Origin: a virus
Reading direction: 5' to 3' (one strand)
Length of the DNA: 64,000 nucleotides
Virus record (IMG/VR): IMGVR_UViG_3300017605_000140
Coordinates: 1-64,000 of that record
Shown: in pieces, positions 1 through 64,000 of the stretch
Layout: each line of letters opens with the position of its first letter
Numbering within the stretch: the first letter of the stretch is position 1
The notes under the pieces: model-generated
The model's database searches: none
What the model saw: the letters and a program-made list of their open reading frames with translations, nothing else
Told to the model about the DNA's origin: nothing
Program-made: the position numbers and the translations under genes

Positions 1-22
1 AATTTCATTATTAGGAGGAAAA

Positions 23-394
23 ATGGACCCCATTATTGCTGAAGAACTGGCTACCCGACTGGAATCGGGCAAGTATCCTCAAGGAACATGTGCCTTGCGA
101 AAGGATAACGATGAATTTTGCTGCCTCGGTGTTCTGAGTGAAATGGCTGTTGAGGCTGGTGTTATTCCTCCGCCGATTTTGAATGTAATCGGCGTGTATC
201 AGTACGGTGACGAGACAGGTTACGAGACTGGTGTTCTTCATAGGGTTATTATGGAATGGGCGGGAATGAAAACCGTTGTGGGGAAATATATTGACGAAGA
301 CGGTTATACGCACCTTTTGACTGAGAAAAACGACGCTGGAGATAGTTTCCCTGAAATCGCTAAGATTATCCGGGAAAACGTAACTAGGCTCTAG
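23..394 (+). CDS. Conserved phage protein of unknown function (FCCLGVL family)
   Basis: A 123-residue protein with an ideal ribosome site (AGGAGG) 6-10 bases before the ATG. Residues about 15-40 carry a pattern G-K-Y-x-Q-G followed by F-C-C-L-G-V-L, which I recognise from many small phage and bacterial hypothetical proteins; no function is known for them. There is no signal peptide or membrane segment. Its promoter lies left of the window. It is followed after 7 nt by the first copy of the repeated hairpin element and then by a tRNA-like structure. Family recognition is from memory; the reading frame itself is secure. Confidence 0.8.
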   Translation: MDPIIAEELATRLESGKYPQGTCALRKDNDEFCCLGVLSEMAVEAGVIPPPILNVIGVYQYGDETGYETGVLHRVIMEWAGMKTVVGKYIDEDGYTHLLTEKNDAGDSFPEIAKIIRENVTRL

Positions 395-401
395 TCGAGT
401 T

Positions 402-446
402 AAGTCATTCCTCGGGAAATCGAGGATTGGCTTTGTTCGCCTAGCG
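402..446 (+). promoter_or_regulatory. Repeated hairpin element, copy 1
   Basis: The hairpin starts 7 nt after the stop codon of the preceding gene. The outer arms AAGTCA and TGGCTT pair (6 bp, one G-U), then a T-T mismatch, then inner arms TCCTCG and CGAGGA (6 bp), with a 6-nt loop GGAAAT. It is followed by TGTTCGCCTAGCG, matching the shared box TGG-N4-CTAGA with two changes. Same architecture as the copies at 1326, 1926 and others. Function unknown. Confidence 0.6.
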
Positions 447-453
447 AGCATAT

Positions 454-563
454 GGGATTGATAGGCAGGCAAAAGATTCCTGTAATTGTGAGATTACAGG
501 CAGGTTTACTTTTCTTTTCCTGATTGTGGTCTTTTGCACCTAGTTCGAATCTAGGCAATCCCC
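454..563 (+). ncRNA. tRNA-like structure with no assignable anticodon
   Basis: The ends look like a tRNA: GGGATTG at 454-460 pairs perfectly with CAATCCC at 556-562, directly preceded by a canonical T-arm (stem CCTAG/CTAGG, 7-base loop TTCGAAT, 539-555). The interior does not fit. There is an 8-bp hairpin at 479-500 with loop TGTGAG, a CAGG/CCTG hairpin at 501-522 with a 14-base T-rich loop, and about 16 unpaired bases. A His-type loop TTGTGAGA can be drawn but has 8 bases. At 110 nt it is too long for a normal class II tRNA. It could be a degenerate tRNA, a tRNA with an insertion, or a tRNA mimic. Confidence 0.4.
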
Positions 564-580
564 CGGAAAGGATAAATAAA

Positions 581-784
581 ATGACAATCCGAGTTATTCA
601 ATTCCATAACTGCGACCGGTGTAAGAAAGATTTTGATCCTAATCCTCATTACAATACCCCAATGATTGATGACTTGTCTTTCATGGTCAAGAAGAATGGC
701 GGAGGTTCTATGCTCTCAAACATGAGTCTGGAATTCTGCGAGGAATGCTCGGATGAATTTCTTCACTTCATGAAGAGGAATTGA
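581..784 (+). CDS. Small zinc-ribbon-like protein
   Basis: A 67-residue protein. I place the start at 581 because AAAGGA lies 9-14 bases before it and because an upstream in-frame start would overlap the tRNA-like structure. Two Cys pairs, C-D-R-C near residue 11 and C-E-E-C near residue 53, probably bind one zinc. No catalytic motif is visible. The next gene begins one base after its stop codon, so the two are probably translated together. Function unknown. Confidence 0.7.
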   Translation: MTIRVIQFHNCDRCKKDFDPNPHYNTPMIDDLSFMVKKNGGGSMLSNMSLEFCEECSDEFLHFMKRN

Positions 785-785
785 A

Positions 786-962
786 ATGGGAATTGAAGAG
801 CGGGAAATCCAGACGATAAACGGCTGGTCTCTTACTACTGTTATTGCTAAGGCGTCTGAGTGGGGAGCACCTCTAGAGGATATTTCCATAGAGCCTGTCA
901 GAATTGCCCCGGGACTTAACGCAGTACCGGCTATGATCTGGTATGAGAGGAAGTCAGACTAA
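786..962 (+). CDS. Small protein of unknown function
   Basis: A 58-residue ORF filling the gap between two Cys-rich genes. It begins directly after the upstream stop, and its TAA overlaps the next start in the arrangement TAATG, a typical translational-coupling junction. The sequence is mixed acidic and hydrophobic with no Cys, signal or membrane segment. I do not recognise it. The tight packing is the main reason to believe it is real. Confidence 0.65.
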   Translation: MGIEEREIQTINGWSLTTVIAKASEWGAPLEDISIEPVRIAPGLNAVPAMIWYERKSD

Positions 963-1318
963 TGTCGCTTGAGAATTATGGAACTGTTTGGGTCTGCGTT
1001 AACTGTTTGCATCACCACGCGAACGGAGAATGCGGAGACTGCCACTCAGACCATGGACATGATGCAGAGCCGTTGAATAAGATTAAATGGCCTTTCTCGC
1101 TCGCTGAGGGCGTGGGTTGGGAGGATCATGACGAAGATTGTCTTACGTATACCGTCAATGATCTTAAGGCCCGTTTCCCGCACATGATTTGGCCGGACGT
1201 TCCGGGCGATTACGAGTGTAAATGTGATTATGTCGCACACAGTTATACAGGTTGCGACGGTTGCGGAACATACCTGCACGGCGAGCGCCATATTGTGACG
1301 CTGTTCAAGGAAGTCTAG
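962..1318 (+). CDS. Cys/His-rich putative zinc-binding protein
   Basis: A 118-residue protein with about ten Cys and many His. Visible groups are C-V-N-C at about 12-15, C-G-D-C at about 24-27, C-K-C near 86 and C-D-G-C near 98, which suggests two zinc sites, one in each half. Its start overlaps the upstream stop (TAATG). It is followed after 7 nt by hairpin copy 2. Whether it binds nucleic acid or protein cannot be told. Confidence 0.7.
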   Translation: MSLENYGTVWVCVNCLHHHANGECGDCHSDHGHDAEPLNKIKWPFSLAEGVGWEDHDEDCLTYTVNDLKARFPHMIWPDVPGDYECKCDYVAHSYTGCDGCGTYLHGERHIVTLFKEV

Positions 1319-1325
1319 ACATCTT

Positions 1326-1372
1326 TACTCGTCTCCCTGTTGACACAGGGTGGCGGGTATGGCAGCCTAGAG
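1326..1372 (+). promoter_or_regulatory. Repeated hairpin element, copy 2
   Basis: A 34-nt hairpin (1326-1359) starting 7 nt after a stop codon. Outer arms TACTCGTC and GGCGGGTA pair over 8 bp; a T-T mismatch follows; inner arms CCCTGT and ACAGGG pair over 6 bp around the loop TGAC. The box TGGCAGCCTAGAG (1360-1372) follows. The loop region contains TTGACA, but no -10 hexamer lies at a normal distance. The copy at 1926 has the same length and outer arms with compensatory inner changes. Confidence 0.7.
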
Positions 1373-1396
1373 GCTAGTCAACAGGAAGAGGAAACC

Positions 1397-1687
1397 ATGG
1401 ATGCTCTGGAACTTACGCGCAAGGTTGCAGCCAACCCGCATGTAAAAAAGATGGTAGGGAAGCAACAGGCAATGCGTAAGCGGTTTGAGGCTGACTACGG
1501 ACCTGAATTCTATGTGCCCAACTGCACGGAGGAAGAGCTTGCCGACCCCACCACCCAACTTACCCGCTGGCCTGGTGAACGGGGTGTGAGCCGTTGGACC
1601 GTTGCGGAGGAAGCAGAGTATAACGCCCTGACTGCCCGTCTGAGCGCCTACCGTGCCACCTTGCGGGAACTGTACTCCGCCAAGTAG
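1397..1687 (+). CDS. Hypothetical protein, basic and helical
   Basis: A 96-residue protein. I use the ATG at 1397, preceded by GGAAGAGGAAA, rather than an upstream start that would overlap the hairpin element. The sequence is rich in Ala, Arg and Glu with predicted helices at both ends and a Pro-rich middle. It has one Cys and no recognised domain. It lies between two hairpin elements with one other small gene. Function unknown. Confidence 0.7.
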   Translation: MDALELTRKVAANPHVKKMVGKQQAMRKRFEADYGPEFYVPNCTEEELADPTTQLTRWPGERGVSRWTVAEEAEYNALTARLSAYRATLRELYSAK

Positions 1688-1729
1688 TATCAGCCCCAGA
1701 CAACCGTACAGAGACGTTTAGGAGTCAAA

Positions 1730-1918
1730 ATGAACGCACCACTCGTCCTCCGCCCGACTGACCGGCATTACCTCGTTACGAATGGTTCGGAGACCAACGA
1801 AAAGATTCTCTTTGGGAAGACGCTTCCTCTTACGCAGCGAGCCGCACGTGGTTTCGTAAAGAAGAATGGTGGTCGTGTGATAAAGCGTACGACTGCAAGG
1901 CGACTCGGCCTGATCTAG
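1730..1918 (+). CDS. Small basic protein
   Basis: A 62-residue protein with TTTAGGAG seven bases before the ATG. The second half is strongly basic (R-A-A-R-G-F-V-K-K-N-G-G-R-V-I-K-R), which would suit nucleic-acid binding, but no known fold is recognised. The stop codon is followed after 7 nt by hairpin copy 3. Function unknown. Confidence 0.65.
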   Translation: MNAPLVLRPTDRHYLVTNGSETNEKILFGKTLPLTQRAARGFVKKNGGRVIKRTTARRLGLI

Positions 1919-1925
1919 GGAGCTT

Positions 1926-1972
1926 TACTCGTCTCTATTCTTGAGAATAGCGGCGGGTATGGAATTCTAGAG
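1926..1972 (+). promoter_or_regulatory. Repeated hairpin element, copy 3
   Basis: A 34-nt hairpin (1926-1959) starting 7 nt after a stop codon and exactly 600 nt from copy 2. Outer arms TACTCGTC and GGCGGGTA are identical to copy 2; inner arms CTATTC and GAATAG pair over 6 bp with loop TTGA. Compared with copy 2, inner pairs 2, 3, 5 and 6 differ on both sides yet stay paired. The box TGGAATTCTAGAG follows and runs into the next ribosome site. Confidence 0.7.
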
Positions 1973-1985
1973 AAAGGTAATTAGA

Positions 1986-2132
1986 GTGTTCACAGAGCTT
2001 TATACTTTTTTCTTGAAAAAGCTCCGTAAAGACAATGGTTTATGGTGGGCGCTCGTTTATACGTGGAATCAGTATAAATGGCTAAGGATATGCAAAAATC
2101 CTAAGCGCTTGCAGAAATGGATGGAAGACTGA
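1986..2132 (+). CDS. Small Trp-rich basic protein, GTG start
   Basis: A 48-residue ORF beginning with GTG; AAAGG lies about nine bases upstream. It is rich in Lys, Arg and aromatic residues, with six Trp, and could be a short amphipathic or membrane-associated peptide, though no clean membrane helix is seen. Its TGA overlaps the next ATG (TGATG), which supports it as a genuine gene. Function unknown. Confidence 0.6.
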   Translation: MFTELYTFFLKKLRKDNGLWWALVYTWNQYKWLRICKNPKRLQKWMED

Positions 2133-2578
2133 TGTTTAAGAATTACTCGATTTGCTCTCGTTGCGGCGCGGTTATCGAAAAGCGACAGCTTTCGCATGGG
2201 GAAGAGTGGGAAAGTTTTGGTGAGTATATGTGTGTGAATAACAATGCGCACTTTCCCACCAATCCAGAAGAGTACCGTTCTGAGAAATTCGGTAATGATA
2301 TCCGTGCCGAGATCCTTTGGCAGTTTTCCTTTGAATCTGTCCAAGACGACGATTTGGGGGATGTGAGTGATTTTGGGTGGTTCGCTCTTTTCAAGGAATT
2401 CAATGCGATTCTTGAGATGGATTCCCGAGGTTTTGTCCGAGTATCTGTTTATGAATCAGAAGAATTGACTATGGATATGTGGGAAGGGCTTAATGTTGAG
2501 TATTCCGAATGGATGGACGCAGACCCAAATTCCTACGATGATGAATCGGATTACTACGGTTCAGGTTACGACTTCTAA
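2132..2578 (+). CDS. Acidic protein with N-terminal Cys pair
   Basis: A 148-residue protein. The start at 2132 is chosen because it overlaps the upstream stop (TGATG) with GGAAGA before it. It begins with a C-S-R-C pair near residue 8 and a lone Cys near 34, then becomes strongly acidic; the last 25 residues are dominated by Asp, Glu, Ser and Tyr. Acidic tails of this type occur in DNA mimics and host-takeover proteins, but nothing here shows that role. Confidence 0.7.
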   Translation: MFKNYSICSRCGAVIEKRQLSHGEEWESFGEYMCVNNNAHFPTNPEEYRSEKFGNDIRAEILWQFSFESVQDDDLGDVSDFGWFALFKEFNAILEMDSRGFVRVSVYESEELTMDMWEGLNVEYSEWMDADPNSYDDESDYYGSGYDF

Positions 2579-2607
2579 AGCTAGTTGATTCTCTCGCACC
2601 CTGCCGC

Positions 2608-2665
2608 TAAAAGATCTTGAATCTGGTGGTTGACAGGGTGGGGGAGTGTCCACTAGGTTGGACAC
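2608..2665 (+). promoter_or_regulatory. Promoter with operator-like palindrome (P1)
   Basis: A -35 box TTGACA (2630-2635) and -10 box TAGGTT (2654-2659) are separated by 18 bases. The -10 lies between inverted repeats GTGTCC (2646-2651) and GGACAC (2660-2665), a good position for a repressor. The upstream stretch TAAAAGATCTTGA (2608-2620) recurs at the same distance before the promoter at 3204. It drives the gene at 2696. Confidence 0.65.
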
Positions 2666-2695
2666 AACAGCAAGACAGCAGGAAGGGAACAGCGA

Positions 2696-3184
2696 ATGAT
2701 CTACTACCGCGCTGGTAAGTGGGTAGCGTTCAACCGTGAGACGCATGAGCGTATGGAAAAGCCCGAATACCCGCGCCTTTCGGAATTCGATGGTGATATT
2801 TCGCTTTACTACAAGGCGACTTATCGCTACGTTTCCCAAACGAAGGTTTGGGATGCGTTTGTCGAATCCCTTCCCCCCGCTATTGAGTACAAGCGTCCGA
2901 AGCTTGTTCACGCCACGGAAAAGGGCGTTCCCGTTCCGCACTTGCGGAGTGGTGGACGCCGTAAGCACAAGAACGGTGCGGGTGTCTCGGCTAACTCCCG
3001 TATCCTCCCTCACAGGGTTGCGGATGATGGGGAGAAAGGAAAGGGTCATCGCAGGGAGATCAAGCGCAAGGAACGTGTTCAGTGGCTCTCTGAGTGGCAG
3101 GAAGAGCTAGACAGGGATGCAATGTACCCCCAGCCTGTAGACATATGGTTCGGAGAAGACAGAGAAGTAGATTACGGGCTGTAA
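2696..3184 (+). CDS. Hypothetical basic protein
   Basis: A 162-residue protein with GGAAGGGAA before the ATG. The N-terminal half is mixed with many Tyr; residues about 90-130 are very basic, with runs such as G-G-R-R-K-H-K and R-R-E-I-K-R-K, suggesting contact with nucleic acid. The tail is acidic. It has its own promoter (P1). No domain is recognised. Confidence 0.7.
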   Translation: MIYYRAGKWVAFNRETHERMEKPEYPRLSEFDGDISLYYKATYRYVSQTKVWDAFVESLPPAIEYKRPKLVHATEKGVPVPHLRSGGRRKHKNGAGVSANSRILPHRVADDGEKGKGHRREIKRKERVQWLSEWQEELDRDAMYPQPVDIWFGEDREVDYGL

Positions 3185-3233
3185 AAGATCTTGAGCTAGT
3201 AGCTTGACAGGGCGGATGTTGCCAGGGTAACGT
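3182..3233 (+). promoter_or_regulatory. Promoter with shared upstream element (P2)
   Basis: TTGACA (3204-3209) and TAACGT (3228-3233) are 18 bases apart. The same 13-base TAAAAGATCTTGA as in P1 lies 9 bases before the -35 (3182-3194) and here includes the stop codon of the upstream gene. The region from -35 to about 3247 is an imperfect dyad, and GCCCCT/AGGGGC forms a second hairpin in the leader. It drives the gene at 3284. Confidence 0.6.
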
Positions 3234-3283
3234 CTGTCCTATCAAGCCCCTAACCCAAGGGGCCGAGAAAGAGGAGTAAGGAA

Positions 3284-4183
3284 ATGGCTACTCGCAAGGC
3301 TAAGGGCATCATCGTTAACGGCGTTGATCTGACGGAACTGTTCAGTACTCTTGTGGAGCTTGCCCCTACGGAAGAGGAACCTGTCACCGTAGATGAGATG
3401 AACGCGGAAATGGGTGGAGAGAACACCTTCGAAGCACTGAGTGTGCTTGCTGACGCTGAGCTTGTTGATTTCGACCGAGCAGGTAAGCTGTGGCTCACTG
3501 TTCCTGATGTCTCCCTGGACAATGCTGAGAGCATTCTTCGGGAAGCTTTGGAGACTTCCTCGTTCGAGCCGTCCGTGGTTCCTACTAAGGCTGCTGAGTA
3601 CGCGGAGCGCACGAAGTACAACGCGGATGTTGCTGCGTCTCAGGAGGACGGCGGTCAGCACCTTCACCCCATGCCGGATGCTCGTCCGCGTATGGTGGAA
3701 GCCCGAGAGGCTGGCAAGATCATGGATGAGATTGTAGAAAAGCTTGTGGATGAGGCTTATTCGGCACAGACTCCGGTAATTGCGGAGAATGGTGAAAAGA
3801 TCACCATTCCGGTTGATTTTGACGACCCCTCCAAGGGTCGGCGAGAGCTTGACGCTAGCAAGGGTGAGCGTCTCCTCGGAGAGACTTCCTATACCGTGTC
3901 GGACATGCGTAGGGAAGATATGGCTTTGGGTACGGCAATTCGAGAGGCTCTTTCCACCATGCCTGCAATTGCCACGTGGACCCCTACCTTCCACGAGTCA
4001 AAGATCACCGAGGAATTTGAGGTTCCCGAGGTTCTTCCGGCTGTTCCGGATGGCGTGACTGAGAACACGTGGTTCATGGCTCACGCTGCCGACACAGAGA
4101 CTGGCAGGGCATGGTGGATGCGTAAGGCAGAGGCACAGATGAACGCCTTCAACCTGTCTCAGCCGGAAGTGGCTCCGTTCTAA
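3284..4183 (+). CDS. Hypothetical acidic protein, possibly abundant early product
   Basis: A 299-residue protein with AGGAGTAAGG before the ATG. It is acidic and soluble. The first 95 residues could form a small winged-helix-like unit (helix, helix, then a strand containing K-L-W-L-T-V), but I do not rely on it. Residues about 195-290 hold alternating helices and end in W-W-M-R-K-A. It has a dedicated promoter (P2) and the GC-richest codon use of this block, which may mean strong expression. Not recognised. Confidence 0.75.
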   Translation: MATRKAKGIIVNGVDLTELFSTLVELAPTEEEPVTVDEMNAEMGGENTFEALSVLADAELVDFDRAGKLWLTVPDVSLDNAESILREALETSSFEPSVVPTKAAEYAERTKYNADVAASQEDGGQHLHPMPDARPRMVEAREAGKIMDEIVEKLVDEAYSAQTPVIAENGEKITIPVDFDDPSKGRRELDASKGERLLGETSYTVSDMRREDMALGTAIREALSTMPAIATWTPTFHESKITEEFEVPEVLPAVPDGVTENTWFMAHAADTETGRAWWMRKAEAQMNAFNLSQPEVAPF

Positions 4184-4197
4184 GCTAGTGTGCTTTA

Positions 4198-4247
4198 GGG
4201 GTAATCCTGCTTGAAAGGGTAGGATTACTTCTATGGTTCCCTAGAAA
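4198..4247 (+). promoter_or_regulatory. Repeated hairpin element, copy 4
   Basis: GGGGTAATCCT (4198-4208) pairs with AGGATTACTTC (4221-4231) over 11 bp with two G-U pairs, and the 12-nt loop contains TTGAAA. Total length is again 34 nt, but this copy starts 14 rather than 7 nt after the stop codon. TATGGTTCCCTAGAAA follows (4232-4247) and forms part of the next ribosome site. Confidence 0.55.
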
Positions 4248-4255
4248 GGAATGCC

Positions 4256-4441
4256 ATGAAGGTAACGTTTGGTGCTGCTGTTATTGAAGGCTATGTCCGT
4301 AATACTCCGCATAGTCCTGCCACTGTCATCATTGACGCACTCGACAATACTGTGTGGGATGACGGAGAATACAACTCGTATAACCAGGGAATGTCAAAGG
4401 TTCGCATCACCATAGAGGTTATCGAGGTTATAGAGGATTAA
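4256..4441 (+). CDS. Small protein of unknown function
   Basis: A 61-residue protein with GAAAGGAATGCC before the ATG. It is a beta-rich sequence ending in alternating Ile/Val/Glu with no Cys and no membrane segment. It is the last gene of the rightward block and is followed 15 nt later by a strong terminator. Function unknown. Confidence 0.65.
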   Translation: MKVTFGAAVIEGYVRNTPHSPATVIIDALDNTVWDDGEYNSYNQGMSKVRITIEVIEVIED

Positions 4442-4455
4442 TAAGTAAATACGAG

Positions 4456-4496
4456 AATCCCCTACCAATTAGATTCACTGGTAGGGGATTTCTTTA
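4456..4496 (+). terminator. Rho-independent terminator of rightward block
   Basis: A 12-bp perfect stem, AATCCCCTACCA with TGGTAGGGGATT, an 11-nt loop, then TTCTTTA. It ends the rightward genes where they meet the leftward block. Confidence 0.85.
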
Positions 4497-4612
4497 TGCC
4501 GGTATGTTGACATGTTCTTGCCATGGCTATGTCGGCGGGGATGGGTTGTACAACGAGTGGTACAGAGAAGCCGTGTGTGGCTCTCTAACAAGATCCAATA
4601 CGTAGCAGGTCT

Positions 4613-4661
4613 CCTAGGTCACCTCGATGTCAGTTGGTCCTTAGAGGACCATACAGACGCC
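4613..4661 (-). promoter_or_regulatory. Repeated hairpin element, divergent copy
   Basis: On the minus strand, 7 nt after the stop of the 51-codon gene. The inner arms TGGTCC and GGACCA pair over 6 bp around TCTAA; the outer part pairs with one T-T mismatch and one bulged A. A box AGG-TGAC-CTAGG follows, one change from the family box at the first base. No convincing gene follows it. Confidence 0.4.
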
Positions 4662-4668
4662 TTCATGG

Positions 4669-4824
4669 CTACTTGCGTGCTCCGTGCCCGAACTCATGCA
4701 TGGCAATGGCACGACGCTGTCTCTCTGCCATGGCCCGTGACTGGGGATGGTGGCTGTAGGTCTTGCCCGTATCCTTATTGGTGACCTTGTACCCTTCCCC
4801 TGACTTCCTGATCGCGTACGGCAT
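4669..4824 (-). CDS. Small conserved-type basic protein (KDTGKxxS motif)
   Basis: A 51-residue ORF. The ATG is preceded by GGGGAGA within the end of the upstream gene. The pattern Y-K-V-x-N-K-D-T-G-K-T-Y-S-x-H-P followed by a helix rich in Ala, Arg and Gln and an H-G-x-x-K tail resembles a very common family of small phage proteins of unknown function in which residues after the beta turn form one helix. The GC content is higher than the surroundings. The resemblance is from memory. Confidence 0.65.
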   Translation of the reverse strand: MPYAIRKSGEGYKVTNKDTGKTYSHHPQSRAMAERQRRAIAMHEFGHGARK

Positions 4825-4827
4825 CGG

Positions 4828-5015
4828 CTATCTCCCCTCTCGCCCTGAAGAGGCTGAGAGCAGGCTTGTATGGCTCTCTGAGGCGATGGCAGAGGTAGTA
4901 TGGTGATGGGGTACGGGCTTGGCGTCATGGACTCCCACAGCTAAGCCCGAGGACAGCACGACAGACAGACCCATACTGGCAAATGTTTTCTTATCCCATA
5001 AATGATGAGTTTCCA
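4828..5015 (-). CDS. Small putative secreted or membrane-anchored peptide
   Basis: A 62-residue ORF with AGGAGAAATT before the ATG. Two Lys near residue 9 are followed by an uncharged stretch (about residues 12-29, rich in Ser, Leu, Val, Gly), like a signal peptide or signal anchor; the remainder is His- and Ser-rich. It lies just beyond the terminator at 5038-5081, so expression needs read-through or a promoter I cannot see. It may be a toxin, lysis peptide or exclusion peptide; no evidence separates these. Confidence 0.5.
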
Positions 5016-5037
5016 TAATTTCTCCTGAAAGGAAATA

Positions 5038-5081
5038 CAAAAAGCGGATATATTCCCAATTCTACGGGAATATATCCGCTT
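5038..5081 (-). terminator. Terminator of leftward small-gene block
   Basis: A 15-bp perfect stem (5043-5057 with 5066-5080), loop of 8 nt, followed on the minus strand by TTTTTG. It ends transcription coming from 8.2 kb. Confidence 0.85.
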
Positions 5082-5098
5082 ATAGTTAAATCAGACTA

Positions 5099-5350
5099 TC
5101 AGGCTGCCTCATCGTCCTCATAGGAAATAGTTACCAGAGAATTACCATCAATGGTGAAAGACTGAGGAATTGTTCCCAACTTCCGCCAATTAGTCTCCGC
5201 AGGATCAGAAATCAGATAACCAGTCAAGTGCCAGTCTCCTCGGTCAAATTCCACATCAGATCGTACTTCAAATGTGCGACCCCGGGAATCAGTGACGATA
5301 TCTCCGAAGCGGATATCCGCAGGCAGTTGATTCTTATACGTAACCAACAA
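5099..5350 (-). CDS. Hypothetical protein, TTG start
   Basis: An 83-residue protein. AAAGG lies 7 bases before a TTG, which I take as the start since no in-frame ATG exists nearby. It is predicted all-beta: short strands separated by Gly, Asp and Asn, including the phrase R-G-R-T-F-E-V-R, ending acidic. Last gene before the terminator. Not recognised. Confidence 0.7.
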   Translation of the reverse strand: MLVTYKNQLPADIRFGDIVTDSRGRTFEVRSDVEFDRGDWHLTGYLISDPAETNWRKLGTIPQSFTIDGNSLVTISYEDDEAA

Positions 5351-5376
5351 AGTAATGCCTTTCAGTGAATAATAAA

Positions 5377-5652
5377 TTAAATCAGAACCAGATCAGGCCA
5401 GTAATAAATATACGAATTGCCCATATCATCGGACCTAGTACGCTGGGCCATAGCGTATGCGATATCCATATCGTCAGACCATTCAGTACGAGTAGCAAGC
5501 TCAATAAATAAAATCGCGAGATCAGAAATCTTCCCTACAATACCTGGGCAAGTGGCTCCATACATATGACGTCCCGAATATTCGTCATAGAGTGCGCCGT
5601 CAGTATTTTCAATAGCATCCAAAAACAATTGCCTGTCAATTTCAAATCTCAT
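5377..5652 (-). CDS. Hypothetical protein
   Basis: A 91-residue protein with AGAGGAAAC before the ATG, immediately downstream of hairpin copy 5. It is acidic with many Tyr, Asp and Met and a hydrophobic stretch I-S-D-L-A-I-L-F-I-E-L-A near residue 45 that looks like a buried helix rather than a membrane segment. Function unknown. Confidence 0.7.
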   Translation of the reverse strand: MRFEIDRQLFLDAIENTDGALYDEYSGRHMYGATCPGIVGKISDLAILFIELATRTEWSDDMDIAYAMAQRTRSDDMGNSYIYYWPDLVLI

Positions 5653-5663
5653 ATCAGTTTCCT

Positions 5664-5706
5664 CTCTAGGCGACCATAACCGCCGCTCTTTGCAGAGCGA
5701 CGACTA
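5664..5706 (-). promoter_or_regulatory. Repeated hairpin element, copy 5
   Basis: On the minus strand, 7 nt after a stop codon. Outer arms TAGTCGTC and GGCGGTTA (8 bp with G-U pairs) closely resemble those of copies 2 and 3; inner arms GCTCT and AGAGC pair over 5 bp with a GCAA tetraloop. Total 30 nt. The box TGGTCGCCTAGAG (5676-5664) follows and merges with the ribosome site of the next gene. Confidence 0.7.
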
Positions 5707-5713
5707 AAGCAGT

Positions 5714-6274
5714 CTAGCCGAAGTAGTATACCATTCCGTTAAACTCCACTACAGATGCCGAATACTCACGGGCAATATTCTGCAATGTTGCTTCCCAGTC
5801 TATTTCCATCCAACGGGGAAAAGGATCGGTTTCCTCATAAAACGTGTTGTACCTGTCAACCTGCTCCGAATAGACTTTGTGGAATGAAGCTACCCATTGA
5901 CAAACTACGTCTGCATAGGTCATACCAGAGAAGTTAACGGTATCCTGCCAATTATCCACATCAGCACAAGCCCTAACAGTGATAAAGGCGCAGATAGTAT
6001 CAGCCGCATAGACATCTTCGCACAAAGCATCAAACAATGCAATAACATCCGAATTCGCATTGTACGACCCGATATGCTTAACAAACATATCCTCTTGGAA
6101 GTCATAGCCGTCGATCATTACAGAAACAATTTCATACCCGGCATCACTAAAGGCGAATACTACGTCATTTAGCCTGTATGCGTGAATATCATCCACGGTA
6201 ATTTCGTGGAAATCCCCGCCGTTCTCTGTAACATTCCTAGCGAATGTAATTGTCATTCCGCGAAACTCTGACAT
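5714..6274 (-). CDS. Hypothetical protein
   Basis: A 186-residue acidic protein with AAGGGG upstream of the ATG. There is an alternating strand and helix pattern in the first 70 residues, then a helical region with many aromatic residues and a final strand ending M-V-Y-Y-F-G. Two Cys in the centre are not arranged as a zinc site. It has a promoter directly upstream overlapping hairpin copy 6. Not recognised. Confidence 0.7.
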   Translation of the reverse strand: MSEFRGMTITFARNVTENGGDFHEITVDDIHAYRLNDVVFAFSDAGYEIVSVMIDGYDFQEDMFVKHIGSYNANSDVIALFDALCEDVYAADTICAFITVRACADVDNWQDTVNFSGMTYADVVCQWVASFHKVYSEQVDRYNTFYEETDPFPRWMEIDWEATLQNIAREYSASVVEFNGMVYYFG

Positions 6275-6300
6275 AACGAAACCCCTTATCCGGCTTCCAA

Positions 6301-6347
6301 GTCTAGGAAGCTCACACCACCTAGAGTACAGTGACTCCAGATGATGT
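6301..6347 (-). promoter_or_regulatory. Repeated hairpin element, copy 6
   Basis: A 34-nt hairpin on the minus strand (6347-6314), 7 nt after a stop codon. ACATCA and TGGTGT pair (6 bp), a T-G pair follows, and CTGGAGT pairs with ACTCTAG (7 bp) around CACTGT. The box is GAGCTTCCTAGAC, weaker than the others. A second small hairpin GCTTCC/GGAAGC overlaps the box. The left arm overlaps the -35 of a promoter. Confidence 0.6.
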
Positions 6348-6350
6348 CAA
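6323..6350 (-). promoter_or_regulatory. Candidate promoter overlapping hairpin copy 6
   Basis: TTGACA at 6350-6345 and TACTCT at 6328-6323 on the minus strand, with a 16-base spacer that forms the hairpin stem. It would drive the gene at 5714-6274. The spacer is short and the overlap with the repeat makes this tentative. Confidence 0.4.
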
Positions 6351-6354
6351 CTCA

Positions 6355-6579
6355 CTAGGACCGGTGCGTCTTCACTGTCAGACTGGGATCAAGACTGTCC
6401 AAATAATCTTGAATTGCCCGGACAACGGCAAGGTTGATGCCGTATGCCTCGTCATTCTCATCAGAGGGATGGCGCTTAGCGGTACCAATACCCACAATGT
6501 CACCGCTACTCGTGAGTGTAGCGATAGTGGCATCAGGTGACGAGACAACCTCAACGTCAATAGAGAAGAAATTATACAT
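6355..6579 (-). CDS. DUF1876-like (dsRBD-like) protein
   Basis: A 74-residue protein with GAAAGG upstream of the ATG. The pattern G-x-G-x-A-x-R-x-P-x-D-x-N followed by a helix containing L-A-V-V-R-A and L-D-S-L resembles the small DUF1876 proteins of actinobacteria, which have a double-stranded-RNA-binding-like fold. The resemblance is by eye. Function is unknown; it lies between the TerD gene and an unknown gene. Confidence 0.55.
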   Translation of the reverse strand: MYNFFSIDVEVVSSPDATIATLTSSGDIVGIGTAKRHPSDENDEAYGINLAVVRAIQDYLDSLDPSLTVKTHRS

Positions 6580-6592
6580 TAAGCAGCCTTTC

Positions 6593-7183
6593 TCAGAAAC
6601 CCATTGCGAAGTTCAGGAGAGAGTTACGGTCCCCCTGTGTGATATTACCCGGCTTGTTGACTACCTCGATAGTCCAGTGCCCCGCAGAACGAGCAGCCTT
6701 AGCCACACCCACAGCATTGAAATTGCCACGGAGGGAGGGCCAGATATCTGCAACAGGCTCAAGGGACTTCTCATCCATTCCCTGAGTATAGACCTTGAAA
6801 GAGATATTAGCAGCGGCCCCAAAAGAAGTATGCTTCTTAAATGCTGCCGCCACAAACAGAATGCCATCCACATTACCCGGAACATCAGCGAAGTTCACCG
6901 AGATAGTCTCGTCATCACCCGCCCCCTTGCCAGTCTGGTTGTCACCAGAATGCGTGACAGAGCCATTCTTGCAGGGGTCCAGAACATCAAGACCCGCGAA
7001 CCTTACAGGCTCCCCATCTGACATCAGGATGGCGATGGCGTCAAGGTCAGTGCCTACAAACTTACGGACAGCGCCGACCAGTCCGCGTGACATACCAGCC
7101 GTGGTATCCCAAGAGGCACCTACAGCCATAGTCTTGACGCCTTGAAGAGGCACAATTCCGTCATTCTTGGTAAGAGTAATCAT
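6593..7183 (-). CDS. TerD-family stress/tellurium-resistance-like protein
   Basis: A 196-residue protein, about the usual length for TerD. The signature is clear: G-S-V-T-H-S-G-D-N-x-T-G near residue 75, G-D-D-E shortly after, then I-S-V-N-F-A-D-V-P and V-D-G-I-L-F-V-A-A-A-F. In the family the acidic residues of G-D-D-E bind calcium. TerD proteins occur in bacterial stress operons and in some phages and have been linked to phage inhibition and chemical stress; the molecular role is unsettled. No other ter gene is in the window. A hairpin element precedes it. Confidence 0.88.
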   Translation of the reverse strand: MITLTKNDGIVPLQGVKTMAVGASWDTTAGMSRGLVGAVRKFVGTDLDAIAILMSDGEPVRFAGLDVLDPCKNGSVTHSGDNQTGKGAGDDETISVNFADVPGNVDGILFVAAAFKKHTSFGAAANISFKVYTQGMDEKSLEPVADIWPSLRGNFNAVGVAKAARSAGHWTIEVVNKPGNITQGDRNSLLNFAMGF

Positions 7184-7213
7184 GAAGGTTCCTTATCGTG
7201 TACGGATAGTAGG

Positions 7214-7260
7214 CTCTAGTGAACCACACCAACTAAGGACAATCAAGCCCTTAGATGATG
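7214..7260 (-). promoter_or_regulatory. Repeated hairpin element, copy 7
   Basis: A 34-nt hairpin on the minus strand (7260-7227) 7 nt after a stop codon. CATCA pairs with TGGTG, then a T-T mismatch, then CTAAGG with CCTTAG; the loop GCTTGATTGT can pair two further bases and contains TTGATT. The box TGGTTCACTAGAG (7226-7214) follows. The outer arms match copy 6. Confidence 0.65.
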
Positions 7261-7267
7261 CTAAACA

Positions 7268-7534
7268 CTAGACGCGAAAGAGAAAGTCAACCCATTCGCC
7301 CGGGGTACCATCATACTGGCGGATATTGAAAGACTTCTCACTTCCTGGGGAAGAATCTCCGAAATACCTGCCACCGAACCATTTGGTAAGAACATCGGTC
7401 ATGTATTCTGTCGCTGAGAGAGCCCTGAGGTCAAATACCAGATCATGGGTGACCTCTTGAAATGTCTCTCGTTCGGGAAACTCAGTAGTGGAATGCGCTT
7501 CCCGATTCATGTATTCCGTAATAATCAGCCGCAT
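7268..7534 (-). CDS. Hypothetical protein
   Basis: An 88-residue protein with GAAAGGTAAA before the ATG, starting directly at the end of the upstream gene. It is rich in Thr, Glu, Phe and Arg with no Cys and ends in an aromatic strand. No known domain. Function unknown. Confidence 0.65.
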   Translation of the reverse strand: MRLIITEYMNREAHSTTEFPERETFQEVTHDLVFDLRALSATEYMTDVLTKWFGGRYFGDSSPGSEKSFNIRQYDGTPGEWVDFLFRV

Positions 7535-7954
7535 TTATTTACCTTTCTGGTGAGCAAGAACGCTCTTGCGTAGCCATATGGATATCAGACCAACGTTTTC
7601 CTTGTCAATGGTCCACGCGTCCACTCCCCCAGCAAGATCCAAACCATAGGGGCCATGCGCGAGGAAGTCATTGAGCAGGTAGTCTGTTACGAACTGTCCA
7701 TGCGGGGAGCCGCCGTACAAATGGTCATACTCATACCTGCGGTCATAGAGCGCCACTACCGGAGTAATGGAAACATCACCGCTTCGGTACTTCCTGTGAC
7801 CATACACTACACGGAAGGGAATTCCCCTGTCCGTTACGATGTCAATGATCTGCTCATCCACTGACACAGCCGTACGGTATTTGTTGGTGACATGCTCACA
7901 AGTCTTGTTTCTGCAAGCGTCTTCGTAGATGCTGCAATCATTCCAACCAGGCAT
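7535..7954 (-). CDS. Hypothetical protein with N-terminal Cys residues
   Basis: A 139-residue protein. The start at 7954 has AGAGGAAAG seven bases upstream and overlaps the preceding gene by 17 bases. Three Cys lie in the first 20 residues (C-S-I-Y-E-D-A-C-R-N-K-T-C), perhaps a metal site. The centre is rich in Tyr and Gly (Y-D-H-L-Y-G-G-S-P-H-G). Not recognised. Confidence 0.65.
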   Translation of the reverse strand: MPGWNDCSIYEDACRNKTCEHVTNKYRTAVSVDEQIIDIVTDRGIPFRVVYGHRKYRSGDVSITPVVALYDRRYEYDHLYGGSPHGQFVTDYLLNDFLAHGPYGLDLAGGVDAWTIDKENVGLISIWLRKSVLAHQKGK

Positions 7955-8216
7955 TTGCTTTCCTCTTTCTCCAGCCCCGTTGTTCGTAACGTCGTCGTGA
8001 ATCTTCTTGGGAAGGTACACACGGGGTATACCTATCCTGTTTGTGCGCTACGACATTACCTTTAGGTGACGTAGCTACGAACTTTCCGCAGTAAGGACAC
8101 GCTACTTGCCCTTCCTTGGGTAGCTTCGGTTCCCTTACCCTACCAGATCTTACAGGTACTCGGGTACCCCCTGAACGGGCCATTTCCGGGTAGGTATCTC
8201 GTCTCGTCCGTTCCAT
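7938..8216 (-). CDS. Small zinc-finger protein, possibly leaderless
   Basis: A 92-residue basic protein with one zinc-finger-like group, C-P-Y-C-G-K then H near residue 58 and C near residue 66. I choose the ATG at 8216 because a TTGACA promoter ends six bases before it, so transcription would begin at the start codon itself; leaderless mRNAs are common in actinobacteria. A longer reading up to 8276 exists but would begin upstream of the promoter. Likely DNA or RNA binding. Confidence 0.6.
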   Translation of the reverse strand: MERTRRDTYPEMARSGGTRVPVRSGRVREPKLPKEGQVACPYCGKFVATSPKGNVVAHKQDRYTPCVPSQEDSRRRYEQRGWRKRKANAWLE

Positions 8217-8222
8217 GGCTGT

Positions 8223-8251
8223 ACTTAACCATCCACTAGCCAGTCTGTCAA
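8223..8251 (-). promoter_or_regulatory. Leftward promoter for small-gene block
   Basis: TTGACA at 8251-8246 and TTAAGT at 8228-8223 on the minus strand, spacer 17. The predicted start point falls on the ATG at 8216. It is the first promoter of the leftward block running to 5.1 kb. Confidence 0.5.
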
Positions 8252-8356
8252 CCGTGCTGGTCAGAAGCCCTTCCATGGCCCCTTAGAGCGCTTGCCAGCA
8301 GTAGCCTGTACCATGAGGCTACGTGCCGCTGAGAGGCTGGGAGACAAGCTCTCAGA

Positions 8357-8401
8357 GACTCTACAGCATGGTTGACGGCACGTGGGTGTGCCTGTAGAGT
8401 C
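8357..8401 (+). promoter_or_regulatory. Promoter inside an inverted repeat
   Basis: TTGACG (8372-8377) and TAGAGT (8395-8400) are 17 bases apart. GACTCTAC (8357-8364) and GTAGAGTC (8394-8401) are perfect 8-bp inverted repeats, the right one covering the -10. This is an operator-like layout. Confidence 0.5.
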
Positions 8402-8499
8402 GTCTTAGGAAGGGCGGACCGGCCCCAGTACAACGGAAGCCACTCAGGATTCGTACCAGGGGACCCATAGAACTATTTCGTTAGGCGAACGAAAAGGAG

Positions 8500-8528
8500 T
8501 TGACAGGGCTTACACGAGGGTGTAGGGT
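8500..8528 (+). promoter_or_regulatory. Rightward promoter for 8677 gene
   Basis: TTGACA (8500-8505) and TAGGGT (8523-8528), spacer 17. It shares the TTGACAGGG start with the promoters at 2630 and 3204. The leader to the ATG at 8677 would be about 140 nt long. Confidence 0.6.
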
Positions 8529-8601
8529 TATTAGTAACAAGGCGCCCCGGCCTAATCACTCGGAGGCAAGACGGATTCAAACCAGCCCTGCAATTTTACC
8601 C

Positions 8602-8676
8602 AAATCGGACATATCTCTAATATCCGATTTATACTTTATATTAGTACACATGACTTTATAGGAGATATAAAGTACT
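8602..8676 (+). promoter_or_regulatory. Leader with alternative hairpins covering the ribosome site
   Basis: A hairpin AAATCGGA/TCCGATTT spans 8602-8630. TACTTTATAT (8632-8641) pairs perfectly with ATATAAAGTA (8665-8674), enclosing the ribosome site. Alternatively ACTTTAT (8653-8659) pairs with ATAAAGT (8667-8673) and leaves AGGAGAT exposed in the loop. The two forms exclude each other, as expected of a translational switch. Confidence 0.5.
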
Positions 8677-8913
8677 ATGAGAGATATCATGCGAGATGCT
8701 GCAATTATCACAGTTGCGAATCAGGCAATGACTGATGGCGGATGGTTGTCGGTGAGGACGTTTATAGAAACGTACAGTAAAGAAGGAAAAGATAGGGAAG
8801 GGTTGCAACAAACACTACTTCTTTTCGGGCTGGTCTGGGAACAATACAAAGCCCCAAGTACCTGGAATGAAGAAGGAAAATATATACAGCGCTGGAAGAA
8901 TGAAACAGAATAA
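8677..8913 (+). CDS. Hypothetical protein, lone rightward gene
   Basis: A 78-residue protein with AGGAGA 11 bases before the ATG. It looks like a small helical domain (helix, then W-L-S-V-R-T-F-I-E-T-Y, then L-Q-Q-T-L-L-L-F-G-L-V-W) that could be a winged helix or helix-turn-helix regulator, but I cannot prove it. It is the only rightward gene right of 4.5 kb, with its own promoters, structured leader and terminator, which suits a regulatory product. Confidence 0.65.
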   Translation: MRDIMRDAAIITVANQAMTDGGWLSVRTFIETYSKEGKDREGLQQTLLLFGLVWEQYKAPSTWNEEGKYIQRWKNETE

Positions 8914-8960
8914 AGAAATACCCCGATTTCCACTTAAGGATTTCGGGGTATTTCTATTTT
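8914..8960. terminator. Bidirectional terminator
   Basis: A perfect 13-bp stem, AGAAATACCCCGA (8914-8926) with TCGGGGTATTTCT (8943-8955), followed by ATTTT on the plus strand. It lies at the meeting point of the 8677 gene and the long leftward block, and can serve both. Confidence 0.8.
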
Positions 8961-8990
8961 AAAAAGCGATTCAGTTATTAGAGGTATTAT

Positions 8991-9248
8991 TTAAGAATTT
9001 CCACCAAGCAAACTGTCCCAATTAATACCTTCAATCTGTTTACGCGCTACAAATATTGCTTCCATAAACAGGTGCAGATAATCCAGTTCTTCTCCTTGGA
9101 CAATTATATCTATCATAGCGTCATCATCTTCTATAGTTATACCAACATACTCAGCATTAGCCGAAATGGTTAAACCTGAATCAAATTCTGCTAAAAGAAT
9201 TTCCCCTGATAGTAAATCATCCACCATATTGTCAAATACTTCCATCAT
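8991..9248 (-). CDS. Acidic hypothetical protein
   Basis: An 85-residue protein whose ATG overlaps the upstream stop (ATGA). It is acidic, with predicted strands E-Y-V-G-I-T-I and M-I-D-I-I-V followed by a helix L-H-L-F-M-E-A-I-F-V-A. Last gene of the leftward block. Not recognised. Confidence 0.65.
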   Translation of the reverse strand: MMEVFDNMVDDLLSGEILLAEFDSGLTISANAEYVGITIEDDDAMIDIIVQGEELDYLHLFMEAIFVARKQIEGINWDSLLGGNS

Positions 9249-9454
9249 ACGACTCCATCACCATAGCAGACTAAGCAGTCTGCATCCTCGTATTTATCCA
9301 TACCTGTACCAAAACATGAATGGCATGCTTTAGTTTCCTCTGGTTCTTCCCACCACTCTGCTACCCAATTAGTGTAGTCAGCATGATCGTAGTTAAAAAC
9401 CTTTTCCTCTTCGAAAACTCTTGTGAGTTCTTCCTTGTACTTTTCCGGCATCAT
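9245..9454 (-). CDS. Small protein with DnaJ-type cysteine repeats
   Basis: A 69-residue protein with a helical acidic N-terminus and two C-terminal groups, C-H-S-C-F-G-T-G and C-L-V-C-Y-G-D-G. These are the C-x-x-C-x-G-x-G repeats of the DnaJ zinc domain, here a single pair instead of four. It probably binds one zinc; partner unknown. It overlaps the next gene by four bases. Confidence 0.7.
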   Translation of the reverse strand: MMPEKYKEELTRVFEEEKVFNYDHADYTNWVAEWWEEPEETKACHSCFGTGMDKYEDADCLVCYGDGVV

Positions 9455-9457
9455 GAG

Positions 9458-10966
9458 TTAGTACTCACCAATAATTTCAGCATCTTGAATACCTAGTTGT
9501 TCTATAGCGTTTTCTACTCTGACCGGTGCTGGAAGAGCTGCGAATGAATGATCTGTCATATCTCCGAATAGCCTGTCAATACGGGAAACCTGTCCTTGCT
9601 GCTTAGCGGTAACAGTAAGAGAAAAACCTTCTTGTTCCATGTCATGCTTAGTTTTTGCCATCTTCACCAAACGATCCATTTCACTGGACAGAATAGGATC
9701 AAGTTGTCCACCCTCTAAGTCCTCAGCCATTTTTCCAAGGACAACACGCTGTGTCTGCATGGAAACCAAGGCATTCATAAGGGATCTTACTTGTTCTGTA
9801 GTTTCTACTTGGACAGGAATATCGTAAGCGCAAGTACTTCCTTCCTCAAACATAGGACATTTGTCAGCTAGAAAACAACTATCGCATATCCGCATGGATT
9901 CACTGCGGATCTTTATCTTATGGACATCTCTGTCCTCATATTCCCCAGTTTCCTTATTCTTTACTTTTTCCTTGTCTGTATCAAAATCTATAAGAGGAAT
10001 AGTGAGTCTTTTTGAAGGATCTCTAGGTGTTGCAGTTGGTACTCTGTTCAGCGTTTTTCCAGTAACATCATCAACTTCATCATAGCCATTATCCGTAAAC
10101 CCATCATCGTAGGTTTCCACTGATCTAGTTACTCCTGTTGGTAAGTTTCCATGTTTTTTATTTATACTGCTGACTAATTGTTCCCAAGACCACAAGGATA
10201 GACGCAGTAATTCTTTAGGATCGTCTTGTTTTATTTTTTCCAGGTCAAACCCGGCTGATTGAATGGTATAGCGTTCTTTCCTTCTGGCTTGTTCTTTCAT
10301 ATCATGAGAGTATCTCTTCAGTTTCCCATGAGACCATACTATAGTATCTCCATATTTCTGCGGGGATACCCAAGAAGTAGAAGAAACTGAAGTCCACTGA
10401 ATAGCTTGCATTATATCCGGCTTAGTCATGGATAACCCATGCAGTTCTATACCCGCATTTACTAGTTTATTAAGTGCTGGAATTATATCTCTACCATTAA
10501 TAGTTGTTTGAGGAATCCCAACTTTACCGAATCTTTCTCCTAAGATATAAAGATCTCCAAGAGAATCGACAGTGCCATGCCACACTGGTATAGCTTTATT
10601 ACAGAATTTTTCTATAAACTTGTCACGCATTTCTTCAGTGTATGAAAAACCTAATTGTGCAGCGTCAAATTCGGAAAATACTTCAATAGAGTTAATATTC
10701 TCGCTAACCCACTGATAGTAGTGGTTGGCAATTTCTTTAAGTTCTTCCGTTGTATATTTCTGTTCTTTTGAACTATTCAGTACATTAGCACCAGAATCCA
10801 CAAATAGCTTGTGACCTTCTGGAAAATAATTCTTTACTAACCACGGAGTCTTAAACTTAGTACGTTTACGTAACCCCATATAGTTAAGAGAACTTCCAGG
10901 AACCCCGCACTCCTTAATGAGATTCCTGTAAGTAGGTAGTTCTGCCCCTTTATAATAAATGATCAC
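9458..10966 (-). CDS. Queuine tRNA-ribosyltransferase-like (TGT/DpdA-type) protein
   Basis: A 502-residue protein. Residues about 50-220 read as the TIM barrel of the tRNA-guanine transglycosylase superfamily: F-V-D-S-G-A matches the D-S-G-G/A motif near residue 57, F-D-A-A-Q follows near 101, then H-G-L-S-M-T-K-P-D and S-T-S-W. In phages such proteins (DpdA) put 7-deazaguanines into DNA. The position I expect to hold the nucleophilic Asp (D-S-T-S-W in relatives) reads S-S-T-S-W, so activity is doubtful. The second half is extra, with a Cys cluster C-D-S-C-x6-C near residue 367. No preQ0 synthesis genes are in the window. Family assignment is from memory. Confidence 0.55.
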   Translation of the reverse strand: MIIYYKGAELPTYRNLIKECGVPGSSLNYMGLRKRTKFKTPWLVKNYFPEGHKLFVDSGANVLNSSKEQKYTTEELKEIANHYYQWVSENINSIEVFSEFDAAQLGFSYTEEMRDKFIEKFCNKAIPVWHGTVDSLGDLYILGERFGKVGIPQTTINGRDIIPALNKLVNAGIELHGLSMTKPDIMQAIQWTSVSSTSWVSPQKYGDTIVWSHGKLKRYSHDMKEQARRKERYTIQSAGFDLEKIKQDDPKELLRLSLWSWEQLVSSINKKHGNLPTGVTRSVETYDDGFTDNGYDEVDDVTGKTLNRVPTATPRDPSKRLTIPLIDFDTDKEKVKNKETGEYEDRDVHKIKIRSESMRICDSCFLADKCPMFEEGSTCAYDIPVQVETTEQVRSLMNALVSMQTQRVVLGKMAEDLEGGQLDPILSSEMDRLVKMAKTKHDMEQEGFSLTVTAKQQGQVSRIDRLFGDMTDHSFAALPAPVRVENAIEQLGIQDAEIIGEY

Positions 10967-11169
10967 TTCTTACGCTTTCTAGGTTTCATACTCATGGCAC
11001 TGGCTTCCAATTGAGAACCTTTAGCAGCAATTCCTCCAGATACGGCATTTCGGGAACCCACAGTAAATTCCTGCGTTCTACCCGAAACAGTGTGCTTTTC
11101 AGATAGTTCTGTGAGAACTTTTCTAGAAGATCCCTTAGGTGGAACATGCTCCGGGTAATTAGCTTCCAT
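10963..11169 (-). CDS. Small basic protein
   Basis: A 68-residue protein, overlapping the next gene by four bases (ATGA) and the upstream gene by 11. Disordered, rich in Ser, Lys and Gly, ending M-K-P-R-K-R-K-K. It may bind DNA or a virion protein. Function unknown. Confidence 0.6.
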   Translation of the reverse strand: MEANYPEHVPPKGSSRKVLTELSEKHTVSGRTQEFTVGSRNAVSGGIAAKGSQLEASAMSMKPRKRKK

Positions 11170-11941
11170 GACTGAATTGGGCTCCTAGATTACCTGTGAA
11201 CGGTGGGATAGGTGGCGGAGTGGAACGCTGTTCCTCATGGCTAAAGGTAGCCTGTGCAGTACCTGTACGTCCAGGAGAAGCAGACTGAGGGGCAAGCTGA
11301 CTGGAGAAGGTAGACTGTGCTATACCTCTTGCCGGAATGGGCGTGTGTACTTCGGGCGTATGAGAAAAGGAAGCTGCTGTTTCATTAGGAGTTGCTGGCG
11401 ATTCTGGTGCAGTATTACCGGCTTCTTTAGCTCTTCTCTTTTCTTCTTGTATTGCTTGTCCATGAGCATAGTTTCTGCCTTGTTGTTGTGTTTTAAACTG
11501 TGCCTGTTGAAATTTAAGAGCTTCCCCATGCGCGAAATTACGCTGTGATTGCATAGTTCTTTGATTAGCCGCAGCAGCGGAAGCCGCTTGTCTTTGTGCT
11601 GGAGTAGTTCCCATAGCAAAAGTTCTTGGTGCTGATCCTGGAGCTGGGGCGGCTCTTCCTGAACGTACATTAGCAGCCTGTGTTCTCTGTGCTTGCTGAG
11701 CCTGTCTTTGTTGTGTTTGCATATTTCTGGCAAAAGCATTTCTACCAGCACTAACAGTCTGTGCCGCACCCCTGGCTACTTGTTCTCTAGCCTGTGTACG
11801 TGCCTGTGCAGCTCTGGCAGCGTGTACTTGTATATGTCTGCTTCTTCCCAATAAATCCTTTTGAGCGGAAGCAAACACATTATGAGTGAACTGTCCTCCT
11901 AGATGATGGACAGCCCCTAAGTCTGGAATATTTGCAGGCAT
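11159..11941 (-). CDS. Ala/Gln-rich low-complexity protein with recurring F-S-H motifs
   Basis: A 260-residue protein with AAGGAGATC before the ATG. Residues about 40-180 are an Ala, Gln and Arg-rich region expected to be helical or coiled, including two related stretches (N-F-A-H-G-E-A and N-Y-A-H-G-Q-A). From residue 1 to the end, short motifs Q-F-T-H, S-F-S-H, T-F-S-H and Q-F-S-H-G recur. It looks like a scaffold or a protein carrying repeated docking peptides. Not recognised. Confidence 0.65.
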   Translation of the reverse strand: MPANIPDLGAVHHLGGQFTHNVFASAQKDLLGRSRHIQVHAARAAQARTQAREQVARGAAQTVSAGRNAFARNMQTQQRQAQQAQRTQAANVRSGRAAPAPGSAPRTFAMGTTPAQRQAASAAAANQRTMQSQRNFAHGEALKFQQAQFKTQQQGRNYAHGQAIQEEKRRAKEAGNTAPESPATPNETAASFSHTPEVHTPIPARGIAQSTFSSQLAPQSASPGRTGTAQATFSHEEQRSTPPPIPPFTGNLGAQFSHGS

Positions 11942-11950
11942 ATGATCTCC

Positions 11951-12448
11951 TTAGAAATCCTTTAGTCGAGTATCAGTCATTCTGGCTTCTTGTTGTCTTA
12001 TTTTTTCTGCGAGCAATTCATTCCATGGAGTAGCTTCTGATGTATGGCCAGGGCGAAATTCCGGGTGAGTATACTGTGGATGAAGAAATAACATGGTAGG
12101 AATACCAGCATTAAGTAATTTAGTGGCAGCAGAAGTATCTGATTCATATACTAAAGACAGAGGTCCATTAGCCTTTAGTCTTCCAACCTGAGCCAGTCTT
12201 CTTTCTGCCGTATCCTCTGAATCTATATCATCCCAGTATATTTCACCTATATGATCCACCAGTGAGTTGGACAGTAACCAGTACTGTACCTTACTTTTGG
12301 CAGCACTGTCAATAATGAGGGACACCCTATGATCTTTTACCAAAGATTTATATATTAATAGCCCGGGAATAATTACAGAATTATCATTAGGCTGTCTTAG
12401 TATTCCCTCTACTACTATAGCAATATGATTACCCCACTGATCTGACAT
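11951..12448 (-). CDS. Rossmann/HAD-like protein lacking obvious catalytic residues
   Basis: A 165-residue protein ending right where the upstream gene ends. Alternating strands and helices: I-A-I-V-V-E near residue 9, V-S-L-I-I-D near 38, P-L-S-L-V-Y near 96 and P-T-M-L-F-L near 116. The order resembles a HAD-type fold, but the usual D-x-D is missing. The product of 39753-40205 has a similar strand order. It is adjacent to a nucleotidyltransferase-like gene and probably works with it. Confidence 0.55.
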   Translation of the reverse strand: MSDQWGNHIAIVVEGILRQPNDNSVIIPGLLIYKSLVKDHRVSLIIDSAAKSKVQYWLLSNSLVDHIGEIYWDDIDSEDTAERRLAQVGRLKANGPLSLVYESDTSAATKLLNAGIPTMLFLHPQYTHPEFRPGHTSEATPWNELLAEKIRQQEARMTDTRLKDF

Positions 12449-13297
12449 TTATCTTTCCTTTAGTATTTCGTTAAATGCTTTTACTATTCCGTCTGCCTTG
12501 GATTTTTGCCATTGATAGTTATAGAAATCTCCGTAACCTTCTCCATGAGGAGAAAAAGCACGTTTTCTTCCTAAATGAATCTCATCATACATAGTTTTAA
12601 TAGATGATATAACTATTTTCATAGAAGTTTGGTAATTATGCCATTGTGGTGAATTTGGAGATACCATACTTAGCTGGTTATTGAGGTAGTTATACCTGGA
12701 TATTAATTGTTCAGCTTGTCTTTTGTTTTCTTCTGCTTTTTCCTCATATTCTCTGGGATAAGCAGAATTATCTTTTTCTTTAGGAGGTTTTACAGTCCAT
12801 ACATCCTCAGTTACGTTATATGCCGCATAAGGATGAATATTAGTTATCGAATTATAAACAGCTTCAACATTATCGTTAAGAAAAAATGTTATCTCATAAT
12901 ACTGCACATGATTGTCCGCGAAAAATGGGATATGGGAAGTAACAGGCCATAAATTCTTTTTAAGATCTAAATCAATAAATTCAGTTATCTCATGTCTGTC
13001 CATATACTCGAATACAGGATTATCTGATACAAATTGCGAATAGTCTATTCCAAATAATACGTCGAGGTCACCATTTCCGCGATCCGCAGACCATTGATAA
13101 CTGATTCCAGAACCAGCCAGCCATACCATAAGCCAACCAGTAGCATTATGGTAGTGAGCATTGAGATAATCAATAAGGAGATTGTTAATAGTTTCTCGTA
13201 CATCAGGTTTTAGGTGGTCGCCTTCAAATAGGTGAGGATCTAGTATTGAAGAAAATTGGGAAAAATAACTGCTTGCGCCAGTTTCAAGTCTATTCAT
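12449..13297 (-). CDS. Nucleotidyltransferase-like protein
   Basis: A 282-residue protein. The motif G-S-G-I-S-Y near residue 62, then G-D-L-D-V-L near residue 76, is the G-S plus D-x-D signature of the polymerase-beta nucleotidyltransferase fold; a further acidic residue is expected from F-I-D-L-D-L near 110. The C-terminal 110 residues are helical. Relatives include tRNA-adding enzymes and toxin-type nucleotidyltransferases; the substrate is not evident. It is packed end to end with the HAD-like gene, and a terminator lies upstream, so a promoter within 13298-13310 or read-through is needed. Confidence 0.65.
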   Translation of the reverse strand: MNRLETGASSYFSQFSSILDPHLFEGDHLKPDVRETINNLLIDYLNAHYHNATGWLMVWLAGSGISYQWSADRGNGDLDVLFGIDYSQFVSDNPVFEYMDRHEITEFIDLDLKKNLWPVTSHIPFFADNHVQYYEITFFLNDNVEAVYNSITNIHPYAAYNVTEDVWTVKPPKEKDNSAYPREYEEKAEENKRQAEQLISRYNYLNNQLSMVSPNSPQWHNYQTSMKIVISSIKTMYDEIHLGRKRAFSPHGEGYGDFYNYQWQKSKADGIVKAFNEILKER

Positions 13298-13311
13298 AGT
13301 TACATCTTATC

Positions 13312-13360
13312 CTAAAAAACACTAAGAGGGAATATACCCAGGTCAGATATATTCCCTCTT
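13312..13360 (-). terminator. Terminator after endolysin gene
   Basis: A 13-bp stem, AAGAGGGAATATA (13324-13336) with TATATTCCCTCTT (13348-13360). The minus-strand exit reads AGTGTTTTTT. Confidence 0.8.
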
Positions 13361-13372
13361 ATTTTACTAGTA

Positions 13373-14275
13373 TCAGACTACATGGAAATTATGGCGCTTA
13401 CCCAAAGCGGTAAGGGAAGCTTTGCCTGGAATACCATCAGCAGCCTTACCAGAGTAACCTAAATGCTTTTGCCACTTTGCGTATGCCTCTACAGTCTTGG
13501 AACCAAAAGATCCATCAGTAGCATATTGCTTGTCCAGCATCTTTTCAGAAAGTAATGCCTGCTCAACAATCTTTACCTCAGTAGGGAAAGACTTATGTCC
13601 CTGCGCAGACTTGGGATCAACAGTCGCAGCTTTCTTAATAAAATCTATGTGTACTGTTGGAATTACAGTTTTCGGTGGGATAGGGGGTTTGACAGAAAAA
13701 CTGTAAGCCCAACGTACTAACTCGTTTTTATCCGAGAAATTTGCATAATCCTTATCTACACCAGACGCACCATACTGGTGGAATACCCATTTAGAGGTAA
13801 TTCCTGGATGTCCCGCAGGCTTATTAGCAGTAGCTATCCATAGGAAATCTCCAGCATGGCTATCCTTGTCTATTCTAGTCCAGTAGTCTACATTACAGTA
13901 AAGACCTACCGGATTATTCGGAAGCTTTGACTTAAGGAATCGTAAGTACTCTTCCTTATACGCTAACTGTTCAGAAGGAGATACATTTCTGTTATTGGCA
14001 TCATACCCTTCCCAATCCAGAACTACAATATTTCCATCCTGAATCCCCGCGTTGGCAATAAAGAATTCAGCTTCTCTGTCTGGATTATTATGCATATGAG
14101 GATAATGATACATACCAATGACAAGTCCATGCTTTGCAGCCCATTGCTTTTGCGCGACGTACTTAGGATTTACGTAGTTAAGCCCTTCAGTTACCTTCAA
14201 GAAAACGAAGGATAGACCAGTAGTATCCGGTGTAGTTGACTGGTAGGATGCCCAATCCTGTCCGTAAATTCCCAT
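13373..14275 (-). CDS. Endolysin: GH25 muramidase with C-terminal cell-wall-binding domain
   Basis: A 300-residue protein. Residues 1-195 are a glycoside hydrolase 25 domain: G-I-Y-G-Q-D-W-A-S-Y-Q at the start, M-Y-H-Y-P-H near 57, and V-V-L-D-W-E-G near 84 with the D-x-E catalytic pair. It cleaves the MurNAc-GlcNAc bond of peptidoglycan. Residues about 225-300 resemble a peptidoglycan-binding domain (V-x-Q-A-L-L, G-S-F-G-S-K-T-V-E-A-Y-A-K-W-Q, D-G-I-P-G-K). No signal peptide, so release depends on a holin; none is obvious beside it. It is followed by a terminator. Confidence 0.9.
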   Translation of the reverse strand: MGIYGQDWASYQSTTPDTTGLSFVFLKVTEGLNYVNPKYVAQKQWAAKHGLVIGMYHYPHMHNNPDREAEFFIANAGIQDGNIVVLDWEGYDANNRNVSPSEQLAYKEEYLRFLKSKLPNNPVGLYCNVDYWTRIDKDSHAGDFLWIATANKPAGHPGITSKWVFHQYGASGVDKDYANFSDKNELVRWAYSFSVKPPIPPKTVIPTVHIDFIKKAATVDPKSAQGHKSFPTEVKIVEQALLSEKMLDKQYATDGSFGSKTVEAYAKWQKHLGYSGKAADGIPGKASLTALGKRHNFHVV

Positions 14276-14634
14276 TAGGCTCTCAACTTCTTAGGGTCGA
14301 TAAGAGAAGAAACTCGTTGTGCCTCTTGCTGTGCCGCAAGCTGTTGCTGCATCTGCTGTGCTCGTTGCTCCATCATCATCATAGTTGCTACAGCAGTTTG
14401 CTGGACATGGCACCCCATAGTAATAGCTGCACATCCCCCTACAATATCATCAAAAGTAGCTGCGTGACTTAGATCAAATTCTCTACCGGCAAAATCATGG
14501 TACGCAGTCCATTGACCATTGGCATCCTGAACTACAAGGAATGCTGTTGTAACTTCTGGAATATCCTCTTGCTTAGAATCCTCTAGCTCTTCGAATGCCT
14601 TCTTCTGGCGTAGTTCTTCTAAATCAATTGTCAT
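14275..14634 (-). CDS. Hypothetical protein with Met/Gln-rich helix
   Basis: A 119-residue protein whose stop overlaps the endolysin start by one base. N-terminal acidic helix, then a beta segment T-A-F-L-V-V-Q-D-A-N-G-Q-W-T-A-Y (residues about 30-45), then a Met- and Gln-rich helix A-T-M-M-M-M-E-Q. The first part resembles small beta proteins often found in actinophage virion-associated blocks. Function unknown. Confidence 0.65.
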   Translation of the reverse strand: MTIDLEELRQKKAFEELEDSKQEDIPEVTTAFLVVQDANGQWTAYHDFAGREFDLSHAATFDDIVGGCAAITMGCHVQQTAVATMMMMEQRAQQMQQQLAAQQEAQRVSSLIDPKKLRA

Positions 14635-14875
14635 TCTTATTATTCTCCAATAAATCTGGTCGTAACAGGAAAAACTTCTGCTTATCAGAAGTTATAGCTA
14701 AGTAATACAAATTATCATCGTCTACTGGATTATCCTTGACCAAAGTATTTGCCATGGTGTATAGATCGTCATATGCGAGAATTTTTTGGATTACTGCCTC
14801 ATTTTCAGTAAGAAAGGAACCTAAAGCATTCACAAAATAATGTATATTTTCGTAATATTGTTCGTTATTTTCCAT
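14624..14875 (-). CDS. Hypothetical protein
   Basis: An 83-residue acidic protein overlapping the next gene by 11 bases. Predicted helical with many Asn, Asp and Tyr. A final strand I-T-S-D-K-Q-K-F-F-L-L-R-P-D is followed by a polar tail. Not recognised. Confidence 0.6.
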   Translation of the reverse strand: MENNEQYYENIHYFVNALGSFLTENEAVIQKILAYDDLYTMANTLVKDNPVDDDNLYYLAITSDKQKFFLLRPDLLENNKNDN

Positions 14876-14887
14876 TTAGTTCTCCTA

Positions 14888-15448
14888 TTACTTATTTAAA
14901 TGACTACGAACTGAAGCATGATAAGGGCAGTACTCGCATTCATAAACTTTTTTCATCTTTGTGGAATCATACGTAGGAAGACCAGCAACTTTTCGAGCCT
15001 TACCTGTATCCGGCTTGATTTCCTTACTGGAACTCAGATAATCAGCACACTTGGGCTGAGTGTTGGAATGGAAAGCGGGACGGTTATGTCTCTGATAGCA
15101 CGCAAGAGCTGATTCCTTGAAGGTATTCACCGTATCATAGAATTCATCATCGAATCCCGTCTTACCATTACCCTTGAGAATTTGGTCAATAATTTGCTTC
15201 TTGTACTGCGGATCTTTAAAATGTCTTGTAGGTACAAAACCTAAAGCAGCCCACTCAGTAATGGAACGGTCTTCAAATGAGGGATGCTTTCTCAAGTGAT
15301 TTTCTACAATGTAACCGATTCTTGGATCGTTATCCGCATTGTCAGGATCATAATTGGGAATTTCTTCCAGAACCTTGCAAACCCAGCAAATAAACAAACC
15401 TGTCAGATGTACGTTCTTGTCCTTAAGAGGATCAAACGTGTCAGCCAT
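14888..15448 (-). CDS. Cys-containing protein of unknown function
   Basis: A 186-residue protein. It has C-W-V-C near residue 21, two further Cys in the middle (C-Y-Q-R-H near 117, C-A-D-Y near 133) and a C-terminal C-E-Y-C-P-Y-H-A group, a plausible zinc site split along the chain. The pattern P-R-I-G-Y-I-V-E-N-H-L-R-K-H-P suggests helices. First gene left of a terminator, so possibly expressed separately from the Rpf-like gene. Confidence 0.65.
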   Translation of the reverse strand: MADTFDPLKDKNVHLTGLFICWVCKVLEEIPNYDPDNADNDPRIGYIVENHLRKHPSFEDRSITEWAALGFVPTRHFKDPQYKKQIIDQILKGNGKTGFDDEFYDTVNTFKESALACYQRHNRPAFHSNTQPKCADYLSSSKEIKPDTGKARKVAGLPTYDSTKMKKVYECEYCPYHASVRSHLNK

Positions 15449-15492
15449 GTAATACCTTCCGAATAGTTGTTGATTTGTATATCTTAACAGAA

Positions 15493-15529
15493 AAGAGCCC
15501 TAGTATCAACTTATATGATACTAGGGCTC
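15493..15529 (-). terminator. Terminator after Rpf-like gene
   Basis: A 14-bp perfect stem, GAGCCCTAGTATCA (15495-15508) with TGATACTAGGGCTC (15516-15529). The minus-strand exit is TTTTCTGTT. Confidence 0.85.
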
Positions 15530-15534
15530 CTGTA

Positions 15535-16561
<1,027 letters not shown>

Positions 16562-16634
16562 AGCCCAATCTCTAGACAACAAGGACTATCGAAATTTACC
16601 AATTAAATGTCTTGGTTCTGTAACGATACCCACA

Positions 16635-16664
16635 AGCATAGTGCCTGAGGCAGATAGTTGTCAA
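16635..16664 (-). promoter_or_regulatory. Promoter for secreted lysis pair
   Basis: TTGACA at 16664-16659 and TATGCT at 16640-16635 on the minus strand, spacer 18. A small palindrome TGCCTCAGGCA lies in the spacer next to the -10. The leader to the NlpC/P60 start is about 70 nt. Confidence 0.65.
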
Positions 16665-16695
16665 CTGAGGTGCGTGGTGCGTGCGTATAAATGTG

Positions 16696-16980
16696 TTACC
16701 AAGTTTGCCCTAGGATGCCTTGATCCACCTTATCCTGTAGCTTATTTCTGTAGAAATCCGGAGTCGTAATGCTCTGCGGTCCGGCAGGTACCACCATATC
16801 ACGCTTCATACCTATGCCGTAGTACGGCAGACTGAGATCTTCTCTCGTATCGTAGGTCAGATTGGGCACCTTGTCATCTGTGATGGCACACTCAGTGTCC
16901 GGACGTATCTTCTTGTAGCGTCCGTCAGTTGCTCCCTCAGAGAGGGAAGCATTCATACTTCTTAGTGGTGGGTAGGCCAT
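16696..16980 (-). CDS. Hypothetical protein
   Basis: A 94-residue protein with TAGGAGTTTAAT before the ATG. Polar, with many Asp, Thr and Pro; it looks largely disordered with a short amphipathic end. One Cys. It belongs to a run of small, similarly disordered proteins extending to 19 kb. Function unknown. Confidence 0.65.
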   Translation of the reverse strand: MAYPPLRSMNASLSEGATDGRYKKIRPDTECAITDDKVPNLTYDTREDLSLPYYGIGMKRDMVVPAGPQSITTPDFYRNKLQDKVDQGILGQTW

Positions 16981-16989
16981 ATTAAACTC

Positions 16990-17184
16990 CTATTGAGGTC
17001 TCTTGGGTCTTCCAGCAGCTTTTTTAGCAACTTTAATGGGTTTGGTGGCTTTATACGCTGTAGCGCTAGGTGCTGCTACTTTCTTAGGATTGGCGGCAGT
17101 ACCTACTGTTCGCTTATCTGTGGATTTTCTAGCCGCAGCTACAGCTCTTTTAGCTGTTTTCTTTGGTGGCTTTACTTCAGCCAT
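16990..17184 (-). CDS. Lys/Ala-rich histone H1-like basic protein
   Basis: A 64-residue protein; the start at 17184 has TAGGAGTAT upstream. Almost entirely Lys, Ala, Pro, Thr and Val, with repeats like K-K-x-A-K-R-A-V-A-A-A-R-K and K-V-A-K-K-A-A-G-R-P-K-R-P. The G-R-P-K-R end resembles an AT-hook. Such tails occur in actinobacterial HupB and in H1-like proteins. It probably coats DNA or joins the packaged genome. Confidence 0.75.
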   Translation of the reverse strand: MAEVKPPKKTAKRAVAAARKSTDKRTVGTAANPKKVAAPSATAYKATKPIKVAKKAAGRPKRPQ

Positions 17185-17194
17185 GTTAATACTC

Positions 17195-17521
17195 CTAGGT
17201 TTGAGGCAAAGAAGGGAAACTAGTTCCTCCATAGCCCCCTTCAGTACCACTGAAATCACCGAATTGAGCCGAGAAAGAATCGTCTATAGATATTATGTCT
17301 ATAATACCAAGCGGATCAGTGCGGTATCCGAATCTATTAGGTACTAATCCTATATTGGGAATGGGAGGTCTTTTATTCATGGAAATAGCCGCAGCGTGCT
17401 TTAACAACTGCAAAGACACTAGTTCTTCAGCAACAGACTGTACTGGACGAGCTACAGTATAAATATTGTCGTTACCTTGTTCCCGCTTTGTCGGGTTATA
17501 ATTCTGATTTTGCTTTTGCAT
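17195..17521 (-). CDS. Hypothetical protein
   Basis: A 108-residue protein. N-terminal Asn/Gln-rich stretch, a helix E-E-L-V-S-L-Q-L-L-K-H-A-A-A (residues about 32-45), then a Gly/Pro/Ser-rich tail with a F-G-D-F-S-G-T-E-G-G-Y-G-G pattern. Looks like a disordered protein with one docking helix. Function unknown. Confidence 0.6.
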   Translation of the reverse strand: MQKQNQNYNPTKREQGNDNIYTVARPVQSVAEELVSLQLLKHAAAISMNKRPPIPNIGLVPNRFGYRTDPLGIIDIISIDDSFSAQFGDFSGTEGGYGGTSFPSLPQT

Positions 17522-17524
17522 AGT

Positions 17525-18064
17525 TTACATGTACCCCGGACTATTGATTGACCGATGAAATTTACGAAGTTCAGGAGATACGACTTTCATTTGTGGATCA
17601 TATGAAATATTAAGTTCTTGTGCTAACCGTATAGCCTCGTCGTTACTTATGAACTTACCCCCATGCGCCAAGCGCTCAATAGGATTACCCTGAGCAGCAT
17701 ATCTTTGTTTATCGCCCGCTATTCTTCGTTCTAAAGTGGAATACGGAGTTAGATCATCCGGCCAGAAATAATCAGTTGTAGCTATCTTAGATCCTTTGTG
17801 GACACCTCTGGTGTAGCTTCTAGCATTGTTTCTGACAGTCTGCATCAGCTTATCCTGACGTCTGTCAATTACCGAACCAAGATAACCGTCAGGATATTGT
17901 GCCTCAGGAGTTTTACCTGTAGCAGCCGCTAAACGAGCATCAAGAATACTGCGGAAACCAGTAAGAGCCTGTCCGCCTCCACCCGCATACTGTGTTACCG
18001 AACCTTGCTGCCCTACTGGCGGATTATAGGAAACATTGTTCATACCTGCTACAGAACTTGGCAT
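17525..18064 (-). CDS. Hypothetical protein
   Basis: A 179-residue basic protein ending two bases before the DUF1003 gene starts. Gly-rich start, then helical and charged; phrases such as R-R-Q-D-K-L-M-Q-T-V-R-N-N-A-R-S-Y and L-S-P-E-L-R-K-F-H-R-like ends. No signal or membrane segment. Possibly a virion or DNA-associated protein, given its neighbours; not recognised. Confidence 0.6.
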   Translation of the reverse strand: MPSSVAGMNNVSYNPPVGQQGSVTQYAGGGGQALTGFRSILDARLAAATGKTPEAQYPDGYLGSVIDRRQDKLMQTVRNNARSYTRGVHKGSKIATTDYFWPDDLTPYSTLERRIAGDKQRYAAQGNPIERLAHGGKFISNDEAIRLAQELNISYDPQMKVVSPELRKFHRSINSPGYM

Positions 18065-18065
18065 A

Positions 18066-18401
18066 TCAATCTTCTATCTCTAGTTTTTCTACAATTTTCT
18101 TAAGAATCGAAAGAGCCTCAATATCCGCTGCCAGATCTTGTTCTATCCGAGAACTGTCTCTGGCTACTTGGCGATTCTGGGACAGAAGCAGAATAGGTCC
18201 TGTAAAGCCAGCCTGAAATGAGTACACTAAGTTAAGAAGTACAAAAGGATAACCATCCCAAATTAATCCCCAGCCATGAATACTGTTAAGCAATATCCAG
18301 CAAACAGTGAATAATGCTTGTCCTATAATAAACTTCCAGGTACCCATTCCCTGTGTAATACCATCAGCGGTTCTTTCGCCAAAATTACGGGTATCTTTCA
18401 T
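18066..18401 (-). CDS. DUF1003-family membrane protein
   Basis: A 111-residue protein with two membrane segments, about residues 24-42 (F-I-I-G-Q-A-L-F-T-V-C-W-I-L-L) and 51-72. The phrase W-D-G-Y-P-F-V-L-L-N-L-V-Y-S-F-Q-A then P-I-L-L-L-S-Q-N-R-Q is the DUF1003 signature, followed by a charged helix typical of the family. Molecular role unknown. Two membrane segments would also suit a holin-type job, but DUF1003 proteins are not known holins. Overlaps the upstream gene by one base. Confidence 0.85.
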   Translation of the reverse strand: MKDTRNFGERTADGITQGMGTWKFIIGQALFTVCWILLNSIHGWGLIWDGYPFVLLNLVYSFQAGFTGPILLLSQNRQVARDSSRIEQDLAADIEALSILKKIVEKLEIED

Positions 18402-18721
18402 TACATAGTTCTGCCGTACTTCGACTTTGAACGAAACTGGTCAGTCCACGATCCACGAGACGGCATCATCAGAACGTGTCGTTGTCCCTGAGTGGCCTCA
18501 GCGGCATTCTGAGCGTACAGCGTAGCGGTAGGGTGTAGAGATGCCCCCATACGCTCAAAAGTGGCTCTACGGTGCCCTGTAGGCCCTTCTAGAGCATTCC
18601 CTTGCTTACCTGCTCCACCCTTGGGACGTAAACGTCCACGTTCAGGCTTAGCGGTGTTGGTAAGAGTAGCGGCGGAAGTTCCCATTGTAGGAAAAGATCC
18701 AGTCCCTATTTCTGTTGTCAT
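18401..18721 (-). CDS. Hypothetical disordered basic protein
   Basis: A 106-residue protein rich in Thr, Gly, Ala and Arg, with G-R-L-R-P-K-G-G-A-G-K-Q-G and G-H-R-R-A-T. No predicted domain. Its stop and the next start share a base. Its codon use is GC-richer than its neighbours. Function unknown. Confidence 0.6.
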   Translation of the reverse strand: MTTEIGTGSFPTMGTSAATLTNTAKPERGRLRPKGGAGKQGNALEGPTGHRRATFERMGASLHPTATLYAQNAAEATQGQRHVLMMPSRGSWTDQFRSKSKYGRTM

Positions 18722-18722
18722 A

Positions 18723-18965
18723 TTAACTCCTGTAATAGTCTAAGATTCGATTTTGCTGATATGTGGCAGTGCTCTGACCGTTAATACTTCCCTGAATAGG
18801 AGAAAGCACAGAAGAAGGAAAGTAATCATGCGGAGCCATCTGCTGAATACTATGAGTAGATCCTCCACCAGTAATCCCGGAAGAAAACTCCGCTACCCTA
18901 GATGTCGGCATAGTTGATCCAGAAGGACTGGCAGGCATTCCTACACGATATTCTGTTCCGGGCAT
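18723..18965 (-). CDS. Hypothetical Ser/Gly-rich protein
   Basis: An 80-residue protein packed directly against the next gene. Rich in Ser, Gly, Thr, Pro and Tyr, with no predictable fold. AGGAGT precedes the ATG. Part of the run of small disordered proteins. Function unknown. Confidence 0.55.
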   Translation of the reverse strand: MPGTEYRVGMPASPSGSTMPTSRVAEFSSGITGGGSTHSIQQMAPHDYFPSSVLSPIQGSINGQSTATYQQNRILDYYRS

Positions 18966-18980
18966 TTTATACTCCTGTAT

Positions 18981-19268
18981 TTAATTCACTACAATTCGAA
19001 AAGTTAAAGCTGATATTTCTCCGTCAGCCATAGTTACTGTGGTAAAACCTGCTAGTACGAGAAGTCTGCCTATCCCTCTGGGAGCAACATAACCATTGGC
19101 GATAGCTACAGCCTTCATGGACTGGTTCACAGCGGCGGCGCCTATAGCTCTAATAACAACTTCTTTGTTCTCGTATATATTATTCGCTATCGCAGCGGCC
19201 AGATTCGCGGCAGAAGAAGAAGATTTTACTTTAAGCAGCACCTCATTGTCATTCAAATTCTCAACCAT
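18981..19268 (-). CDS. SpoVS-like (Alba-fold) protein
   Basis: A 95-residue protein. The pattern L-K-V-K-S-S-S-S-A-A-N-L-A-A-A-I, then I-R-A-I-G-A-A-A-V-N-Q-S-M-K-A-V-A-I-A, then Y-V-A-P-R-G and I-S-A-L-T-F-R-I, matches stage V sporulation protein S of Bacillus along its whole length. SpoVS proteins have an Alba-like fold expected to bind nucleic acid. First gene upstream of the disordered run. In a phage it could compact DNA or modulate host gene expression. Confidence 0.85.
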   Translation of the reverse strand: MVENLNDNEVLLKVKSSSSAANLAAAIANNIYENKEVVIRAIGAAAVNQSMKAVAIANGYVAPRGIGRLLVLAGFTTVTMADGEISALTFRIVVN

Positions 19269-19315
19269 ATTTTTCTCCAGTTTTTAATGCATAGATGTCT
19301 ATTTGATTATACAGA

Positions 19316-19356
19316 TAAAATAAAAAGCCCTATCATCCATTATAGACGAAGGGCTC
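19316..19356 (-). terminator. Terminator after RuvC-like gene
   Basis: AGCCCT (19326-19331) pairs with AGGGCT (19350-19355). The minus-strand exit is TTTTTATTTT. The loop is 18 nt and AT-rich. Confidence 0.7.
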
Positions 19357-19360
19357 TGTT

Positions 19361-19855
19361 TTAATTATTGCAGTATATCATATAGGCCAGACCATAAGCA
19401 TCTGCTAAATTGTGGTCCGTTATGTCAGGTTCTAGTTTCTGTACAGCAGCTACCATATCTGCTTTAGAAGCATTTCCCTTTCCAGTCATGAATTTTTTTA
19501 GCTCTGTAGGTGCGACTATAATAGCTTCTTTTTTGGTAGCGTCATACCAGGCTGTTTTTACTATACCTCCCAGTTCTCCCATTTTTTCTCTATTGAGTTT
19601 AGCGCCGTAAGCGTACCCCTCCATAGCCATTTTTACAGGTATCTCGGATAACACTAAATTCCAGAATAAATGGTTGAGATAGTCAAAGATTATAAGCAGT
19701 CTTTCACCATCGCCGTCTGTCTTCTTAAATTTAAGGAGCTGTTTGTCTGCAACTTCTCCTTTTTCGTTAAATACCACAAGCCCAAATCCCCCGTAACTTT
19801 GGTCTATACCAATGAAGAGAGATTTGGGCTTTGGTAGATGTTCTAAATCATCCAT
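19361..19855 (-). CDS. RuvC-like Holliday junction resolvase
   Basis: A 164-residue protein with the RNase H fold of RuvC: first Asp in F-I-G-I-D-Q-S near residue 17, Glu in A-M-E-G-Y-A-Y-G near 79, K-x-F-x-T-G-K-G-x-A-x-K near 120 and final acidic residues in D-H-N-L-A-D-A-Y-G-L-A near 147. It should cut four-way DNA junctions before packaging or during recombination. A second nuclease of a different fold is at 23174-23503. Confidence 0.85.
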   Translation of the reverse strand: MDDLEHLPKPKSLFIGIDQSYGGFGLVVFNEKGEVADKQLLKFKKTDGDGERLLIIFDYLNHLFWNLVLSEIPVKMAMEGYAYGAKLNREKMGELGGIVKTAWYDATKKEAIIVAPTELKKFMTGKGNASKADMVAAVQKLEPDITDHNLADAYGLAYMIYCNN

Positions 19856-19858
19856 TTA

Positions 19859-19942
19859 TTACTTAGTCCAAAAGGTATAGCATATCTTTGAACAATAAGG
19901 AAACCACTGAGGTACGGCTTCGTATGCTCCACATTTACACAT
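19859..19942 (-). CDS. Tiny Cys-rich ORF
   Basis: A 27-residue ORF starting inside the stop of the upstream gene (TGATG) and ending four bases before the RuvC-like start. It has four Cys (C-K-C near the start, C-S-K-I-C near residue 17), enough for one zinc knuckle. Very short, so tentative, but it fits the gene packing and the local abundance of Cys-rich products. Confidence 0.4.
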   Translation of the reverse strand: MCKCGAYEAVPQWFPYCSKICYTFWTK

Positions 19943-20337
19943 CACTTTACATTCACCTTTACTACGTAGAGATCTTTTTGTTTAGCCAAATCATAGGTCA
20001 TCTGAGTGCCAACGTTTCTGTGATTTTCCATAAAAAATGTTAACACAACATCTGGTTCTTCGTCAATCATTTGCTTATTACGCAAATAAAATCCTCTTTT
20101 AAAGTTTCTCTGTCCGTGTGTATTTGGAAATACTCGTATATTCCAACCCTTACGCTCCGCATGGAGCTGAGCAAGACCATCAGCTCCTTTATAGGGTGTA
20201 CCTGTCTCTTCTCCTACAGGACAGCCTCCATGAATAAGTGTAACCTCGTCATCATCGAATTTATCAAGAAAATAGGCTACTACCCACAATTTAGCTAATG
20301 GTAATAGCCTAGATCCTGATACGCATATTAATGCCAT
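19942..20337 (-). CDS. SLOG-domain (DUF2493-like) protein
   Basis: A 131-residue Rossmann-like protein: I-C-V-S-G-S-R at the N-terminus, L-I-H-G-G-C-P-x-G-x-x-x-G near residue 35, G-A-D-G-L-A, and V-F-P-N near 70, with F-F-M-E-N-H-R-N-V-G-T near 103. This is the SLOG layout (G-S-R, H-G-G, G-A-D-x-x-A), a fold that binds nucleotide ligands and occurs in many phages. Ligand unknown. Starts inside the end of the zinc-ribbon gene upstream. Confidence 0.75.
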   Translation of the reverse strand: MALICVSGSRLLPLAKLWVVAYFLDKFDDDEVTLIHGGCPVGEETGTPYKGADGLAQLHAERKGWNIRVFPNTHGQRNFKRGFYLRNKQMIDEEPDVVLTFFMENHRNVGTQMTYDLAKQKDLYVVKVNVK

Positions 20338-20480
20338 CCTGGCATCTTTCCTTTAATTGAAAAAGGTGTTCTACAACTTCTACAGTAAAATTTAGTTTCG
20401 TTGGTTACTCGGATATATTTACGTATTTCTAAGGTACTTGAATCTGCATTCCTGCATTTAGGGCAAGATATTTTTGACAT
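20328..20480 (-). CDS. Small zinc-ribbon protein
   Basis: A 50-residue ORF with C-P-K-C near residue 6 and C-R-S-C near residue 33, a classic one-zinc ribbon. Its start overlaps the upstream stop (TAATG) and its end overlaps the SLOG gene start. Probably binds nucleic acid. No other feature. Confidence 0.6.
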   Translation of the reverse strand: MSKISCPKCRNADSSTLEIRKYIRVTNETKFYCRSCRTPFSIKGKMPGWH

Positions 20481-20605
20481 TATCTATCCCCGAACCATAA
20501 TTGACAGTAACCACACCACCACTTTTTAATAGCCTCAGTTTTATTGCTTCTCACTACATAATCTGATCTATTACAGAAAGCACAACTAGGTTTACCGAGC
20601 CTCAT
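20480..20605 (-). CDS. Small zinc-ribbon protein
   Basis: A 41-residue ORF with C-A-F-C near residue 8 and C-G-Y-C near residue 31, spaced as in a zinc ribbon, with a Trp-Trp pair before the second. Start and upstream stop share bases (ATGA). It is immediately followed by a second gene of the same design, perhaps a tandem duplication that has diverged. Confidence 0.6.
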   Translation of the reverse strand: MRLGKPSCAFCNRSDYVVRSNKTEAIKKWWCGYCQLWFGDR

Positions 20606-20805
20606 TTAGCCGAGTGCTTACCAGTCGAAGGCTTATTGCTATCCTCATACGCCTTAATTGCTGGATAAGAAGTAGTGGCAGTATCCCCATAGGCATTATC
20701 CACCAATGCTACATCAGCCGCTACGCGCTCGGCCTCTGTCATTGACGGAATAGGCGCTGAATTACTCGTCTTGCTATGCTTACCAGACTTTCCCATAATT
20801 CCCAT
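20602..20805 (-). CDS. Hypothetical small protein
   Basis: A 67-residue protein. Start at 20805 chosen for AAGGAGAAT upstream. Basic ends (G-K-S-G-K-H-S-K at the N-terminus and G-K-H-S-A-K at the C-terminus) flank an Ala-rich helix. Function unknown. Confidence 0.6.
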   Translation of the reverse strand: MGIMGKSGKHSKTSNSAPIPSMTEAERVAADVALVDNAYGDTATTSYPAIKAYEDSNKPSTGKHSAK

Positions 20806-20815
20806 TATATTCTCC

Positions 20816-20959
20816 TTAACTAATCGGTCGCCAGTCGAAATGAATCTTGCCATTAGCCTGAAGTACCATAATACGCTGACGCGTAGGCTTCGGCTTACTT
20901 CCGCTTACCTTAGTCCGCTTCTTAACCGCAGGGATGTTGCTCTTAGTCTTACTGGCCAT
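20816..20959 (-). CDS. Small basic protein
   Basis: A 47-residue ORF with GGAGG upstream; its ATG overlaps the preceding stop (TAATG). Very basic in the first 30 residues (K-K-R-T-K-V-S-G-S-K-P-K-P-T-R-Q-R), ending in a short strand with Trp. Likely nucleic-acid binding. Not recognised. Confidence 0.6.
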   Translation of the reverse strand: MASKTKSNIPAVKKRTKVSGSKPKPTRQRIMVLQANGKIHFDWRPIS

Positions 20960-21174
20960 TACCAAACCTCCGTAGTCAGTACCCAGCTATTGTAATCATC
21001 CAAATTATCCTCATCAATACTCTCCATAAAACGGTGCTGAAGCTTCTCAACATAGCGAGCCCCAACACCGTTTAACATCCGCAATTCATTACCTTCCTCA
21101 TCAGAGGACATAATAACAGGAGTATCCAGGGGGTATTCTTTGAGCATCTCTATAAATTCTCGTACGGTTACCAC
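20959..21174 (-). CDS. Hypothetical protein of a common small phage type
   Basis: A 71-residue acidic protein. The opening V-R-E-F-I-E-M-L-K-E-Y-P-L-D-T-P-V-I-M-S-S-D-E-E-G-N is a layout I recognise from many small phage proteins (helix, then P-x-D-x-x-V, then a strand and an acidic G-N turn) with no assigned function. It overlaps the upstream gene by seven bases. Confidence 0.65.
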   Translation of the reverse strand: MVTVREFIEMLKEYPLDTPVIMSSDEEGNELRMLNGVGARYVEKLQHRFMESIDEDNLDDYNSWVLTTEVW

Positions 21175-21509
21175 GAAATCTCCACCACATACCTGCCAGA
21201 GTCGACTTTATCTTGCTCAAAAAGCCATTGCATTAGAACGCGAGTGTCTGGATAATAACAACTGCAATCATCTTCGTCAATATAATCGCCACCCGTTAGC
21301 CACTTACCAAAGTTATGATCTGCCCACATATCAATAACCTCATTGGGGCCTACGTCAAAAATTACACAGGTACTACTGGAATACATATTTTCAGCATCCA
21401 TAACATTCCAGTCATCCCGGTCAAACGGTTCAAGATACACAGCAGCAAACTTGTCAAGCTCTTGGTAGTGAATAAATTTCACATTTTCGTACTTAAGCTG
21501 CGGTTCCAT
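21168..21509 (-). CDS. Hypothetical acidic protein
   Basis: A 113-residue protein with AGGAGGAAAT before the ATG, one of the strongest ribosome sites here. Rich in Asp, Trp and Tyr; two Cys. A D-Y-I-D-E-D-D-C-S-C stretch near residue 79 may bind metal. Not recognised. Confidence 0.65.
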   Translation of the reverse strand: MEPQLKYENVKFIHYQELDKFAAVYLEPFDRDDWNVMDAENMYSSSTCVIFDVGPNEVIDMWADHNFGKWLTGGDYIDEDDCSCYYPDTRVLMQWLFEQDKVDSGRYVVEISW

Positions 21510-21517
21510 ATTTCCTC

Positions 21518-21997
21518 CTAGGAATACTTATCGCTTCTGTCTTCGTTACTCCGTCTGGCCAATCTGCGGGACAACTCCCGAGATACTGTTTTACCACAGG
21601 ACTCCAGGTGGGTATAGTAGCTCCTGGTGAGCTTCGCTGTTGCGTATGCTACATCAACGTGGTCTTCCGCGTCAAGGTATTCAGGTTCTTGCTGAACCAT
21701 GGCCTTGGTAGCAGCAACAGTCTTTTCTTTCTTGTGTGTAATGCTGTACTTATCGAATATTCTTTGCAGAATACGCTCTGACTTTCTTTCCTCTATTTCT
21801 GCCAGAGCCACCTGATAACCTGCGTAACCTGTCCAATTGGTAAAAGATACGTACAGTTCCATCAGGGAATGGTCAGGAAGATCGGACAATCCTTGTGGAA
21901 GATCCGGAGCTTCGTTTGATGGTCGGTCGGGTGCTTTTAATCCCGTCAGAATGCTCTGTGCTCCCCAACCCTTCTGTACTGGATTTCTCTGCACCAT
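21518..21997 (-). CDS. Hypothetical helical protein overlapping the exonuclease gene
   Basis: A 159-residue protein; the start at 21997 (M-V-Q-R-N-P) gives a 125-base overlap with the C-terminal end of the Cas4-like gene in another frame. Mostly helical and charged, with E-E-R-K-S-E-R and a K-K-E-K-T-V-A-A-T-K stretch. It may act with the exonuclease. The overlap is unusually long for this genome, so the first 40 residues are less certain. Confidence 0.6.
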   Translation of the reverse strand: MVQRNPVQKGWGAQSILTGLKAPDRPSNEAPDLPQGLSDLPDHSLMELYVSFTNWTGYAGYQVALAEIEERKSERILQRIFDKYSITHKKEKTVAATKAMVQQEPEYLDAEDHVDVAYATAKLTRSYYTHLESCGKTVSRELSRRLARRSNEDRSDKYS

Positions 21998-22838
21998 TAT
22001 AAATCTCACAATCTTTACAAGAAGTACCAGTAGGACACTGGGGAGTACTTTCCCCAATAAGGGCTTGCACTATTTCTGCACAGCTATTTAAAATATCGTC
22101 ACAGTAACTAGGGTCGTATTTAACCACAAATTCTTTGGCACCCTGATTAAATTTTGATTCATAAAGAAATATGATTTGGGTATAATCAAGTCCCATAAGG
22201 CTGCACAGAGTAAGATAAAGTTGTCCCTGTCTGACGTGATCAGGAAAAGGTTCCTTGATGGCTTTCCACAATCCTTGCAGATCTATCATGGCTCCGTCAG
22301 TGTGCGCATCGTAAATTTTCGGAGCGGATATACGTACCGTACCAGTTCCCACAGACTTAATCTCAATAAGAGACTTTAACCGAGGAATAGCACCATCAGC
22401 ATGCCCGGAAATAAGATACTGTTCTGCATATAGGGGAACCTCGCGGTATATAAGAGATTTCGTAGGAATACACCCGCAGACAGGAGGAAGACAATTTTTC
22501 CAAAAACCATCTCCACAAGGACATTCCCAATTACCCCAAAGATCTCCCATATCCCGCAAGCGTTTCTGCCATTTATCGTGAATATAGTGTCCCTCATCAA
22601 AAATATTGAGAAGCTGCACCCCAGTACTAGCAGTAGGCTTCAGATAGGGGTTGTCTGCCTCTCTGCACGCCTTTATACGATAATAGGTACTTCTGGGGCA
22701 CCAATCAGACTTGGCAAGCTCAGAGGGATGGATAATGTCCTGTCTACGATTACTCGGCTTAGCATGCTCCTTCATCATGTGCGCTTGGATATCCCCAAGC
22801 AGTAATGTGCCCTTTGAAGCATTGGCGTAATCAGCCAA
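21873..22838 (-). CDS. Cas4/RecB-like PD-(D/E)xK exonuclease
   Basis: About 321 residues from a TTG at 22838; the first ATG in frame is at 22778, and the true start is uncertain. Nuclease core: S-G-H-A-D-G near residue 150 (His and Asp), then I-E-I-K-S-V-G (E-x-K), and Q-x-x-L-Y motifs after. Cys pairs C-P-C-G-D near residue 105, C-G-C and a C-terminal C-P-T-G-T-S-C-K-D-C fit a Cas4/AddB-type iron-sulphur cluster. It should degrade or process DNA ends and acts near RecA-like, Hjc-like and RuvC-like proteins. Such phage Cas4-like genes do not imply CRISPR; none is seen. Confidence 0.8.
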   Translation of the reverse strand: MADYANASKGTLLLGDIQAHMMKEHAKPSNRRQDIIHPSELAKSDWCPRSTYYRIKACREADNPYLKPTASTGVQLLNIFDEGHYIHDKWQKRLRDMGDLWGNWECPCGDGFWKNCLPPVCGCIPTKSLIYREVPLYAEQYLISGHADGAIPRLKSLIEIKSVGTGTVRISAPKIYDAHTDGAMIDLQGLWKAIKEPFPDHVRQGQLYLTLCSLMGLDYTQIIFLYESKFNQGAKEFVVKYDPSYCDDILNSCAEIVQALIGESTPQCPTGTSCKDCEIYNGAEKSSTEGLGSTEHSDGIKSTRPTIKRSSGSSTRIVRSS

Positions 22839-22866
22839 TCTCCCGGTAAGTTTAACTCCCCATCCT

Positions 22867-23193
22867 TTACCTATTGCTGGCAAGTCGTTGCTCCTTTCTA
22901 AGTTTCCGTAAAGATGCCCGTTCTTGCGGACTGGTTCCGCCCCAAACCCCATAACGTTCATTATTAACCATGGCAAACTCTAAGCATACAGCGAGTAAAG
23001 GACAAGGATTGTTATCGTATGTCCCTTTGCATATAGCTTTGGCTTCGTCTGTTTCGTCAGGTATTTCTGCGTCCTCAGTATTACTGAACCATGGGTCATA
23101 CTCTGGTGTAGCTCGAAACATTACACATTTAGCTGTTTTACCGGGATCATCATTGAACCATTGTGGCGCCCCACTACGCAATTTCATTACCAA
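22867..23193 (-). CDS. WhiB-like iron-sulphur transcription regulator
   Basis: A 108-residue protein with four Cys (C23, C55, C64, C70) and G-V-W-G-G-T near residue 82, followed by a basic tail L-R-K-L-R-K-E-Q-R. WhiB proteins carry a 4Fe-4S cluster and bind the housekeeping sigma factor; they are restricted to actinobacteria and their phages. Unlike the usual C-x2-C spacing, the second and third Cys are eight residues apart, an insertion of six in the cluster loop. Phage WhiB proteins can block host regulation or prevent superinfection. Confidence 0.9.
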   Translation of the reverse strand: MVMKLRSGAPQWFNDDPGKTAKCVMFRATPEYDPWFSNTEDAEIPDETDEAKAICKGTYDNNPCPLLAVCLEFAMVNNERYGVWGGTSPQERASLRKLRKEQRLASNR

Positions 23194-23503
23194 AATTTGC
23201 TTCTTTCCTGAGAGTAATATAATCCTCTTTTGAGAGGATAACCCAAGAATTTCCTGAGGATTTAAACTCTACCAGAAAGACTGGCATTCGTCCATCTACA
23301 AGAGCTTGATTTGCATTTTTTTCAAGTTCAGCATCTTTTAAGGAATAAGATTTAGCAGAAGTTATTTTTAATTCCCATAACTCTTCTTCAGTTCTTACGT
23401 CGGATTTTCTTATCCATCCATTACCTGATCCAGAATTGACCGTACCCCCGAGCTTTCGCGCGAGGGTACGTTCTTGTTTCTGGCTATCTTTGTACGTAGC
23501 CAT
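23174..23503 (-). CDS. PD-(D/E)xK Holliday-junction-resolvase-like nuclease
   Basis: A 109-residue protein. A helix with K-Q-E-R-T-L-A-R-K-L-G-G-T leads to a G-S-G-N-G-W-I-R-K-S-D-V-R segment (Asp near residue 36) and L-W-E-L-K-I-T (E-x-K near residue 46), the Hjc/VRR-type arrangement. It likely cuts branched DNA. The overlap with the WhiB gene is 20 bases. With the RuvC-like gene this is a second resolvase-type nuclease; they may act at different stages. Confidence 0.7.
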   Translation of the reverse strand: MATYKDSQKQERTLARKLGGTVNSGSGNGWIRKSDVRTEEELWELKITSAKSYSLKDAELEKNANQALVDGRMPVFLVEFKSSGNSWVILSKEDYITLRKEANFGNEIA

Positions 23504-23512
23504 ATGTGTCCT

Positions 23513-23650
23513 TTATGCCAGTCCCAGCTTATAGCCAAGGTAAATACACAGCAAATTAATCTGAACGATAAAAGCGGTAGAAGGTACTGACCAGTTATAG
23601 TTATTAACCAGATCGTCCATCTGATCCCACAGCATATCCATTACAGTCAT
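23513..23650 (-). CDS. Small putative membrane peptide
   Basis: A 45-residue ORF whose ATG overlaps the stop of the RNA ligase gene (TGATG). The second half (about residues 24-45, F-I-V-Q-I-N-L-L-C-I-Y-L-G-Y-K-L-G) is a plausible single membrane segment after an acidic start. It ends ten bases before the Hjc-like gene. Could be a small holin or spanin-like piece, but nothing proves it. Confidence 0.5.
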   Translation of the reverse strand: MTVMDMLWDQMDDLVNNYNWSVPSTAFIVQINLLCIYLGYKLGLA

Positions 23651-24267
23651 CACTTCAACTCCCATTTGTGAAGATAGTCATTCTCCAGCAAGACCTTATA
23701 TGAAGCATTTAGTTCTCGTAGAGAGACTACCATGCCTTCAGCCTTAAAACCAGGCGCGGCTACTGAACCATTAGTTACCAGAGATTCCCGAAGATTCTTC
23801 AAATCCATGTCAAGAAATGATCCTTGGTACAGTAGTGGAACTGTGCACAGTTCTTCTACGTCAGTAGAGCCAGGGTGAACATCAATTATCTCTTCCCAGC
23901 GTCTAACATTGAACAAGGAAAAGCGGCGAGTTCCATTTGTTAATCCGTAACCTCTCTGAATCTTGTTTCCCCACCATTCTCCGTAATGGTCTCCCAAACC
24001 TAGGATCTCAACTAGAGCAGTAGCATTAGAAGATACCCACGCAGCAAATCCGAAGTTATCCTCATGCTTTGTGGGACGAAGAAAACGCGTGCGTGACTGT
24101 GCCCATATGTTATAGCTGTCAGAAGAAACTACAATATCGGTTTGATTATTGTAAAGTCCATGAGATGGGCGTATACGAATACACGAATTAGATCCGTCAA
24201 TCTTTTCAGTTACGGTAGCTATCTCTTTGGAGAGTCGCGGAATACTGGGCCACTTCTGAAATTCCAT
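23650..24267 (-). CDS. RNA ligase-like nucleotidyltransferase
   Basis: A 205-residue protein with the covalent nucleotidyltransferase motifs in order: T-E-K-I-D-G-S-N (K22 as the adenylated Lys), Y-G-E-W-W-G near residue 115, A-E-G-M-V-V near 181 and a downstream Lys near 192 (S-Y-K-V). It lacks a C-terminal domain; T4 RNA ligases are 330-370 residues, so this is a minimal core. With the kinase-phosphatase at 40915-41856 it would repair broken RNA, as T4 does with cleaved tRNA. It overlaps both neighbours by a base. Confidence 0.8.
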   Translation of the reverse strand: MEFQKWPSIPRLSKEIATVTEKIDGSNSCIRIRPSHGLYNNQTDIVVSSDSYNIWAQSRTRFLRPTKHEDNFGFAAWVSSNATALVEILGLGDHYGEWWGNKIQRGYGLTNGTRRFSLFNVRRWEEIIDVHPGSTDVEELCTVPLLYQGSFLDMDLKNLRESLVTNGSVAAPGFKAEGMVVSLRELNASYKVLLENDYLHKWELK

Positions 24268-24482
24268 CAGTTATCCCCCAACTCGTAATCATTCATAGCA
24301 GACAACGCGTGAAGAGTCTCAATAAAATCATAATGACCAGCCGCATACTTATCGATTATAGCTTTCTTCATATCAAAAACATCATCAGCAGTAAGGTTAA
24401 GATCCTCTACAATTTCTAGGATTACATCTTGTGTATGCTGCATATCTTCGAGGTCAAGTTCTTCTTCACACTTGGCACACAT
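24267..24482 (-). CDS. Small acidic helical protein
   Basis: A 71-residue acidic protein. C-A-K-C at the N-terminus, then three predicted helices rich in Glu, Asp and Leu. It shares its last base with the RNA ligase start. Not recognised. Confidence 0.6.
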   Translation of the reverse strand: MCAKCEEELDLEDMQHTQDVILEIVEDLNLTADDVFDMKKAIIDKYAAGHYDFIETLHALSAMNDYELGDN

Positions 24483-24499
24483 TTTTAACTCCAGATATA

Positions 24500-24880
24500 T
24501 TAGATATAGGGTTCGAGTATTGTCGTAATATCCGCAGTACTACCTAAAGTAGAAGGTATAAGAACGCCCTTAGTTATGCGTGACAGATTAGTAATGCGTT
24601 CTTCTATGGTATAGGTAAAACTTTCCGGATGCAGTTCGTTGTTGTCCGTGCACAGCAGTGTAACACTGAAGGTACCGGGTCCGCTACTGTTCGGGGTACC
24701 TCCTAGCGTACCGGGAAGTACGGCGGTGACTGGTGTCATAGACAAAAACTGGTTGTCAGTAGTATCATTCAGTGATTTAACACTGGGAATGAATAATACC
24801 GTTCCTGTTTCTCCAGCTCCGCTTAAAGGGTTTATGTACTTACCCGTAACAATTATAGTTTTTCCATTGGTAATTGGCAT
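24500..24880 (-). CDS. Beta-rich tail-fibre-type domain protein
   Basis: A 126-residue protein. The order I-I-V-T-G-K-Y, then G-T-V-L-F-I-P-S-V, then P-V-T-A-V-L-P-G-T-L, then S-V-T-L-L-C-T-D-N-N-E-L-H-P-E-S-F-T-Y-T-I-E-E-R-I, is the small Ig-like or carbohydrate-type beta domain common at the N-terminus of actinophage minor tail proteins (residues like T-V-T-F-T-P-S and W-T-Y-T-V-T-E). Here it stands alone, between RecA-like and small genes, 22 kb from the tail genes. Confidence 0.65.
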   Translation of the reverse strand: MPITNGKTIIVTGKYINPLSGAGETGTVLFIPSVKSLNDTTDNQFLSMTPVTAVLPGTLGGTPNSSGPGTFSVTLLCTDNNELHPESFTYTIEERITNLSRITKGVLIPSTLGSTADITTILEPYI

Positions 24881-24883
24881 AAG

Positions 24884-25930
24884 TCAGTCTTTCTTGGTAG
24901 CTATGTTAAGAGTCCTGGTTCGTATCTCTTTCTGTAACTCCATATTACTGCGTATCTCTTCCACCATAGAATCTCGTCCCTGCCAGCGGAATGCCTCTGA
25001 CCCGTCAAGGGGTTCATAAGAAAACCAGGCTCCAGCTCTCCGTATTATTTTAAACAGAACAGCCATGGTAATAATATCCTTTACCAAGTCAAATTCCCCG
25101 GCCTTGAATCCTTTGTCAGAGTCCGTGAAGTAGAAATCTCCCATTGCTACAGTCTTGGGAATACCCGCTTTGTTCTTTTCCATAAGGTACTTATTGACCT
25201 GCCCGACTTTTATCTTTCCGGAACCATCCACTTTTTCTTCAATCCAGTCATCTCGGGATACAAGAACTTGCTGGTAAAAGAAATAGTTCTTAGCCTTTCC
25301 TCCTGGAGTTGTTGTGGGAGTTCCATAAGGTGAGAAACTTCCGATGGCATCTCGTAACTGATTGATAAAGAATCCAACCCAAGGTCTTTCGCTTGAGTGA
25401 AAGCCTTCAATCTTTCTGAAGAATTGCGCAGTACGCCGAGCGCCAAGAGCCATGGATTGCTGATCCATTTGCTTGTCAATTTCTTCTCCTGCGGCTAGTG
25501 CGGGATAACTGTCCAGCACAAGGCAATCAAACTGTTCCGACTTAGCCGCATCAATAAGCATTTGATAAACAGTTTCCATGTTGTTGCTATGGAAAACTAC
25601 TACTCTGTCATTATCAATACCGAAAGATTCTGCCCATTCCTCGTTATAAGGTTCGGAAGCTGCCCAGAATGTACTGAATTCAGGATTCGCTCTCTGGTTA
25701 GTACCTATGGTATGCAGAACAATACTCGTCTTTCCATTGGACTGCTTTCCATAGATCTCAATCCATTTATTAGTAGGCCATCCTCCTCCTGTTGCTACAT
25801 CTAATGCAAGTAGGCCAGTAGGAATTCTTCCTAATGGCGGCAGCTCCGCGCCTGTAAATAGCAGGGGCTTGCCTTCCTTCTCTAACTGCTTGTTCATCTG
25901 TGCCATGAATAGGCGAACTGAGTCTTGCAA
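24884..25930 (-). CDS. RecA/UvsX-like recombinase
   Basis: A 348-residue protein. L-G-R-I-P-T-G-L-L-A-L-D near residue 33, Walker A G-K-Q-S-N-G-K-T-S near residue 61 and Walker B C-L-V-L-D-S-Y near 135, followed by F-I-N-Q-L-R near 188 (the L2 lead-in), define a RecA-type ATPase. It makes filaments on single-stranded DNA for strand exchange and recombination-dependent replication. Its leader holds a promoter covered by a large palindrome, pointing to specific control. Confidence 0.88.
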   Translation of the reverse strand: MQDSVRLFMAQMNKQLEKEGKPLLFTGAELPPLGRIPTGLLALDVATGGGWPTNKWIEIYGKQSNGKTSIVLHTIGTNQRANPEFSTFWAASEPYNEEWAESFGIDNDRVVVFHSNNMETVYQMLIDAAKSEQFDCLVLDSYPALAAGEEIDKQMDQQSMALGARRTAQFFRKIEGFHSSERPWVGFFINQLRDAIGSFSPYGTPTTTPGGKAKNYFFYQQVLVSRDDWIEEKVDGSGKIKVGQVNKYLMEKNKAGIPKTVAMGDFYFTDSDKGFKAGEFDLVKDIITMAVLFKIIRRAGAWFSYEPLDGSEAFRWQGRDSMVEEIRSNMELQKEIRTRTLNIATKKD

Positions 25931-25947
25931 TCTCTCTCCTAAATAGC

Positions 25948-25988
25948 GTATGGCCTGGAGACTAGAGTCTACCAGGCCATACTGTCAA
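25948..25988 (-). promoter_or_regulatory. Promoter covered by a 35-bp palindrome upstream of recombinase
   Basis: On the minus strand TTGACA (25988-25983) and TAGTCT (25964-25959), spacer 18. GTATGGCCTGG (25982-25972) and CCAGGCCATAC (25958-25948) are perfect 11-bp inverted repeats, with an inner AGACT/AGTCT pair. The dyad spans spacer and -10. There is no T-run, so it is an operator or leader hairpin rather than a terminator. Confidence 0.6.
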
Positions 25989-25997
25989 CGTCAATAC

Positions 25998-26186
25998 CTA
26001 AAAGAAATCAGAAGGATCTATATCTATACCCAATAGCGCGCAACCCAATGATATCGCTACTGCCAGTAGTACAATGGTCACCCATACAGGAGCACCCAAT
26101 GTCCACGATATGAAAGCACTTATAAATAACAAAACATCAAGAACTACCACAGTATATCCTCCTACAGGCCATACTATTTGTGTCAA
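25998..26186 (-). CDS. Small membrane protein
   Basis: A 62-residue protein with two membrane segments (about residues 10-30 and 34-53) and an acidic tail I-D-P-S-D-F-F. It lies next to a second small membrane protein. Two-segment proteins of this size are holin candidates, but the pair sits between nucleotide metabolism and recombination genes, 12 kb from the endolysin. Confidence 0.6.
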   Translation of the reverse strand: MTQIVWPVGGYTVVVLDVLLFISAFISWTLGAPVWVTIVLLAVAISLGCALLGIDIDPSDFF

Positions 26187-26207
26187 TGATAAAAAATTTA
26201 CGATGGT

Positions 26208-26393
26208 TCACTGTTCGTTGTTATCTTGAATACTACGAACACGATTAGCTGCTCGCACACAATCCAATACAAGAAATACACCGCAGACCAGACTAAGGAT
26301 TACTGCTCCCTTAGTAATAGCCAAAGCCAGCATAGTTGACCAAAAAATACCGAACAGTATGTCTGTAATAAGGAGTGCCTTCTCTAAAAACAT
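26208..26393 (-). CDS. Small membrane protein
   Basis: A 61-residue protein with two membrane segments (about residues 6-22 and 26-44) and a charged C-terminal tail (R-A-A-N-R-V-R-S-I-Q-D-N-N-E-Q). Topology would place both ends on the inside. Holin-like size and layout; role unproved. It follows the ribonucleotide reductase gene by 15 bases. Confidence 0.6.
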   Translation of the reverse strand: MFLEKALLITDILFGIFWSTMLALAITKGAVILSLVCGVFLVLDCVRAANRVRSIQDNNEQ

Positions 26394-26408
26394 AGTATAT
26401 TCTCCTAG

Positions 26409-28019
26409 TTAAACTCCGCAGGAACCTGAAACACACGCCATGCCATTACCTAGTTCTTCATACTCTATACCTTCGGCAGCTAGCGCTTCTGCATAGGGTA
26501 CCACAGTTAATGGCTGGCCACCCCTGGCTCCATCAGGATACACAGTGACTCCGCGTAGATCCTTCAAGTGCTCTAACAAGATATCACCAAACAACTCTGG
26601 TGTAAACATCTGGCTGTCTGCTGACGGTAGGTTGAGTGTACTACTGATTCCATGATCTACAAACTGCTGCACCCAAGCCTGAAACGCGAGTCTACGACCA
26701 GGATCTAATGACAAAGTATAAGCGGTCTCAAGAGTATCAGGATCAATACCCTTATCAGCAAGACGCTTAGCCATAGGTTCTACAACATACTGGAAATGCC
26801 AGGTAGTTCCCCGAAGATATCTACGCTTATAGGCTGCCGCAAATAACGGCTCAATGCCTGTCGTAGTCTCCGCGATGATGCCAATCGTACCAGTCGGCGC
26901 TATGGCACGGGTCTTGATGGGCCTAGAAACGCCTAGAAGGTCTGCTGCTGCGTCTGCGTAGGTGCCGCTGGCCTGGTATGCCTCCAGGTACTTCTTAAGG
27001 TCTGAGTCAGGCGCGTACGGCTTCCCGCGAACAGCCAGCCACTCGTAGATACCCATCAGTCCAAGACCTAAACGTCTATTCTTTTCCCGGGTATCTGCTA
27101 CACCTTGGTAAGGAACTTTAGAGTACAGGGTTCCGCATAAAAGAAATCTGGTGGCTAACTCAGTAAGCTCGGCCATTTCTTTAATAGAGTCAATACGTGC
27201 CATGTTCAATGAACCCAGATTACAAATGTCATTGTCGTCCCGGGAAGTAATCTCAGTACACGCATTACGTAAATGCTCACCAGCATTCTCCTCCACATCC
27301 ACAGAAAATCCTGGTTCTCCCGTCTTCAGCATTCCTTCAACAGCAGTCCAGTAAACATTCTGAGCCCATGTGTGGTATTCGTGAGTATCACTATTGAAAG
27401 CCTGAAAGAATTCGTCATCAAGAATAATAGAAATATTTGTCATATCCAGGGGAGCAACAGCGTTGAAATCTTTTTCTTTCATTGCCACCAGATCATCATC
27501 CCAATCCTTGACCTTCATAAAATCAAAGACATCAGGATGATTCCAGTGAAGTCCCGCCCAAATTGCTGAGCGGCGGGAACCTCCCTGCATAATATTACGA
27601 CCGATCTCATTGACAGCCTTCATGAATGCTATCGGACCAGTTGATGTCCCGCCCATTCCATTGACAAAAGCACCATTTTCCCGCAGCTTTGACCATACGA
27701 TACCTATACCCGCACCAGTCATAAGACCTGATGTAACACGCTGCATAAGATCTGCAATAGACTCCCTTGAATCCTCTACAGTCAGTAACAGACAATTCTG
27801 TGTCTGATGGAAAGGCTTACCAGTGGCGTATAGATAACGTCCCCCAGGAAGGAACTTACGGTCAATAACAGCTTGGGTAAGTTTCTCAACATCCCCTGGA
27901 AAATACGGGGACATGACAGTACTGATAACACGCTTTGCAGTGTTCTCCCATTCTTCCCCAGGATGCGCATATTTATTACGGTAAATTGCCTCAGCGAACG
28001 AAGACATAGATGTGCTCAA
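26409..28019 (-). CDS. Class II (adenosylcobalamin-dependent) ribonucleotide reductase
   Basis: A 536-residue enzyme. The start is probably the TTG at 28019 (GGAG 8 bases upstream); an ATG lies at 28007. Markers: F-L-P-G-G-R-Y near residue 52, N-C-L-L-L near 73, G-G-S-R-R-S-A near 146, C-N-L-G-S-L-N-M-A near 266, P-T-G-T-I-G-I-I near 376, and a C-terminal C-V-S-G-S-C redox pair. It turns ribonucleotides into deoxyribonucleotides without oxygen dependence, using B12. There is no second subunit gene beside it, as expected for class II. Confidence 0.88.
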   Translation of the reverse strand: MSTSMSSFAEAIYRNKYAHPGEEWENTAKRVISTVMSPYFPGDVEKLTQAVIDRKFLPGGRYLYATGKPFHQTQNCLLLTVEDSRESIADLMQRVTSGLMTGAGIGIVWSKLRENGAFVNGMGGTSTGPIAFMKAVNEIGRNIMQGGSRRSAIWAGLHWNHPDVFDFMKVKDWDDDLVAMKEKDFNAVAPLDMTNISIILDDEFFQAFNSDTHEYHTWAQNVYWTAVEGMLKTGEPGFSVDVEENAGEHLRNACTEITSRDDNDICNLGSLNMARIDSIKEMAELTELATRFLLCGTLYSKVPYQGVADTREKNRRLGLGLMGIYEWLAVRGKPYAPDSDLKKYLEAYQASGTYADAAADLLGVSRPIKTRAIAPTGTIGIIAETTTGIEPLFAAAYKRRYLRGTTWHFQYVVEPMAKRLADKGIDPDTLETAYTLSLDPGRRLAFQAWVQQFVDHGISSTLNLPSADSQMFTPELFGDILLEHLKDLRGVTVYPDGARGGQPLTVVPYAEALAAEGIEYEELGNGMACVSGSCGV

Positions 28020-28064
28020 AATGTATCTCCATAGGGAATAGTGATTGGTGATTAAAATATAAAA

Positions 28065-28472
28065 TTATACAGAACTAATATGGTCGCCGCCACCGGCATT
28101 TAATACAGCAATACTGGACTGCATTGTTTGCTGATCCCCAGATTGTCTGGCAGGTCTGGCGGAACCTGGTTCTGTTTTAAGACTTCTCTCTCCGTGCCCT
28201 GACTGCTCGAAACGAGGATGGTAACCGCATTCTCCACAGGTTATTGCGTATGATCCGTGCTGCATATACTTATCACTGCCACATTCTGGGCAATTGCCTC
28301 CCTTTTTCAGACGAACATTAGGGTTATAGTTCTGTCCTGTTGGGATACTGGCAGGGGATAAGTTGCTTGGTAGGGTATTGACCGGTCGGTATAAACCAAA
28401 TAAGTCTCTAGAAGGAATAGGAGTATTACTACTTGGTGTTCCGTTTAATTTATCAGCCCAAAATGACATCAT
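28065..28472 (-). CDS. Zinc-ribbon protein
   Basis: A 135-residue protein with GGAGATC before the ATG. Pro/Ser/Asn-rich N-terminal 55 residues, then C-P-E-C-G near residue 60 and C-G-E-C-G near 80, a TFIIB-like ribbon, then a disordered basic tail. It overlaps the upstream gene by 20 bases. Lies between polymerase-associated genes and the reductase; perhaps a transcription factor. Confidence 0.65.
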   Translation of the reverse strand: MMSFWADKLNGTPSSNTPIPSRDLFGLYRPVNTLPSNLSPASIPTGQNYNPNVRLKKGGNCPECGSDKYMQHGSYAITCGECGYHPRFEQSGHGERSLKTEPGSARPARQSGDQQTMQSSIAVLNAGGGDHISSV

Positions 28473-28887
28473 GATCTCCGTATTTTATTAATCCTTTTTC
28501 CAACATATGTGACACTACAGCTTCCGCTATAGCAGTTCCCAATTTTATATTTCCCACTCTGAACTTTAACTTGTCCTCATCAGCTAAATTACTCAACTGT
28601 TCATCTCCTTTAAGGATTGCTAAAGAAGCTGATTCAGCAGCCATATAGCACAATAGTGAGAAATCCATTCCGAAAGGAAGAAGGGAACGCTTTCTGTTCC
28701 ACATCTCTTTAGCTTCGGCTTCCAAGACTTCTTCACTGGCTGGTTGCTGCCCGAACAGTTCAGGATCACTCCGCATCCAATGAGGACCCACCATATCCCA
28801 GAGCATAGAGCGGGAAAGCTGTGCAGTGAGAACCCGGAAAGGATCTAAAGGTAATACTGGTTCTACTTCTTCAAAAGGATCTAACAT
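28453..28887 (-). CDS. Hypothetical helical protein
   Basis: A 144-residue protein beginning one base after the polymerase gene ends. Predicted all-helical; W-N-R-K-R-S-L-L-P-F-G-M-D-F near residue 68 and A-E-S-A-S-L-A-I-L-K-G-D-E near 88. No catalytic motif. It may be a polymerase accessory protein by position alone. Confidence 0.65.
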   Translation of the reverse strand: MLDPFEEVEPVLPLDPFRVLTAQLSRSMLWDMVGPHWMRSDPELFGQQPASEEVLEAEAKEMWNRKRSLLPFGMDFSLLCYMAAESASLAILKGDEQLSNLADEDKLKFRVGNIKLGTAIAEAVVSHMLEKGLIKYGDHDVILG

Positions 28888-28888
28888 A

Positions 28889-30919
28889 TCATGCCTTTGC
28901 TTGTGACCATTTCTCTACAACTGCAATCTTACCCACATCTAGTGGAACTTTGATAAGATCCTGCACTTCCTTACCAATCATAGCCTCCAGCAACATAGCA
29001 CTTCCCTCCTCGGTCCTGTCTTCTGGACATTCGAGTACCAATTCATCATGTACAGACAGAATCAATTTTATTTCTTTACCTGGATTCTTTATCGCATCCT
29101 CTAGAAGTGCGTTATTGAGCCGCACCATGGCAAATTTAATAATATCACCAAGAGAACCCTGTACCAGACTATTGATAACCTGCCGCTCTGCTCTGGCTAG
29201 AACAGACCTTACTGCTTGTGGGTGATTCCATGTCTGATACCACGGAAGTTTAGGAGCTTCCTTTTCAGCAACCCACCGCAAAGCTTCCCAAACTCTTCTC
29301 TTACGTCCCATAATCGTGCGGATATAAGGAATTTTTGTTCTACTCTGTGCAAGTTTAAAGATCTTATCCTTGAACAGGTAAATTTCCGGAAATGCCTTCC
29401 TGTGATCGGCCAGTAGTTTATCCGCTTCCTTTACAGTAATTCCCAGAGTTTGTGCGATCTTTTTATTTTGTGCCCCGTATACAATAGCGAAGTTAAGAGT
29501 TTTAGCGACATCTCTTTGCCATTTCTGTACTTCTGAGACTGCCACACCATAGACCAGGGCAGCAGTCTGTGTATGGGCATCAATACCAGCATGAAAACCA
29601 TCGTACAAACCACCATAGCCTATCATGCTGGCCAGGATTCGCAATTCCATTTGCCCGTAGTCTGCTACCAATAGCTTGTATCCTACTGGAGCTTTGAACA
29701 ATCCGCGAATTTTTGTCCCGAGTTCAGTACGCGGGGCAGGAATATTCTGAAGATTCGGTTCCCTGGAAGAGAAACGTCCTGTCAGTGTTCCATATTGTAC
29801 CAAGTCAGTATGGATACGTCCGCTATAAATACGCGTAGGCTTTTTAGGATCTCCCTCTACTCCAAGATAGCTCAGTACATATGTCCCAAGGATTTTATTG
29901 ATGGACATGTACTCCAGAATTGCGTCTACTACTTTATTACCTATGTAATTATCCAGAGTTTCCTTATCCGTGGAAGGCATGCCAGTCTTCTTGGAAACCT
30001 TTACAGGCTCAAGTCCCTGAAATCCATCCTCTTTACTTCCGAAAAGGATCTCCTGTTTCTGCTGAGGAGAGTTGATATTGAATACTTTACCAGCAGCACG
30101 GTATACTTTTGCTTCAAGTACTTCCAGTTGTGCTGTAAGATCTTCCCGCAAACCTTCAAGGGCCTGTACGTCCACTGGAGCCCCTGTAAGACCCATCTGG
30201 CAGCAAACCTCAGTAGTGCTCTCTTCAAGCGCTCTGATGGCGTCTAGAGAGTCTTCCTGGCACCTGTAAGAGAACTGCTTCCACAGCAGCCAAGTATACT
30301 TAGCGTCCAGCAAGGCGTAACGAGCTACTTTGGAAAAAGAGAACTTGTCAATACCAGTTCTACCAACGTCTTCTTTATCGTAATCCACACCATAGTAAAA
30401 TTTGGCAAGAGTCTTGAGTTTCTTATCCATAGGACGGTATTTGAAACCATGGCCAAACTCACCAATGTTCTCATCAAGCAGCCACTGAAGAACAATAGAA
30501 TCTGATATAGGACCTACAGGAATTGCACCAAAATACTTCTGTACAGAAACAAAATCAAACGGCGCGTTATGCGCTATCTTAATTATATTAGGGTTAAAGA
30601 ATAGCGGTTGCAGAATATCAAATACCCTACTGGGACGCAATTGTTCTGGCGGAGCATCATAAATGAGTGGATATTTTACTTTATTCTTAGTATGTGCATG
30701 CTGTAGTAAAACATCCCCATTAGGATGTCCCATGGGTACGACAATAGTCCTACCGTGGGTAGCCATAGAAAGCCATACGACTCTGTTCTGTGTAGGAACA
30801 GCCCTTGTATCCGGTAGGACCCCGTCCATTGTTTCTGTATCCCAAGCAAAGGCATCTTGCTTAAGAAAATACTTTACCTCTTCCCGCAATTGTTCTTCGG
30901 TGAAGATTACACCTTCCAT
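28889..30919 (-). CDS. Family A DNA polymerase with 3'-5' exonuclease
   Basis: A 676-residue enzyme. Exonuclease motifs: D-T-E at residues 27-29, I-A-H-N-A-P-F-D near 115 and Y-A-L-L-D-A near 198. Polymerase motifs: A, L-V-A-D-Y-G-Q-M-E-L-R near 413; B, R-D-V-A-K-T-L-N-F-A-I-V-Y-G near 467; C, S-V-H-D-E-L-V near 624. There is no 5' nuclease domain, which fits phage replicative polymerases. It is the likely main replicase. AAGGTGTA precedes the ATG. Confidence 0.93.
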   Translation of the reverse strand: MEGVIFTEEQLREEVKYFLKQDAFAWDTETMDGVLPDTRAVPTQNRVVWLSMATHGRTIVVPMGHPNGDVLLQHAHTKNKVKYPLIYDAPPEQLRPSRVFDILQPLFFNPNIIKIAHNAPFDFVSVQKYFGAIPVGPISDSIVLQWLLDENIGEFGHGFKYRPMDKKLKTLAKFYYGVDYDKEDVGRTGIDKFSFSKVARYALLDAKYTWLLWKQFSYRCQEDSLDAIRALEESTTEVCCQMGLTGAPVDVQALEGLREDLTAQLEVLEAKVYRAAGKVFNINSPQQKQEILFGSKEDGFQGLEPVKVSKKTGMPSTDKETLDNYIGNKVVDAILEYMSINKILGTYVLSYLGVEGDPKKPTRIYSGRIHTDLVQYGTLTGRFSSREPNLQNIPAPRTELGTKIRGLFKAPVGYKLLVADYGQMELRILASMIGYGGLYDGFHAGIDAHTQTAALVYGVAVSEVQKWQRDVAKTLNFAIVYGAQNKKIAQTLGITVKEADKLLADHRKAFPEIYLFKDKIFKLAQSRTKIPYIRTIMGRKRRVWEALRWVAEKEAPKLPWYQTWNHPQAVRSVLARAERQVINSLVQGSLGDIIKFAMVRLNNALLEDAIKNPGKEIKLILSVHDELVLECPEDRTEEGSAMLLEAMIGKEVQDLIKVPLDVGKIAVVEKWSQAKA

Positions 30920-30937
30920 TAATCCTCCATTAATAGC

Positions 30938-30980
30938 GAAGACCCTCTGGCTTTATTATCTCCAGAGGGTCTTCTTTTTA
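30938..30980. terminator. Strong hairpin between polymerase and SSB genes
   Basis: A 13-bp perfect stem, GAAGACCCTCTGG (30938-30950) with CCAGAGGGTCTTC (30962-30974). The T-run (TTTTTA) is on the plus-strand side, opposite to the gene direction. On the minus strand the exit is GCTATTAATGG. It may be a weak terminator or RNA stability hairpin for the SSB transcript, or stop antisense transcription. Confidence 0.55.
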
Positions 30981-30985
30981 TCTAA

Positions 30986-31756
30986 TTACCGGTTCTTGGG
31001 AAGATCCTTAGCAGTAAGATCCATGGCGGCTTCCTCAATCTTACGAGCAGACCAGAAGAACAGAATCTCATCTCCGTACAGAGACTCAGAAAGCTCTGCC
31101 AATTCATCCCCAGTAAGAGGTTCGACTCCATAGTCTTCCTGAAGATCCCGCGCCTTAAGCGGAAGAACCTTAGTACCTGGAGCCTGACGACCTTCTACCT
31201 TGATGTGATAAACCTGGAAGTACAGATTCTCACGGTTAAGAGGGTAAGTAATGTCATCTTCGGCAAAAGCCTGAAGCTGCTGAGAAACCTCATTACCAAA
31301 AGTCCAAGTAATTACAGTCTCTGGCATCTCCATATCCACAATATTCATCATAAACCGATAACCGGCACGATGTCCAGCCTTACACAGTGAGCAAGGCTGG
31401 CCGGGGCAGATGTAACGCTTGCCGGTAGAGTTCACGTAATGCTCGAAGTAATTCAGAGAAGGCTCATCAGTCAGAAGCTTTACAATGTGCTTACCATTGG
31501 GAACCCACTCATTACCCTTCTTTTCAGAAAGCTTAAGATACGGAGCCTTTACAGTGTCGCGCTGCTCCTGCTTGGGGGCTCCCCAACCAGACCTTACAGT
31601 CGGGGAAGTGCGACCAGTACTTTGTTCCTTGGATGTCCGCTCATGCGGCTGATCAACATCGGAAGAATCAGAAAGCGCTGCCACACCGCCAGGTGTCTCT
31701 TCAACATCGTACTCTTCGGAAGCATCGGTTACTCGCTTACGGGTAATACTAGCCAT
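30986..31756 (-). CDS. Single-stranded-DNA-binding protein, T4 gp32-like
   Basis: A 256-residue protein with CAGGAGAAA before the ATG. N-terminal 70 residues are disordered and charged; P-Y-L-K-L-S-E-K-K-G then H-I-V-K-L-L-T-D begin the binding core; a C-P-G-Q-P-C-S-L-C-K-A-G-H segment near residue 120 matches the zinc loop of gp32-type proteins; Y-F-Q-V-Y-H-I-K near residue 181 fits an OB strand. Single gene between two hairpins, suggesting separately tuned amount. Confidence 0.78.
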   Translation of the reverse strand: MASITRKRVTDASEEYDVEETPGGVAALSDSSDVDQPHERTSKEQSTGRTSPTVRSGWGAPKQEQRDTVKAPYLKLSEKKGNEWVPNGKHIVKLLTDEPSLNYFEHYVNSTGKRYICPGQPCSLCKAGHRAGYRFMMNIVDMEMPETVITWTFGNEVSQQLQAFAEDDITYPLNRENLYFQVYHIKVEGRQAPGTKVLPLKARDLQEDYGVEPLTGDELAELSESLYGDEILFFWSARKIEEAAMDLTAKDLPKNR

Positions 31757-31809
31757 ATTTTTTCTCCTGTATTAGTTGCGCTATAGGCGCTATTAACTAT
31801 TATTTATAA

Positions 31810-32136
31810 TTAAGGAATTATTTTAGTAATAAGGGAACCCTTATTACTTGTCATACTACGGGCCCAGGTAAGATCAGCCTCCTGGATAGCATTCATCATA
31901 TCAGAACACTTCTCGCCCACTGCTACAAGATCACTGTCAGCAGACACTCTTATCTTGAAACTAGTGGACAGTAATTCCTTCTCATACTGCACTACAGCAA
32001 GTTCCCAGCTACGGTAGTAGCTGATCTCCAGAGTGTCATCCAACAATGTAACAGACATGTCTGACACTGGCTCAGGCACTGTTAGCTCCGGTCCGGGCTT
32101 GGCAGGCTCTTCCGTTACTACCTTACGTGTTGCCAC
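31810..32136 (-). CDS. Hypothetical protein
   Basis: A 108-residue protein. Pro-rich linker at residues 10-28, then a compact alpha/beta segment ending in L-I-T-K-I-I-P. One Cys. Overlaps the upstream HTH gene by 14 bases, so probably co-translated with it. Not recognised. Confidence 0.65.
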   Translation of the reverse strand: MATRKVVTEEPAKPGPELTVPEPVSDMSVTLLDDTLEISYYRSWELAVVQYEKELLSTSFKIRVSADSDLVAVGEKCSDMMNAIQEADLTWARSMTSNKGSLITKIIP

Positions 32137-32569
32137 GGTTCTCCTTTATTATCTGTTTGAATAGCTCAACAGCTCTTTCGGAAAATTTAGTATCCGACAG
32201 CCGTATGCCCTTGTCCGGCCATAGTACACCCTCTTGGCATGCTATGGCAACCAGCCCCTCCACCATGCCTCTGGTGTACATCCTGCGTCTGCCATTAGGA
32301 GACGAAGATGGCTTGATGTAGGGAGACTTAGGAAGTATAGCTTCTCGCTCCCAAGCTCGCAAGGTGTTGGGACTTCTATTCCCCAGTGCCTTCCCTAATT
32401 GACCTATGGAAAAGAACTCCACATCCTTACCATTCATATGGAATATGTGAGGCTTACTATCCCAGTCTTCGATAGCTTTTTCCTGGATCTGACGGACCTG
32501 CTCAAACATAAGAGGAGTATTAGATCCAGGAAAAACCTTCGCTAATTGTTCTTGCCAGGTACTAACCAT
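32123..32569 (-). CDS. MerR-like helix-turn-helix DNA-binding protein
   Basis: A 148-residue protein. Residues about 48-115 hold F-F-S-I-G-Q-L-G-K-A-L-G then T-L-R-A-W-E-R-E, then R-R-R-M-Y-T-R-G-M-V-E-G, the helix-turn-helix plus wing of MerR/excisionase-type proteins (I-G-x-L-A-x-x-x-x, x-L-R-x-W-E, R-x-Y). No effector domain. It could be a repressor, a replication initiator or a terminase-small-subunit-type protein. Confidence 0.7.
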   Translation of the reverse strand: MVSTWQEQLAKVFPGSNTPLMFEQVRQIQEKAIEDWDSKPHIFHMNGKDVEFFSIGQLGKALGNRSPNTLRAWEREAILPKSPYIKPSSSPNGRRRMYTRGMVEGLVAIACQEGVLWPDKGIRLSDTKFSERAVELFKQIIKENRGNT

Positions 32570-32759
32570 CTACATCCCTGATATCGTCAATATATGTAGT
32601 GCCAAATAGATGATCAGATAGCTTGAGTTCCATCATACTATAAAAATCTTCCCATGAATCCTCTCGCATAGCTGCCGCGTATTGCTCATCATTAAGATCT
32701 ATTACTAGGGAGGAAGGATGATCAAAAGTTATTCTCACCTTATGCATCAGTACCCGCAA
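32562..32759 (-). CDS. Small hypothetical protein
   Basis: A 65-residue acidic protein overlapping both neighbours by 8 and 13 bases. A strand V-R-I-T-F-D, then S-L-V-I-D-L-N-D-E-Q-Y-A-A-A, then helix. Looks like a small alpha/beta unit. Function unknown. Confidence 0.6.
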   Translation of the reverse strand: MRVLMHKVRITFDHPSSLVIDLNDEQYAAAMREDSWEDFYSMMELKLSDHLFGTTYIDDIRDVDG

Positions 32760-33223
32760 TCATACTCGAACTGCACAACACGTTCAGGGGTAACAACAAT
32801 CTTAGTATCGTTACCGAATACCGAACGAACAGCGTCCTCAAATCGTTCGGCATCGACAGGAACACTGATGTCCTTCATCTGATTACCATCAGGGTGATCA
32901 CCCCAGGATTCGTAATCATACTCATCATAATATGAATCTAGCTTACCTGGATAAGCGTCTTCCATATCTGGTTCAGTATCGTCAAGCCAAGCTTCCGCAA
33001 CATGTGTATTCGATGTTACTTTAGCGCCACTGACAGTGAACTCACAAGGTTCACCATCATTATAGCCAGGAGTATAGTGCTCCCACATTACTGCGGTTAC
33101 TCCCTGATCAAAAGCCGCCTTAAAGTAAGGATACAAATCCTCAATTGGCTTCTGTTCAGCACGAGACCAAGTACCGTAGTTACCTTCTACAGGAATACCC
33201 ATAAACTCAGACTTATCAGACAT
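32747..33223 (-). CDS. Hypothetical acidic protein
   Basis: A 158-residue protein; the start at 33223 has AAAAGGAGAGC upstream and is preferred over a start at 33250. Very acidic, many Asp, Tyr and Trp (Y-Y-D-E-Y-D-Y-E-S-W). A final strand I-V-V-T-P-E-R-V-V-Q-F-E-Y ends near a Cys. Possibly a DNA mimic by charge, not shown. Confidence 0.65.
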   Translation of the reverse strand: MSDKSEFMGIPVEGNYGTWSRAEQKPIEDLYPYFKAAFDQGVTAVMWEHYTPGYNDGEPCEFTVSGAKVTSNTHVAEAWLDDTEPDMEDAYPGKLDSYYDEYDYESWGDHPDGNQMKDISVPVDAERFEDAVRSVFGNDTKIVVTPERVVQFEYDCGY

Positions 33224-33620
33224 TGCTCTCCTTTTTACTAAAAATTTCATTGAAGTTACCGACTTCCTTACGAACAGACCCGCTCATCCAACGCGTTGAG
33301 TCGCTGTCAAAAGGAATGTTCTTAAGGTAATGCTCAGGACTGGGAAGAAATCCCAGGTCTTCTACAATATGGCGTTCCGCGATAAGACGTACCGGCACCT
33401 GAATTATCTTTGTACTCTTTTTAATGGGTATAGTCTTGCCAAATAGATCCTCACACAAATAAACTCCAAGAGTGTGATGATAGATAGCGCGGTGGCGGAA
33501 GTCTCCAAAAGTCTTCTTCGAGCTATCTATAAACTCTTCAATTGGGAGATAGTCTTCCGGTTCGCCTCCCCATTTATGAGAAGCCGAAACTGCGTGATAC
33601 CACGAGTTAATTAGTCTCAC
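33216..33620 (-). CDS. DUF6915-like phage protein
   Basis: A 134-residue protein from a GTG at 33620 with AAGAGGAA eight bases upstream. The block F-G-D-F-R-H-R-A-I-Y-H-H-T-L-G-V near residue 40, then V-P-V-R-L-I-A-E-R-H-I-V-E-D-L-G and P-S-P-E-H-Y-L, matches a family seen in many phages and mobile elements. The conserved His pairs suggest a metal site, function unknown. The name is from memory. Confidence 0.65.
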   Translation of the reverse strand: MRLINSWYHAVSASHKWGGEPEDYLPIEEFIDSSKKTFGDFRHRAIYHHTLGVYLCEDLFGKTIPIKKSTKIIQVPVRLIAERHIVEDLGFLPSPEHYLKNIPFDSDSTRWMSGSVRKEVGNFNEIFSKKESNV

Positions 33621-33759
33621 CCCAATATTCCTCTTCAACCCCAACTAACTCGACTAGATGAAGAGACACAAATCTAGTACCAACCTCAAAAGAATCACTC
33701 TCCAGTAGTTCTACTACTTCATATGGTTGGCCGTCAAGAATAAGAAAACCTCTACTCAT
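33607..33759 (-). CDS. Small acidic protein
   Basis: A 50-residue ORF joining its neighbours through ATGA at the start and a 14-base overlap at the end. Strands F-L-I-L-D-G and V-G-T-R-F-V-S-L-H-L-V-E-L, acidic tail. The tight coupling and beta pattern support it. Function unknown. Confidence 0.6.
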   Translation of the reverse strand: MSRGFLILDGQPYEVVELLESDSFEVGTRFVSLHLVELVGVEEEYWGETN

Positions 33760-33956
33760 GACCACTCATTCTTTTCTCCCATAAATATGTCATGCTGGCT
33801 GGAAGCCCACTCATAAAGCTTTTCAGTAAATTCCCAGTCAACTAGTTCACTGTCAATATCCGCAATAAACTGTATAAGCTGATCGTAATTCAACGCTTTG
33901 GATAAAGTAAATGCTAGTTCTTCAGTATCTACTGTCAAACCCAGGTTAAGATCCAT
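33756..33956 (-). CDS. Small acidic helical protein
   Basis: A 66-residue protein overlapping the next gene by four bases and the upstream one by eleven. Leu- and Asp-rich helices with Trp at D-W-E-F-T-E-K-L-Y-E-W-A. Not recognised. Confidence 0.6.
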   Translation of the reverse strand: MDLNLGLTVDTEELAFTLSKALNYDQLIQFIADIDSELVDWEFTEKLYEWASSQHDIFMGEKNEWS

Positions 33957-34230
33957 CTACAGGAAACCATTCCTCTCGGATAACTTCACGCTTCTCTACC
34001 ATAAAGGCTTTCATAGGATCATTAATCCAACGGTCTTGACCTTCCTGCATTTCAGAAGCAGGGTCCATATAGTTTACTTGCCAGTGTGTTCCGTCTTCTG
34101 CCTCAAATACCAGTTCACGGATTGTATACCAGCGATGCTCATCCCCTTCTGTATTAGAAATTGCACCGTAAGGAAGGTCATAAACCTCTTCCAGGTCTTC
34201 TACTGAAAAATTTCTGTATATTAGTTCCAT
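33946..34230 (-). CDS. Hypothetical protein
   Basis: A 94-residue acidic protein. I-Y-R-N-F-S-V-E-D-L-E-E-V-Y-D at the start, then strands with Trp (W-Y-T-I-R-E-L-V-F-E, H-W-Q-V-N-Y). Looks like a small beta domain. Overlaps the upstream gene by ten bases. Function unknown. Confidence 0.6.
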   Translation of the reverse strand: MELIYRNFSVEDLEEVYDLPYGAISNTEGDEHRWYTIRELVFEAEDGTHWQVNYMDPASEMQEGQDRWINDPMKAFMVEKREVIREEWFPVDGS

Positions 34231-34412
34231 TTATTTTCCCAACGCTCTAATGCTTCCATTGCTGTAAGATCAGGAACTATCTGGTTGCTGTACTCCCCTG
34301 TTGTAGCATTAGCCATTACTCGTATAGCACACCAGTAAACCACTGCTACAGGAAGTCTCCAAACTAATTTCATCAACCATAGTTGTTTTAATTCACTTAG
34401 CTTATACTTCAA
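34221..34412 (-). CDS. Small protein with hydrophobic segment, TTG start
   Basis: A 63-residue protein from TTG at 34412; AGGGAG lies five bases upstream, which fits TTG better than the GTG at 34418. Residues about 10-30 (L-W-L-M-K-L-V-W-R-L-P-V-A-V-V-Y-W-C) are hydrophobic, a possible membrane anchor, followed by a polar domain with several Trp. Function unknown. Confidence 0.5.
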   Translation of the reverse strand: MKYKLSELKQLWLMKLVWRLPVAVVYWCAIRVMANATTGEYSNQIVPDLTAMEALERWENKWN

Positions 34413-34436
34413 TGTCACTCCCTAGTGGGATTGTCG

Positions 34437-34475
34437 TTAATAAACCACCACCGTTCCCAGAAATGGGAACGATAG
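34437..34475 (-). promoter_or_regulatory. Repeated hairpin element, divergent distant copy
   Basis: On the minus strand 7 nt after the stop of the lipoprotein gene. CTATC pairs with GGTGG (5 bp with G-U), continuing without break into GTTCCC/GGGAAC (6 bp), loop ATTTCT (28 nt in all). TGG follows, but the CTAGA part is replaced by TTAACG. Spacing and outer-arm type match the left-end family. It could instead be a plain mRNA end hairpin. Confidence 0.4.
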
Positions 34476-34482
34476 AAGCGTA

Positions 34483-34779
34483 TTAGTGACGATGAGTACG
34501 ACAGGTCTTACGAGTAGTAATAGTGGTCTTCTTTACAGTCTTCTTACCATTCTTGTGATGCGTAACGGTCGTAGTGTGTTGCACATGAGTAACTGTACCA
34601 CTGTAACGGCTACGGTGGCTACGGTAATAATCATCAGTAACTACTACATAGCTGTGTGTATGCGTGTCATACACCCTGTCATAGGCAGTGGTGCTATGGG
34701 TAGGACCACAAGCAGTAAGAGCGGAAACACTCATAACCGCACCAACAACAGCACCTGTAATTGACTTCTTGAAATTCAT
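34483..34779 (-). CDS. Small basic lipoprotein
   Basis: A 98-residue protein; AAGGAGGAAACA before the ATG is nearly ideal. Signal peptide with lipobox S-A-L-T-A-C-G (Cys 24), so the mature protein is lipid-anchored outside the membrane. The mature part is rich in Thr, His, Tyr, Arg and Lys (T-V-K-K-T-T-I-T-T-R-K). Lipoproteins of this size in phages often block superinfection or modify the surface. Flanked by a hairpin at the 3' side, so probably a separately regulated unit. Confidence 0.8.
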   Translation of the reverse strand: MNFKKSITGAVVGAVMSVSALTACGPTHSTTAYDRVYDTHTHSYVVVTDDYYRSHRSRYSGTVTHVQHTTTVTHHKNGKKTVKKTTITTRKTCRTHRH

Positions 34780-34792
34780 TGTTTCCTCCTTG

Positions 34793-34969
34793 TTAAATAC
34801 TGATATCTTCCATAATCTGTATATCAGGATCATCTGTACTGTCTTGCATTAACCAGCCTATATTCAGACTGATCTGGCCATCAATTTCTTTAGCGTACAC
34901 AGCATAATTATCATTTTTTGCTTGCTCAAACAACTGTCTGAAACATTCCACATATTCAGAAATATCCAC
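34793..34969 (-). CDS. Small acidic protein, GTG start
   Basis: A 58-residue ORF from GTG with AAGGAATA six bases upstream. Acidic, helix then strands (Y-A-V-Y-A-K-E-I-D-G-Q-I-S-L-N-I-G-W). One Cys. It stops 13 bases before the lipoprotein start. Function unknown. Confidence 0.6.
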   Translation of the reverse strand: MDISEYVECFRQLFEQAKNDNYAVYAKEIDGQISLNIGWLMQDSTDDPDIQIMEDISI

Positions 34970-34971
34970 TA

Positions 34972-35400
34972 CTATTCCTTAACTGGTGAGAACGCCCAAG
35001 TTACCGTAGTATCGTAGAAGCTGTCAAGTTCTTCTTGTTCCAGTTCCTCGTTGACGAACAAGTCCCACAGTACATCCTGATCAACGTGTTGTACAGTCAC
35101 AACCAGTCGTTCAAGCTCACGCTCTGAGAGTGTTAGGTAAGCCCAGTCCTTGACGCGCTCTTCGTTGAGTACCTTACTCTCCTTGCGTGTCTTCTGCAAA
35201 CTGGAGTACCGCTGTCCGTGAACCTCCAGCGGCTCTTCGAATGCTAGCACATGAGAGCCACGGGCGTTAGTATCCGCCTTCTGTAGATATGGATCTAGTT
35301 CTTTCTTCAAACTATCCTGTAAAGTCTTACGATCTTCAATTTCTTTCTTCAATAAAAGATATTGTGCAACTTTATTTTTTACGACCATATCAGACTGCAT
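34972..35400 (-). CDS. Hypothetical coiled-coil protein
   Basis: A 142-residue charged protein. Residues about 8-40 form a likely coiled coil (L-L-L-K-K-E-I-E-D-R-K-T-L-Q-D-S-L-K-K-E-L). A beta hairpin around H-V-L-A-F-E-E-P and an acidic C-terminal helix follow. Found upstream of a lipoprotein module and after helicase genes; role unknown. Confidence 0.65.
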   Translation of the reverse strand: MQSDMVVKNKVAQYLLLKKEIEDRKTLQDSLKKELDPYLQKADTNARGSHVLAFEEPLEVHGQRYSSLQKTRKESKVLNEERVKDWAYLTLSERELERLVVTVQHVDQDVLWDLFVNEELEQEELDSFYDTTVTWAFSPVKE

Positions 35401-35944
35401 ACTTGATAGCCTCTACTTTGAAATCATAAGAACCTGTACGAATTTGCTTATCAACGTACTTCGCAAGATTATCCGCATCATCGAACTTAATAACCGCACT
35501 ATCAGTAACTACCCGGAAATGATGATCGGGACGAATTCGGAAATAAGTAGGTTCTGTTATCTCTGTGGGAGTTATATAAATAATACTCTTCCAAGAATCG
35601 TCATAACCCGCACGACGTATTTGAACAGTTCTACTATTGAGATAAGTAATAAGATCCATCTTTTGTGGTATAGCACGAATTGTCGCAACACCGTATGCTT
35701 CCACGTTATGTGAAACTTTAGCCATAGCTTCTGACAAATCAGTAAACCGGGGATTTTCCAAGGTACTGCCAGTAACTTCATACGCAATAACAGGCTTTAA
35801 ACGAAACTGAGTATAGGAAGGAAAAAGAACTCCGTCAGTTTCTGCTACATATTCCCATTCTCCATATAATATGTCATCATCACCGTAACTAGGAAATTCT
35901 GCTTTGCGCTCACGAAATTGTACGCCCTCAAGTGCGTTTATCAT
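35390..35944 (-). CDS. Hypothetical protein
   Basis: A 184-residue protein. Its ATG overlaps the helicase stop (ATGA). Beta-rich with repeated Y, V and T and the recurring type F-R-L-K-P-V, Y-F-R-I-R-P. No catalytic pattern is seen. Its direct coupling to the helicase gene suggests a partner. Not recognised. Confidence 0.65.
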   Translation of the reverse strand: MINALEGVQFRERKAEFPSYGDDDILYGEWEYVAETDGVLFPSYTQFRLKPVIAYEVTGSTLENPRFTDLSEAMAKVSHNVEAYGVATIRAIPQKMDLITYLNSRTVQIRRAGYDDSWKSIIYITPTEITEPTYFRIRPDHHFRVVTDSAVIKFDDADNLAKYVDKQIRTGSYDFKVEAIKYAV

Positions 35945-37509
35945 ATGTTCTCCAAATAGTTCTCAAGAAATTTAGTAAGACTTACAGCGGTATTCTCTAC
36001 TCTACCATGAGGGTCTGACACTCCAGTCAGAACAGCGTTAGATACTCTGGACTTGTATTCGAGTCTTGAGAGCTGGTATTCTTCAATACTTTTAGCAACA
36101 ATGAGATTGTCGATAAAGACTTTCCGGAAAGCAGATGAAGCTCGTACATGCCGTCCGTTCCGCTGTTTAAATGCTCCGGAAGATTGGGGTAGATCATAGT
36201 TAATGAGGTGGCTAGCAATCCACAAATCCACTCCATATCCTCCAGCGTCTGAGGAGAGGAAAAGTCTAGTGTCAGCTTCATTTGTAAATCGGGAGATTGC
36301 CTCTCCTCGTTGTTGTCCATTCATATCTCCAGTAAATAGTACAGAACCGTACTCGGACAGCCGGTCTTGCAGTAAAGGTAGCACACCTTTGAAGCGGGCG
36401 AACACTATGATCTTGTGCCTTGGATCTGCTTCCAGATATTCTCTGACCAACTCCGTACATGCTGTCAGTTTGGCCCCGTGAGTGCCCCTAGCTGGCAACC
36501 TACCGGCTTGCCAGAGCTGGTTGGCATACCTGCTACCTCTAGGGTCTGTGGGGTCCTCATACGCCCGTGCAGAGGCTTCTAAAAGGGACGGATCATCAAG
36601 TAGTAGCTGAAGAGCTAACAGTCTTCCTCCCACTTCTCCAAGACTATTGTTACCGCTATCTGCCCTTCTTCCCGAATAGTACGATTCAATATCTTGAACT
36701 GTTCCTGGTCCATGGGTACTGAGAGCCGATAGGAGTTCTCGGACAATTCCTCTATATACCACTGCGGTTTCATCATCCATCTCCACATAGCAATTGTATT
36801 CTTCAACAGTAGGCATGAATTCTGCTACATCTGGATCTGTTCTCCTCTTGGATATACAGGCATCCATTAGCTTAGTATGCAGTTCTGGCATATTCTTATA
36901 TCCTGTGATGATGTTATAAGAATTACGATTAATATAACTCGCTTCAAATTCCTGCCAGCTACCTAATACTGTGTCATCTATCCATTGCATGATAGAGAAT
37001 AGTTCCTCTGCTCTGCCGTTCTCTACTGGTTCCGCAGTTAATCCCACACGGTAACGGGACTTTAACTTTTTAATCGCCTTGGTCTGCTGAGTACCGAAGT
37101 TCTTTATGCTCGTTACTTCGTCCACAAGGACAAGATCCGGATTCAGCTTTTTTATAAACGCCAAATCCGAGACTACTTGGCGTAATCCCATAACTAGATA
37201 ATCGGGTGGGTTGAGCAAGGTTTGTTCGTAAATACTCAAGCGTTTCTTCGGTGAGATAGATCCGTCCACTACTATTACAGATGAATCCGTAAACTGATGG
37301 ATTCTCTCCTCCCATTGTTTGGTCAGACTCGAACTCATTATCAGTAAAGCGCACCTTAGTTTTCCCGCCTCTCTCAGTTCTTCTATTGCTGCTATGGATA
37401 CTACCGTCTTTCCTGTTCCCAAGTCCAACGCAAGCAAGGCCCTCTCACGTTGTGTGATGAGGGCCTTTGCCTGTTCCTGGTACTCTCTTAATTCTCCGGT
37501 AAAAGTCAT
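35941..37509 (-). CDS. SNF2-type superfamily 2 helicase
   Basis: A 522-residue protein. L-R-E-Y-Q-E-Q at residue 8; motif I L-G-T-G-K-T near residue 33; motif II D-E-V-T near 137 (instead of D-E-x-H); motif III G-L-T-A-E-P near 156; motif V G-G-Y-G-V-D-L near 424; motif VI Q-R-N-G-R-H-V-R near 447. Such proteins move along double-stranded DNA and remodel protein-DNA complexes. Located between primase and small unknown genes in the replication block. Confidence 0.85.
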   Translation of the reverse strand: MTFTGELREYQEQAKALITQRERALLALDLGTGKTVVSIAAIEELREAGKLRCALLIMSSSLTKQWEERIHQFTDSSVIVVDGSISPKKRLSIYEQTLLNPPDYLVMGLRQVVSDLAFIKKLNPDLVLVDEVTSIKNFGTQQTKAIKKLKSRYRVGLTAEPVENGRAEELFSIMQWIDDTVLGSWQEFEASYINRNSYNIITGYKNMPELHTKLMDACISKRRTDPDVAEFMPTVEEYNCYVEMDDETAVVYRGIVRELLSALSTHGPGTVQDIESYYSGRRADSGNNSLGEVGGRLLALQLLLDDPSLLEASARAYEDPTDPRGSRYANQLWQAGRLPARGTHGAKLTACTELVREYLEADPRHKIIVFARFKGVLPLLQDRLSEYGSVLFTGDMNGQQRGEAISRFTNEADTRLFLSSDAGGYGVDLWIASHLINYDLPQSSGAFKQRNGRHVRASSAFRKVFIDNLIVAKSIEEYQLSRLEYKSRVSNAVLTGVSDPHGRVENTAVSLTKFLENYLENI

Positions 37510-38495
37510 AAACGAAACGATAGCATATTTTTTGATGTTTGAAAAGCTTTATGGATATCTTTGTCAGTTACGCCCTCAGTACCTAAATCCTTAGCCCAAG
37601 GTATATGAGAATAATCTACAAACTTTATTCTACGACCACTCCTCAGATATCGATTTCTAAGGTCCCACATTTTAGCTCTGCCGACTTCATCATTGTCAAG
37701 TGCAAAGATAATTGTCTCTGCCACATCAAACAATAAATCCAATTGAGCCTCAGACACATTGACACCAAAAGAGGAAAGCCCACCGTATACTCCCGCACTA
37801 TACAGTCGTAAGCAGTCCAGAGGACTTTCCAGAAGTATTGCTGTAGTACCCTCAAAAACATCTATACCGAAAAGAGTATCTGATTTCTTTACCCGGAGAG
37901 GTTTATTACTGAACCATCCTGATCCTTTTTCCTGGAACCCCCATAGCTCCCCTGTATAAGGGGAGCGTATGGGAAGAATCCAGTTGTTATGATCAGAATC
38001 CCACAGGACTCCGTAATGGTCTACAGCTCCCGAAGAAACTCGTCGTCCGTCCAACGCGGAATCTGGCGGATCAGAGAAGAGCGCCAATCTAGCTTCATTC
38101 CAGGGTTGTACCCGCGAGTCTCCTTCGAGATGTGAAGTCCTCCGCGAGGAATCAGCCAGAATTCGTCGTAATCGGGAGACTCCACCACGACCACGTACCC
38201 ATTGTTCTGCATCATGTCGATCATAACCTTTTATCTCCTGAACTAGATAAACGAATGAACCTGAAAAACCACAACTGAAACAACTGTGCTGGCCAGTCTC
38301 TAGATTTACCGACCATTTATTCGGACGATAATTAACTCTGCCAAGTCTGGAGAAATGACCAGGACATACAGCCCAGACTTCTCCGTCAGAAATTCTGGCA
38401 GCCTCAATTCCCAGATCTTCCAGGCAACTCCGCACATCCGAAGGTATCGGTGTGCCAGACCAGCCTTTAGAAAAGGTTCTCGAAGCCCCCACCAT
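37506..38495 (-). CDS. DNA primase (CHC2 zinc finger and TOPRIM)
   Basis: A 329-residue protein. Zinc part: C-P-G-H near residue 44 and C-F-S-C-G near residue 73. TOPRIM part: I-L-L-E-S-P-L-D near residue 224 (catalytic Glu) and F-A-L-D-N-D near residue 267 (D-x-D equivalent). It synthesises RNA primers. It overlaps the helicase gene by 29 bases; the two may act as a primase-helicase pair, as T7 does with one fused protein. Confidence 0.88.
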   Translation of the reverse strand: MVGASRTFSKGWSGTPIPSDVRSCLEDLGIEAARISDGEVWAVCPGHFSRLGRVNYRPNKWSVNLETGQHSCFSCGFSGSFVYLVQEIKGYDRHDAEQWVRGRGGVSRLRRILADSSRRTSHLEGDSRVQPWNEARLALFSDPPDSALDGRRVSSGAVDHYGVLWDSDHNNWILPIRSPYTGELWGFQEKGSGWFSNKPLRVKKSDTLFGIDVFEGTTAILLESPLDCLRLYSAGVYGGLSSFGVNVSEAQLDLLFDVAETIIFALDNDEVGRAKMWDLRNRYLRSGRRIKFVDYSHIPWAKDLGTEGVTDKDIHKAFQTSKNMLSFRL

Positions 38496-39744
38496 CTGTC
38501 AGCTCCTTGTCTTCATCATCCAAATCAAATCCCTCCAGCTCCACGAACTGTCCGGTGTCGTAGTCAAACAGTAGCACAACAGAACATGGCGCACAAGAAC
38601 GGGAAAGAAGAATCTTAAGCTGCCGCATCTTATTGTCATCAGTTCTCTCAATACCGATTACTGTATTAGAATACTGAACGAATGCCCGGCTTCCCATAAT
38701 AGAATCATTGTTAAGTGTCTCTCCCTTGGTACGTGCGGGAGTGGACTGAGTAACCGCTACAACACATATACTACGCCGCATAGCCAGGAACTTCAAGCCC
38801 GCTACGATGTTGGCAAGTGCCATGGGACTTCCCCTGTCAGCACCGTTCTCGTCATCCATCATATACACGCCGTCAACAATTACAACATCCGGCTTTACCA
38901 TATCTATCTTCGCACCAATTGCTGTGACTGTCATACAGTCCTCAGAAATGGTCATAGGTGGAAGATTCTCTGTTATATGTACTGCTTCCTTGATCTTTTT
39001 CCAGTCATCATCATCGATATTTCCACTGTTCAGCAGATTATCATTAAGTCCCGCACGATAAGCATCAAGTCTGCGTTCCTGCTCTTCTACTGTCTGTTCG
39101 TACGTAAGGTACAGTACGCGATATCCGCTCTCCTGTATAGTCATGCCGACTCGCATAGCGAGAGTGGATTTACTTGCCTTGGCCAATCCTGTGATAGTTA
39201 CAAGCTGCCCGCGCTGAAGTCCCTGTGTGGCTCTGTCAATCGTTGGAAAACCTGTAGGGACACCTACTAGGGTACCCGGGTTGTTACGCCGTTCTAGGTA
39301 CCTTTCAAGCCTCTCATCACCGTTCTTTGAGACATCCACATCCCGGCTGTTGGGGATAGCAGTGTGTACCTTGGATACAGTAACGCCTAGAAAATTTACT
39401 GCGGAGTCTATATCACCTTCTTCAAAAGCCTTATTGAACTTATCAAGGTTCTCTGCAAGGACTCCCTCGATATACTGACGCTCAATACGCTTTATAATAT
39501 CCTGCCAAGGCTCCTCGACCTGAATAAGGGCGACGGGCCTATTGTCATAGGTATAATCAGCATTGAATACTCGGTGTGTCGGTACTGAACCTATTTCTGA
39601 GTAGTAATTTCTAATATACTCATAAGCTTGGCGATACTTAGGATCATTCAGGAAATATGGAGGAATATCAGCAACCTCAGTTAAACTGTTTTCCTGAATA
39701 ATTTTGGATACAAATAGCTTCTCTGCGTTAAATGTGGTTGCCAA
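38467..39744 (-). CDS. DnaB-like replicative helicase, TTG start
   Basis: A 425-residue protein. A TTG at 39744 with TAGGAGG nine bases before it. N-terminal helical domain, then P-T-G-F-P-T-I-D near residue 164; Walker A variant G-L-A-K-A-S-K-S-T-L near residue 187; Y-L-T-Y-E-Q near 214; D-V-V-I-V-D-G-V-Y near residue 284; S-R-A-F-V-Q-Y near 348. It unwinds the fork. A DnaC-like loader is encoded at 42776-43447. Confidence 0.85.
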   Translation of the reverse strand: MATTFNAEKLFVSKIIQENSLTEVADIPPYFLNDPKYRQAYEYIRNYYSEIGSVPTHRVFNADYTYDNRPVALIQVEEPWQDIIKRIERQYIEGVLAENLDKFNKAFEEGDIDSAVNFLGVTVSKVHTAIPNSRDVDVSKNGDERLERYLERRNNPGTLVGVPTGFPTIDRATQGLQRGQLVTITGLAKASKSTLAMRVGMTIQESGYRVLYLTYEQTVEEQERRLDAYRAGLNDNLLNSGNIDDDDWKKIKEAVHITENLPPMTISEDCMTVTAIGAKIDMVKPDVVIVDGVYMMDDENGADRGSPMALANIVAGLKFLAMRRSICVVAVTQSTPARTKGETLNNDSIMGSRAFVQYSNTVIGIERTDDNKMRQLKILLSRSCAPCSVVLLFDYDTGQFVELEGFDLDDEDKELTDGGGFENLF

Positions 39745-39752
39745 AATACCTC

Positions 39753-40205
39753 CTAGGTCAGAATACTCATTAAGTTCAATTGGTCGCTACTAACGTACCG
39801 TCCTTTGCTGCCCCACAGTAGCATGTGTGCGGGGTCAGGGTCCATTACGGCAATAATAGCTGGATCATACGTAAGATCTGCCAGCAAAGATTCGATGTCA
39901 TAATACACAACATCCCCGAATAAAAGATTACGGCTGTCAAGTTTATTACGTACAGCAGAAACAAAACCGGGATCTATGAACGTCACCACATCTATTCTAA
40001 AATGCTGGCGCCAGTATAGATCCCGGATTCCCTGCGAAGTATTGATATTCAATTGGTAATAATCTGCTGCCTGTTCCCATTTCTTCCTTTTTCGCGCCAA
40101 TTGTTCCGCGATCCGGCTTTTAGTATCAGGCAGCAGACCTATTAAATTCTCAAACACAATCAATACTCTAGGCAGAACTTCGTTCGATAATTCACCACGT
40201 CTCAA
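39753..40205 (-). CDS. Rossmann/HAD-like protein of unknown function
   Basis: A 150-residue protein with V-L-I-V-F-E-N near residue 14, I-D-V-V-T-F near 73, A-I-I-A-V-M-D-P near 115 and M-L-L-W-G-S near 126. The strand pattern parallels that of the protein at 11951-12448, without a clear D-x-D. It may be a nucleotide- or phosphate-binding protein. Overlaps the upstream gene by 14 bases. Confidence 0.55.
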   Translation of the reverse strand: MRRGELSNEVLPRVLIVFENLIGLLPDTKSRIAEQLARKRKKWEQAADYYQLNINTSQGIRDLYWRQHFRIDVVTFIDPGFVSAVRNKLDSRNLLFGDVVYYDIESLLADLTYDPAIIAVMDPDPAHMLLWGSKGRYVSSDQLNLMSILT

Positions 40206-40383
40206 AAGGATCTTCTCCGTCTGGTGAATCCAGAAGCTGTGCAGAAAATTCTCCTACCATCGCATCTATCATTTCAGGGTCCAAAAGATCAAAAGGCAGA
40301 TCATCGAAAACAGCCCGTATCTCCTCTTCCAACTCTGGGTCCCAACCGTCTTCAAATGGATCAGGCATTGGTGCTGTGCTCAT
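40192..40383 (-). CDS. Small acidic protein
   Basis: A 63-residue, very acidic protein (net charge strongly negative), rich in Asp, Glu, Phe and Leu. One base separates it from the next gene upstream. Could be a DNA mimic or a partner of the neighbouring replication proteins. Not recognised. Confidence 0.6.
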   Translation of the reverse strand: MSTAPMPDPFEDGWDPELEEEIRAVFDDLPFDLLDPEMIDAMVGEFSAQLLDSPDGEDPFETW

Positions 40384-40384
40384 A

Positions 40385-40726
40385 TTAATTCCTCTGAATA
40401 TCCTCGTAAGTTACTTCGCAGTGCCCACAGCATCCATGTACACCTGTGCCAAGAGCGCCCTGACTTGAGTAGTAGGCTACACTATCCGGATCGCTGTGTC
40501 CAATACCGCACTCGCAGAATCTTTCAGCAAATCCATGCGGTTTGATACTGAGCGGACTTCCATGCCGAAGTACCAATGGGGCGTCCTTCAGAGGATGATC
40601 GGAGGGATTATGAATAGCACAATAGCTATCCGCACAAGCGGAAGCCTTATGAACCTTCCACACTTCACCGGAATCATCAGTGAATCGATCATATGACCAA
40701 CTCTTATTACTGAGCAATTTACTCAT
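40385..40726 (-). CDS. Cys/His-rich zinc-binding protein
   Basis: A 113-residue protein with about nine Cys. Groups: C-A-D-S-Y-C near residue 31, C-E-C-G-I-G-H near residue 70 and C-C-G-H-C near residue 99. Two zinc sites are likely. Start overlaps the upstream stop (ATGA). No enzymatic motif. Confidence 0.65.
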   Translation of the reverse strand: MSKLLSNKSWSYDRFTDDSGEVWKVHKASACADSYCAIHNPSDHPLKDAPLVLRHGSPLSIKPHGFAERFCECGIGHSDPDSVAYYSSQGALGTGVHGCCGHCEVTYEDIQRN

Positions 40727-40914
40727 GCTAGGGAAGTTTCTACTAGTACTTGGTTACCTGCGTCTACATTGATTACTCGGTGTGCTTTACCCAATTTCTT
40801 AGTACGTTCCCGAGCCTCACGAGAAGCTTTACTCTTTGTGGTCCAATCTACATCCTTCCAGCGACCCGAGTCAAAAATCTGGAGCATGTAACGATCATCT
40901 TTTTGATGAGTCAT
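40723..40914 (-). CDS. Small basic protein
   Basis: A 63-residue protein starting exactly after the kinase gene ends. Strand Y-M-L-Q-I-F, Trp pair, then a basic helix (S-R-E-A-R-E-R-T-K-K) and a final strand. Looks like a compact nucleic-acid-binding unit; not recognised. Confidence 0.6.
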   Translation of the reverse strand: MTHQKDDRYMLQIFDSGRWKDVDWTTKSKASREARERTKKLGKAHRVINVDAGNQVLVETSLA

Positions 40915-41856
40915 CTAAAACGAACCTTCCGCTACCTGTAGTACCGGAATTCCCAGCTTACGCCAGCGACGCACCACCCTGTCTCTGTCATCAAGTACAA
41001 ATTCAACATTGTATTCGTCTCGAATATACGTGTCGAAAAGAAACTGCTTTACATCTGCATCATTGTCTTGCAGCATATCCGCAGGCCGCATAAAGAGCTT
41101 ATCGAAAGGAATCATATTGTCATTAAGCCAAAATAGCGTATCCTTTCGTACATTATCAACATCCGGACGCCCACTTGTGATGAGAATATAATAATCCATT
41201 CGGTCATACGCACGAACTAACCGGGCAATGTGCTCATGCACACCATCCGTCTTGACTCGGGTGTAATCGTAAGGACTCCGGGCGGTATGCTCAGACAGTG
41301 TACCATCAATATCCACAATAAGTGCCTTGGGACGTAACTCACTGGTGCTGTAGGGTTCTGACAGGCTAATGTCATTCATCCACTCCTCAGTGAGCTTCCA
41401 CTTGGAATTCTTCATACGGCTTGCCATACTCTCAATAACAGCGGGCCCGACTGAAGCTCTTCCCGCATTCCTGCGAAGCACATCACGAGCTATGCAAGTC
41501 TGAGCAGAAATATAACTGAAATCCTTAACACGAAAAGTTACATCTCCGTCAAACAGACGCTTAATCCGCTTTGGCATCTTCTGATCAATATGCGTATTGT
41601 CCACAATGACATTATGACCACCCTTAACAGCAGCCAGAATGGCGTTGTCCTGGACAATGAGCGCAGACTCTTCAAGTTCCTTGGTCCAAGCCATAGGACC
41701 ATCGTAACCAAAGCCCAGCATATTCCTAATGTCATCCATATTCACTCGTACAAACAGCGGTAAAGTCGTAGTCTTCGTAGAAAGTAAAATCATTTCCTTG
41801 GCCCAAGTACTCTTGCCACTAGCAGGCAGACCGTAAGTCAGCCAGATCTCAGTCAT
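40915..41856 (-). CDS. Polynucleotide kinase-phosphatase (T4 Pnkp-like)
   Basis: A 313-residue two-domain enzyme. Kinase: Walker A G-L-P-A-S-G-K-S-T at residues 9-17, D-D-I-R near 41, D-N-T-H near 87 and a basic lid with R-x3-R around 125-140. Phosphatase: HAD motif V-D-I-D-G-T-L near residue 181, I-T-S-G-R near 224, F-V-L-D-D-R-D near 290. T4 Pnkp (301 residues) adds 5' phosphate and removes 3' phosphate before ligation. Works with the ligase at 23650-24267 to repair RNA cut by host defences. Confidence 0.92.
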   Translation of the reverse strand: MTEIWLTYGLPASGKSTWAKEMILLSTKTTTLPLFVRVNMDDIRNMLGFGYDGPMAWTKELEESALIVQDNAILAAVKGGHNVIVDNTHIDQKMPKRIKRLFDGDVTFRVKDFSYISAQTCIARDVLRRNAGRASVGPAVIESMASRMKNSKWKLTEEWMNDISLSEPYSTSELRPKALIVDIDGTLSEHTARSPYDYTRVKTDGVHEHIARLVRAYDRMDYYILITSGRPDVDNVRKDTLFWLNDNMIPFDKLFMRPADMLQDNDADVKQFLFDTYIRDEYNVEFVLDDRDRVVRRWRKLGIPVLQVAEGSF

Positions 41857-41999
41857 TTCTTCATCCTTTCAATGGCATAAATTATGGAATCCCCAATATA
41901 CGTAGAGAAAAGGGAACCCAAAGGGTTAGGATCAGGAAAATCTTCCGTAATCATTACAATGATATTTTCTAGTATTGAATTATATTCTTCGTTGGTCAT
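41853..41999 (-). CDS. Small hypothetical protein
   Basis: A 48-residue ORF with AGGGAGA upstream, overlapping the kinase start (ATGA). Two amphipathic helices, acidic then basic end (E-R-M-K-K). Coupled to the kinase, so possibly a cofactor. Not recognised. Confidence 0.6.
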   Translation of the reverse strand: MTNEEYNSILENIIVMITEDFPDPNPLGSLFSTYIGDSIIYAIERMKK

Positions 42000-42026
42000 T
42001 AAGTATCTCCCTCTAAAAAATAGTTA

Positions 42027-42350
42027 CTATGTAGCTTCCAGCCAAGAATCAAACTCAGTACCATAGTCTCCATAAGTAGACTCAGACTTATATTCCAAAG
42101 AACTAAGACGAGTGGTAAAGCAAAGGTCTTCTTGATACTCCGGATTTAGCTCACTGTAAAAACCACGACAGTTAATACAGGAGATACTTATCTGACCAAA
42201 CTCTATTTCCAATTGCCAGATATGCTCTGGACATTCCCTAAAAGACTTATCCAGATAAGCTTCCCGCAAAAGGAAGAGCTTAGTTCCCTCATTCATATCT
42301 TCCCAAGAAACTTTACTTTCATAGTCTTCATCAAATGGCACAAATTTCAT
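42027..42350 (-). CDS. Hypothetical acidic protein
   Basis: A 107-residue protein; the ATG at 42350 with AGAGG six bases upstream is preferred over a GTG at 42365. Acidic, helical first half, then I-S-I-S-C-I-N-C-R-G strand with Cys pair near residue 60. Not recognised. Confidence 0.6.
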   Translation of the reverse strand: MKFVPFDEDYESKVSWEDMNEGTKLFLLREAYLDKSFRECPEHIWQLEIEFGQISISCINCRGFYSELNPEYQEDLCFTTRLSSLEYKSESTYGDYGTEFDSWLEAT

Positions 42351-42361
42351 AGGTACCTCTC

Positions 42362-42538
42362 TCACATAAGGACAGCACGGCGAGTTTTGTTGTAGATACG
42401 ATGCTGCTTGCCGTTAGGGCACTCAGCCAACACTGCGGCAGCAGTTTCGTAAGTAACTTTAACAGCTACATCTGACCAGCCTACCAGCTTAGTCTTTACT
42501 TGCAATGTGTACTTATCACTAGACGTATGGTTAGCCAT
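42362..42538 (-). CDS. Small basic protein
   Basis: A 58-residue ORF with AAGGAG upstream of the ATG. Strands Y-T-L-Q-V-K-T-K-L and V-A-V-K-V-T-Y, an Ala-rich helix, and a basic end with K-Q-H-R-I-Y-N-K-T-R-R. It is flanked by overlaps of one base and a few bases. Function unknown. Confidence 0.6.
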   Translation of the reverse strand: MANHTSSDKYTLQVKTKLVGWSDVAVKVTYETAAAVLAECPNGKQHRIYNKTRRAVLM

Positions 42539-42774
42539 TAAAACTCCTTGTCAGCATAATACTTAGTCTCTGCCGCATCCATAAGTGCTTGTACTTGGTC
42601 CCTCGCCAACTCAAACTCTGAATAGAATTCTTCCATAGCTGCCCAAGCTTCCTTCAGTTCTTCTGGAACATCGTATGACCAGATATTACGTATACCATAT
42701 TCAAGTACTTCGGGAATTCCACCTTCCCAGTCTATCTTGGACAGCAGATTATAAATATCCAATGATTCTCGCAT
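42538..42774 (-). CDS. Hypothetical helical protein
   Basis: A 78-residue protein; the start at 42774 has AGGAAGT upstream and directly follows the loader gene. Acidic helices with several Trp (W-E-G-G-I-P-E-V, A-W-A-A-M-E-E-F-Y). Possibly a partner of the loader. Not recognised. Confidence 0.6.
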   Translation of the reverse strand: MRESLDIYNLLSKIDWEGGIPEVLEYGIRNIWSYDVPEELKEAWAAMEEFYSEFELARDQVQALMDAAETKYYADKEF

Positions 42775-42775
42775 A

Positions 42776-43447
42776 TTACTTCCTAGGCTTTCGTGTATCG
42801 GGTCCCAAAATGGGATACGTGTCAAATGCGTCATGGCGAAAGCTTTCAAAGGAATCGCCATAAATACCCTGCATAAAATCAGGGTCAATATTAGTGGTAA
42901 CAATAGTAGGCTTTGCAGATTCATAACGTACCCGCAAAGCTTCGTGCAAAGAACTTTCCGTAAAACCTGATGTAGTGCGATGCTCCTGCCCAATGTCATC
43001 AAAAACTACCAGGGCACTGGATTCAACCAGACCAAGAATCTTATGTGCAAGAACACTACGATCTGTAGGATTAGGCACAAACGTATCAGTAAGAGCTTTC
43101 TTCCAGTCAGAGAATCGAATGTAATACACATTGACTGATGGATACTTATACTGAATTTCTGTCAAAACTATCGCTGCCAGAGTAGACTTGCGTGTTCCGT
43201 TACGTCCGAACAACAGCATACCTTTACCAATATTATCCCGATTTGCTGGGAACTTTCCTTCCTTAGCTCGCTGCGGAGAAACATAGTGGTCAGTAAAGTT
43301 ATCTACAAGTTCTTCTGCGGCAGAAAGAGCATTCCTACCAGAAGGATGAGCATGCTCGTAATCAGAAAATCGCATACCTCGGAACTTGATAGGAATATTC
43401 GCCTGATCCCAGCGGCCAATGAAATATTCTTCAGGAACTACTACCAT
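42776..43447 (-). CDS. DnaC-like helicase loader ATPase
   Basis: A 223-residue AAA+ protein. Walker A G-R-N-G-T-R-K-S-T near residue 79, Walker B V-V-F-D-D-I-G near 143, sensor T-T-N-I-D near 189. The length and motifs match DnaC/DnaI loaders that put DnaB on DNA. It overlaps the upstream gene by 17 bases; that gene is probably its partner in initiation. Confidence 0.82.
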   Translation of the reverse strand: MVVVPEEYFIGRWDQANIPIKFRGMRFSDYEHAHPSGRNALSAAEELVDNFTDHYVSPQRAKEGKFPANRDNIGKGMLLFGRNGTRKSTLAAIVLTEIQYKYPSVNVYYIRFSDWKKALTDTFVPNPTDRSVLAHKILGLVESSALVVFDDIGQEHRTTSGFTESSLHEALRVRYESAKPTIVTTNIDPDFMQGIYGDSFESFRHDAFDTYPILGPDTRKPRK

Positions 43448-43820
43448 GATTATTCTCCCATTCCTCTTCCAGCAGATCCCACTTATCCTTAACCACTACA
43501 GGTTTAAGATGCTGGGCTATTCTTTCTGAATTATACAAAAAATCCTGCCAACCTGGATTCTTCCCCCGCAGACTGGCATCTTCCATGTACCGATCCATCA
43601 TGGCTCTGACTGTATCAGAGTCTGTCTTAGATTTCCACTTCGCTAGAGCACCAGCCAGGGCCCGTAGATTGACCATGCCGAAGCCACTGTACCATGGGGC
43701 TGCAAAGAGCTTGTCCTGAAAATACCGGGCTAAATGATTTGAGTTATAAGACGACTTTATGGGAACCTCCGGTTCGTCTGGAGATCCCCATAGGTCGTCC
43801 CAAATATCTTGGGTTGTCAA
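43431..43820 (-). CDS. Possible replication initiation/organiser protein
   Basis: A 129-residue protein overlapping the loader gene by 17 bases. N-terminal acidic W-D-D-L-W-G-S, then a helical domain Y-F-Q-D-K-L and A-G-A-L-A-K-W-K-S-K-T and a W-Q-D-F-L-Y segment. Placement immediately before a DnaC-like gene is typical of phage replisome organisers. No DNA-binding motif can be proven. Confidence 0.55.
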   Translation of the reverse strand: MTTQDIWDDLWGSPDEPEVPIKSSYNSNHLARYFQDKLFAAPWYSGFGMVNLRALAGALAKWKSKTDSDTVRAMMDRYMEDASLRGKNPGWQDFLYNSERIAQHLKPVVVKDKWDLLEEEWENNHGSSS

Positions 43821-44092
43821 TTACTGTCCTTAATATGCAGAGCACGTACACGAATTTCAATTTCAGTTGACATACTGTCTTCGTAAAGAAGATATGTTCC
43901 CTTACCTAGAGGTACCCACTCGAAGAAATGATCGTTAAAATGGTCATGCTCTATAAGAAAATCTTCAGTGTAGTCATGAATACCCCAGAACTTTGCCAAC
44001 TCTATATCAGAGTACAGCTCATTTCCCGGCCACTCATTCCAGTTAGGGTGGATGACCTCAAAAATCCATTTAGTTTTGCTTGAGGGTGTCAC
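43817..44092 (-). CDS. Hypothetical protein
   Basis: A 91-residue acidic protein with many aromatic residues (W-I-F-E-V-I-H-P-N-W-N-E-W). Coupled by ATGA overlaps to both neighbours. A final strand R-V-R-A-L-H-I. Not recognised. Confidence 0.6.
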   Translation of the reverse strand: MTPSSKTKWIFEVIHPNWNEWPGNELYSDIELAKFWGIHDYTEDFLIEHDHFNDHFFEWVPLGKGTYLLYEDSMSTEIEIRVRALHIKDSN

Positions 44093-44415
44093 TTAGTTTC
44101 CTCCCGCTCAATAAGGTAATCGATATAGTGACGGCTCTTCTTCAAATCTTCAACGCCACCCTTCTTCTTCCATCGCAAGAGATACTTTACAGCGTTGGCT
44201 TCCCACGGGTCAAGACCAAAAGCTTCCCAGACATCCCAGGGCTGCATAGTAGTTCCCTGATAGTGATCTCCACCAACTTGAGTACTTTTAACGTTTACAG
44301 TATCTGCTGGAGACTCAACAGCATTATGAAAACCGTGAGCAAGACAGGATACAGGTTTACCCATATGGTCACCCATTCGACAACCACAAGTGCAGAACCT
44401 AACACTAGTAGTCAT
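44089..44415 (-). CDS. DUF3310-family protein
   Basis: A 108-residue protein. N-terminal Cys group C-T-C-G-C near residue 8 and C-L-A-H-G near 24, then V-G-G-D-H-Y-Q-G near residue 47, P-W-D-V-W-E-A-F-G-L, and N-A-V-K-Y-L-L-R-W-K-K-K-G-G-V-E-D-L-K-K-S-R-H-Y-type end. This is the DUF3310 signature (often annotated SaV-like nucleotide kinase). Here a zinc-type N-terminal extension has been added. Biochemical role unproved. Confidence 0.82.
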   Translation of the reverse strand: MTTSVRFCTCGCRMGDHMGKPVSCLAHGFHNAVESPADTVNVKSTQVGGDHYQGTTMQPWDVWEAFGLDPWEANAVKYLLRWKKKGGVEDLKKSRHYIDYLIEREETK

Positions 44416-44705
44416 TTGTGATCACCTTCGTACTTTCTAATCTCGTTCCATCTATTCTTCTTAATATCAGCAAATGCTTTAGTTCCTTCGATACTCTTAC
44501 CCAGCATCCTAAACAATTCTGGAAGCGTTTTATCCGGGTGATTGCCAGGGTATGTATACTCTTCAGCATGTAACTTACTGCCAAAAAATCTATAAGATAT
44601 ACGAATCTGAAGTCGTAACTCCCCAAAAGGGTCAGTACTTACTCTGTAAAAATAACCTGGTGGAAGTTTGGGTAAGCCCATAGCTGTAAGCTCTTCCATA
44701 GTCAT
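44412..44705 (-). CDS. Hypothetical protein
   Basis: A 97-residue protein. A strand-rich middle (Y-F-Y-R-V-S, L-R-L-Q-I-R-I-S-Y-R-F-F) and a charged C-terminus with W-N-E-I-R-K-Y. Start is one base from the next gene; end overlaps the DUF3310 gene (ATGA). Not recognised. Confidence 0.6.
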   Translation of the reverse strand: MTMEELTAMGLPKLPPGYFYRVSTDPFGELRLQIRISYRFFGSKLHAEEYTYPGNHPDKTLPELFRMLGKSIEGTKAFADIKKNRWNEIRKYEGDHK

Positions 44706-46109
44706 TTAGTTCTCCTTAAGAATCTTCGTAAAGGTAGCCATCACAGAACTAAACGCTTCTCCCATGGACTTTATATCCTCACCAAGCTTAGCAAGATCAG
44801 ACTTCTTTACCAGAAGACTGTCAGTAACTTCATCAGCAACAGGCTGAGTAGTAGGCAACGGATCACGGAAAGGGTTTGGACCCTTCTTAACGAACTTTGT
44901 GCCAGCAACCTCTACAACAGTACCCACAGGAACGTCCTGAAGGGTCGGAGAAGCCCCTTCCAAGGGATTAGGTTCCCTCCTCACGTAGCCCTTCGCAGCC
45001 ATCTGATCGGCATAGTGATATGGATCAGGCAAAGTCTCTGATCCCGCATGTGACCGAGACTCTAGAGTACTCACAGTAGTAGCTATGGGTGAGTAAGTAG
45101 TAGGAGTTTCGCCTGTAAAAGATCCGGAGGAACACCCAGGAACCCATTCGCCCCCAGAAGGGTACGAGATACCGCACCTACGGCACTTGCCGGAAGTCCA
45201 GCCCATTCCTCCGTCCCAAGTATCCCAACTGTGGGAAGCAGTAAGCTTGGGGTCTTCCTTCTTACGCTTAGGAAGAGCAGGAACATCAACAGAGTCACTG
45301 TTAGAATGCCCCTCAAGGGTGTACTCAGCGGCTTGCGCAAGAGGCTTGGGGTCTTCTTCCGTCAACGCTTGCGCCCTAGCCATATCGGTCTGCAAAAATT
45401 CAGTCTTAGCATCAACAGGAAGCTTACCAGTAGTACCCACAGGGATGCCCTCAAGGGCCTTCTCAGCCGCTTGCACGAGAGGCTTGGACTCCTGGGGCTG
45501 CACCTTCTTTGCAGCCCGCTTACGGGGCGTTGCGGCCTTCTTTGTAGCAGGCTTTGTAACCTCCTCAGCGGGCTTGTTCTTCTCAAACTCAGCAACAGCC
45601 TGCTCACGCTTTAGCTTATCTTCAGGAGATTCATAACCCTCAAAGAAATCCACCATACCTTCCGAAAGATTATAGGTAGGAATAGGGGAATAAGACTTAG
45701 CCACAGTAACGGCCTGCATATCTTCCTCATTGGCAGGATCAAAGATGGAGATAAAAGCAACTTCATCCCCGTCATTCCCTGCATCAGAAAGCAAATTCAT
45801 AGAAGTGTCAACAGCATCATGGAATGACGCAACTTGTGTAGTTGAACTAGCCTTTGAAATAACCCTATGACCATGATCTCCCTGGATCACAGCTACCATA
45901 GGATCTCCATCAGGACTACCCCAGTCAAAGAATTCAGAACCCCACTTGATGAAGTTCTCCATACCCTTACCCATATTAGCGGTAAAGGGGATGATTACCT
46001 TGACATTCCTGGAGTCATTTCCCTTGAAAATCCAGTCAATAAGATTATCCTCAATATTGCTGGTAGAACTATCTCCAGAACCAGTTACCAGAATAGTAAG
46101 ATCCTTCAT
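44706..46109 (-). CDS. Large multidomain protein with Rossmann-like N-terminus and repeat linker
   Basis: A 467-residue protein. Residues 1-155 read as an alpha/beta domain (L-T-I-L-V-T-G-S-G, V-K-V-I-I-P-F, M-V-A-V-I-Q-G-D, V-A-F-I-S-I-F). Residues about 170-290 are a Lys/Ala/Pro linker with two copies of K-P-L-x-Q-A-A-E-x-x-L-E-G. A Cys-rich stretch C-R-R-C-G and C-S-S-G follows near residue 310. The last 35 residues form an amphipathic helix. I do not recognise it; the last gene before the promoter-led small genes. Confidence 0.7.
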   Translation of the reverse strand: MKDLTILVTGSGDSSTSNIEDNLIDWIFKGNDSRNVKVIIPFTANMGKGMENFIKWGSEFFDWGSPDGDPMVAVIQGDHGHRVISKASSTTQVASFHDAVDTSMNLLSDAGNDGDEVAFISIFDPANEEDMQAVTVAKSYSPIPTYNLSEGMVDFFEGYESPEDKLKREQAVAEFEKNKPAEEVTKPATKKAATPRKRAAKKVQPQESKPLVQAAEKALEGIPVGTTGKLPVDAKTEFLQTDMARAQALTEEDPKPLAQAAEYTLEGHSNSDSVDVPALPKRKKEDPKLTASHSWDTWDGGMGWTSGKCRRCGISYPSGGEWVPGCSSGSFTGETPTTYSPIATTVSTLESRSHAGSETLPDPYHYADQMAAKGYVRREPNPLEGASPTLQDVPVGTVVEVAGTKFVKKGPNPFRDPLPTTQPVADEVTDSLLVKKSDLAKLGEDIKSMGEAFSSVMATFTKILKEN

Positions 46110-46315
46110 CCCTCTTCCTCCTCATCAGGAAACATCTCATTAAAACAGGTTCCACAAGTTTGGGATATCATAAGCTCCCGCTGATCATCCGTCAAATACG
46201 GAAAAGCATCCTGAGCGTAAGTACCATCTAGCCATGAAGTATAATCCTCACGACCTATATTAAAAGTATAAGTTACCTTGCATGTTTGACAGATGACAAA
46301 AAATTCTTCCCGCAT
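46106..46315 (-). CDS. Small zinc-binding protein
   Basis: A 69-residue protein; AAGGAGGAATT before the ATG at 46315. C-Q-T-C near residue 9 and C-G-T-C near 54, an acidic tail D-E-E-E-E-G. Its ATGA-type overlap with the next gene indicates coupling. First gene after a strong promoter. Confidence 0.7.
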   Translation of the reverse strand: MREEFFVICQTCKVTYTFNIGREDYTSWLDGTYAQDAFPYLTDDQRELMISQTCGTCFNEMFPDEEEEG

Positions 46316-46347
46316 AATTCCTCCTTGTTGTTGTGCTGATGAGGAGA

Positions 46348-46377
46348 ACACTACCCCTCTCTGGTCAACCCTGTCAA
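46348..46377 (-). promoter_or_regulatory. Leftward promoter at start of replication block
   Basis: On the minus strand TTGACA (46377-46372) and TAGTGT (46353-46348), spacer 18, the same TTGACAGGG-N-TAG type seen at 2630, 3204 and 8500. It would drive 46315 and the genes to its left. Confidence 0.65.
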
Positions 46378-46635
46378 CTAGGGAGGCGGAGGTATGTTGG
46401 ACCGGCGTTTGGTAGACTGGGGTGCGGTACGTACAGAGACTACCAGCATCTGTATAAGCATAATAACCCCAGTAATCCCTAACACATATCTATAAGGTTC
46501 CGGAATTATCCAGGATAAATAACTGATACTAGGTACTATACCCAGATGAACCAGCCAATCAGGAGCTTGGTTTATCCGGTTTCTTATAAATTCCCAAGCC
46601 CATAATGTGATAAATACAGAAACAATGAAATGCAT
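46378..46635 (-). CDS. Small membrane protein
   Basis: An 85-residue protein; start at 46635 with ACGAGGGAG upstream. Two membrane segments (about residues 2-16 and 49-69) and a basic Pro-rich tail R-R-S-N-I-P-P-P-P. It stands alone between the tail block and the replication block. Layout would suit a holin; no direct evidence. Confidence 0.6.
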   Translation of the reverse strand: MHFIVSVFITLWAWEFIRNRINQAPDWLVHLGIVPSISYLSWIIPEPYRYVLGITGVIMLIQMLVVSVRTAPQSTKRRSNIPPPP

Positions 46636-46674
46636 GAAACTCCCTCGTTGTTGGAAGTTCCACTCTACCACACC

Positions 46675-46703
46675 TTGACAGATCGTGGTACCTTTGGTAT
46701 ACT
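46675..46703 (+). promoter_or_regulatory. Near-consensus rightward promoter facing the tail block
   Basis: TTGACA (46675-46680) and TATACT (46698-46703), spacer 17, the closest match to the sigma-70-type consensus in the window. It points rightward, against all neighbouring genes, and its start point near 46710 lies just before an 18-bp hairpin. Confidence 0.55.
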
Positions 46704-46772
46704 TTCTTTTATAAAGAAAAGAAGAGATATATAGATTATCTATATATCTCTTCTTTATATACTTTCTTTTAT
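46698..46772. terminator. Hairpin flanked by 15-bp direct repeats
   Basis: An 18-bp perfect stem (46718-46735 with 46739-46756, loop TTA) lies between two copies of TATACTTTCTTTTAT (46698-46712 and 46758-46772). On the minus strand the exit is TCTTTAT, suitable to end the tail operon, whose last stop codon is in the right repeat. The rightward promoter at 46675 would transcribe only this hairpin, so it may also be a short RNA. Confidence 0.6.
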
Positions 46773-49168
46773 TTTATAGGTAAAGCAAATTCTAATTTAT
46801 AGTATTCTCCTACAGGTAATACAGATTTTATAGAATTATTTAAATTAAATAATTTATCTGCATACTTTTTATAATAGTAAGATCTACACATATTAGGAGT
46901 TCCACCAAATTCCCAGTGGTAATCAGGAGAAGCAAAACCACCATCAAAGTATCCGCTATACATATCTGTTTCTTCTACAAGAATAGAGTCTATCCAGAAA
47001 GAATAAGGAGCATGAGAGATATCTGTGAACTTGGTAAAGAAATAAAAATTGTAATCCTGTAACCCTGTTGGAGGAACAGTATAAGTAGTCTGTACTCTAA
47101 CCCAATTACCATCTATATTCTCTGGATTAGAGGCTTTTGTAGTATTTGCACTTATACCTTGTACACCCAAAAAGTTACCGTCATAGAAGTTCATATATAC
47201 ATCTGGACAGTTAGGACCCTGCATAATCCAGGCACTTATAGTGTAAGTATGTCCCGACTTAAGTCCTTGTACTATAGGATAGGAACCGCCACTTATCTGA
47301 AAATTGTTGGAAGCACCTAACATGGCGTTAGACGTACCAGTAAAGGTACCGCTAGGTGCTGCAACAGAAACACGCATAGATCCCGTGGATTTATATCCAA
47401 TAGCACCGTCCCAAGACATTGTTACTGGATTAGGAGTACCAGAAGTTCCTGTGTTAGTCTGGAACCATTGGTCAGTTCCTGTGTTAAAGCCACTATTGAT
47501 AGCGTAGTTAACACGATCAGCTTTCACATTTATATTAGCTGTTTTTGGATGATTGTATTCTGTATAAACTTCAGTACCATACAATGAAGCACCAGTTATT
47601 GAATGGTTGCTAGTGTACACTACTTCCCCGGTAAAACCTCCCGGAGTATTTACTACTGGAACTACTGCTGCCCATACAGCGTCATTAGGTACCGCAATTT
47701 CATATACATTACCTATTTGCCAAACATTGCCACCAGGATGTGTGTTCTTGTTAGTAATAGGATTCTGAAGATAAGTACTTTCAGAAAGTATATTATAATC
47801 CTCATCATAAAAAATAAAACTAGCGAACCAACTGGTGTTAGCTCTAGAAGTAGATAAGTACACACTTCCGAATAGATTCTCCGCTGCTGCAAAAGTGTAT
47901 TTTACTGGCATGAGAGCAGAGAATTGTGGAAGGATAAAATATCCAGAAGTTCCATCACCTAAGGTAGTGACAGAAGAATTACTGACAATCTTACCTGAAT
48001 ACTGACCAGTCAACGCTAAATCCGTACTTTTAATTACTGAGGTAACCCCTATTCCTGGTGAATAACAGCAGATATCTGAATAGATGGATGCAGTAAGAGA
48101 AAGTCGGTTGTTAAGACCAGAAGTTTCTTCTACTTGAGCATTAGTAAATATATTCTGGCTTCCGTCAGGAACATTACTTACCCGGTATTGAACGTCTGCA
48201 TAGGTGGCAGGTTGCCAATAAGTTCCATCTCTGTAAGCCATGGGAACAGTCTGTGGGAATGAATCGTTAGACCAATCCGCCATAGAAATAACGGTAGCTC
48301 CCATAAAATCAACATTGGCAGCGCTATTCCATGACGTGGTAATCAAAGGGTCTACTGCTCGTATAGTAGCCGGGACAAAAGAAAAATCAGTAAGTCCACC
48401 TTCGGGAAGAGTGGATATAGCTCCGAAATTTGCACGTATATTAGTTTCCGCATTTATACTAGCAGACAAAGCATTAGGATCACTTAAGTTAACTTGACCA
48501 TTGGAGGCTGTAGTAGCACTAGCCCTACCAGATAAAGCTAAGGTATTTCCCGGTAAATTTATGTTAGATATGAAAGCTTTATTCCCTGGAGAATCAAAAC
48601 CTGTAAACCCTGAGAAAAAAGTGACAACTACAGAAGAAGCATCCCAGGTATAGGGAACACTTCCTAGTTCTGTCCAGGTAAATCCGTCTGGTGAAGTATC
48701 AAAACGAAATACTAAACGGTTATCATTACGTATTCTCCAGTAAGCATGCGATACAGAATTATAGATCGGTAATGCTGGGCTCGCTAATGTTATATTCCGG
48801 TTGTCAGATACATACGCTTTAAATTGTCCAGCCGGACCGATAGACATTTCTACATAATTATGTTCGTCTTGTTTGATAACTAATGCTGTTTGTACTGAAT
48901 CTCCACCAATTAAGGCAGGAGTAATTTTAGCAAAGAAAGAGCTGTATTCAATAGTGTAAAGAGAAGCACCTACATAGCTGGGAGTAGAGGTTGCTTCTAC
49001 AAAAGTGAGCCCGGTAGCTGGATCAATTCCAAAACTTCCACTGTTAGTATTCCACTGTGGATTAAGTAGTTCAGAGCTTCCTCCGTAACCCCCGTCGCCA
49101 AACCCAAAAGCACCAAAGCCGTCAGGGAGAAAAATATCCGTAAGTGTGTTGATATTAGGATTTGCCAT
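46769..49168 (-). CDS. Minor tail / receptor-binding protein
   Basis: A 799-residue beta-rich protein. Gly-rich N-terminus (G-F-G-A-F-G-F-G-D-G-G-Y-G-G), then about 190 residues resembling a laminin-G/concanavalin-type lectin fold (F-R-F-D-T-S-P-D-G-F-T-W-T), then repeated Asn/Thr/Ser-rich beta domains with carbohydrate-binding character, including A-N-I-N-V-K-A-D-R and two jelly-roll-like units near residues 350-540 and 560-740. Last gene of the tail block; probably binds the host envelope. Confidence 0.7.
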   Translation of the reverse strand: MANPNINTLTDIFLPDGFGAFGFGDGGYGGSSELLNPQWNTNSGSFGIDPATGLTFVEATSTPSYVGASLYTIEYSSFFAKITPALIGGDSVQTALVIKQDEHNYVEMSIGPAGQFKAYVSDNRNITLASPALPIYNSVSHAYWRIRNDNRLVFRFDTSPDGFTWTELGSVPYTWDASSVVVTFFSGFTGFDSPGNKAFISNINLPGNTLALSGRASATTASNGQVNLSDPNALSASINAETNIRANFGAISTLPEGGLTDFSFVPATIRAVDPLITTSWNSAANVDFMGATVISMADWSNDSFPQTVPMAYRDGTYWQPATYADVQYRVSNVPDGSQNIFTNAQVEETSGLNNRLSLTASIYSDICCYSPGIGVTSVIKSTDLALTGQYSGKIVSNSSVTTLGDGTSGYFILPQFSALMPVKYTFAAAENLFGSVYLSTSRANTSWFASFIFYDEDYNILSESTYLQNPITNKNTHPGGNVWQIGNVYEIAVPNDAVWAAVVPVVNTPGGFTGEVVYTSNHSITGASLYGTEVYTEYNHPKTANINVKADRVNYAINSGFNTGTDQWFQTNTGTSGTPNPVTMSWDGAIGYKSTGSMRVSVAAPSGTFTGTSNAMLGASNNFQISGGSYPIVQGLKSGHTYTISAWIMQGPNCPDVYMNFYDGNFLGVQGISANTTKASNPENIDGNWVRVQTTYTVPPTGLQDYNFYFFTKFTDISHAPYSFWIDSILVEETDMYSGYFDGGFASPDYHWEFGGTPNMCRSYYYKKYADKLFNLNNSIKSVLPVGEYYKLEFALPIK

Positions 49169-51562
49169 TTATAGTGCTCCAGTTGCTGAGTATTTTTGTA
49201 TAAGACCAACTTTTCCAGCACCTGAAGTACCTGGTCCTGTTCCTGATGACAACGCTAAACGTGTGAGATTTCCATCACCAGTACGCGCATACTTATAAAC
49301 AGTTATATTAGTTTCAGCATCTACCACAATACGATCTCCATTAGACAAGCGTGTCCAAGAAGACAATAACGAGTCTACTCCAGCCGTAACTTTACGTAAA
49401 CTTGTTCTAGTAACATAATAGAAATTATTAGCGTTTATCCACGCAAAAACTACTCCATGAGTTTTATGCGCTGAGTCTGCATAATCAGTAGAAAAAGTCA
49501 CGCATACACGGCCGTTAGGTACGTCTGGATCAATTAACGCATATACATAAGTGGTAGTTCCCGCTAGCGTCTGATTAACAGATGCCATGCCATAACTACT
49601 TCTCCACAGATTAGCTGTCCCAGGAGTAGCTACCCAATTGCCACTGATAATAGTTCCATCTGTCTGTGCATTAGCTAAACTAGACTCAGAGGTACCGTTA
49701 AGATTAGTATAGTCATTTACAAAGCGCGCAGTGAAACCTTCTGATCCAGCATTATATCCTGTGTAGTCTATAGCAGTATTATTTATCAAATTCCCTAATT
49801 TATCGTAGAAATATACCAATGATTCCGCATTCGCGGCATTAACATTATTAGAAAGTCTTGACCAGAATCCTGAAGATACTACAGTTTTCTGTGCGGGTGA
49901 TATAAAAGCCCAGGAAGAGTTTGAAGAATAAAAACCTGAAGGTGCCATATTCACATTATCAAGTACAGATACATACACTATCCCTAGGTACTGGACTTGT
50001 TGTCCAGAAGAATACTGTTCAGCCGGATTCCAGTACGGTATCTGTGGAATAACTATACCGTCTTTAATAATATTTGGTCTGTCGGAAGTAGTGTAATAAA
50101 AGGGCTGCCAGAATGTTTGGTTACGCCCGGGAGTAATAGCGCCATAAGGTGTTCCTGGTCCTGATGGTTTTACTGCTCTGTAGTAGTAACCATCTGTATA
50201 TAAAACATTATTGTTGATAACGTAGTTTACTGCCGCAGAATAATTAGGAGTAACTATAGGAGCAGTTGAATCAAGATTCCATACCCCAGTTCCTATATTA
50301 TTTGTCTGCGTTATACTTAGCGCATGCCAATTGTGCACAGAACTATCTGTAGGGTGAGGTAATCCAGATACTGTGCCACCAGCGGCAGCAGTAGTCCCAG
50401 ATATTCCAGCGACACCCCAGGAAGATATTTGTGATGTTGCTGGATTTCTATAAGTAACCGAATTAAGCGCTCCTGAAATTAGGGTCCACCAGGTATTACT
50501 GCTAGTTGTCCCAGATGGAGCCTGTGAAAGACCTGAAGTTTGCACATTAGCGCGATAGTCATAACCGTTATACTGCACTAAATCTGGTGGACCTATGCTG
50601 TTAAAGTAAGTAGAAAATTGACTCCACTGGTCAAGCACAGGATGAACAAAAGCAGTTTGATCAGCAGTATTGTACATATTAGAACTATAAGTAATCTCGG
50701 AATCCCAACCAGTTAACTCAGCTATAAGATTATGAATACTCTGAGATTGGCCTTTCATTCTATAGTTTACTGTTGCATTTTTTATTCTTTGACGACGTTG
50801 TTGAGGTGTTGACAGATAATTAGTAGCTATACCTAGTTGCTGACCCAGCATATCTAAATTAGCAGCAGATACAGTATCAGGGTTGTTATTCTGTAAGTAG
50901 CTATCATAACTAGCTTTCGCTGTATCCAAGCCAAAACCGAATACTGACAGATAATGCTGAAGTGCTGGATTATCTATGGAGGCGCTATTAAAAGTATCCG
51001 ACGTAGAGATCTTATAAGGTTGTGGTGTTCTGTCATACAGCATAAAGCCATAACCCTGATCTCCCAGGGCAAGAGTGGCAGTATTACCTGCCGGTAACCA
51101 GGTAGGGACATAATTAGTAGATGCCCAAAAGGATGATCCAGCAGTGGGAGTATGATTCAGATTAGAATTTTGAGTACTCGACCAGTACATACCGTTATAA
51201 AGTACTTGGCTGTTAGCCAAATAAGCAGTACTTGAGTTCCAGTCAGGCGCCTCTAAGGTAATAAACATAGAGTAGTAATAGATAGTGCCAGGAATTAAAT
51301 TGGTGTCTGCATAAGTGCGAGACATAGTGGATGGAGTAATTTCCTGTATTAAAATACCTTCTTCTGCCGTTGTAGGAAATCCGTACACACTTCGTACAAG
51401 GTGCATTAATTTCCAGGCAGTGACATTAGGAGATGCCCACGTTAAAGATATTTCACTATAGTTACTTTGCGAAGCTACAAAAGGAGAGACACTGTAATCT
51501 TCTTGCTGTGAGTATCCATAGGTATCTACACCATAAATATCTATTCCAAAACCCTTGCTCAT
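49169..51562 (-). CDS. Baseplate/tail-tip protein with gpI-like domain and carbohydrate-binding modules
   Basis: A 797-residue protein. Residues about 185-290 resemble P2 tail protein I (L-D-M-L-G-Q-Q-L-G-I, R-R-Q-R-I-K-N-A, Y-R-M-K-G). Several short modules of type W-x-x-x-x-x-Y-x-x-x-x-x-V-x-Y-x-G-x-x-Y (W-N-S-S-T-A-Y-L-A-N-S and W-N-P-A-E-Q-Y-S-S-G) match chitin/cellulose-binding CBM5/12-like repeats. Residues about 620-797 form a lectin-like end domain. Links baseplate and fibres. Confidence 0.72.
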   Translation of the reverse strand: MSKGFGIDIYGVDTYGYSQQEDYSVSPFVASQSNYSEISLTWASPNVTAWKLMHLVRSVYGFPTTAEEGILIQEITPSTMSRTYADTNLIPGTIYYYSMFITLEAPDWNSSTAYLANSQVLYNGMYWSSTQNSNLNHTPTAGSSFWASTNYVPTWLPAGNTATLALGDQGYGFMLYDRTPQPYKISTSDTFNSASIDNPALQHYLSVFGFGLDTAKASYDSYLQNNNPDTVSAANLDMLGQQLGIATNYLSTPQQRRQRIKNATVNYRMKGQSQSIHNLIAELTGWDSEITYSSNMYNTADQTAFVHPVLDQWSQFSTYFNSIGPPDLVQYNGYDYRANVQTSGLSQAPSGTTSSNTWWTLISGALNSVTYRNPATSQISSWGVAGISGTTAAAGGTVSGLPHPTDSSVHNWHALSITQTNNIGTGVWNLDSTAPIVTPNYSAAVNYVINNNVLYTDGYYYRAVKPSGPGTPYGAITPGRNQTFWQPFYYTTSDRPNIIKDGIVIPQIPYWNPAEQYSSGQQVQYLGIVYVSVLDNVNMAPSGFYSSNSSWAFISPAQKTVVSSGFWSRLSNNVNAANAESLVYFYDKLGNLINNTAIDYTGYNAGSEGFTARFVNDYTNLNGTSESSLANAQTDGTIISGNWVATPGTANLWRSSYGMASVNQTLAGTTTYVYALIDPDVPNGRVCVTFSTDYADSAHKTHGVVFAWINANNFYYVTRTSLRKVTAGVDSLLSSWTRLSNGDRIVVDAETNITVYKYARTGDGNLTRLALSSGTGPGTSGAGKVGLIQKYSATGAL

Positions 51563-51581
51563 TTACTCTCCTATTGTTGAA

Positions 51582-52283
51582 CTATAAACCAATTATTGTA
51601 TTTGGATTAAAAGGTAAAGCTGGTGGATCACGATGATATGTAACAGAACAAAAAGCGCTACCTACTAGAGGAGATGTGTAACAATCTTGTCGCACGTACA
51701 TTCTTACTCCTGTACCTTTTGTCCAAGGAGCGGTGAAGGACGCTGATTGGTAAGCGGCTTTCTGCCAGCCAATAGGAAAAAATCCAGCTTGCGCTACCAG
51801 GTATGGGGCGCTCCCTATGGCAGTAAGACCAATTTTTAATTCACCGTTTCTATTGAATACTGGTTGCTCGTTATCATGAGGAAGACTATCAGAACGCCAT
51901 CTCATAAAAATGTCAAAAGTGTATACTCCTGAACGTGGGCACGTTATAGTGGCTCCTCCACCCCACATTTGACTAGTATCCATAGATCGTGTTGTCCAAG
52001 TTACTGGAGCATCATCACCTGCGTAGGCAATTTCAAAATTATGAGCTGCTACGCTGACAAAAGGATTAGCAAGTCCTTGTCTTACAGAAGAAATTCTAGT
52101 ACTTACATCAGACCAAGAATAAGACCTGTTATCTATAGTTTCTTTATTAGGATTTATACCTAGTGTGTTCTGCACTGCTTGAATTTCATCATAGGATACG
52201 TTTACATCAGCAGCTTCTACAAGTTCAGTAAAGTCCTGTCTGTATGTAAATTTTTTAACAGCGGATGGATATACAGCTACCAT
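51582..52283 (-). CDS. Minor tail protein with C1q-like jelly roll
   Basis: A 233-residue protein. The N-terminal 60 residues (Y-P-S-A-V-K-K-F, then V-N-V-S-Y-D-E-I-Q-A-V-Q-N-T-L-G) are the attachment helix seen at the start of actinophage minor tail proteins. Residues about 85-225 fit a trimeric C1q/TNF-like jelly roll (C-P-R-S-G-V-Y-T-F-D-I, S-V-T-Y). Likely a fibre knob that contacts the cell. Confidence 0.7.
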   Translation of the reverse strand: MVAVYPSAVKKFTYRQDFTELVEAADVNVSYDEIQAVQNTLGINPNKETIDNRSYSWSDVSTRISSVRQGLANPFVSVAAHNFEIAYAGDDAPVTWTTRSMDTSQMWGGGATITCPRSGVYTFDIFMRWRSDSLPHDNEQPVFNRNGELKIGLTAIGSAPYLVAQAGFFPIGWQKAAYQSASFTAPWTKGTGVRMYVRQDCYTSPLVGSAFCSVTYHRDPPALPFNPNTIIGL

Positions 52284-52295
52284 ATTTACTCCCTA

Positions 52296-53822
52296 TCAGG
52301 TTGCCGTTACATTGATTATTATATTTCCAGCAGTAGGTAGCTCAAATACTCTCATGAGAATATCAGCAGCTCCGGATTGTATAGCGTCACTGCGGACAAA
52401 TAGTGGAATACTTACGTACTGTACTCCAGGAATATTATACAGGGCTGAATAAACTGCGCTTAATGATATTCTTCCACCAAGAGAAACATTACTTGGAGCA
52501 AATAGATTCTGTATGGCCTGTGTGGCTAAAGTTTGTATAGACAACGGACTATAACGAGAGCTGCAACCTATAATAACAGGACTGGACACAGATCCCACAT
52601 TTATAGGTACCAATGTCGCAGCAGTACAGGTTACTACTGTTCCTGCTAAGGCGAGAGGTTGCAGATACGCTGTTACAGTGTCTAGCGTAGCTTGGTTTGG
52701 CAAAGTATTTCCGGAGCCAGTTATATACACTGTTATATTAGTGTATAGATTGGCTACAGCTTTTGCTTGGGAAACAATGGGAAGTGACATGGCTAAGTTA
52801 CCAAAATCTTCTAAAGTAACCGCACGTTGCTGAGTAGTAAACGCTCTTGGAGCGTTTACGCGTATCTGGTCAATAGTCTCTGCTGCTGTGCCACCTGTTG
52901 TAGCGGATGAACCTGAAATAGTTACACCCAGTATAGGAGATGCTATATCTACTATAGAGTTAGCAGACAGATTACCTATAATTCCCCCACCTACACGGTA
53001 ATTAGCATAAATATTTAATCCTGAAGAAGGAACCGCACCATTTATATTATCTCCAAAGTGAATACTTACTACTCCGGAAGCATCAACACTTTCTGACCAA
53101 GAAAGGCTAGAAGAATTAGCTTGCTGTAAAGAATCGACTTTATTCCAGGCGAGTACAGGATCAATTCCACTGGTACCTGGAAACGCAGGGTTTTGTACAT
53201 ATACAGTTATAGAGCCACTTACTACAGGATTATTGGTTAACGAAAAAGTTTGTAAATCAGAACCATCTGAAGTACCTAAGAGTTCAGTAGTAATATCATA
53301 AGGTGCTGCTGTAGAGTTTCCTATTGTAAATACCGAAGATCCTTGTGTAGCCCCTTGAACTACTGGAACGGTTACAGTGCCACCGTTAGCAGGAACAGTA
53401 GCTGCTTGAGTCGTTTCAAATATAATGGGACCATTAATACTGGATACGTAGTTAGTAGTTACTTGGGTGGCCGCTGGAACCTCTACAGCGGGACCAGGAT
53501 TAGCACTTTGAAAAGTAGTTGTACCCGTAGAAGCTAATGCTTGTCCAGGTGTGTACCCCAGTAGAGCTGCTAACTGAATAACAGAAGATAATTGTGTAGC
53601 AGTACCTATATAGGCTTCTCCTACTATACGATCTCCATAATAAGATAGTACATCCAATTCCCTGGCTAAAGATTCCAAAAGCATAACTTCAAGACTACCA
53701 GGATTTTGGTTAGTCCATTCAGGGAATGCTGTTGTAGCAAAGGTTAACATAGAATTAATAAAACCTGTGTAATCTTTGCTCGTATAGTCTATAGCTGGTA
53801 CACCATTATTAACTACCGCCAT
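52296..53822 (-). CDS. Baseplate J-like wedge protein (gpJ/gp6-like)
   Basis: A 508-residue protein. Y-T-S-K-D-Y-T-G-F near residue 13, D-V-L-S-Y-Y-G-D-R near 57, A-A-L-L-G-Y near 84, then a central V-I-D-I-A-like region and A-P-R-A-F-T-T-Q-Q-R-A-V-T-L-E-D-F near 330, then L-A-T-Q-A-I-Q-N-L near 432. This is the P2 gpJ / T4 gp6 type that builds the baseplate wedge. It overlaps the gp25-like gene by 14 bases. Confidence 0.85.
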   Translation of the reverse strand: MAVVNNGVPAIDYTSKDYTGFINSMLTFATTAFPEWTNQNPGSLEVMLLESLARELDVLSYYGDRIVGEAYIGTATQLSSVIQLAALLGYTPGQALASTGTTTFQSANPGPAVEVPAATQVTTNYVSSINGPIIFETTQAATVPANGGTVTVPVVQGATQGSSVFTIGNSTAAPYDITTELLGTSDGSDLQTFSLTNNPVVSGSITVYVQNPAFPGTSGIDPVLAWNKVDSLQQANSSSLSWSESVDASGVVSIHFGDNINGAVPSSGLNIYANYRVGGGIIGNLSANSIVDIASPILGVTISGSSATTGGTAAETIDQIRVNAPRAFTTQQRAVTLEDFGNLAMSLPIVSQAKAVANLYTNITVYITGSGNTLPNQATLDTVTAYLQPLALAGTVVTCTAATLVPINVGSVSSPVIIGCSSRYSPLSIQTLATQAIQNLFAPSNVSLGGRISLSAVYSALYNIPGVQYVSIPLFVRSDAIQSGAADILMRVFELPTAGNIIINVTAT

Positions 53823-54228
53823 TAGAAGTCACCTCTGTTATCGTTCCTCCGATTTGAATGGTTACAACATCTGCTATAGCTCTAACAGTGGAAGCTTGTA
53901 GAACTGGAGCGTAATTCACCTTTACTTTTGCTACACCATTATTTGATTCATTAGTTTCAGGAGTAACAGATAAAGTTTGTATACCTGGTTCATACGTATT
54001 TAGCTGCTGTGTAACTAAACCACTTAGTTCAGTAGCTATAAATTTATTATTGGGATCAAACAATATTCGTGATAATGGTAGGCCCATTGTGGCACGCATG
54101 GCTCTCTGTCCCACTTCAGTAGATACAATTGCGTCTACCCGTTGCTGTACTTGAATACTAAGGTCAGTTTCTACAGCTACTGCACCATTTTGTAGAACAG
54201 TAAAAGGAATACTTAGTTGTGAGCCCAT
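53809..54228 (-). CDS. gp25/gpW-like baseplate protein
   Basis: A 139-residue protein. I-S-T-E-V-G-Q-R-A-M-R-A-T-M-G-L-P-L near residue 33 (the E-x-G-x-R-x-x-x-x-x-G-x-P motif), followed by N-T-Y-E-P-G-I near 75 and V-K-V-N-Y near 103. Matches T4 gp25 and P2 gpW, wedge proteins that trigger sheath contraction. Between gpJ-like and spike genes, as in other contractile systems. Confidence 0.85.
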   Translation of the reverse strand: MGSQLSIPFTVLQNGAVAVETDLSIQVQQRVDAIVSTEVGQRAMRATMGLPLSRILFDPNNKFIATELSGLVTQQLNTYEPGIQTLSVTPETNESNNGVAKVKVNYAPVLQASTVRAIADVVTIQIGGTITEVTSNGGS

Positions 54229-54251
54229 AAAATTATCCCATATCGTAGTGG

Positions 54252-54482
54252 CTAAACGCTATTTGCAAAATAAAAAGGTTTGGTAATATCTCCGCCGCTA
54301 AAGCCTATCCATACTGTAGAACCAACTAAGGGTGTAGGCATTGCTGGATTAACTGGTTCAGCTTGTCTTATTTCAGCTATCCCGGCTATCTGAGGACATT
54401 GAACTCTTATTTTTCCTGAACCTGAAAGATCTGTAGTTGATGTTACTAAGGATCTATATAAAGCATCGTATCTATGTTGCAT
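54252..54482 (-). CDS. Baseplate spike OB-fold protein (gp5/gpV-like), short
   Basis: A 76-residue protein. S-G-K-I-R-V-Q-C-P-Q-I-A-G near residue 22 and P-T-P-L-V-G-S-T-V-W-I-G-F-S-G-G-D near 50 give the OB-fold of the central spike base (R-V-x-V-P, G-x-x-V-W-V-x-F-E-G-G-D). No beta-helix needle or lysozyme is attached, so it is far shorter than T4 gp5 (575 residues). The needle may be a separate protein outside the window. Confidence 0.72.
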   Translation of the reverse strand: MQHRYDALYRSLVTSTTDLSGSGKIRVQCPQIAGIAEIRQAEPVNPAMPTPLVGSTVWIGFSGGDITKPFYFANSV

Positions 54483-55713
54483 ATACCGTAGCTCCCGTGT
54501 TCGAAGAACGCCAGCGTCCTCCTATTAAAGCTGCTGGAATGTTCTGTGTTATTACGGATGTATCAGAAAATGTGGTGGTATTTGCTGTGTATATTTGATC
54601 ACGCACTAACTCTACATTAGTAGCGTAAGTAACGTCTATCTGGCTACCAGTAGGGGCAGCCTTAGTTAAAGTATGTGTAGCACACTGCACTAACCATATT
54701 CCCGCATCATTCACTGGGATAGTAGTTCCTACGAGATTCACTAAAGTATTAGGACGAACTCTGGCATCTCCTCGTAGATCTGCGTTAGCAGTATTCCAGT
54801 ATAGATTTCTAAAGTAATCCCCGGTAACTTTTTGTGTAGCTTCATAATATGATTCAGCCGGTGCTTCATTATAATACTTAGTTATTGAAGGAGCTAATGG
54901 AACTGAAGAATTTTCTGAAGAAGGCGTTACTGGTTGAATAGTAGACTGTATTAATGTATTAGTATAAGGATTTAGTCCTACAATATTTCTATTAGCGACA
55001 ATTCCTCCATCAGGAGTTATAGTACCTACTACAGGAGTGAAGCTTCTTATAGTGTCCCACAACCCTGGTTGATTATATGACCAGAACTGTGGGACATTTC
55101 TTGTATTACTTTTATCCAGAATTTGCTTGGGATTAATAAAGTATAAGTCTGTGTTATCTATATAAAATCTAAAACCTATTTCTGATGCTAACTGTGAAAT
55201 AAATTTAAAGTCACTAGTATTTTGAAGTCGGTAGTCAATTGCTGATACATACTTATGGATAATACCTCTAAAACCATTCTTATTTGCTATACTACCTGCC
55301 ATAGTGGAAGGGCTTGTATGCTTCCATGCAGTGTTATTAGTGGATTGCATTACTTGAGATGTTCCAGTAATCGTATACTGAACAGTTGTAGTAACTATAT
55401 TATTATATCCGGGATCAGTACCGCTTCGTAAAAGTTTATAAGAAGCTACATACCCTAGAAAAGGAGAAATATAATGAGGTCTTTGGCCATAGTTAATTTG
55501 AACAGGTGTCTGTTCTTTTAAATACTGCCAAGTGTTACTAGCACCTGGAGTATTAGTGCCTATATTCTTCCCCACATATACTACATCAAGTAGAGCTATC
55601 GGGTGCGCATTAGTTTCCTGGATAATTTTAACACAAGGAGTGTACTGAGGTAACGGTATATTACCATTAGTAATTACTTCAAAATACGGCAAGGAGGGTG
55701 AGGAATTAAGCAT
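54472..55713 (-). CDS. Baseplate hub protein (gp27/gpD-like)
   Basis: A 413-residue protein. Position between the LysM-like gene and spike gene and a layout of two beta barrels (strands in V-I-T-N-G-N, A-L-L-D-V-V-Y-V-G, then F-I-S-Q-L-A-S-E-I-G-F-R-F-Y-I-D near residue 165) fit T4 gp27/P2 gpD. It ends in L-V-N-L-V-G-T and V-T-Y-A-T strands. It forms the hub that carries the spike. Confidence 0.72.
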   Translation of the reverse strand: MLNSSPSLPYFEVITNGNIPLPQYTPCVKIIQETNAHPIALLDVVYVGKNIGTNTPGASNTWQYLKEQTPVQINYGQRPHYISPFLGYVASYKLLRSGTDPGYNNIVTTTVQYTITGTSQVMQSTNNTAWKHTSPSTMAGSIANKNGFRGIIHKYVSAIDYRLQNTSDFKFISQLASEIGFRFYIDNTDLYFINPKQILDKSNTRNVPQFWSYNQPGLWDTIRSFTPVVGTITPDGGIVANRNIVGLNPYTNTLIQSTIQPVTPSSENSSVPLAPSITKYYNEAPAESYYEATQKVTGDYFRNLYWNTANADLRGDARVRPNTLVNLVGTTIPVNDAGIWLVQCATHTLTKAAPTGSQIDVTYATNVELVRDQIYTANTTTFSDTSVITQNIPAALIGGRWRSSNTGATVYAT

Positions 55714-55987
55714 TAGGTACTCTTATCTGAGTACCATTTTTTAATGTACTCCAAAATAATATCTCAGGATTAACATCTGCTATTCTCCACCACTGAGTTT
55801 CATCGCCATATGCTGAGTGAGCTAGATAATCTATACGGTCCCCATTTTGCCAAGTATAGGTACTTATACTATAAGTTGTTGCTTTATCTGGAGGAGAAAT
55901 TAATATAGTAGCTCGCACAGTTCCAGTAGGATCAATAATAGGAGTTACTAAATTATCTGCATAACGGCTGAACTGACTTATAGACAT
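55706..55987 (-). CDS. LysM-like tail protein (gpX/gp53-like)
   Basis: A 93-residue protein. The C-terminal 55 residues are LysM-like: Y-T-W-Q-N-G-D-R-I-D-Y-L-A-H-S-A-Y-G-D-E-type, W-W-R-I-A-D-V-N-P-E and a closing N-G-T-Q-I-R-V-P. In contractile tails such proteins (P2 gpX, T4 gp53) attach wedges to the hub. Overlaps the hub gene by eight bases. Confidence 0.75.
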   Translation of the reverse strand: MSISQFSRYADNLVTPIIDPTGTVRATILISPPDKATTYSISTYTWQNGDRIDYLAHSAYGDETQWWRIADVNPEILFWSTLKNGTQIRVPNA

Positions 55988-55996
55988 AATAACTCC

Positions 55997-56788
55997 TTAA
56001 GAAAGCGGTGTCCCAATACTGCTAGCTATACTACTAGTAGCTACTTGAGACATTACAGTGAATGATACATCTACGGCACAACGTGATGGAACCATATTTG
56101 AAGCAAAATGGGTCCATGTCACATTTTGTCCGCTTATATATCCAAAGTAAGATAGTGCACCCTTGGAACTCTCTCCGAAATAAAGATTAGCTGGTACTAA
56201 TTGCATAGGTCCCTGAACAACATTAGTAACTTTAGCAGGATTTATAGCTGGAGGGGCTGCTTGTCTTTGTGTATTAGTCTGTACTTGAGTTATATTTATA
56301 CCCAATAAATTATAGAAAGCTTCCACATCAACACGTGCCCCATATGTTCCTGCTAACGTTCCCACATAACCAGAATCCCATAATTCAAAAGTACGATCAA
56401 ATAACAAAGAAAAAGAGATAGTAGTATTTAAGCTAGTAGCATATGACCCCGGGTCATCTGGTCTTCTGGCGTAAGCTGGAAGAACTCCGCTGTTTAAGTC
56501 AATAGATCTACTTTCAGAAATAGTGGAGGGATTATAGAGAAAATTAACCTTATACTGTATATTCCCACTAACCCCTCCAACACCTGCGCCAGCTACAATT
56601 ATTCCCCTGTATATATTTCCTACTTTAGAGCTAAAGTTTTTCCTAATTGTGGGATTAGTAGCAGTATTAGCTCCACCTACTGTAAGAATATTAGGATGGA
56701 ATGTTGGATTCTCAAAAACTGTTATTCCTGGTTTCCCGCTGAGTGTGGGATATATAGTACCATTTATAGGCTCAATAGGAAAAGTCAT
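55997..56788 (-). CDS. Contractile-tail tube-initiator/baseplate protein (CIS tube-like)
   Basis: A 263-residue protein. Y-K-V-N-F-L-Y-N-P-S-T-I near residue 82, S-R-S-I-D-L near 94, T-T-I-S-F-S-L-L-F-D-R-T near 125 and R-V-D-V-E-A-F-Y-N near 151. The N-P-S...S-F-x-L-x-F-D-R-T pattern is typical of the tube-initiating baseplate proteins next to the tape measure in contractile injection systems. Its stop overlaps the tape measure gene by one base. Confidence 0.7.
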   Translation of the reverse strand: MTFPIEPINGTIYPTLSGKPGITVFENPTFHPNILTVGGANTATNPTIRKNFSSKVGNIYRGIIVAGAGVGGVSGNIQYKVNFLYNPSTISESRSIDLNSGVLPAYARRPDDPGSYATSLNTTISFSLLFDRTFELWDSGYVGTLAGTYGARVDVEAFYNLLGINITQVQTNTQRQAAPPAINPAKVTNVVQGPMQLVPANLYFGESSKGALSYFGYISGQNVTWTHFASNMVPSRCAVDVSFTVMSQVATSSIASSIGTPLS

Positions 56789-59772
56789 TACTGTCCTATC
56801 TGTAGATTTTTAATACGAAGTTGTTCATTCATAGAGTCTACTATCAGCTTACCAGTTAACTTAGCATCAATAGAAGAACCAGAATATCCAGACGGAAGAT
56901 TAACATTTATATCTCCGAACTGAACAGTAGTACCTGATGAACCTTTAAGGTTAGGATTAAAGGTATTATTCAAAAGAGTCTGGCGAATTGTTTCCGCTTG
57001 TTGAGCAGGAATAATCATTTCACCTTGGTGAACTGTGGCCTTTTGATCCTTGTCAATATTCCAAGCACCAGCCGCATACCAATTATTTCTCTGGTGGAAA
57101 GACCAAGCAGCATTAGGACTATGGTATCTGTTGTCAATATAATCCATCATCCAACGAAGTTGGGTTTCTCCGTTGGTCTTCCAGTCCGATCCCGCACTAG
57201 CGTATTTACCAGGTGGAAGAGCCTGTGCCAATCCGTAAGCACCTGAGCTAGGATTAGTAGCTTTAGGATTCCACCCCGCTTCGGACATTTCCAGAGAGTT
57301 AAACGCTCCCCATTGACCTGCCCACCCTCTTTGTGCTAATAATTTTTTAGCATAAGCTTGTAGGGAAGATACCTTGTTACTACCAGTTCCTTTTACATTT
57401 CCCGTAGGATTAGGGTTTCCGGATGTATTGGCAGCACCACTAGAAGCGGCTGTAAGACCTACCGACCCACCACCAGTGGCCCCACTTAGTGAACTCATCA
57501 GAGCCTCTAATTCAGAAGTTCCTTTATAGCTACCAATATCCCCACCAGATTTAGACTGTTGGTTATTAAGTGTGTCAGTGTTTGAACTATTCTCATTTAA
57601 CAAAGAATTCATATTACCTACAGATCCCAGAATTCTTCGAGCGTTAGTAAACTCTCCAGGCTTAAATGACCGGATACGAACATTAGCCCCCGTATGGGGA
57701 GCCTCAATAACTTTTCCACCACCTATAGCCATAACAACATGATGTGCGGGGTTACCGTTGAACAGTAGATCTCCTGGCTGTACTTGGTCGGTAGGTACTG
57801 GCTTTCCCTGCTTTTGCTGATCAGCAGCAGTACGAGGGAGTTTTACACCCGCTTTGCCATAGGCCCATTGTATAAGACCAGAACAATCCCACCCATTAGG
57901 GCCAGTGCCTCCCCACACATAAGGATCACCTAGTTCTTTTTCTGCAAAACTAATTACTTGAGCAGCATTCGCACCACTGTTAGTACCCGTAGCTCTTATA
58001 GATCCACCACTACCACCACCAGTAGCACTATTACTAGAACCTCCGAATATACTGGTTAACTTATTAAGACCCTTTTTACCCCATTTTGCCCCAGTAGCAA
58101 TTTGTCCAAATGGGTTGAGCACGTTCATTGGAGAAGTAAGAGCTTTACCAGCAGCTTTTCTATATATATCAAATTGAGACATATTAGCTGTTACTTTATC
58201 ATCAGCATGTAAGCCTAGATAAGCTGCACCCGCCGCAGCAGTAACACCTAGTCCAGCTAATCCAGTAGTAGCCGCACCGCTTATTCCGGTAGCACCAGTT
58301 CCTGGTACACTCCATACACCATTAGCGCCTTGTGTGGCGGATAACAATCCATTAGTAGCGCCTGTACGAGCAGCACCTCCGCCGCCCCCGCTGAATAGCC
58401 CACCTAAACCGCTTAGAAGGCTGCCTCCGCCCCTGAAAAGTCTAGCAGCACCAAAGAGACCTACCCCAGCTCCAAAGGCGTTACCGAAGCCACTGAGGGC
58501 ATTTGAGAAGGGTGCTGCCCAACCGGCTCCGGTACCAATAGCCTGATCCAAATGTGTTGTCTTTAAGAAGGCTGTAAGAGCATTGCTGAATTTATTCACT
58601 GCTTTGGTAGCACTGTCAAACGCAGGAGCAAGACTATTAAGAATATCATTCTGACGTGTAAGTCTTGTGGCATTCAAATTTCTCTGATTTTCAAACATAG
58701 AAGAGCCCATACCAGTAGTTTTAGCTAACTGATTTATAGCACTTTTATCTCCTGTACCAGCTTTTTCTAATAAATTATAATATCTGGAAGAAGAAATACC
58801 CTTATTCTGGGAGACTACTTGTCCCCTAATAATATTCTGATATTCCTGAATAGTATTCTGGTTCCACCCCATAGCCTGACCAAAATACTGAAGATTTACA
58901 TTAAGACTTCCACCCTGAGATAAAGAAGCATCTAATTGTTGGGGATTAATACGTTGATTACCAAAAGTTCTGGAATATATAGACTGAGCAATATTGCTCA
59001 TAGTGTTTTTCTTACCACCAGCAAGAATAGGACTTGCCAAACCTAAAGCAGGGGCTACCATGGTAGCTCTGGCACTGAAGGTTTGCTGTGCTGCGGTTGC
59101 TCCGCCTGTAGCTCCCAAGGTAGGACTAGCATAAGCAAAGGCATTAGCTTGACGCATACCTGAAACAAAGGCAGGATTAGCTTGTCCATTAAACTGGGAG
59201 TTTCCAAAAGTATATTGGTTAACATACGCGGCTCTGGCAGCATCTGTAGCATTTAGTGCTGCATAGTTATTATTGAATGCTAAAGCTCTAGCTGTCTCAG
59301 CCGGTCCTCGAAAACCACCAGTAAATCCACCAGCAATAGCAGACTGAGTACCATAAAAATCCATCTGCATATTTGTGGACATATTCTTATTGGCGTAACC
59401 CGTCAGTCCGGAAAGAACCGCCGCAGTAGCTCCCAATCCAGCAGAGAGTCTAGAGTTTCTTCCTAAGGGACCAAAAGCTCCGTTACCTCCATTAGGAGAC
59501 ATACCACCGAAACTGCCACCACTGAAGTTTCCGCCACCGCCGTTAGTAGAGTAGCTGGATCTATTAGAACCAGAATTCCAGAGAATACCCATGGTACTTC
59601 CACTAGAACCCGCAGCTCTGTTAGCAGCACCTGTCATATTACCAAAACCGGTGGACAATCTTCCTACATCAGAAGTAAGTCTTCCAATATTGGTAGTTAA
59701 AGAATCAACCGCTTGTTGAAGACCATTGGTCCCAAGCAAGCGGCTGGCTCCTATATTATTCTCATCAGCCAT
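56788..59772 (-). CDS. Tape measure protein with NlpC/P60 and lytic transglycosylase domains
   Basis: A 994-residue protein; the ATG at 59772 has GGAGATATT before it. Residues 1-120 are Gly/Ser/Asn-rich; 130-560 helical; a Gly-rich hydrophobic part near 470-570 may enter membranes. NlpC/P60 domain at about 630-760: W-D-C-S-G-L-I (catalytic Cys), H-H-V-V-M-A-I, E-A-P-H-T-G. Lysozyme-like domain at about 820-900: N-S-L-E-M-S-E-A-G-W, S-G-A-Y-G-L-A-Q-A. It sets tail length and opens the wall on DNA entry. Confidence 0.9.
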   Translation of the reverse strand: MADENNIGASRLLGTNGLQQAVDSLTTNIGRLTSDVGRLSTGFGNMTGAANRAAGSSGSTMGILWNSGSNRSSYSTNGGGGNFSGGSFGGMSPNGGNGAFGPLGRNSRLSAGLGATAAVLSGLTGYANKNMSTNMQMDFYGTQSAIAGGFTGGFRGPAETARALAFNNNYAALNATDAARAAYVNQYTFGNSQFNGQANPAFVSGMRQANAFAYASPTLGATGGATAAQQTFSARATMVAPALGLASPILAGGKKNTMSNIAQSIYSRTFGNQRINPQQLDASLSQGGSLNVNLQYFGQAMGWNQNTIQEYQNIIRGQVVSQNKGISSSRYYNLLEKAGTGDKSAINQLAKTTGMGSSMFENQRNLNATRLTRQNDILNSLAPAFDSATKAVNKFSNALTAFLKTTHLDQAIGTGAGWAAPFSNALSGFGNAFGAGVGLFGAARLFRGGGSLLSGLGGLFSGGGGGAARTGATNGLLSATQGANGVWSVPGTGATGISGAATTGLAGLGVTAAAGAAYLGLHADDKVTANMSQFDIYRKAAGKALTSPMNVLNPFGQIATGAKWGKKGLNKLTSIFGGSSNSATGGGSGGSIRATGTNSGANAAQVISFAEKELGDPYVWGGTGPNGWDCSGLIQWAYGKAGVKLPRTAADQQKQGKPVPTDQVQPGDLLFNGNPAHHVVMAIGGGKVIEAPHTGANVRIRSFKPGEFTNARRILGSVGNMNSLLNENSSNTDTLNNQQSKSGGDIGSYKGTSELEALMSSLSGATGGGSVGLTAASSGAANTSGNPNPTGNVKGTGSNKVSSLQAYAKKLLAQRGWAGQWGAFNSLEMSEAGWNPKATNPSSGAYGLAQALPPGKYASAGSDWKTNGETQLRWMMDYIDNRYHSPNAAWSFHQRNNWYAAGAWNIDKDQKATVHQGEMIIPAQQAETIRQTLLNNTFNPNLKGSSGTTVQFGDINVNLPSGYSGSSIDAKLTGKLIVDSMNEQLRIKNLQIGQ

Positions 59773-59809
59773 CAATATCTCCTAAGTTACTTTATTACTT
59801 TTAATTATA

Positions 59810-60037
59810 TTACCTATAAGGCATTCCACCAAAAGTAACCCCTTCACCAATGGATCTAGTAATGACTTGATTTGAATTGTTGAGTTGGTGCACTCTTTCG
59901 TATTCTTGTTCTAGCTTATAGACGTATCTATTAACCCAGTGTTTACGCTCTCTGTAGGTTAATTTTTTAGATTCAGAAATAGGCCAATTAAAAGCTTCTA
60001 CTAACTGTTCATAATCTTTATACAGAATTTGGTAATC
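59810..60037 (-). CDS. Frameshift extension of tail assembly chaperone (no own start)
   Basis: A 75-codon reading frame from 60037 to the TAA at 59810, in the +1 frame of the upstream gene, with no ATG and no ribosome site. Sequence begins D-Y-Q-I-L-Y-K-D-Y and contains E-A-F-N-W-P-I-S-E-S-K-K-L-T-Y-R-E-R, similar in style to T-type extensions of tail assembly chaperones. It lies between the G-type gene and the tape measure, exactly where long-tailed phages encode such an extension. The fused product would be about 362 residues. Confidence 0.7.
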   Translation of the reverse strand, partial: DYQILYKDYEQLVEAFNWPISESKKLTYRERKHWVNRYVYKLEQEYERVHQLNNSNQVITRSIGEGVTFGGMPYR

Positions 60038-60050
60038 AGAGTTCCTGAAA
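60030..60050 (-). promoter_or_regulatory. Candidate +1 programmed frameshift site
   Basis: On the minus strand the zero frame ends TTT-CAG-GAA-CTC-TGA. The Leu tRNA on CTC can slip forward to TCT and the ribosome then reads GAT-TAC into the 75-codon frame. A sense codon with slippery Leu before a slow stop plus an AGGA just upstream is the arrangement of the RF2 gene site (CTT-TGA). Confidence 0.6.
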
Positions 60051-60899
60051 TAGGATACCCACGTTTAGTGGGACAAGAACCTCACCCTCGCAAGAAGAGC
60101 ATTGTGCAACTACTTTATCGTATCTGGGACCAGGCTGATTATTATAAATGTAATCCTGTAAAGTCTTACGGTCAGCAAGTCCTAGTTTCTTAACATCACT
60201 TAAACCTTTAGAAAGTCTTTCAGTACCATCAGGTTCTATAAATGACAGTACACAAAAAGCTAACGTTAAGCTATTCATCTCTGGAATAGTCAATTGACTT
60301 TTGAATATGTCATTCTGAACTGCACCAGTAGGGAACTGTACACGGGCTTTACGTCCCTTACGTATATCCACAAGAAAATCGCGTACTTCTGGATCAGCTA
60401 ATTCCTGTACAGGAATATCTTTCAGATTAAGTGTTAAATCATTAGATTCCCCACAACTCTCACAAGCTACACCAAACAGTTCGAACTCATCCCCGAAAGT
60501 TGCACGTCTTATACCTAGCATTAACATATCCAGGTCACCCTGTAATAAGGAATCTAAGATATCAGTAGATATTTCAGTATCCCCAATAGCCACAGTACCG
60601 CATTGTAAAAGAGTGCTTACATACTTTGCAGGATTATTAGAGGTTCTAGCCTTGGCAAGTTTTTCCTCATGTTCCCCAGTTAGTTCCTGAATTTCTGCTT
60701 CACGTACTACCCTGTTATCAAGTAATAATCCTGCGGGAAGTTTTATAAAGGTATCAGGTAGCTCACCTATTACTGGCACAGGATTAAGAGAATGAAGAAC
60801 TTTCTTAGTAAGAGCATTTAAATCTGATGATGCGGCGTTTACAACTTGACCCTCAACATCATCAAAAGTCATAGAATATTCGGGCTGCTCGTAATCCAT
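60036..60899 (-). CDS. Tail assembly chaperone / T4 gp26-type baseplate hub assembly protein
   Basis: A 287-residue protein. Between tube and tape measure genes. L-P-A-G-L-L-L-D near residue 51, D-M-L-M-L-G-I-R-R-A-T-F-G near 132, then a zinc ribbon C-E-S-C-G-E near residue 154 and C-S-S-C-E-G near residue 272. This resembles T4 baseplate-hub assembly proteins and the G-type chaperone of contractile phages. It ends at a CTC-TGA site that may direct frameshifting. Confidence 0.7.
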   Translation of the reverse strand: MDYEQPEYSMTFDDVEGQVVNAASSDLNALTKKVLHSLNPVPVIGELPDTFIKLPAGLLLDNRVVREAEIQELTGEHEEKLAKARTSNNPAKYVSTLLQCGTVAIGDTEISTDILDSLLQGDLDMLMLGIRRATFGDEFELFGVACESCGESNDLTLNLKDIPVQELADPEVRDFLVDIRKGRKARVQFPTGAVQNDIFKSQLTIPEMNSLTLAFCVLSFIEPDGTERLSKGLSDVKKLGLADRKTLQDYIYNNQPGPRYDKVVAQCSSCEGEVLVPLNVGILFQEL

Positions 60900-60978
60900 A
60901 TTAGGTTTCCTTTAGTAGTTCGGGTTCGTTCTATCTTAACTATTCTACAACATGGGGATATATAACTCTAATTAGAAC

Positions 60979-61554
60979 TCAAAAAGAAACCCCGTTTAAG
61001 CCAATAGAGCTAGCTAATTTGAAATCAAAACCTTCATGAGCAAGACTTAGCTGCTGCATAAGAACAGCATTCGCACCAGCGTCTAAATCAGAGAATGCTA
61101 TGGAAGTTGGCCATGCATTGTAAATTCTGTAAATAGCCTTTACAGGAACTTGCTTGGTAGTTACCGGGTGGTCTAATACCATAACATCAATAGTTGCGCG
61201 GAAATCCTGTCCAGGAGATCCTGTACCTGTTCCCTGCATAACAGTGAATAGTTCTCTCATCCACTGCCACATTGGGCCAGAACCTACAGCAACACCCTGA
61301 GATAGGGTAATAGGTGCAAAATCACTCTGACCAGGCATCTTCTGAGTAGTGGTATTCATTCCACCCTCACGATATGGAATTACTTCAGTGGTTATATTCA
61401 GCCCACTAACAGTCATGAATCCCATAGTGGCAAAACCACGAATATGCGGATGCATGATATTAACATTGAACTTAAAGTTTCTTAATGGGTCTGTAGCTAA
61501 ATGGGCAATAGAGGGAGTTGCCTTAGCTATAGGTGCTGCGATTGATGTAGCCAT
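60979..61554 (-). CDS. Tail tube protein (T4 gp19-like)
   Basis: A 191-residue protein. F-K-F-N-V-N-I near residue 28, F-M-T-V-S-G-L near 46, E-V-I-P-Y-R-E-G-G near 57 and a C-terminal Y-R-I-Y-N-A-W-P near 145 followed by I-A-F-S-D-L-D-A: this is the tube signature of contractile tails (x-V-S-G-L, Y-R-E-G-G, A-W-P). Polymerises inside the sheath. Directly downstream of the sheath gene. Confidence 0.92.
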   Translation of the reverse strand: MATSIAAPIAKATPSIAHLATDPLRNFKFNVNIMHPHIRGFATMGFMTVSGLNITTEVIPYREGGMNTTTQKMPGQSDFAPITLSQGVAVGSGPMWQWMRELFTVMQGTGTGSPGQDFRATIDVMVLDHPVTTKQVPVKAIYRIYNAWPTSIAFSDLDAGANAVLMQQLSLAHEGFDFKLASSIGLNGVSF

Positions 61555-61567
61555 TTAATTAATCTCC

Positions 61568-63466
61568 TTAGGCTGTAGTTGTTGTAGAAGCAGCCATCTG
61601 GTTAATATCAATTACTACGAACTCAGCGGGACTATTAAGAGCTAATCCTACTTGTACGTGAACTTCTCCAGCGGCGATTGTAGTTGGCGTGTTATTTCCA
61701 GAATCACATTGCACAAAGTATGCTTGATCAGCAGTATCACCTTGAAGAATTCCTTGTTGCCAAGCTCCTTGTAGATATTGCGTAACTACTGCGCTAAGTG
61801 TAGCCCATAGCGTTGGATTATTATTTTCAAATACCGCGAATTGGGTAAGCCCAGTAAGTGTGAATTGAATATTCATTAAGGTACGCTCAACTGGAACGTA
61901 GCGGCTAGGCAGATTAGTCAGTAATGTTCTAGCACCCATAACACAGAAACCATAGCTGGAAATATTACGAATAATATTTACACCATTAGAGTTAAGAGAA
62001 TCAAGATTACTATTCTGGAAAGCTAGTTCAGTTCCCGCTACCCTCTGCAAAGGAATAGTTACTCCAGCCGGGGCCTTCTGTACACCGTATAAACCATCAG
62101 TACTGGAGTACAAACCTAGTACCGCTCCGCCTGGAGGAAGAGTTCTGGTAGCTCCAGGAGTTGTAGAAATAGGATCTGGTACTTGTACCCAAGGACCATA
62201 TAGAGCTACTGAAGAAGAAGGAGTTAGCTGGGAATTTCCTACTACCATACGTAGGTAAGTATCCACAGTAGCTGCCTCATTAGGGGTAACTCCATCAGCA
62301 CCTATAGTAGCTCTTGGAACGTCTACTACAGCAAAGAGATTAGGCTGAGCTTCTGTGTATGCAAGAATAGGATTAAGAATAGACGTATCTGAAACACCGG
62401 GAAGATTTAAATCAATATTTCCCTGGATAGTAGATAGTTTCTGTGTAGCAGTAAGAAGGCTAGGCGTCGCTACTCCGTCTGATCCCCCAGACAAAGCTGT
62501 AGGAGCTTGAGTCTGTGGAGTAATAGCAGTATTCCACGTTGAGTAAGAACCTAGATCCACTGCCTGAATATACTTAGATCCAAGTAATGTTGAGTTAAGC
62601 ATAGATACGGCATACCGCTGGTCTGTACGATTCATTGTTACGTCGAGGAATCTCTCAACGATATTAGAATCTGCTGTTCCCCCATAACGTACTGTAAGAT
62701 TAAATCTTCCTGTACCAGTTACGCTGTCAGTAATATCTACATACACATTATTACCCCAGGTACCAACAGATACACAGCTAAGCTTAAGTATTGGTGTAGG
62801 TGTTCCTGTGGTGTTGTACAGAGGAATAGGAGTCATAGGAGTATAACTACCGTTATCAGTAAAAGTAACAGTAGGGGCAGTAACAGATGCAAGTAGCAGA
62901 GGTGTACCTAGTACGCCATCAACTGTTAGATTACGTCTATATACTCTATAAGAAGTAGCAGTGGCTACCGCTGTCCAGTTAAGAACAACGTTATTTGTAA
63001 CTGTAAGAGTTTGATTTGCGATTGCTTGTACTGGAATACCACCATTAGTTTCACCAGGGGATTTAACAGCGGTTACTGTGTACTCGTAAGTGTACGAAGG
63101 AGTTGTAGTTCCTCCAGGAGTAGCGGTAACACCAGTAGGAGGAAGAATTCCACCAGTACCAATCTCACGGTCATTTAATGTTTGAGTAGCTGTTATAGCA
63201 TCAGCAGCAGCAGCTCTTACTACATAGCACTGATTACCGTTATTAGTAAAGTATTGCCATACCGCGAAAGGTAGCAAATTGGCTGCTGTACCAAATCCCC
63301 CGTAAATATTGAGAAAGTCATTCCAGCTTTGAATAAGAGTAGGCTGTGTAGGTCCTTGAGTATGGACACCTATAAAAGCAGCCGTAGATTGTCCCGGACT
63401 AGTTTGTCCTGTAGACAGGGGAGTCAAGGATGTATTTACATATACACCAGGACGCTGATAGGTCAT
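61568..63466 (-). CDS. Contractile tail sheath protein with inserted FN3-like domain
   Basis: A 632-residue protein. R-P-G-V-Y-V at residue 5, A-A-F-I-G near 29, N-G-N-Q-C-Y-V-V-R near 75; core resumes with A-S-L-L-like repeats and ends with N-N-N-P-T-L-W-A-T-L near 553 and G-E-V-H-V-Q-V-G-L near 603. Residues about 110-210 are an insertion resembling a fibronectin type III domain (P-P-T-G-V-T-A, L-N-W-T-A-V-A-T-A-T-S-Y-R-V-Y-R-R). The insert is likely exposed on the tail surface. Confidence 0.92.
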   Translation of the reverse strand: MTYQRPGVYVNTSLTPLSTGQTSPGQSTAAFIGVHTQGPTQPTLIQSWNDFLNIYGGFGTAANLLPFAVWQYFTNNGNQCYVVRAAAADAITATQTLNDREIGTGGILPPTGVTATPGGTTTPSYTYEYTVTAVKSPGETNGGIPVQAIANQTLTVTNNVVLNWTAVATATSYRVYRRNLTVDGVLGTPLLLASVTAPTVTFTDNGSYTPMTPIPLYNTTGTPTPILKLSCVSVGTWGNNVYVDITDSVTGTGRFNLTVRYGGTADSNIVERFLDVTMNRTDQRYAVSMLNSTLLGSKYIQAVDLGSYSTWNTAITPQTQAPTALSGGSDGVATPSLLTATQKLSTIQGNIDLNLPGVSDTSILNPILAYTEAQPNLFAVVDVPRATIGADGVTPNEAATVDTYLRMVVGNSQLTPSSSVALYGPWVQVPDPISTTPGATRTLPPGGAVLGLYSSTDGLYGVQKAPAGVTIPLQRVAGTELAFQNSNLDSLNSNGVNIIRNISSYGFCVMGARTLLTNLPSRYVPVERTLMNIQFTLTGLTQFAVFENNNPTLWATLSAVVTQYLQGAWQQGILQGDTADQAYFVQCDSGNNTPTTIAAGEVHVQVGLALNSPAEFVVIDINQMAASTTTTA

Positions 63467-63500
63467 TAATATCTCCTAGCTAACTTATAATTATGGATAA

Positions 63501-64000
63501 CTATACTACAGGTGGAAGAATAGCAATAGAATCCACAACTTTAGTAACCTTTGAATAGGCATCAATTTCAACAGGTAGTAATTCTGTTGAAACTCTTACA
63601 GTATAAATTGTGTGAAAAATTCTTTTTCCATCCGTATCATGTGTACTTTGTCTTTCAGGACCAGATAAAAGATCTAGTCTGCGTACTGTGCCATCTTCTG
63701 GAATAGCTAGATATCCATGTCTGACATTAAGAAAATCTGGTCCAGATAATACCGCAGAAAGAAAAGTAGAATGTTTATTATTTCTGGATAATACTTCTAT
63801 CTGATAATCAATATTATACGGTATAGGAGTAAAAGCCCAATAAGGACTTTGTGTAACATCTTCCATGGTATCAGTTATCCATTGATTAAAATTCTCTGGA
63901 GTATACGGAAGCTGGAACCATCCCGAGTGCGCTCTTTCAGGATCAAAAGATAAACCTACATTAGCTATGACAATAGATGGATAAGTAAGATTAGTAGTTT
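63501..64000 (-). CDS. Virion protein upstream of sheath, 5' end beyond window
   Basis: The frame is open to the window edge, so at least 165 residues; the ATG at 63866 is internal (frame continues with G-W-F-Q-L-P-Y-T-P before it). Beta-rich with P-E-D-G-T-V-R-R-L-D-L and Y-T-V-R-V-S. In this position contractile phages encode tail terminator or connector proteins. Not recognised by sequence. Confidence 0.6.
   Translation of the reverse strand, partial: TTNLTYPSIVIANVGLSFDPERAHSGWFQLPYTPENFNQWITDTMEDVTQSPYWAFTPIPYNIDYQIEVLSRNNKHSTFLSAVLSGPDFLNVRHGYLAIPEDGTVRRLDLLSGPERQSTHDTDGKRIFHTIYTVRVSTELLPVEIDAYSKVTKVVDSIAILPPVV

Follow-up and report, generated by a model that had tools for sequence, protein, structure and literature searches.

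Two hairpins in the genome of a Streptomyces-type phage, at 1326–1359 and 1926–1959 on the plus strand and 600 nt apart from start to start, raise the question of whether a fold rather than a sequence is kept here and, if so, what it might be kept for. They lie in the window analysed in this study, the 64,000 bases at positions 1–64,000 of the 110,389-base IMG/VR record IMGVR_UViG_3300017605_000140. The arrangement that a first-pass annotation had read from the letters is present as described: both hairpins have the same 8-bp outer arms (TACTCGTC/GGCGGGTA) and share the position of a mismatch (T × T in the first, T × C in the second), while the inner arms, CCCTGT/ACAGGG against CTATTC/GAATAG, differ on both sides at four of six pairs with pairing kept. 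The loops are TGAC and TTGA. That annotation took the paired changes as direct evidence for a selected fold; the changes are real, but two paralogous hairpins alone are weak grounds for covariation, and it is a wider set of sequences that supplies the support.

Both hairpins proved to be the upper part of longer elements, overlooked in the first reading, at 1314–1371 (element 1) and 1914–1971 (element 2). In each, two CUAG sequences 52 nt apart pair to form the base; going inwards, a 4 × 4 internal loop is followed by the module CUUUA/UAUGG, and the conserved part of the two elements comprises the CUAG/CUAG arms and a GCUU/UGGU module. The whole elements are predicted to fold as RNA at −27.4 and −25.2 kcal/mol (z −4.4 and −4.5, equalled by none of 200 shuffles), compared with −21.9 and −12.2 kcal/mol for their respective antisense strands. 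The family element is about 58 nt long. CUAG arms form its base and are followed by a 4-nt internal loop and a base module in which two U·G wobbles flank a U × U mismatch; above these come a stem that covaries freely and a variable loop.

Copies along the phage genome

We built a covariance model, R1, with 20 base pairs, from 15 equally long sequences; it recovered six copies in the window at E 0.0033 or better. The highest-scoring, at 390–445 on the plus strand at the end of gene 23–394 (E 7.1e-10, 58.1 bits), is itself one of the 15 model sequences. Element 1 (E 8.8e-7, 43.1 bits) overlaps the TAG stop of gene 962–1318, with an ATG at 1397, 25 nt on, and element 2 (E 5.1e-7, 44.2 bits) overlaps the TAG stop of gene 1730–1918, with a GTG at 1986, 14 nt on. 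The remaining three lie at 4184–4245 on the plus strand (E 1.1e-5, z −6.1), ahead of gene 4256–4441; at 5665–5718 on the minus strand (E 4.4e-8), ahead of the minus-strand gene 5377–5652; and at 34436–34487 on the minus strand (E 0.0033), where a UAAUA/UAUUA base replaces CUAG and the element sits in the gap between the minus-strand genes 34483–34833 and 34221–34418.

Three variants extend this series. One at 7215–7272 on the minus strand (E 0.023, z −7.8) has other bases at the mismatch and lies ahead of the minus-strand gene 6593–7183, whose product is a TerD-domain protein (Pfam PF02342, E 9.4e-15). Another, at 6302–6359 on the minus strand ahead of the minus-strand gene 5714–6274, has G × G at the mismatch and CUAG arms 52 nt apart; its R1 match (E 0.15) is not significant alone, and its fold has a z of −6.2. 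The third, at 2581–2656 on the plus strand ahead of gene 2696–3184, has a long top; it is absent from the R1 matches at E ≤ 5 and was found by a structural descriptor alone, and it belongs to a nine-row orthologous set. With the other copies starting at 391, 4184, 5718 (minus) and 7272 (minus), among other places, the 600-nt spacing is not a family trait. The descriptor gave six matches in positions 1–9000 of the window and none in four shuffles (both strands), and the first 7.3 kb contain seven pairs of CTAG, 48–57 nt apart, that flank a strong hairpin, each on the same strand as the genes beside it. Beyond the window, the same record holds three more copies at 108,394–109,962 (E 2.6e-4 to 9.3e-6) and a weak partial match at 101,116. 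Rfam 15 gave no match above its gathering threshold in the window, and no described family fits.

A promoter-like sequence, TTGACA-18-TAGGTT, overlaps the 3′ half of the 2581–2656 element. It occupies 2633–2658, ahead of gene 2696, and recurs in the orthologues L028, L029, L034 and L035; in this group TTGACA lies in or near the hairpin loop, and TAGGTT, TAGATN or TAAGTT follows 18 nt on. A general promoter with TTGACA in the loop was rejected as an account of the family, the 18-nt spacing to a −10-like sequence being found only in the group ahead of gene 2696. Long near-perfect inverted repeats of another kind, at 4455–4491, 5037–5086, 13321–13363, 15491–15533 and 46716–46758, have favourable folds on either strand and resemble bidirectional terminators.

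Conservation of the fold and its base among relatives

The view that the fold and not the sequence is kept is strongly supported by viral relatives. The fairest comparison used a pattern defined by sequence only, CTAG-4-CTTTA-20..48-TATGG-4-CTAG, because one of our two alignments (A1) consists of rows pre-selected for pairing and the other (A2) was fitted to R1. The pattern matched 31 stretches in IMG/VR, and the middle pairs (at least eight of ten positions) in 26 of them, the exceptions being L012, L019, L030, L036 and L037; among 14 stretches matched in cellular genomes, the middle pairs in none, and none reaches R1 below E 0.01 (best 0.026). A count by place gives 42 of 47 and includes duplicates (L001 and the window, L014 and L093, L006 and L025), so that the count by stretches is preferred. 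In A2, with 122 model matches (111 distinct) and a lean towards the model through its fitting, 96.4% of structure cells pair, against 63.8% in shuffled and 34–48% in slid alignments (at most 47.8%), and double-sided changes occur in 18 of 20 pairs; in A1, selected as it is for pairing, they occur in 14 of 16 inner pairs. Pairs of the upper stem take up to six standard types, so the arms have no conserved consensus.

The sequence-conserved part is instead the base, that is, CUAG, the two U–G wobbles and the U × U mismatch. In a set of 93 non-redundant rows, selected by CTAG arms and by pairing elsewhere, 67 have T–G at position 5, 70 have T × T at position 6 and 67 have T–G at position 10; the set includes several antisense copies of real rows, which makes these counts low for the sense strand. 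The U × U mismatch is present in all 102 non-redundant model copies, which is no evidence for it, as sequences with this mismatch went into building the model; the 93-row count is less biased, yet still selects on pairing elsewhere. A special role for TTGA- and TGAC-type loops, which the first-pass annotation thought might be read by a protein, finds no support in these copies, where the loops are variable (81 kinds in 102, with TTGA in 14 and GNRA in 22).

Orthologous genes keep an element. Homologues of gene 1397–1687, which lies behind the first hairpin, have an upstream element in L002, L003, L004, L005, L006, L008, L020, L028 and L031, at protein identities of 29–58%. Unpaired changes in such relatives had been named as the finding that would speak against a kept fold; in nine rows (the window, L028, L031, L004, L006, L002, L003, L008 and L020, with L005 left out because its element equals that of L004), 124 of 126 cells pair, the rows having been found by a pairing descriptor. 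Double-sided changes affect 11 of 14 pairs in this set, and the inner letters match those of the window in 7 to 23 of 24. The nine rows for gene 2696–3184 show 123 of 126 cells paired and double-sided changes in 10 of 14 pairs. As both sets were found by the pairing descriptor, their percentages are conditional, and the presence of any element at the orthologues is the stronger point.

The same element occurs in gaps of the Streptomyces phages pSt2308 and GiJojo, and in LuckySocke, Alone3 and BRock. Taking the first pattern with a second, noisy one (57 stretches), R1 matches at E ≤ 0.01 in 38 of 86 viral stretches, on 29 distinct contigs; the other 48 stretches were left unused, and 12 of the 15 model sequences stem from the 86 stretches or their like and match by construction. 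Across the whole of BRock, gaps account for all or most of the length of 13 of 17 descriptor matches, of which three fall among replication genes, and the four outside gaps (at 7419, 23894, 87400 and 110105) are taken as chance. BRock's own TerD gap has a hairpin without the canonical base. The open-licence literature that we searched yielded no paper describing these elements, and the BRock genome paper makes no mention of them (PMC7453282). They form an RNA structural family found in no database or paper searched, with members on 29 or more distinct IMG/VR contigs and in named, culturable Streptomyces phages.

Intergenic position and a candidate role in message separation

In five annotated phages (95,828 bases, 22.3% non-coding), 36 of 43 descriptor matches fall in gaps between genes (binomial p = 2e-17), and 35 of these 36 lie on the strand of both neighbours, with none on the opposite strand. 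The element begins 4–6 nt ahead of the end of the upstream gene in 22 of the 36, which puts the stop codon in the 5′ arm, and 10–48 nt are left between the element and the next start. Some gaps have no element. T–G wobbles are meaningless in duplex DNA, and their conservation together with the strand asymmetry therefore argues for an RNA and against a DNA device; a T tract (at least five T in the next 8 nt) follows none of the 36 gap copies, so the elements are not terminators. Translational bypass of the T4 gene 60-like kind was considered with regard to the TAG repeated about 52 nt apart in the arms and was rejected, the next gene having its own ribosome-binding site and start.

With a predicted RNA fold, covariation, conserved wobbles, sense-strand use and an intergenic place all established, we propose, at a probability of about 0.5, that the elements are intercistronic sites at which a host endoribonuclease of the RNase III kind separates polycistronic messages. 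They would act in cis as part of a polycistronic message between co-transcribed phage genes, each folding into a hairpin of about 20 bp in which the base (CUAG arms, 4 × 4 internal loop and U–G / U × U / U–G module) would be the recognised part and the upper stem would be needed only as a double strand. The enzyme would most likely cut or nick the hairpin, and each gene would leave as a message of its own, with a structured 3′ end behind it and a free ribosome-binding site ahead. Usually the 5′ CUAG arm includes the stop codon of the upstream gene, so that a ribosome terminating there would sit over the base module, and folding and recognition may wait for the end of upstream translation.

RNase III processing sites of the T7 type, which occur several to a genome, have an internal loop, act on the message strand only and do not keep their stem sequence, are the nearest known parallel. 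The elements resemble them as message-strand intercistronic hairpins and in having, by their folds and the 20-pair model, a double-stranded part of about 20 bp with an internal loop or mismatch. They differ in a fixed CUAG base with its wobble module and in tested carriers that have no RNase III or dsRBD gene of their own, and cutting is known for the T7-type sites but proposed here. RNase III (PF14622) was found in none of four phage records and a dsRBD (PF00035) in none of six, which makes a host enzyme the simplest reader; Streptomyces RNase III appears in the title of one paper (PMC5775266). The 2581–2656 element and its close relatives, with their promoter-like sequence, suggest that at least one group may act otherwise. 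If message separation is the role, the elements offer direct access to the question of how a phage with many tiny genes in long arrays produces separate messages, and the specific base module should allow the factor that recognises it to be found by pull-down.

Bacterial RNase III usually needs less sequence specificity than the conserved base module displays, and this counts against RNase III and favours a dedicated binding protein. The elements might thus be binding sites for an RNA-binding protein, of the phage or of the host, that regulates translation or message lifetime and does not cut, an unlikely reading but one to be taken seriously. The U–G / U × U / U–G base would be the epitope, with the hairpin standing between the stop codon of one gene and the ribosome-binding site of the next. 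Proteins typically recognise such a combination, in which the base is fixed in sequence and the stem is not; in the 22 copies noted above the stop codon overlaps with the base, and element carriers hold many genes of unknown function. On the other hand, no candidate protein emerged, and the six records searched for a dsRBD had none. Ro60/TROVE, the obvious RNA-binding protein, is encoded in all four tested 110-kb phages (records G000, BRock, GiJojo and LuckySocke among the six searched) but is absent from the contig of L077, a hairpin carrier, as it is from MrMiyagi; Ro60 is thus not required, which makes a Ro60-bound RNA less likely.

Passive stabilisers without a special partner, capping message ends or blocking exonucleases or ribosome run-through, are improbable: the very stable folds and frequent GNRA loops would suit such a role, but in mere caps one would not expect CUAG, two wobbles and an unpaired U × U to stay at fixed places from phage to phage. 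For sites of the put or nut kind that act on RNA polymerase, in antitermination or otherwise, the odds are slim; the elements are indeed RNA repeated along the genome within gene arrays, but one site per operon suffices for processive antitermination, whereas here many gaps have one, near the genome end and among replication genes alike (BRock 33.8, 34.3 and 46.3 kb). DNA operators, terminators or mobile repeats have the least to recommend them, for although inverted repeats lie in gaps, the CTAG ends are palindromic and one group overlaps a promoter-like sequence, the wobbles, the strand asymmetry with its almost uniform sense orientation and the missing T tracts speak against them, and the stem sequences differ from copy to copy, unlike those of a mobile repeat.

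Other RNA devices at gene borders

The main argument for a processing role comes from what stands at comparable places in other phages. In the mycobacteriophages Indlulamithi (L110) and MrMiyagi (L111), met via contig L077, many gaps between short genes hold elements that resemble tRNA minihelices: an acceptor helix is combined with a T arm, whose loop is TTCRA, and the anticodon arm is missing. A minihelix descriptor gave 15 sense and no antisense matches in Indlulamithi (13496–23130) and 14 and none in MrMiyagi (87–14352), with 0–1 in shuffles. One match in each phage is the annotated tRNA-Gln, the only one that ARAGORN and Rfam call there; 13 of the other 14 in Indlulamithi and 11 of 13 in MrMiyagi lie in gaps. 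These elements look like minimal RNase P substrates. Contig L077 encodes a homologue of MrMiyagi gp45 (64.6% identity) flanked on either side by a hairpin, whereas the corresponding gaps of MrMiyagi contain minihelix-like elements; the interchange rests on this one orthologous gene, and on its 5′ side both the hairpin of L077 and the minihelix of MrMiyagi escaped the descriptors and were identified by eye.

Yaboi (L121) and Evy (L122), which we take to be BE-cluster phages, have homologues of gene 2696 and no element in 45,000 bases. Many of their gaps at 0.9–10 kb show, by eye, a GC-rich terminator-like hairpin followed by a promoter resembling TTGACA/TAGACT. Hairpin, minihelix and terminator with promoter thus stand at comparable places, and each would yield single-gene messages, as far as place can tell. 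More tentatively, large actinobacterial phages may use interchangeable RNA punctuation, in which the hairpin class of BRock-like phages would be read by host RNase III and the minihelices of Indlulamithi- and MrMiyagi-like phages by RNase P, with a terminator and promoter instead in the BE cluster. The apparent interchange with minihelix elements makes such a general model testable.

tRNA punctuation is known from animal mitochondria. Like it and the minihelix-like gap elements, the elements described here are structured RNA at gene borders, in the same place and orientation; they differ as hairpins without acceptor and T-arm architecture, presumably read by another enzyme. The extended start-associated sequences (ESAS) of Cluster K mycobacteriophages are imperfect inverted repeats of unknown function upstream of many non-structural gene starts, kept with the gene family, and they precede a 13-bp SAS, GGGATAGGAGCCC, at the start codon (PMC3203893). 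They resemble our elements as inverted repeats ahead of gene starts that are kept with the gene, but the ESAS arms have a conserved 17-bp sequence (PMC3203893), whereas the stem sequence here is free. The SAS has no match at up to two mismatches in the 64,000-base window.

A tRNA-like RNA occupies 453–563 on the plus strand of the window, directly after the element at 390–445. It has an acceptor GGGATTG/CAATCCC, a T arm CCTAGTTCGAATCTAGG and one long arm between them, with a predicted fold of −37.1 kcal/mol (z −4.0), and is called by neither ARAGORN nor Rfam. The minihelix descriptor matches it at 522–560, shuffles also giving 0–1. The same record encodes a TROVE/Ro60 protein match at 89,713–89,898 on the minus strand, and this together with the tRNA-like fold suggests, by analogy with the known architecture of Y RNAs, that 453–563 may be a bacterial Y RNA-like RNA.

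Follow-up and report, generated by a model that had tools for sequence, protein, structure and literature searches.

Probable +1 frameshifting at a conserved UUU_C in a putative tail assembly chaperone gene of contractile-tail phages

Described frameshift systems and the chaperone locus

Frameshifting in tail assembly chaperone genes, as in lambda G/GT and its relatives, has been reviewed (PMC5009743), and a report on T4-like chaperones by Vladimirov et al. 2022 is cited in PMC12846349. Forward shifts in prokaryotic viruses include Listeria phage PSA tsh/cps, SPP1 17.1 and the HSTV-2 chaperone (PMC5009743, PMC6316719), the last of which is considered very likely, and forward shifts also occur among SEA-PHAGES annotations (PMC5009743, PMC10885494). 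Outside phages, +1 shifting at UUU_CGN has been established in influenza A virus, where a junction peptide was found, and fijiviruses and amalgaviruses have been proposed as further cases (PMC3498833), and the class also takes in chronic bee paralysis virus (PMC3498833, PMC5052127). A bacterial +1 shift with UUU as the shift codon is known in FseA (msi172-msi171) of the element ICEMlSymR7A (PMC5009743, PMC10359603).

We analyzed a window of 64,000 nucleotides, positions 1 to 64,000 of the virus record IMGVR_UViG_3300017605_000140; the whole record is 110 kb long and carries 28 tRNA genes, tRNA-Phe(GAA) among them. These tRNA genes lie in a cluster (L131:5725-15226; record 85725-95226) that also includes Gln(CTG) and two Met genes. 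The nearest isolates are the Streptomyces phages BRock, LuckySocke, Alone3, pSt2308 and GiJojo, and the window probably represents a soil phage with a Streptomyces host. The order tube–TAC–tape measure (Table 1) is that of G/GT-type chaperone genes and is kept in distant relatives as well. The tape-measure-type protein has a transglycosylase-like region in addition to its peptidase domain, and its BRock equivalent is annotated as an endolysin.

The frame-0 protein matched PF12322 (T4_baseplate) at 1.2e-8, with 35.3 bits against a cut-off of 24.5, and phrog_150 at 2.1e-12. An AlphaFold2 model of the N-terminal part (pLDDT 87) found as its best viral fold match a 'Baseplate hub assembly protein, T4-like' (8.5e-22); the HK97 chaperone 2ob9 was matched at E=3.4 only, and searches of solved structures by sequence and by fold returned nothing significant. 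A related Streptococcus phage protein used as query reached gp26 of KVP40 and of cyanophages. The locus shares family, fold and gene position with T4 gp26 and its KVP40 counterpart. From its position, its family and a short-plus-long arrangement analogous to that of lambda, we infer that the protein is a tail assembly chaperone. As in G/GT, the gene lies between the tube and tape measure genes, two forms would be made from one start, and the shift would fall near the 3′ end. The differences are that lambda-type sites mostly shift -1, whereas the shift here would be +1 at UUU_C, and that the N-terminal protein belongs to the T4 gp26 family.

Table 1 Features of the chaperone locus in the window
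Feature	Position	Strand	Evidence
Tail assembly chaperone frame-0 product (TAC-N), 287 aa, T4 gp26-like	60036..60899	-	PF12322, phrog_150, fold match
Putative +1 slip site UUU_C, A-site codon CAG	60047..60050	-	TTTC invariant among relatives
Frame-0 stop TGA	60036..60038	-	TGA, TAA or TAG in relatives
Predicted +1 extension after slip (AGG AAC TCT GAT ... TAA), R-N-S + 75 codons; C-terminal domain of the long form	59810..60046	-	
+1-frame TAA, 5′ bound of possible shift interval	60065..60067	-	Sequence
Tail tube protein, upstream neighbour	60979..61554	-	PF06841 5.7e-30, phrog_4542
Tail sheath protein	61568..63466	-	phrog_23 4.7e-43
Tape-measure-type tail protein with NlpC/P60 domain, downstream neighbour	56788..59775	-	phrog_329 2.6e-124, PF00877 1.3e-23

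On the minus strand the chaperone ORF ends in CTA TTT CAG GAA CTC TGA (TTT 60050-60048, CAG 60047-60045, GAA 60044-60042, CTC 60041-60039, TGA 60038-60036). A second frame of 75 codons runs in +1 from GAT at 60037 to TAA at 59812-59810; it has no start codon, and ATG, GTG and TTG are absent upstream of its conserved core. We propose that the two frames form a chaperone pair expressed from one message, the long form very probably being made by a +1 frameshift at UUU_C, as comparison among related sequences suggests. Most ribosomes would stop at TGA and release the short form (TAC-N). A minority would slip +1 with UUU in the P site, tRNA-Phe(GAA) re-pairing from UUU to UUC, so that AGG would replace CAG as the next codon and reading would continue to 59810. 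The resulting long form (TAC-NC) would have 362 aa and an additional domain at its C terminus. If lambda G/GT is a guide, the tape measure would be coated by the short form, and tail tube subunits would be brought in through the added domain of the long form.

A second frame that is open, conserved and selected

Relatives were collected by a search with the N-terminal protein, using query patterns that do not touch the junction. Counting the window, 110 sequences could be used; they fall into 64 clusters below 90% identity. They include prophage-like copies in assemblies of Streptomyces, Nonomuraea, Actinomadura, Saccharothrix and Terracoccus. Beyond the frame-0 stop, each of the 64 clusters has 44-80 further codons in the +1 frame without a stop (median 53), as against a median of 11 codons in the -1 frame, and in the five isolates and the close relatives with junction sequence the second frame is always in +1. 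A sequence-only reading of the window had pointed to a startless 75-codon frame continuing from the chaperone stop and had taken it as a sign of a programmed +1 frameshift; the frame is confirmed, and conservation together with a dN/dS of about 0.1 supports the shift well. In the ten-member clade around the window, differences at +1 codon positions 1, 2 and 3 number 594, 337 and 1368 and the median dN/dS is 0.105, by which the +1 frame is under purifying selection in this clade. The C-terminal domain is conserved around the motif W-x-L/I-x-E-x(3)-L-T-x-R-E-R-x-H-W, and no strong match to a named family was found for it.

The same comparisons bear on the idea, implicit in current annotations, that the second frame is a separate gene entered by reinitiation or at an internal non-AUG start. 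It is annotated as a separate ORF in BRock, LuckySocke, Alone3 and GiJojo, and distant homologues of contractile-injection-system type do have GTGA/ATGA overlaps. Yet the isolate annotations either use differing internal starts, which vary among relatives and cut off conserved residues, or miss the frame entirely. No start position is shared among the 64 clusters, and 17 of them, including that of the window, have no ATG, GTG or TTG in the +1 frame ahead of the core motif. Sequence conservation moreover reaches right up to the frame-0 stop, and a separate start would leave the conserved TTTC upstream unexplained. The sequence-only reading had named an ATG with a ribosome site in relatives as evidence against frameshifting; such an arrangement exists only in the distant injection-system-type homologues and in none of the 110 phage and prophage-like relatives. 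We therefore regard a separate gene as improbable.

Position of the probable shift and candidate stimulators

All 110 loci, in all 64 clusters, have TTT with C as the next nucleotide. The distance from TTT to the stop is four codons in 59 clusters, three in four and seven in one, with TTTC kept throughout. TTT makes up a median of 12% of Phe codons across the loci, and 69%, the majority, in the window's own genes; a naive calculation puts log10 P for TTT in all 64 clusters at -62, a figure that is overstated, the sequences being related. Within the gene, column F284 is TTT in 64/64 clusters, and three other Phe columns serving as control have TTT in 15/29, 9/40 and 7/42. The codon after TTT always begins with C (CGC, CAG, CTC, CGT, CGG, CTT, CCG, CCT, CAA or CTG) while encoding R, Q, L or P, so the constraint lies on the nucleotides and not on the residue. 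Around the site, the frame-0 stretch is short and its nucleotides also encode the +1 frame, so coding constraint in +1 could account for some of the conservation downstream of UUU. As tRNA-Phe(GAA) reads both UUU and UUC, a +1 slip here would re-pair fully.

The sequence-only reading had placed the slip three codons further on, at CTC-TGA, as an RF2-like event driven by a slow stop and an upstream AGGA. CTC TGA and AGGA are indeed found in the window, and CTC is kept in 16 of 17 sequences of its close clade; this near-invariance follows from the +1 Ser codon TCT. Across the 64 clusters, however, the last sense codon is of 14 kinds, with CTC in only 26, and the stop varies among TGA (34), TAA (24) and TAG (6). 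The AGGA (60046-60043) lies after UUU and 1 nt before CTC, against the 3 nt of RF2-type Shine-Dalgarno (SD) spacing (PMC5009743), and most relatives lack it; the RF2-type combination of a re-pairable codon before UGA with an SD 3 nt upstream is thus not found at the window locus. For the Leu codon CUC, slipping to UCU would need a C.A mismatch, while a slip from UUU to UUC restores perfect pairing, and a slip at CTC gives no reason for keeping TTT C upstream. Taken together, these observations make the CTC-TGA site highly improbable. In place of the junction E-L-D-Y-Q expected from it, +1 slippage at UUU_C predicts L-F-R-N-S-D-Y-Q in the window, with the tryptic peptides VVAQCSSCEGEVLVPLNVGILFR and NSDYQILYK, and in BRock the junction peptide ...NVGILFANSNYK.

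A -2 shift or transcriptional slippage would yield the same frame by identical arithmetic, as the sequence-only reading had correctly observed of a -2 shift. A -2 shift would however set the Phe anticodon on UGU or UAU, a mismatch in most relatives, and with its three T's the window site falls short of the longer runs that transcriptional slippage usually requires; we hold either route to be very unlikely. A sequencing indel or a pseudogene, of which a split gene is a usual sign, is refuted for practical purposes by recurrence of the split in 110 loci, many assemblies and five isolate genomes under purifying selection.

The window's clade shows no evident stimulator. No downstream RNA structure above that of shuffled sequence was detected in the window's clade among nested structures (mean z +0.2 to +0.3). 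At a median of 22.7 per 1000 across the 64 clusters, the A-site codon is not a rare one, and the idea of a hungry codon is unsupported. In one other clade an SD-like GGGGGA lies upstream, and anti-SD pairing there beats synonymous random sequence; in the window's clade GGGGGA is absent, and the sequence upstream of UUU pairs with the anti-SD no better than synonymous random sequence does. PA-X likewise has no evident stimulator, and its shift amounts to about 1% (PMC3498833, PMC5009743).

The site thus resembles the influenza PA-X class in its P-site UUU_C, in the predicted movement of tRNA-Phe to UUC and in the lack of an evident stimulator at PA-X. It differs in that members of the UUU_CGN class are eukaryotic viruses and these are bacterial DNA viruses, and in the A-site codon, which is CGN in 31/64 clusters and CAG, CTN, CCN or CAA in the others; the window, with CAG, falls outside CGN. 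By its published description, FseA shares a bacterial mobile element, a +1 direction and UUU with our locus, but the proteins are unrelated and FseA has a conserved Trp-Gly upstream; a PF20109 search of 229 genomes for the FseA shift site returned mostly unsplit or truncated copies. PSA, SPP1 and HSTV-2 are alike in having +1 shifts in virion or chaperone genes, although the PSA and SPP1 sites are based on proline CCC, unlike UUU_C.

Candidate slip sites across the wider gp26-like family

Outside the actinophage set, UUU_C with an open +1 frame occurs in Bacillus phage SP-15 (TTT TTT CAC), Streptococcus phage GXN1 (TTC TTT CGT), Flavobacterium phage immuto (TTT CTT) and a 484-kb uncultured phage (TTT CTA), and UUU_U with an open +1 frame in Listeria phage LIS04 and Microcystis phage Mel-JY01. 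A +1 long form is probably made in Mel-JY01 (L143:2195-2431), SP-15 (L138:35728 on) and LIS04 (L139:2227 on) too; the annotations of these three phages give the second frame as an overlapping gene, give part of it as a short ORF or omit it. Among 46 further uncultured loci, with redundancy kept, 40 combine a +1 extension with a TTT whose next base is T or C, and six (L150, L151, L153, L155, L226 and L192) have no UUU_Y with +1. In L150, L151, L153, L155 and L226 the C-domain lies in the -1 or an unclear frame, without UUU_Y. Among the uncultured viral contigs L152-L224, many phages show a highly conserved TTT TTT T(GG/AC) CCT junction that is followed by a +1 extension.

In Atu_ph07, Phosso and PA5oct the sequence is TTT TTC and the extension is in -1; these phages appear to shift -1 at UUUUUUC, on the same Phe, with an overlapping ATG as the alternative in Atu_ph07 and Phosso. 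Profile comparison links the C-domains of the distant +1 group with those of the small -1 group (probability 95%). For the C-domains of the actinophages, the matches are to the distant +1 group (77%) and to DUF6760-type proteins (70%), and the direct match to the -1 group was not significant. Beside gp26, KVP40 carries a short separate ORF whose annotation notes similarity to the C terminus of gp51. This ORF has an ATG of its own that overlaps the stop (TAATG), or it might be reached by a -1 shift at TTTTTTC; a resemblance of the window's C-domain to this ORF is suggestive only, the profile match being not significant. A Burkholderiales locus (L119) considered as a -1 frameshift was rejected, its second frame starting with an ATG that overlaps the stop.

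Three Streptomyces loci (L134, L135 and L136) have a zinc-motif gp26-like gene followed, with a GTGA/ATGA overlap, by a DUF6760 gene; judged by the DUF6760 gene and its neighbour, they look like contractile injection systems. The DUF6760 protein appears to be related to the C-terminal domain of the phage chaperones, a relation that suggests a function for DUF6760.

We favour, with some reserve, the view that tRNA-Phe slips at a deeply conserved Phe codon close to the 3′ end of gp26-family chaperone genes and that the direction of this slip has changed in evolution. It would be +1 at UUU_C or UUU_U in Actinomycetota, Bacillota, Cyanobacteria and Flavobacterium-host phages and in many uncultured phages, and some proteobacterial jumbo phages would shift -1 at U_UUU_UUC. 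The family would then offer a natural comparison of +1 and -1 slippage on one codon.

A frameshifted tail chaperone is of a kind already known, and we rate its UUU_C variant in a phage chaperone as new: no report of it was found in the literature searched, outside which Vladimirov et al. 2022 lies. The tool PRFect requires the shifted A-site codon to be more abundant than the unshifted one (PMC10885494); this holds in only 20/64 clusters, so the tool would largely miss such sites. The findings point to a +1 frameshift in contractile-tail phages, in a gene that five published Streptomyces phage genomes either split in two or record without its second part, and would bring into phages the UUU_C +1 class, whose wider use had been left open when the eukaryotic-virus sites were described (PMC3498833). 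If the direction of slippage has indeed changed within the gp26 family, the family would constitute a large prokaryotic PA-X-like class operating with neither a rare A-site codon nor an evident RNA stimulator.
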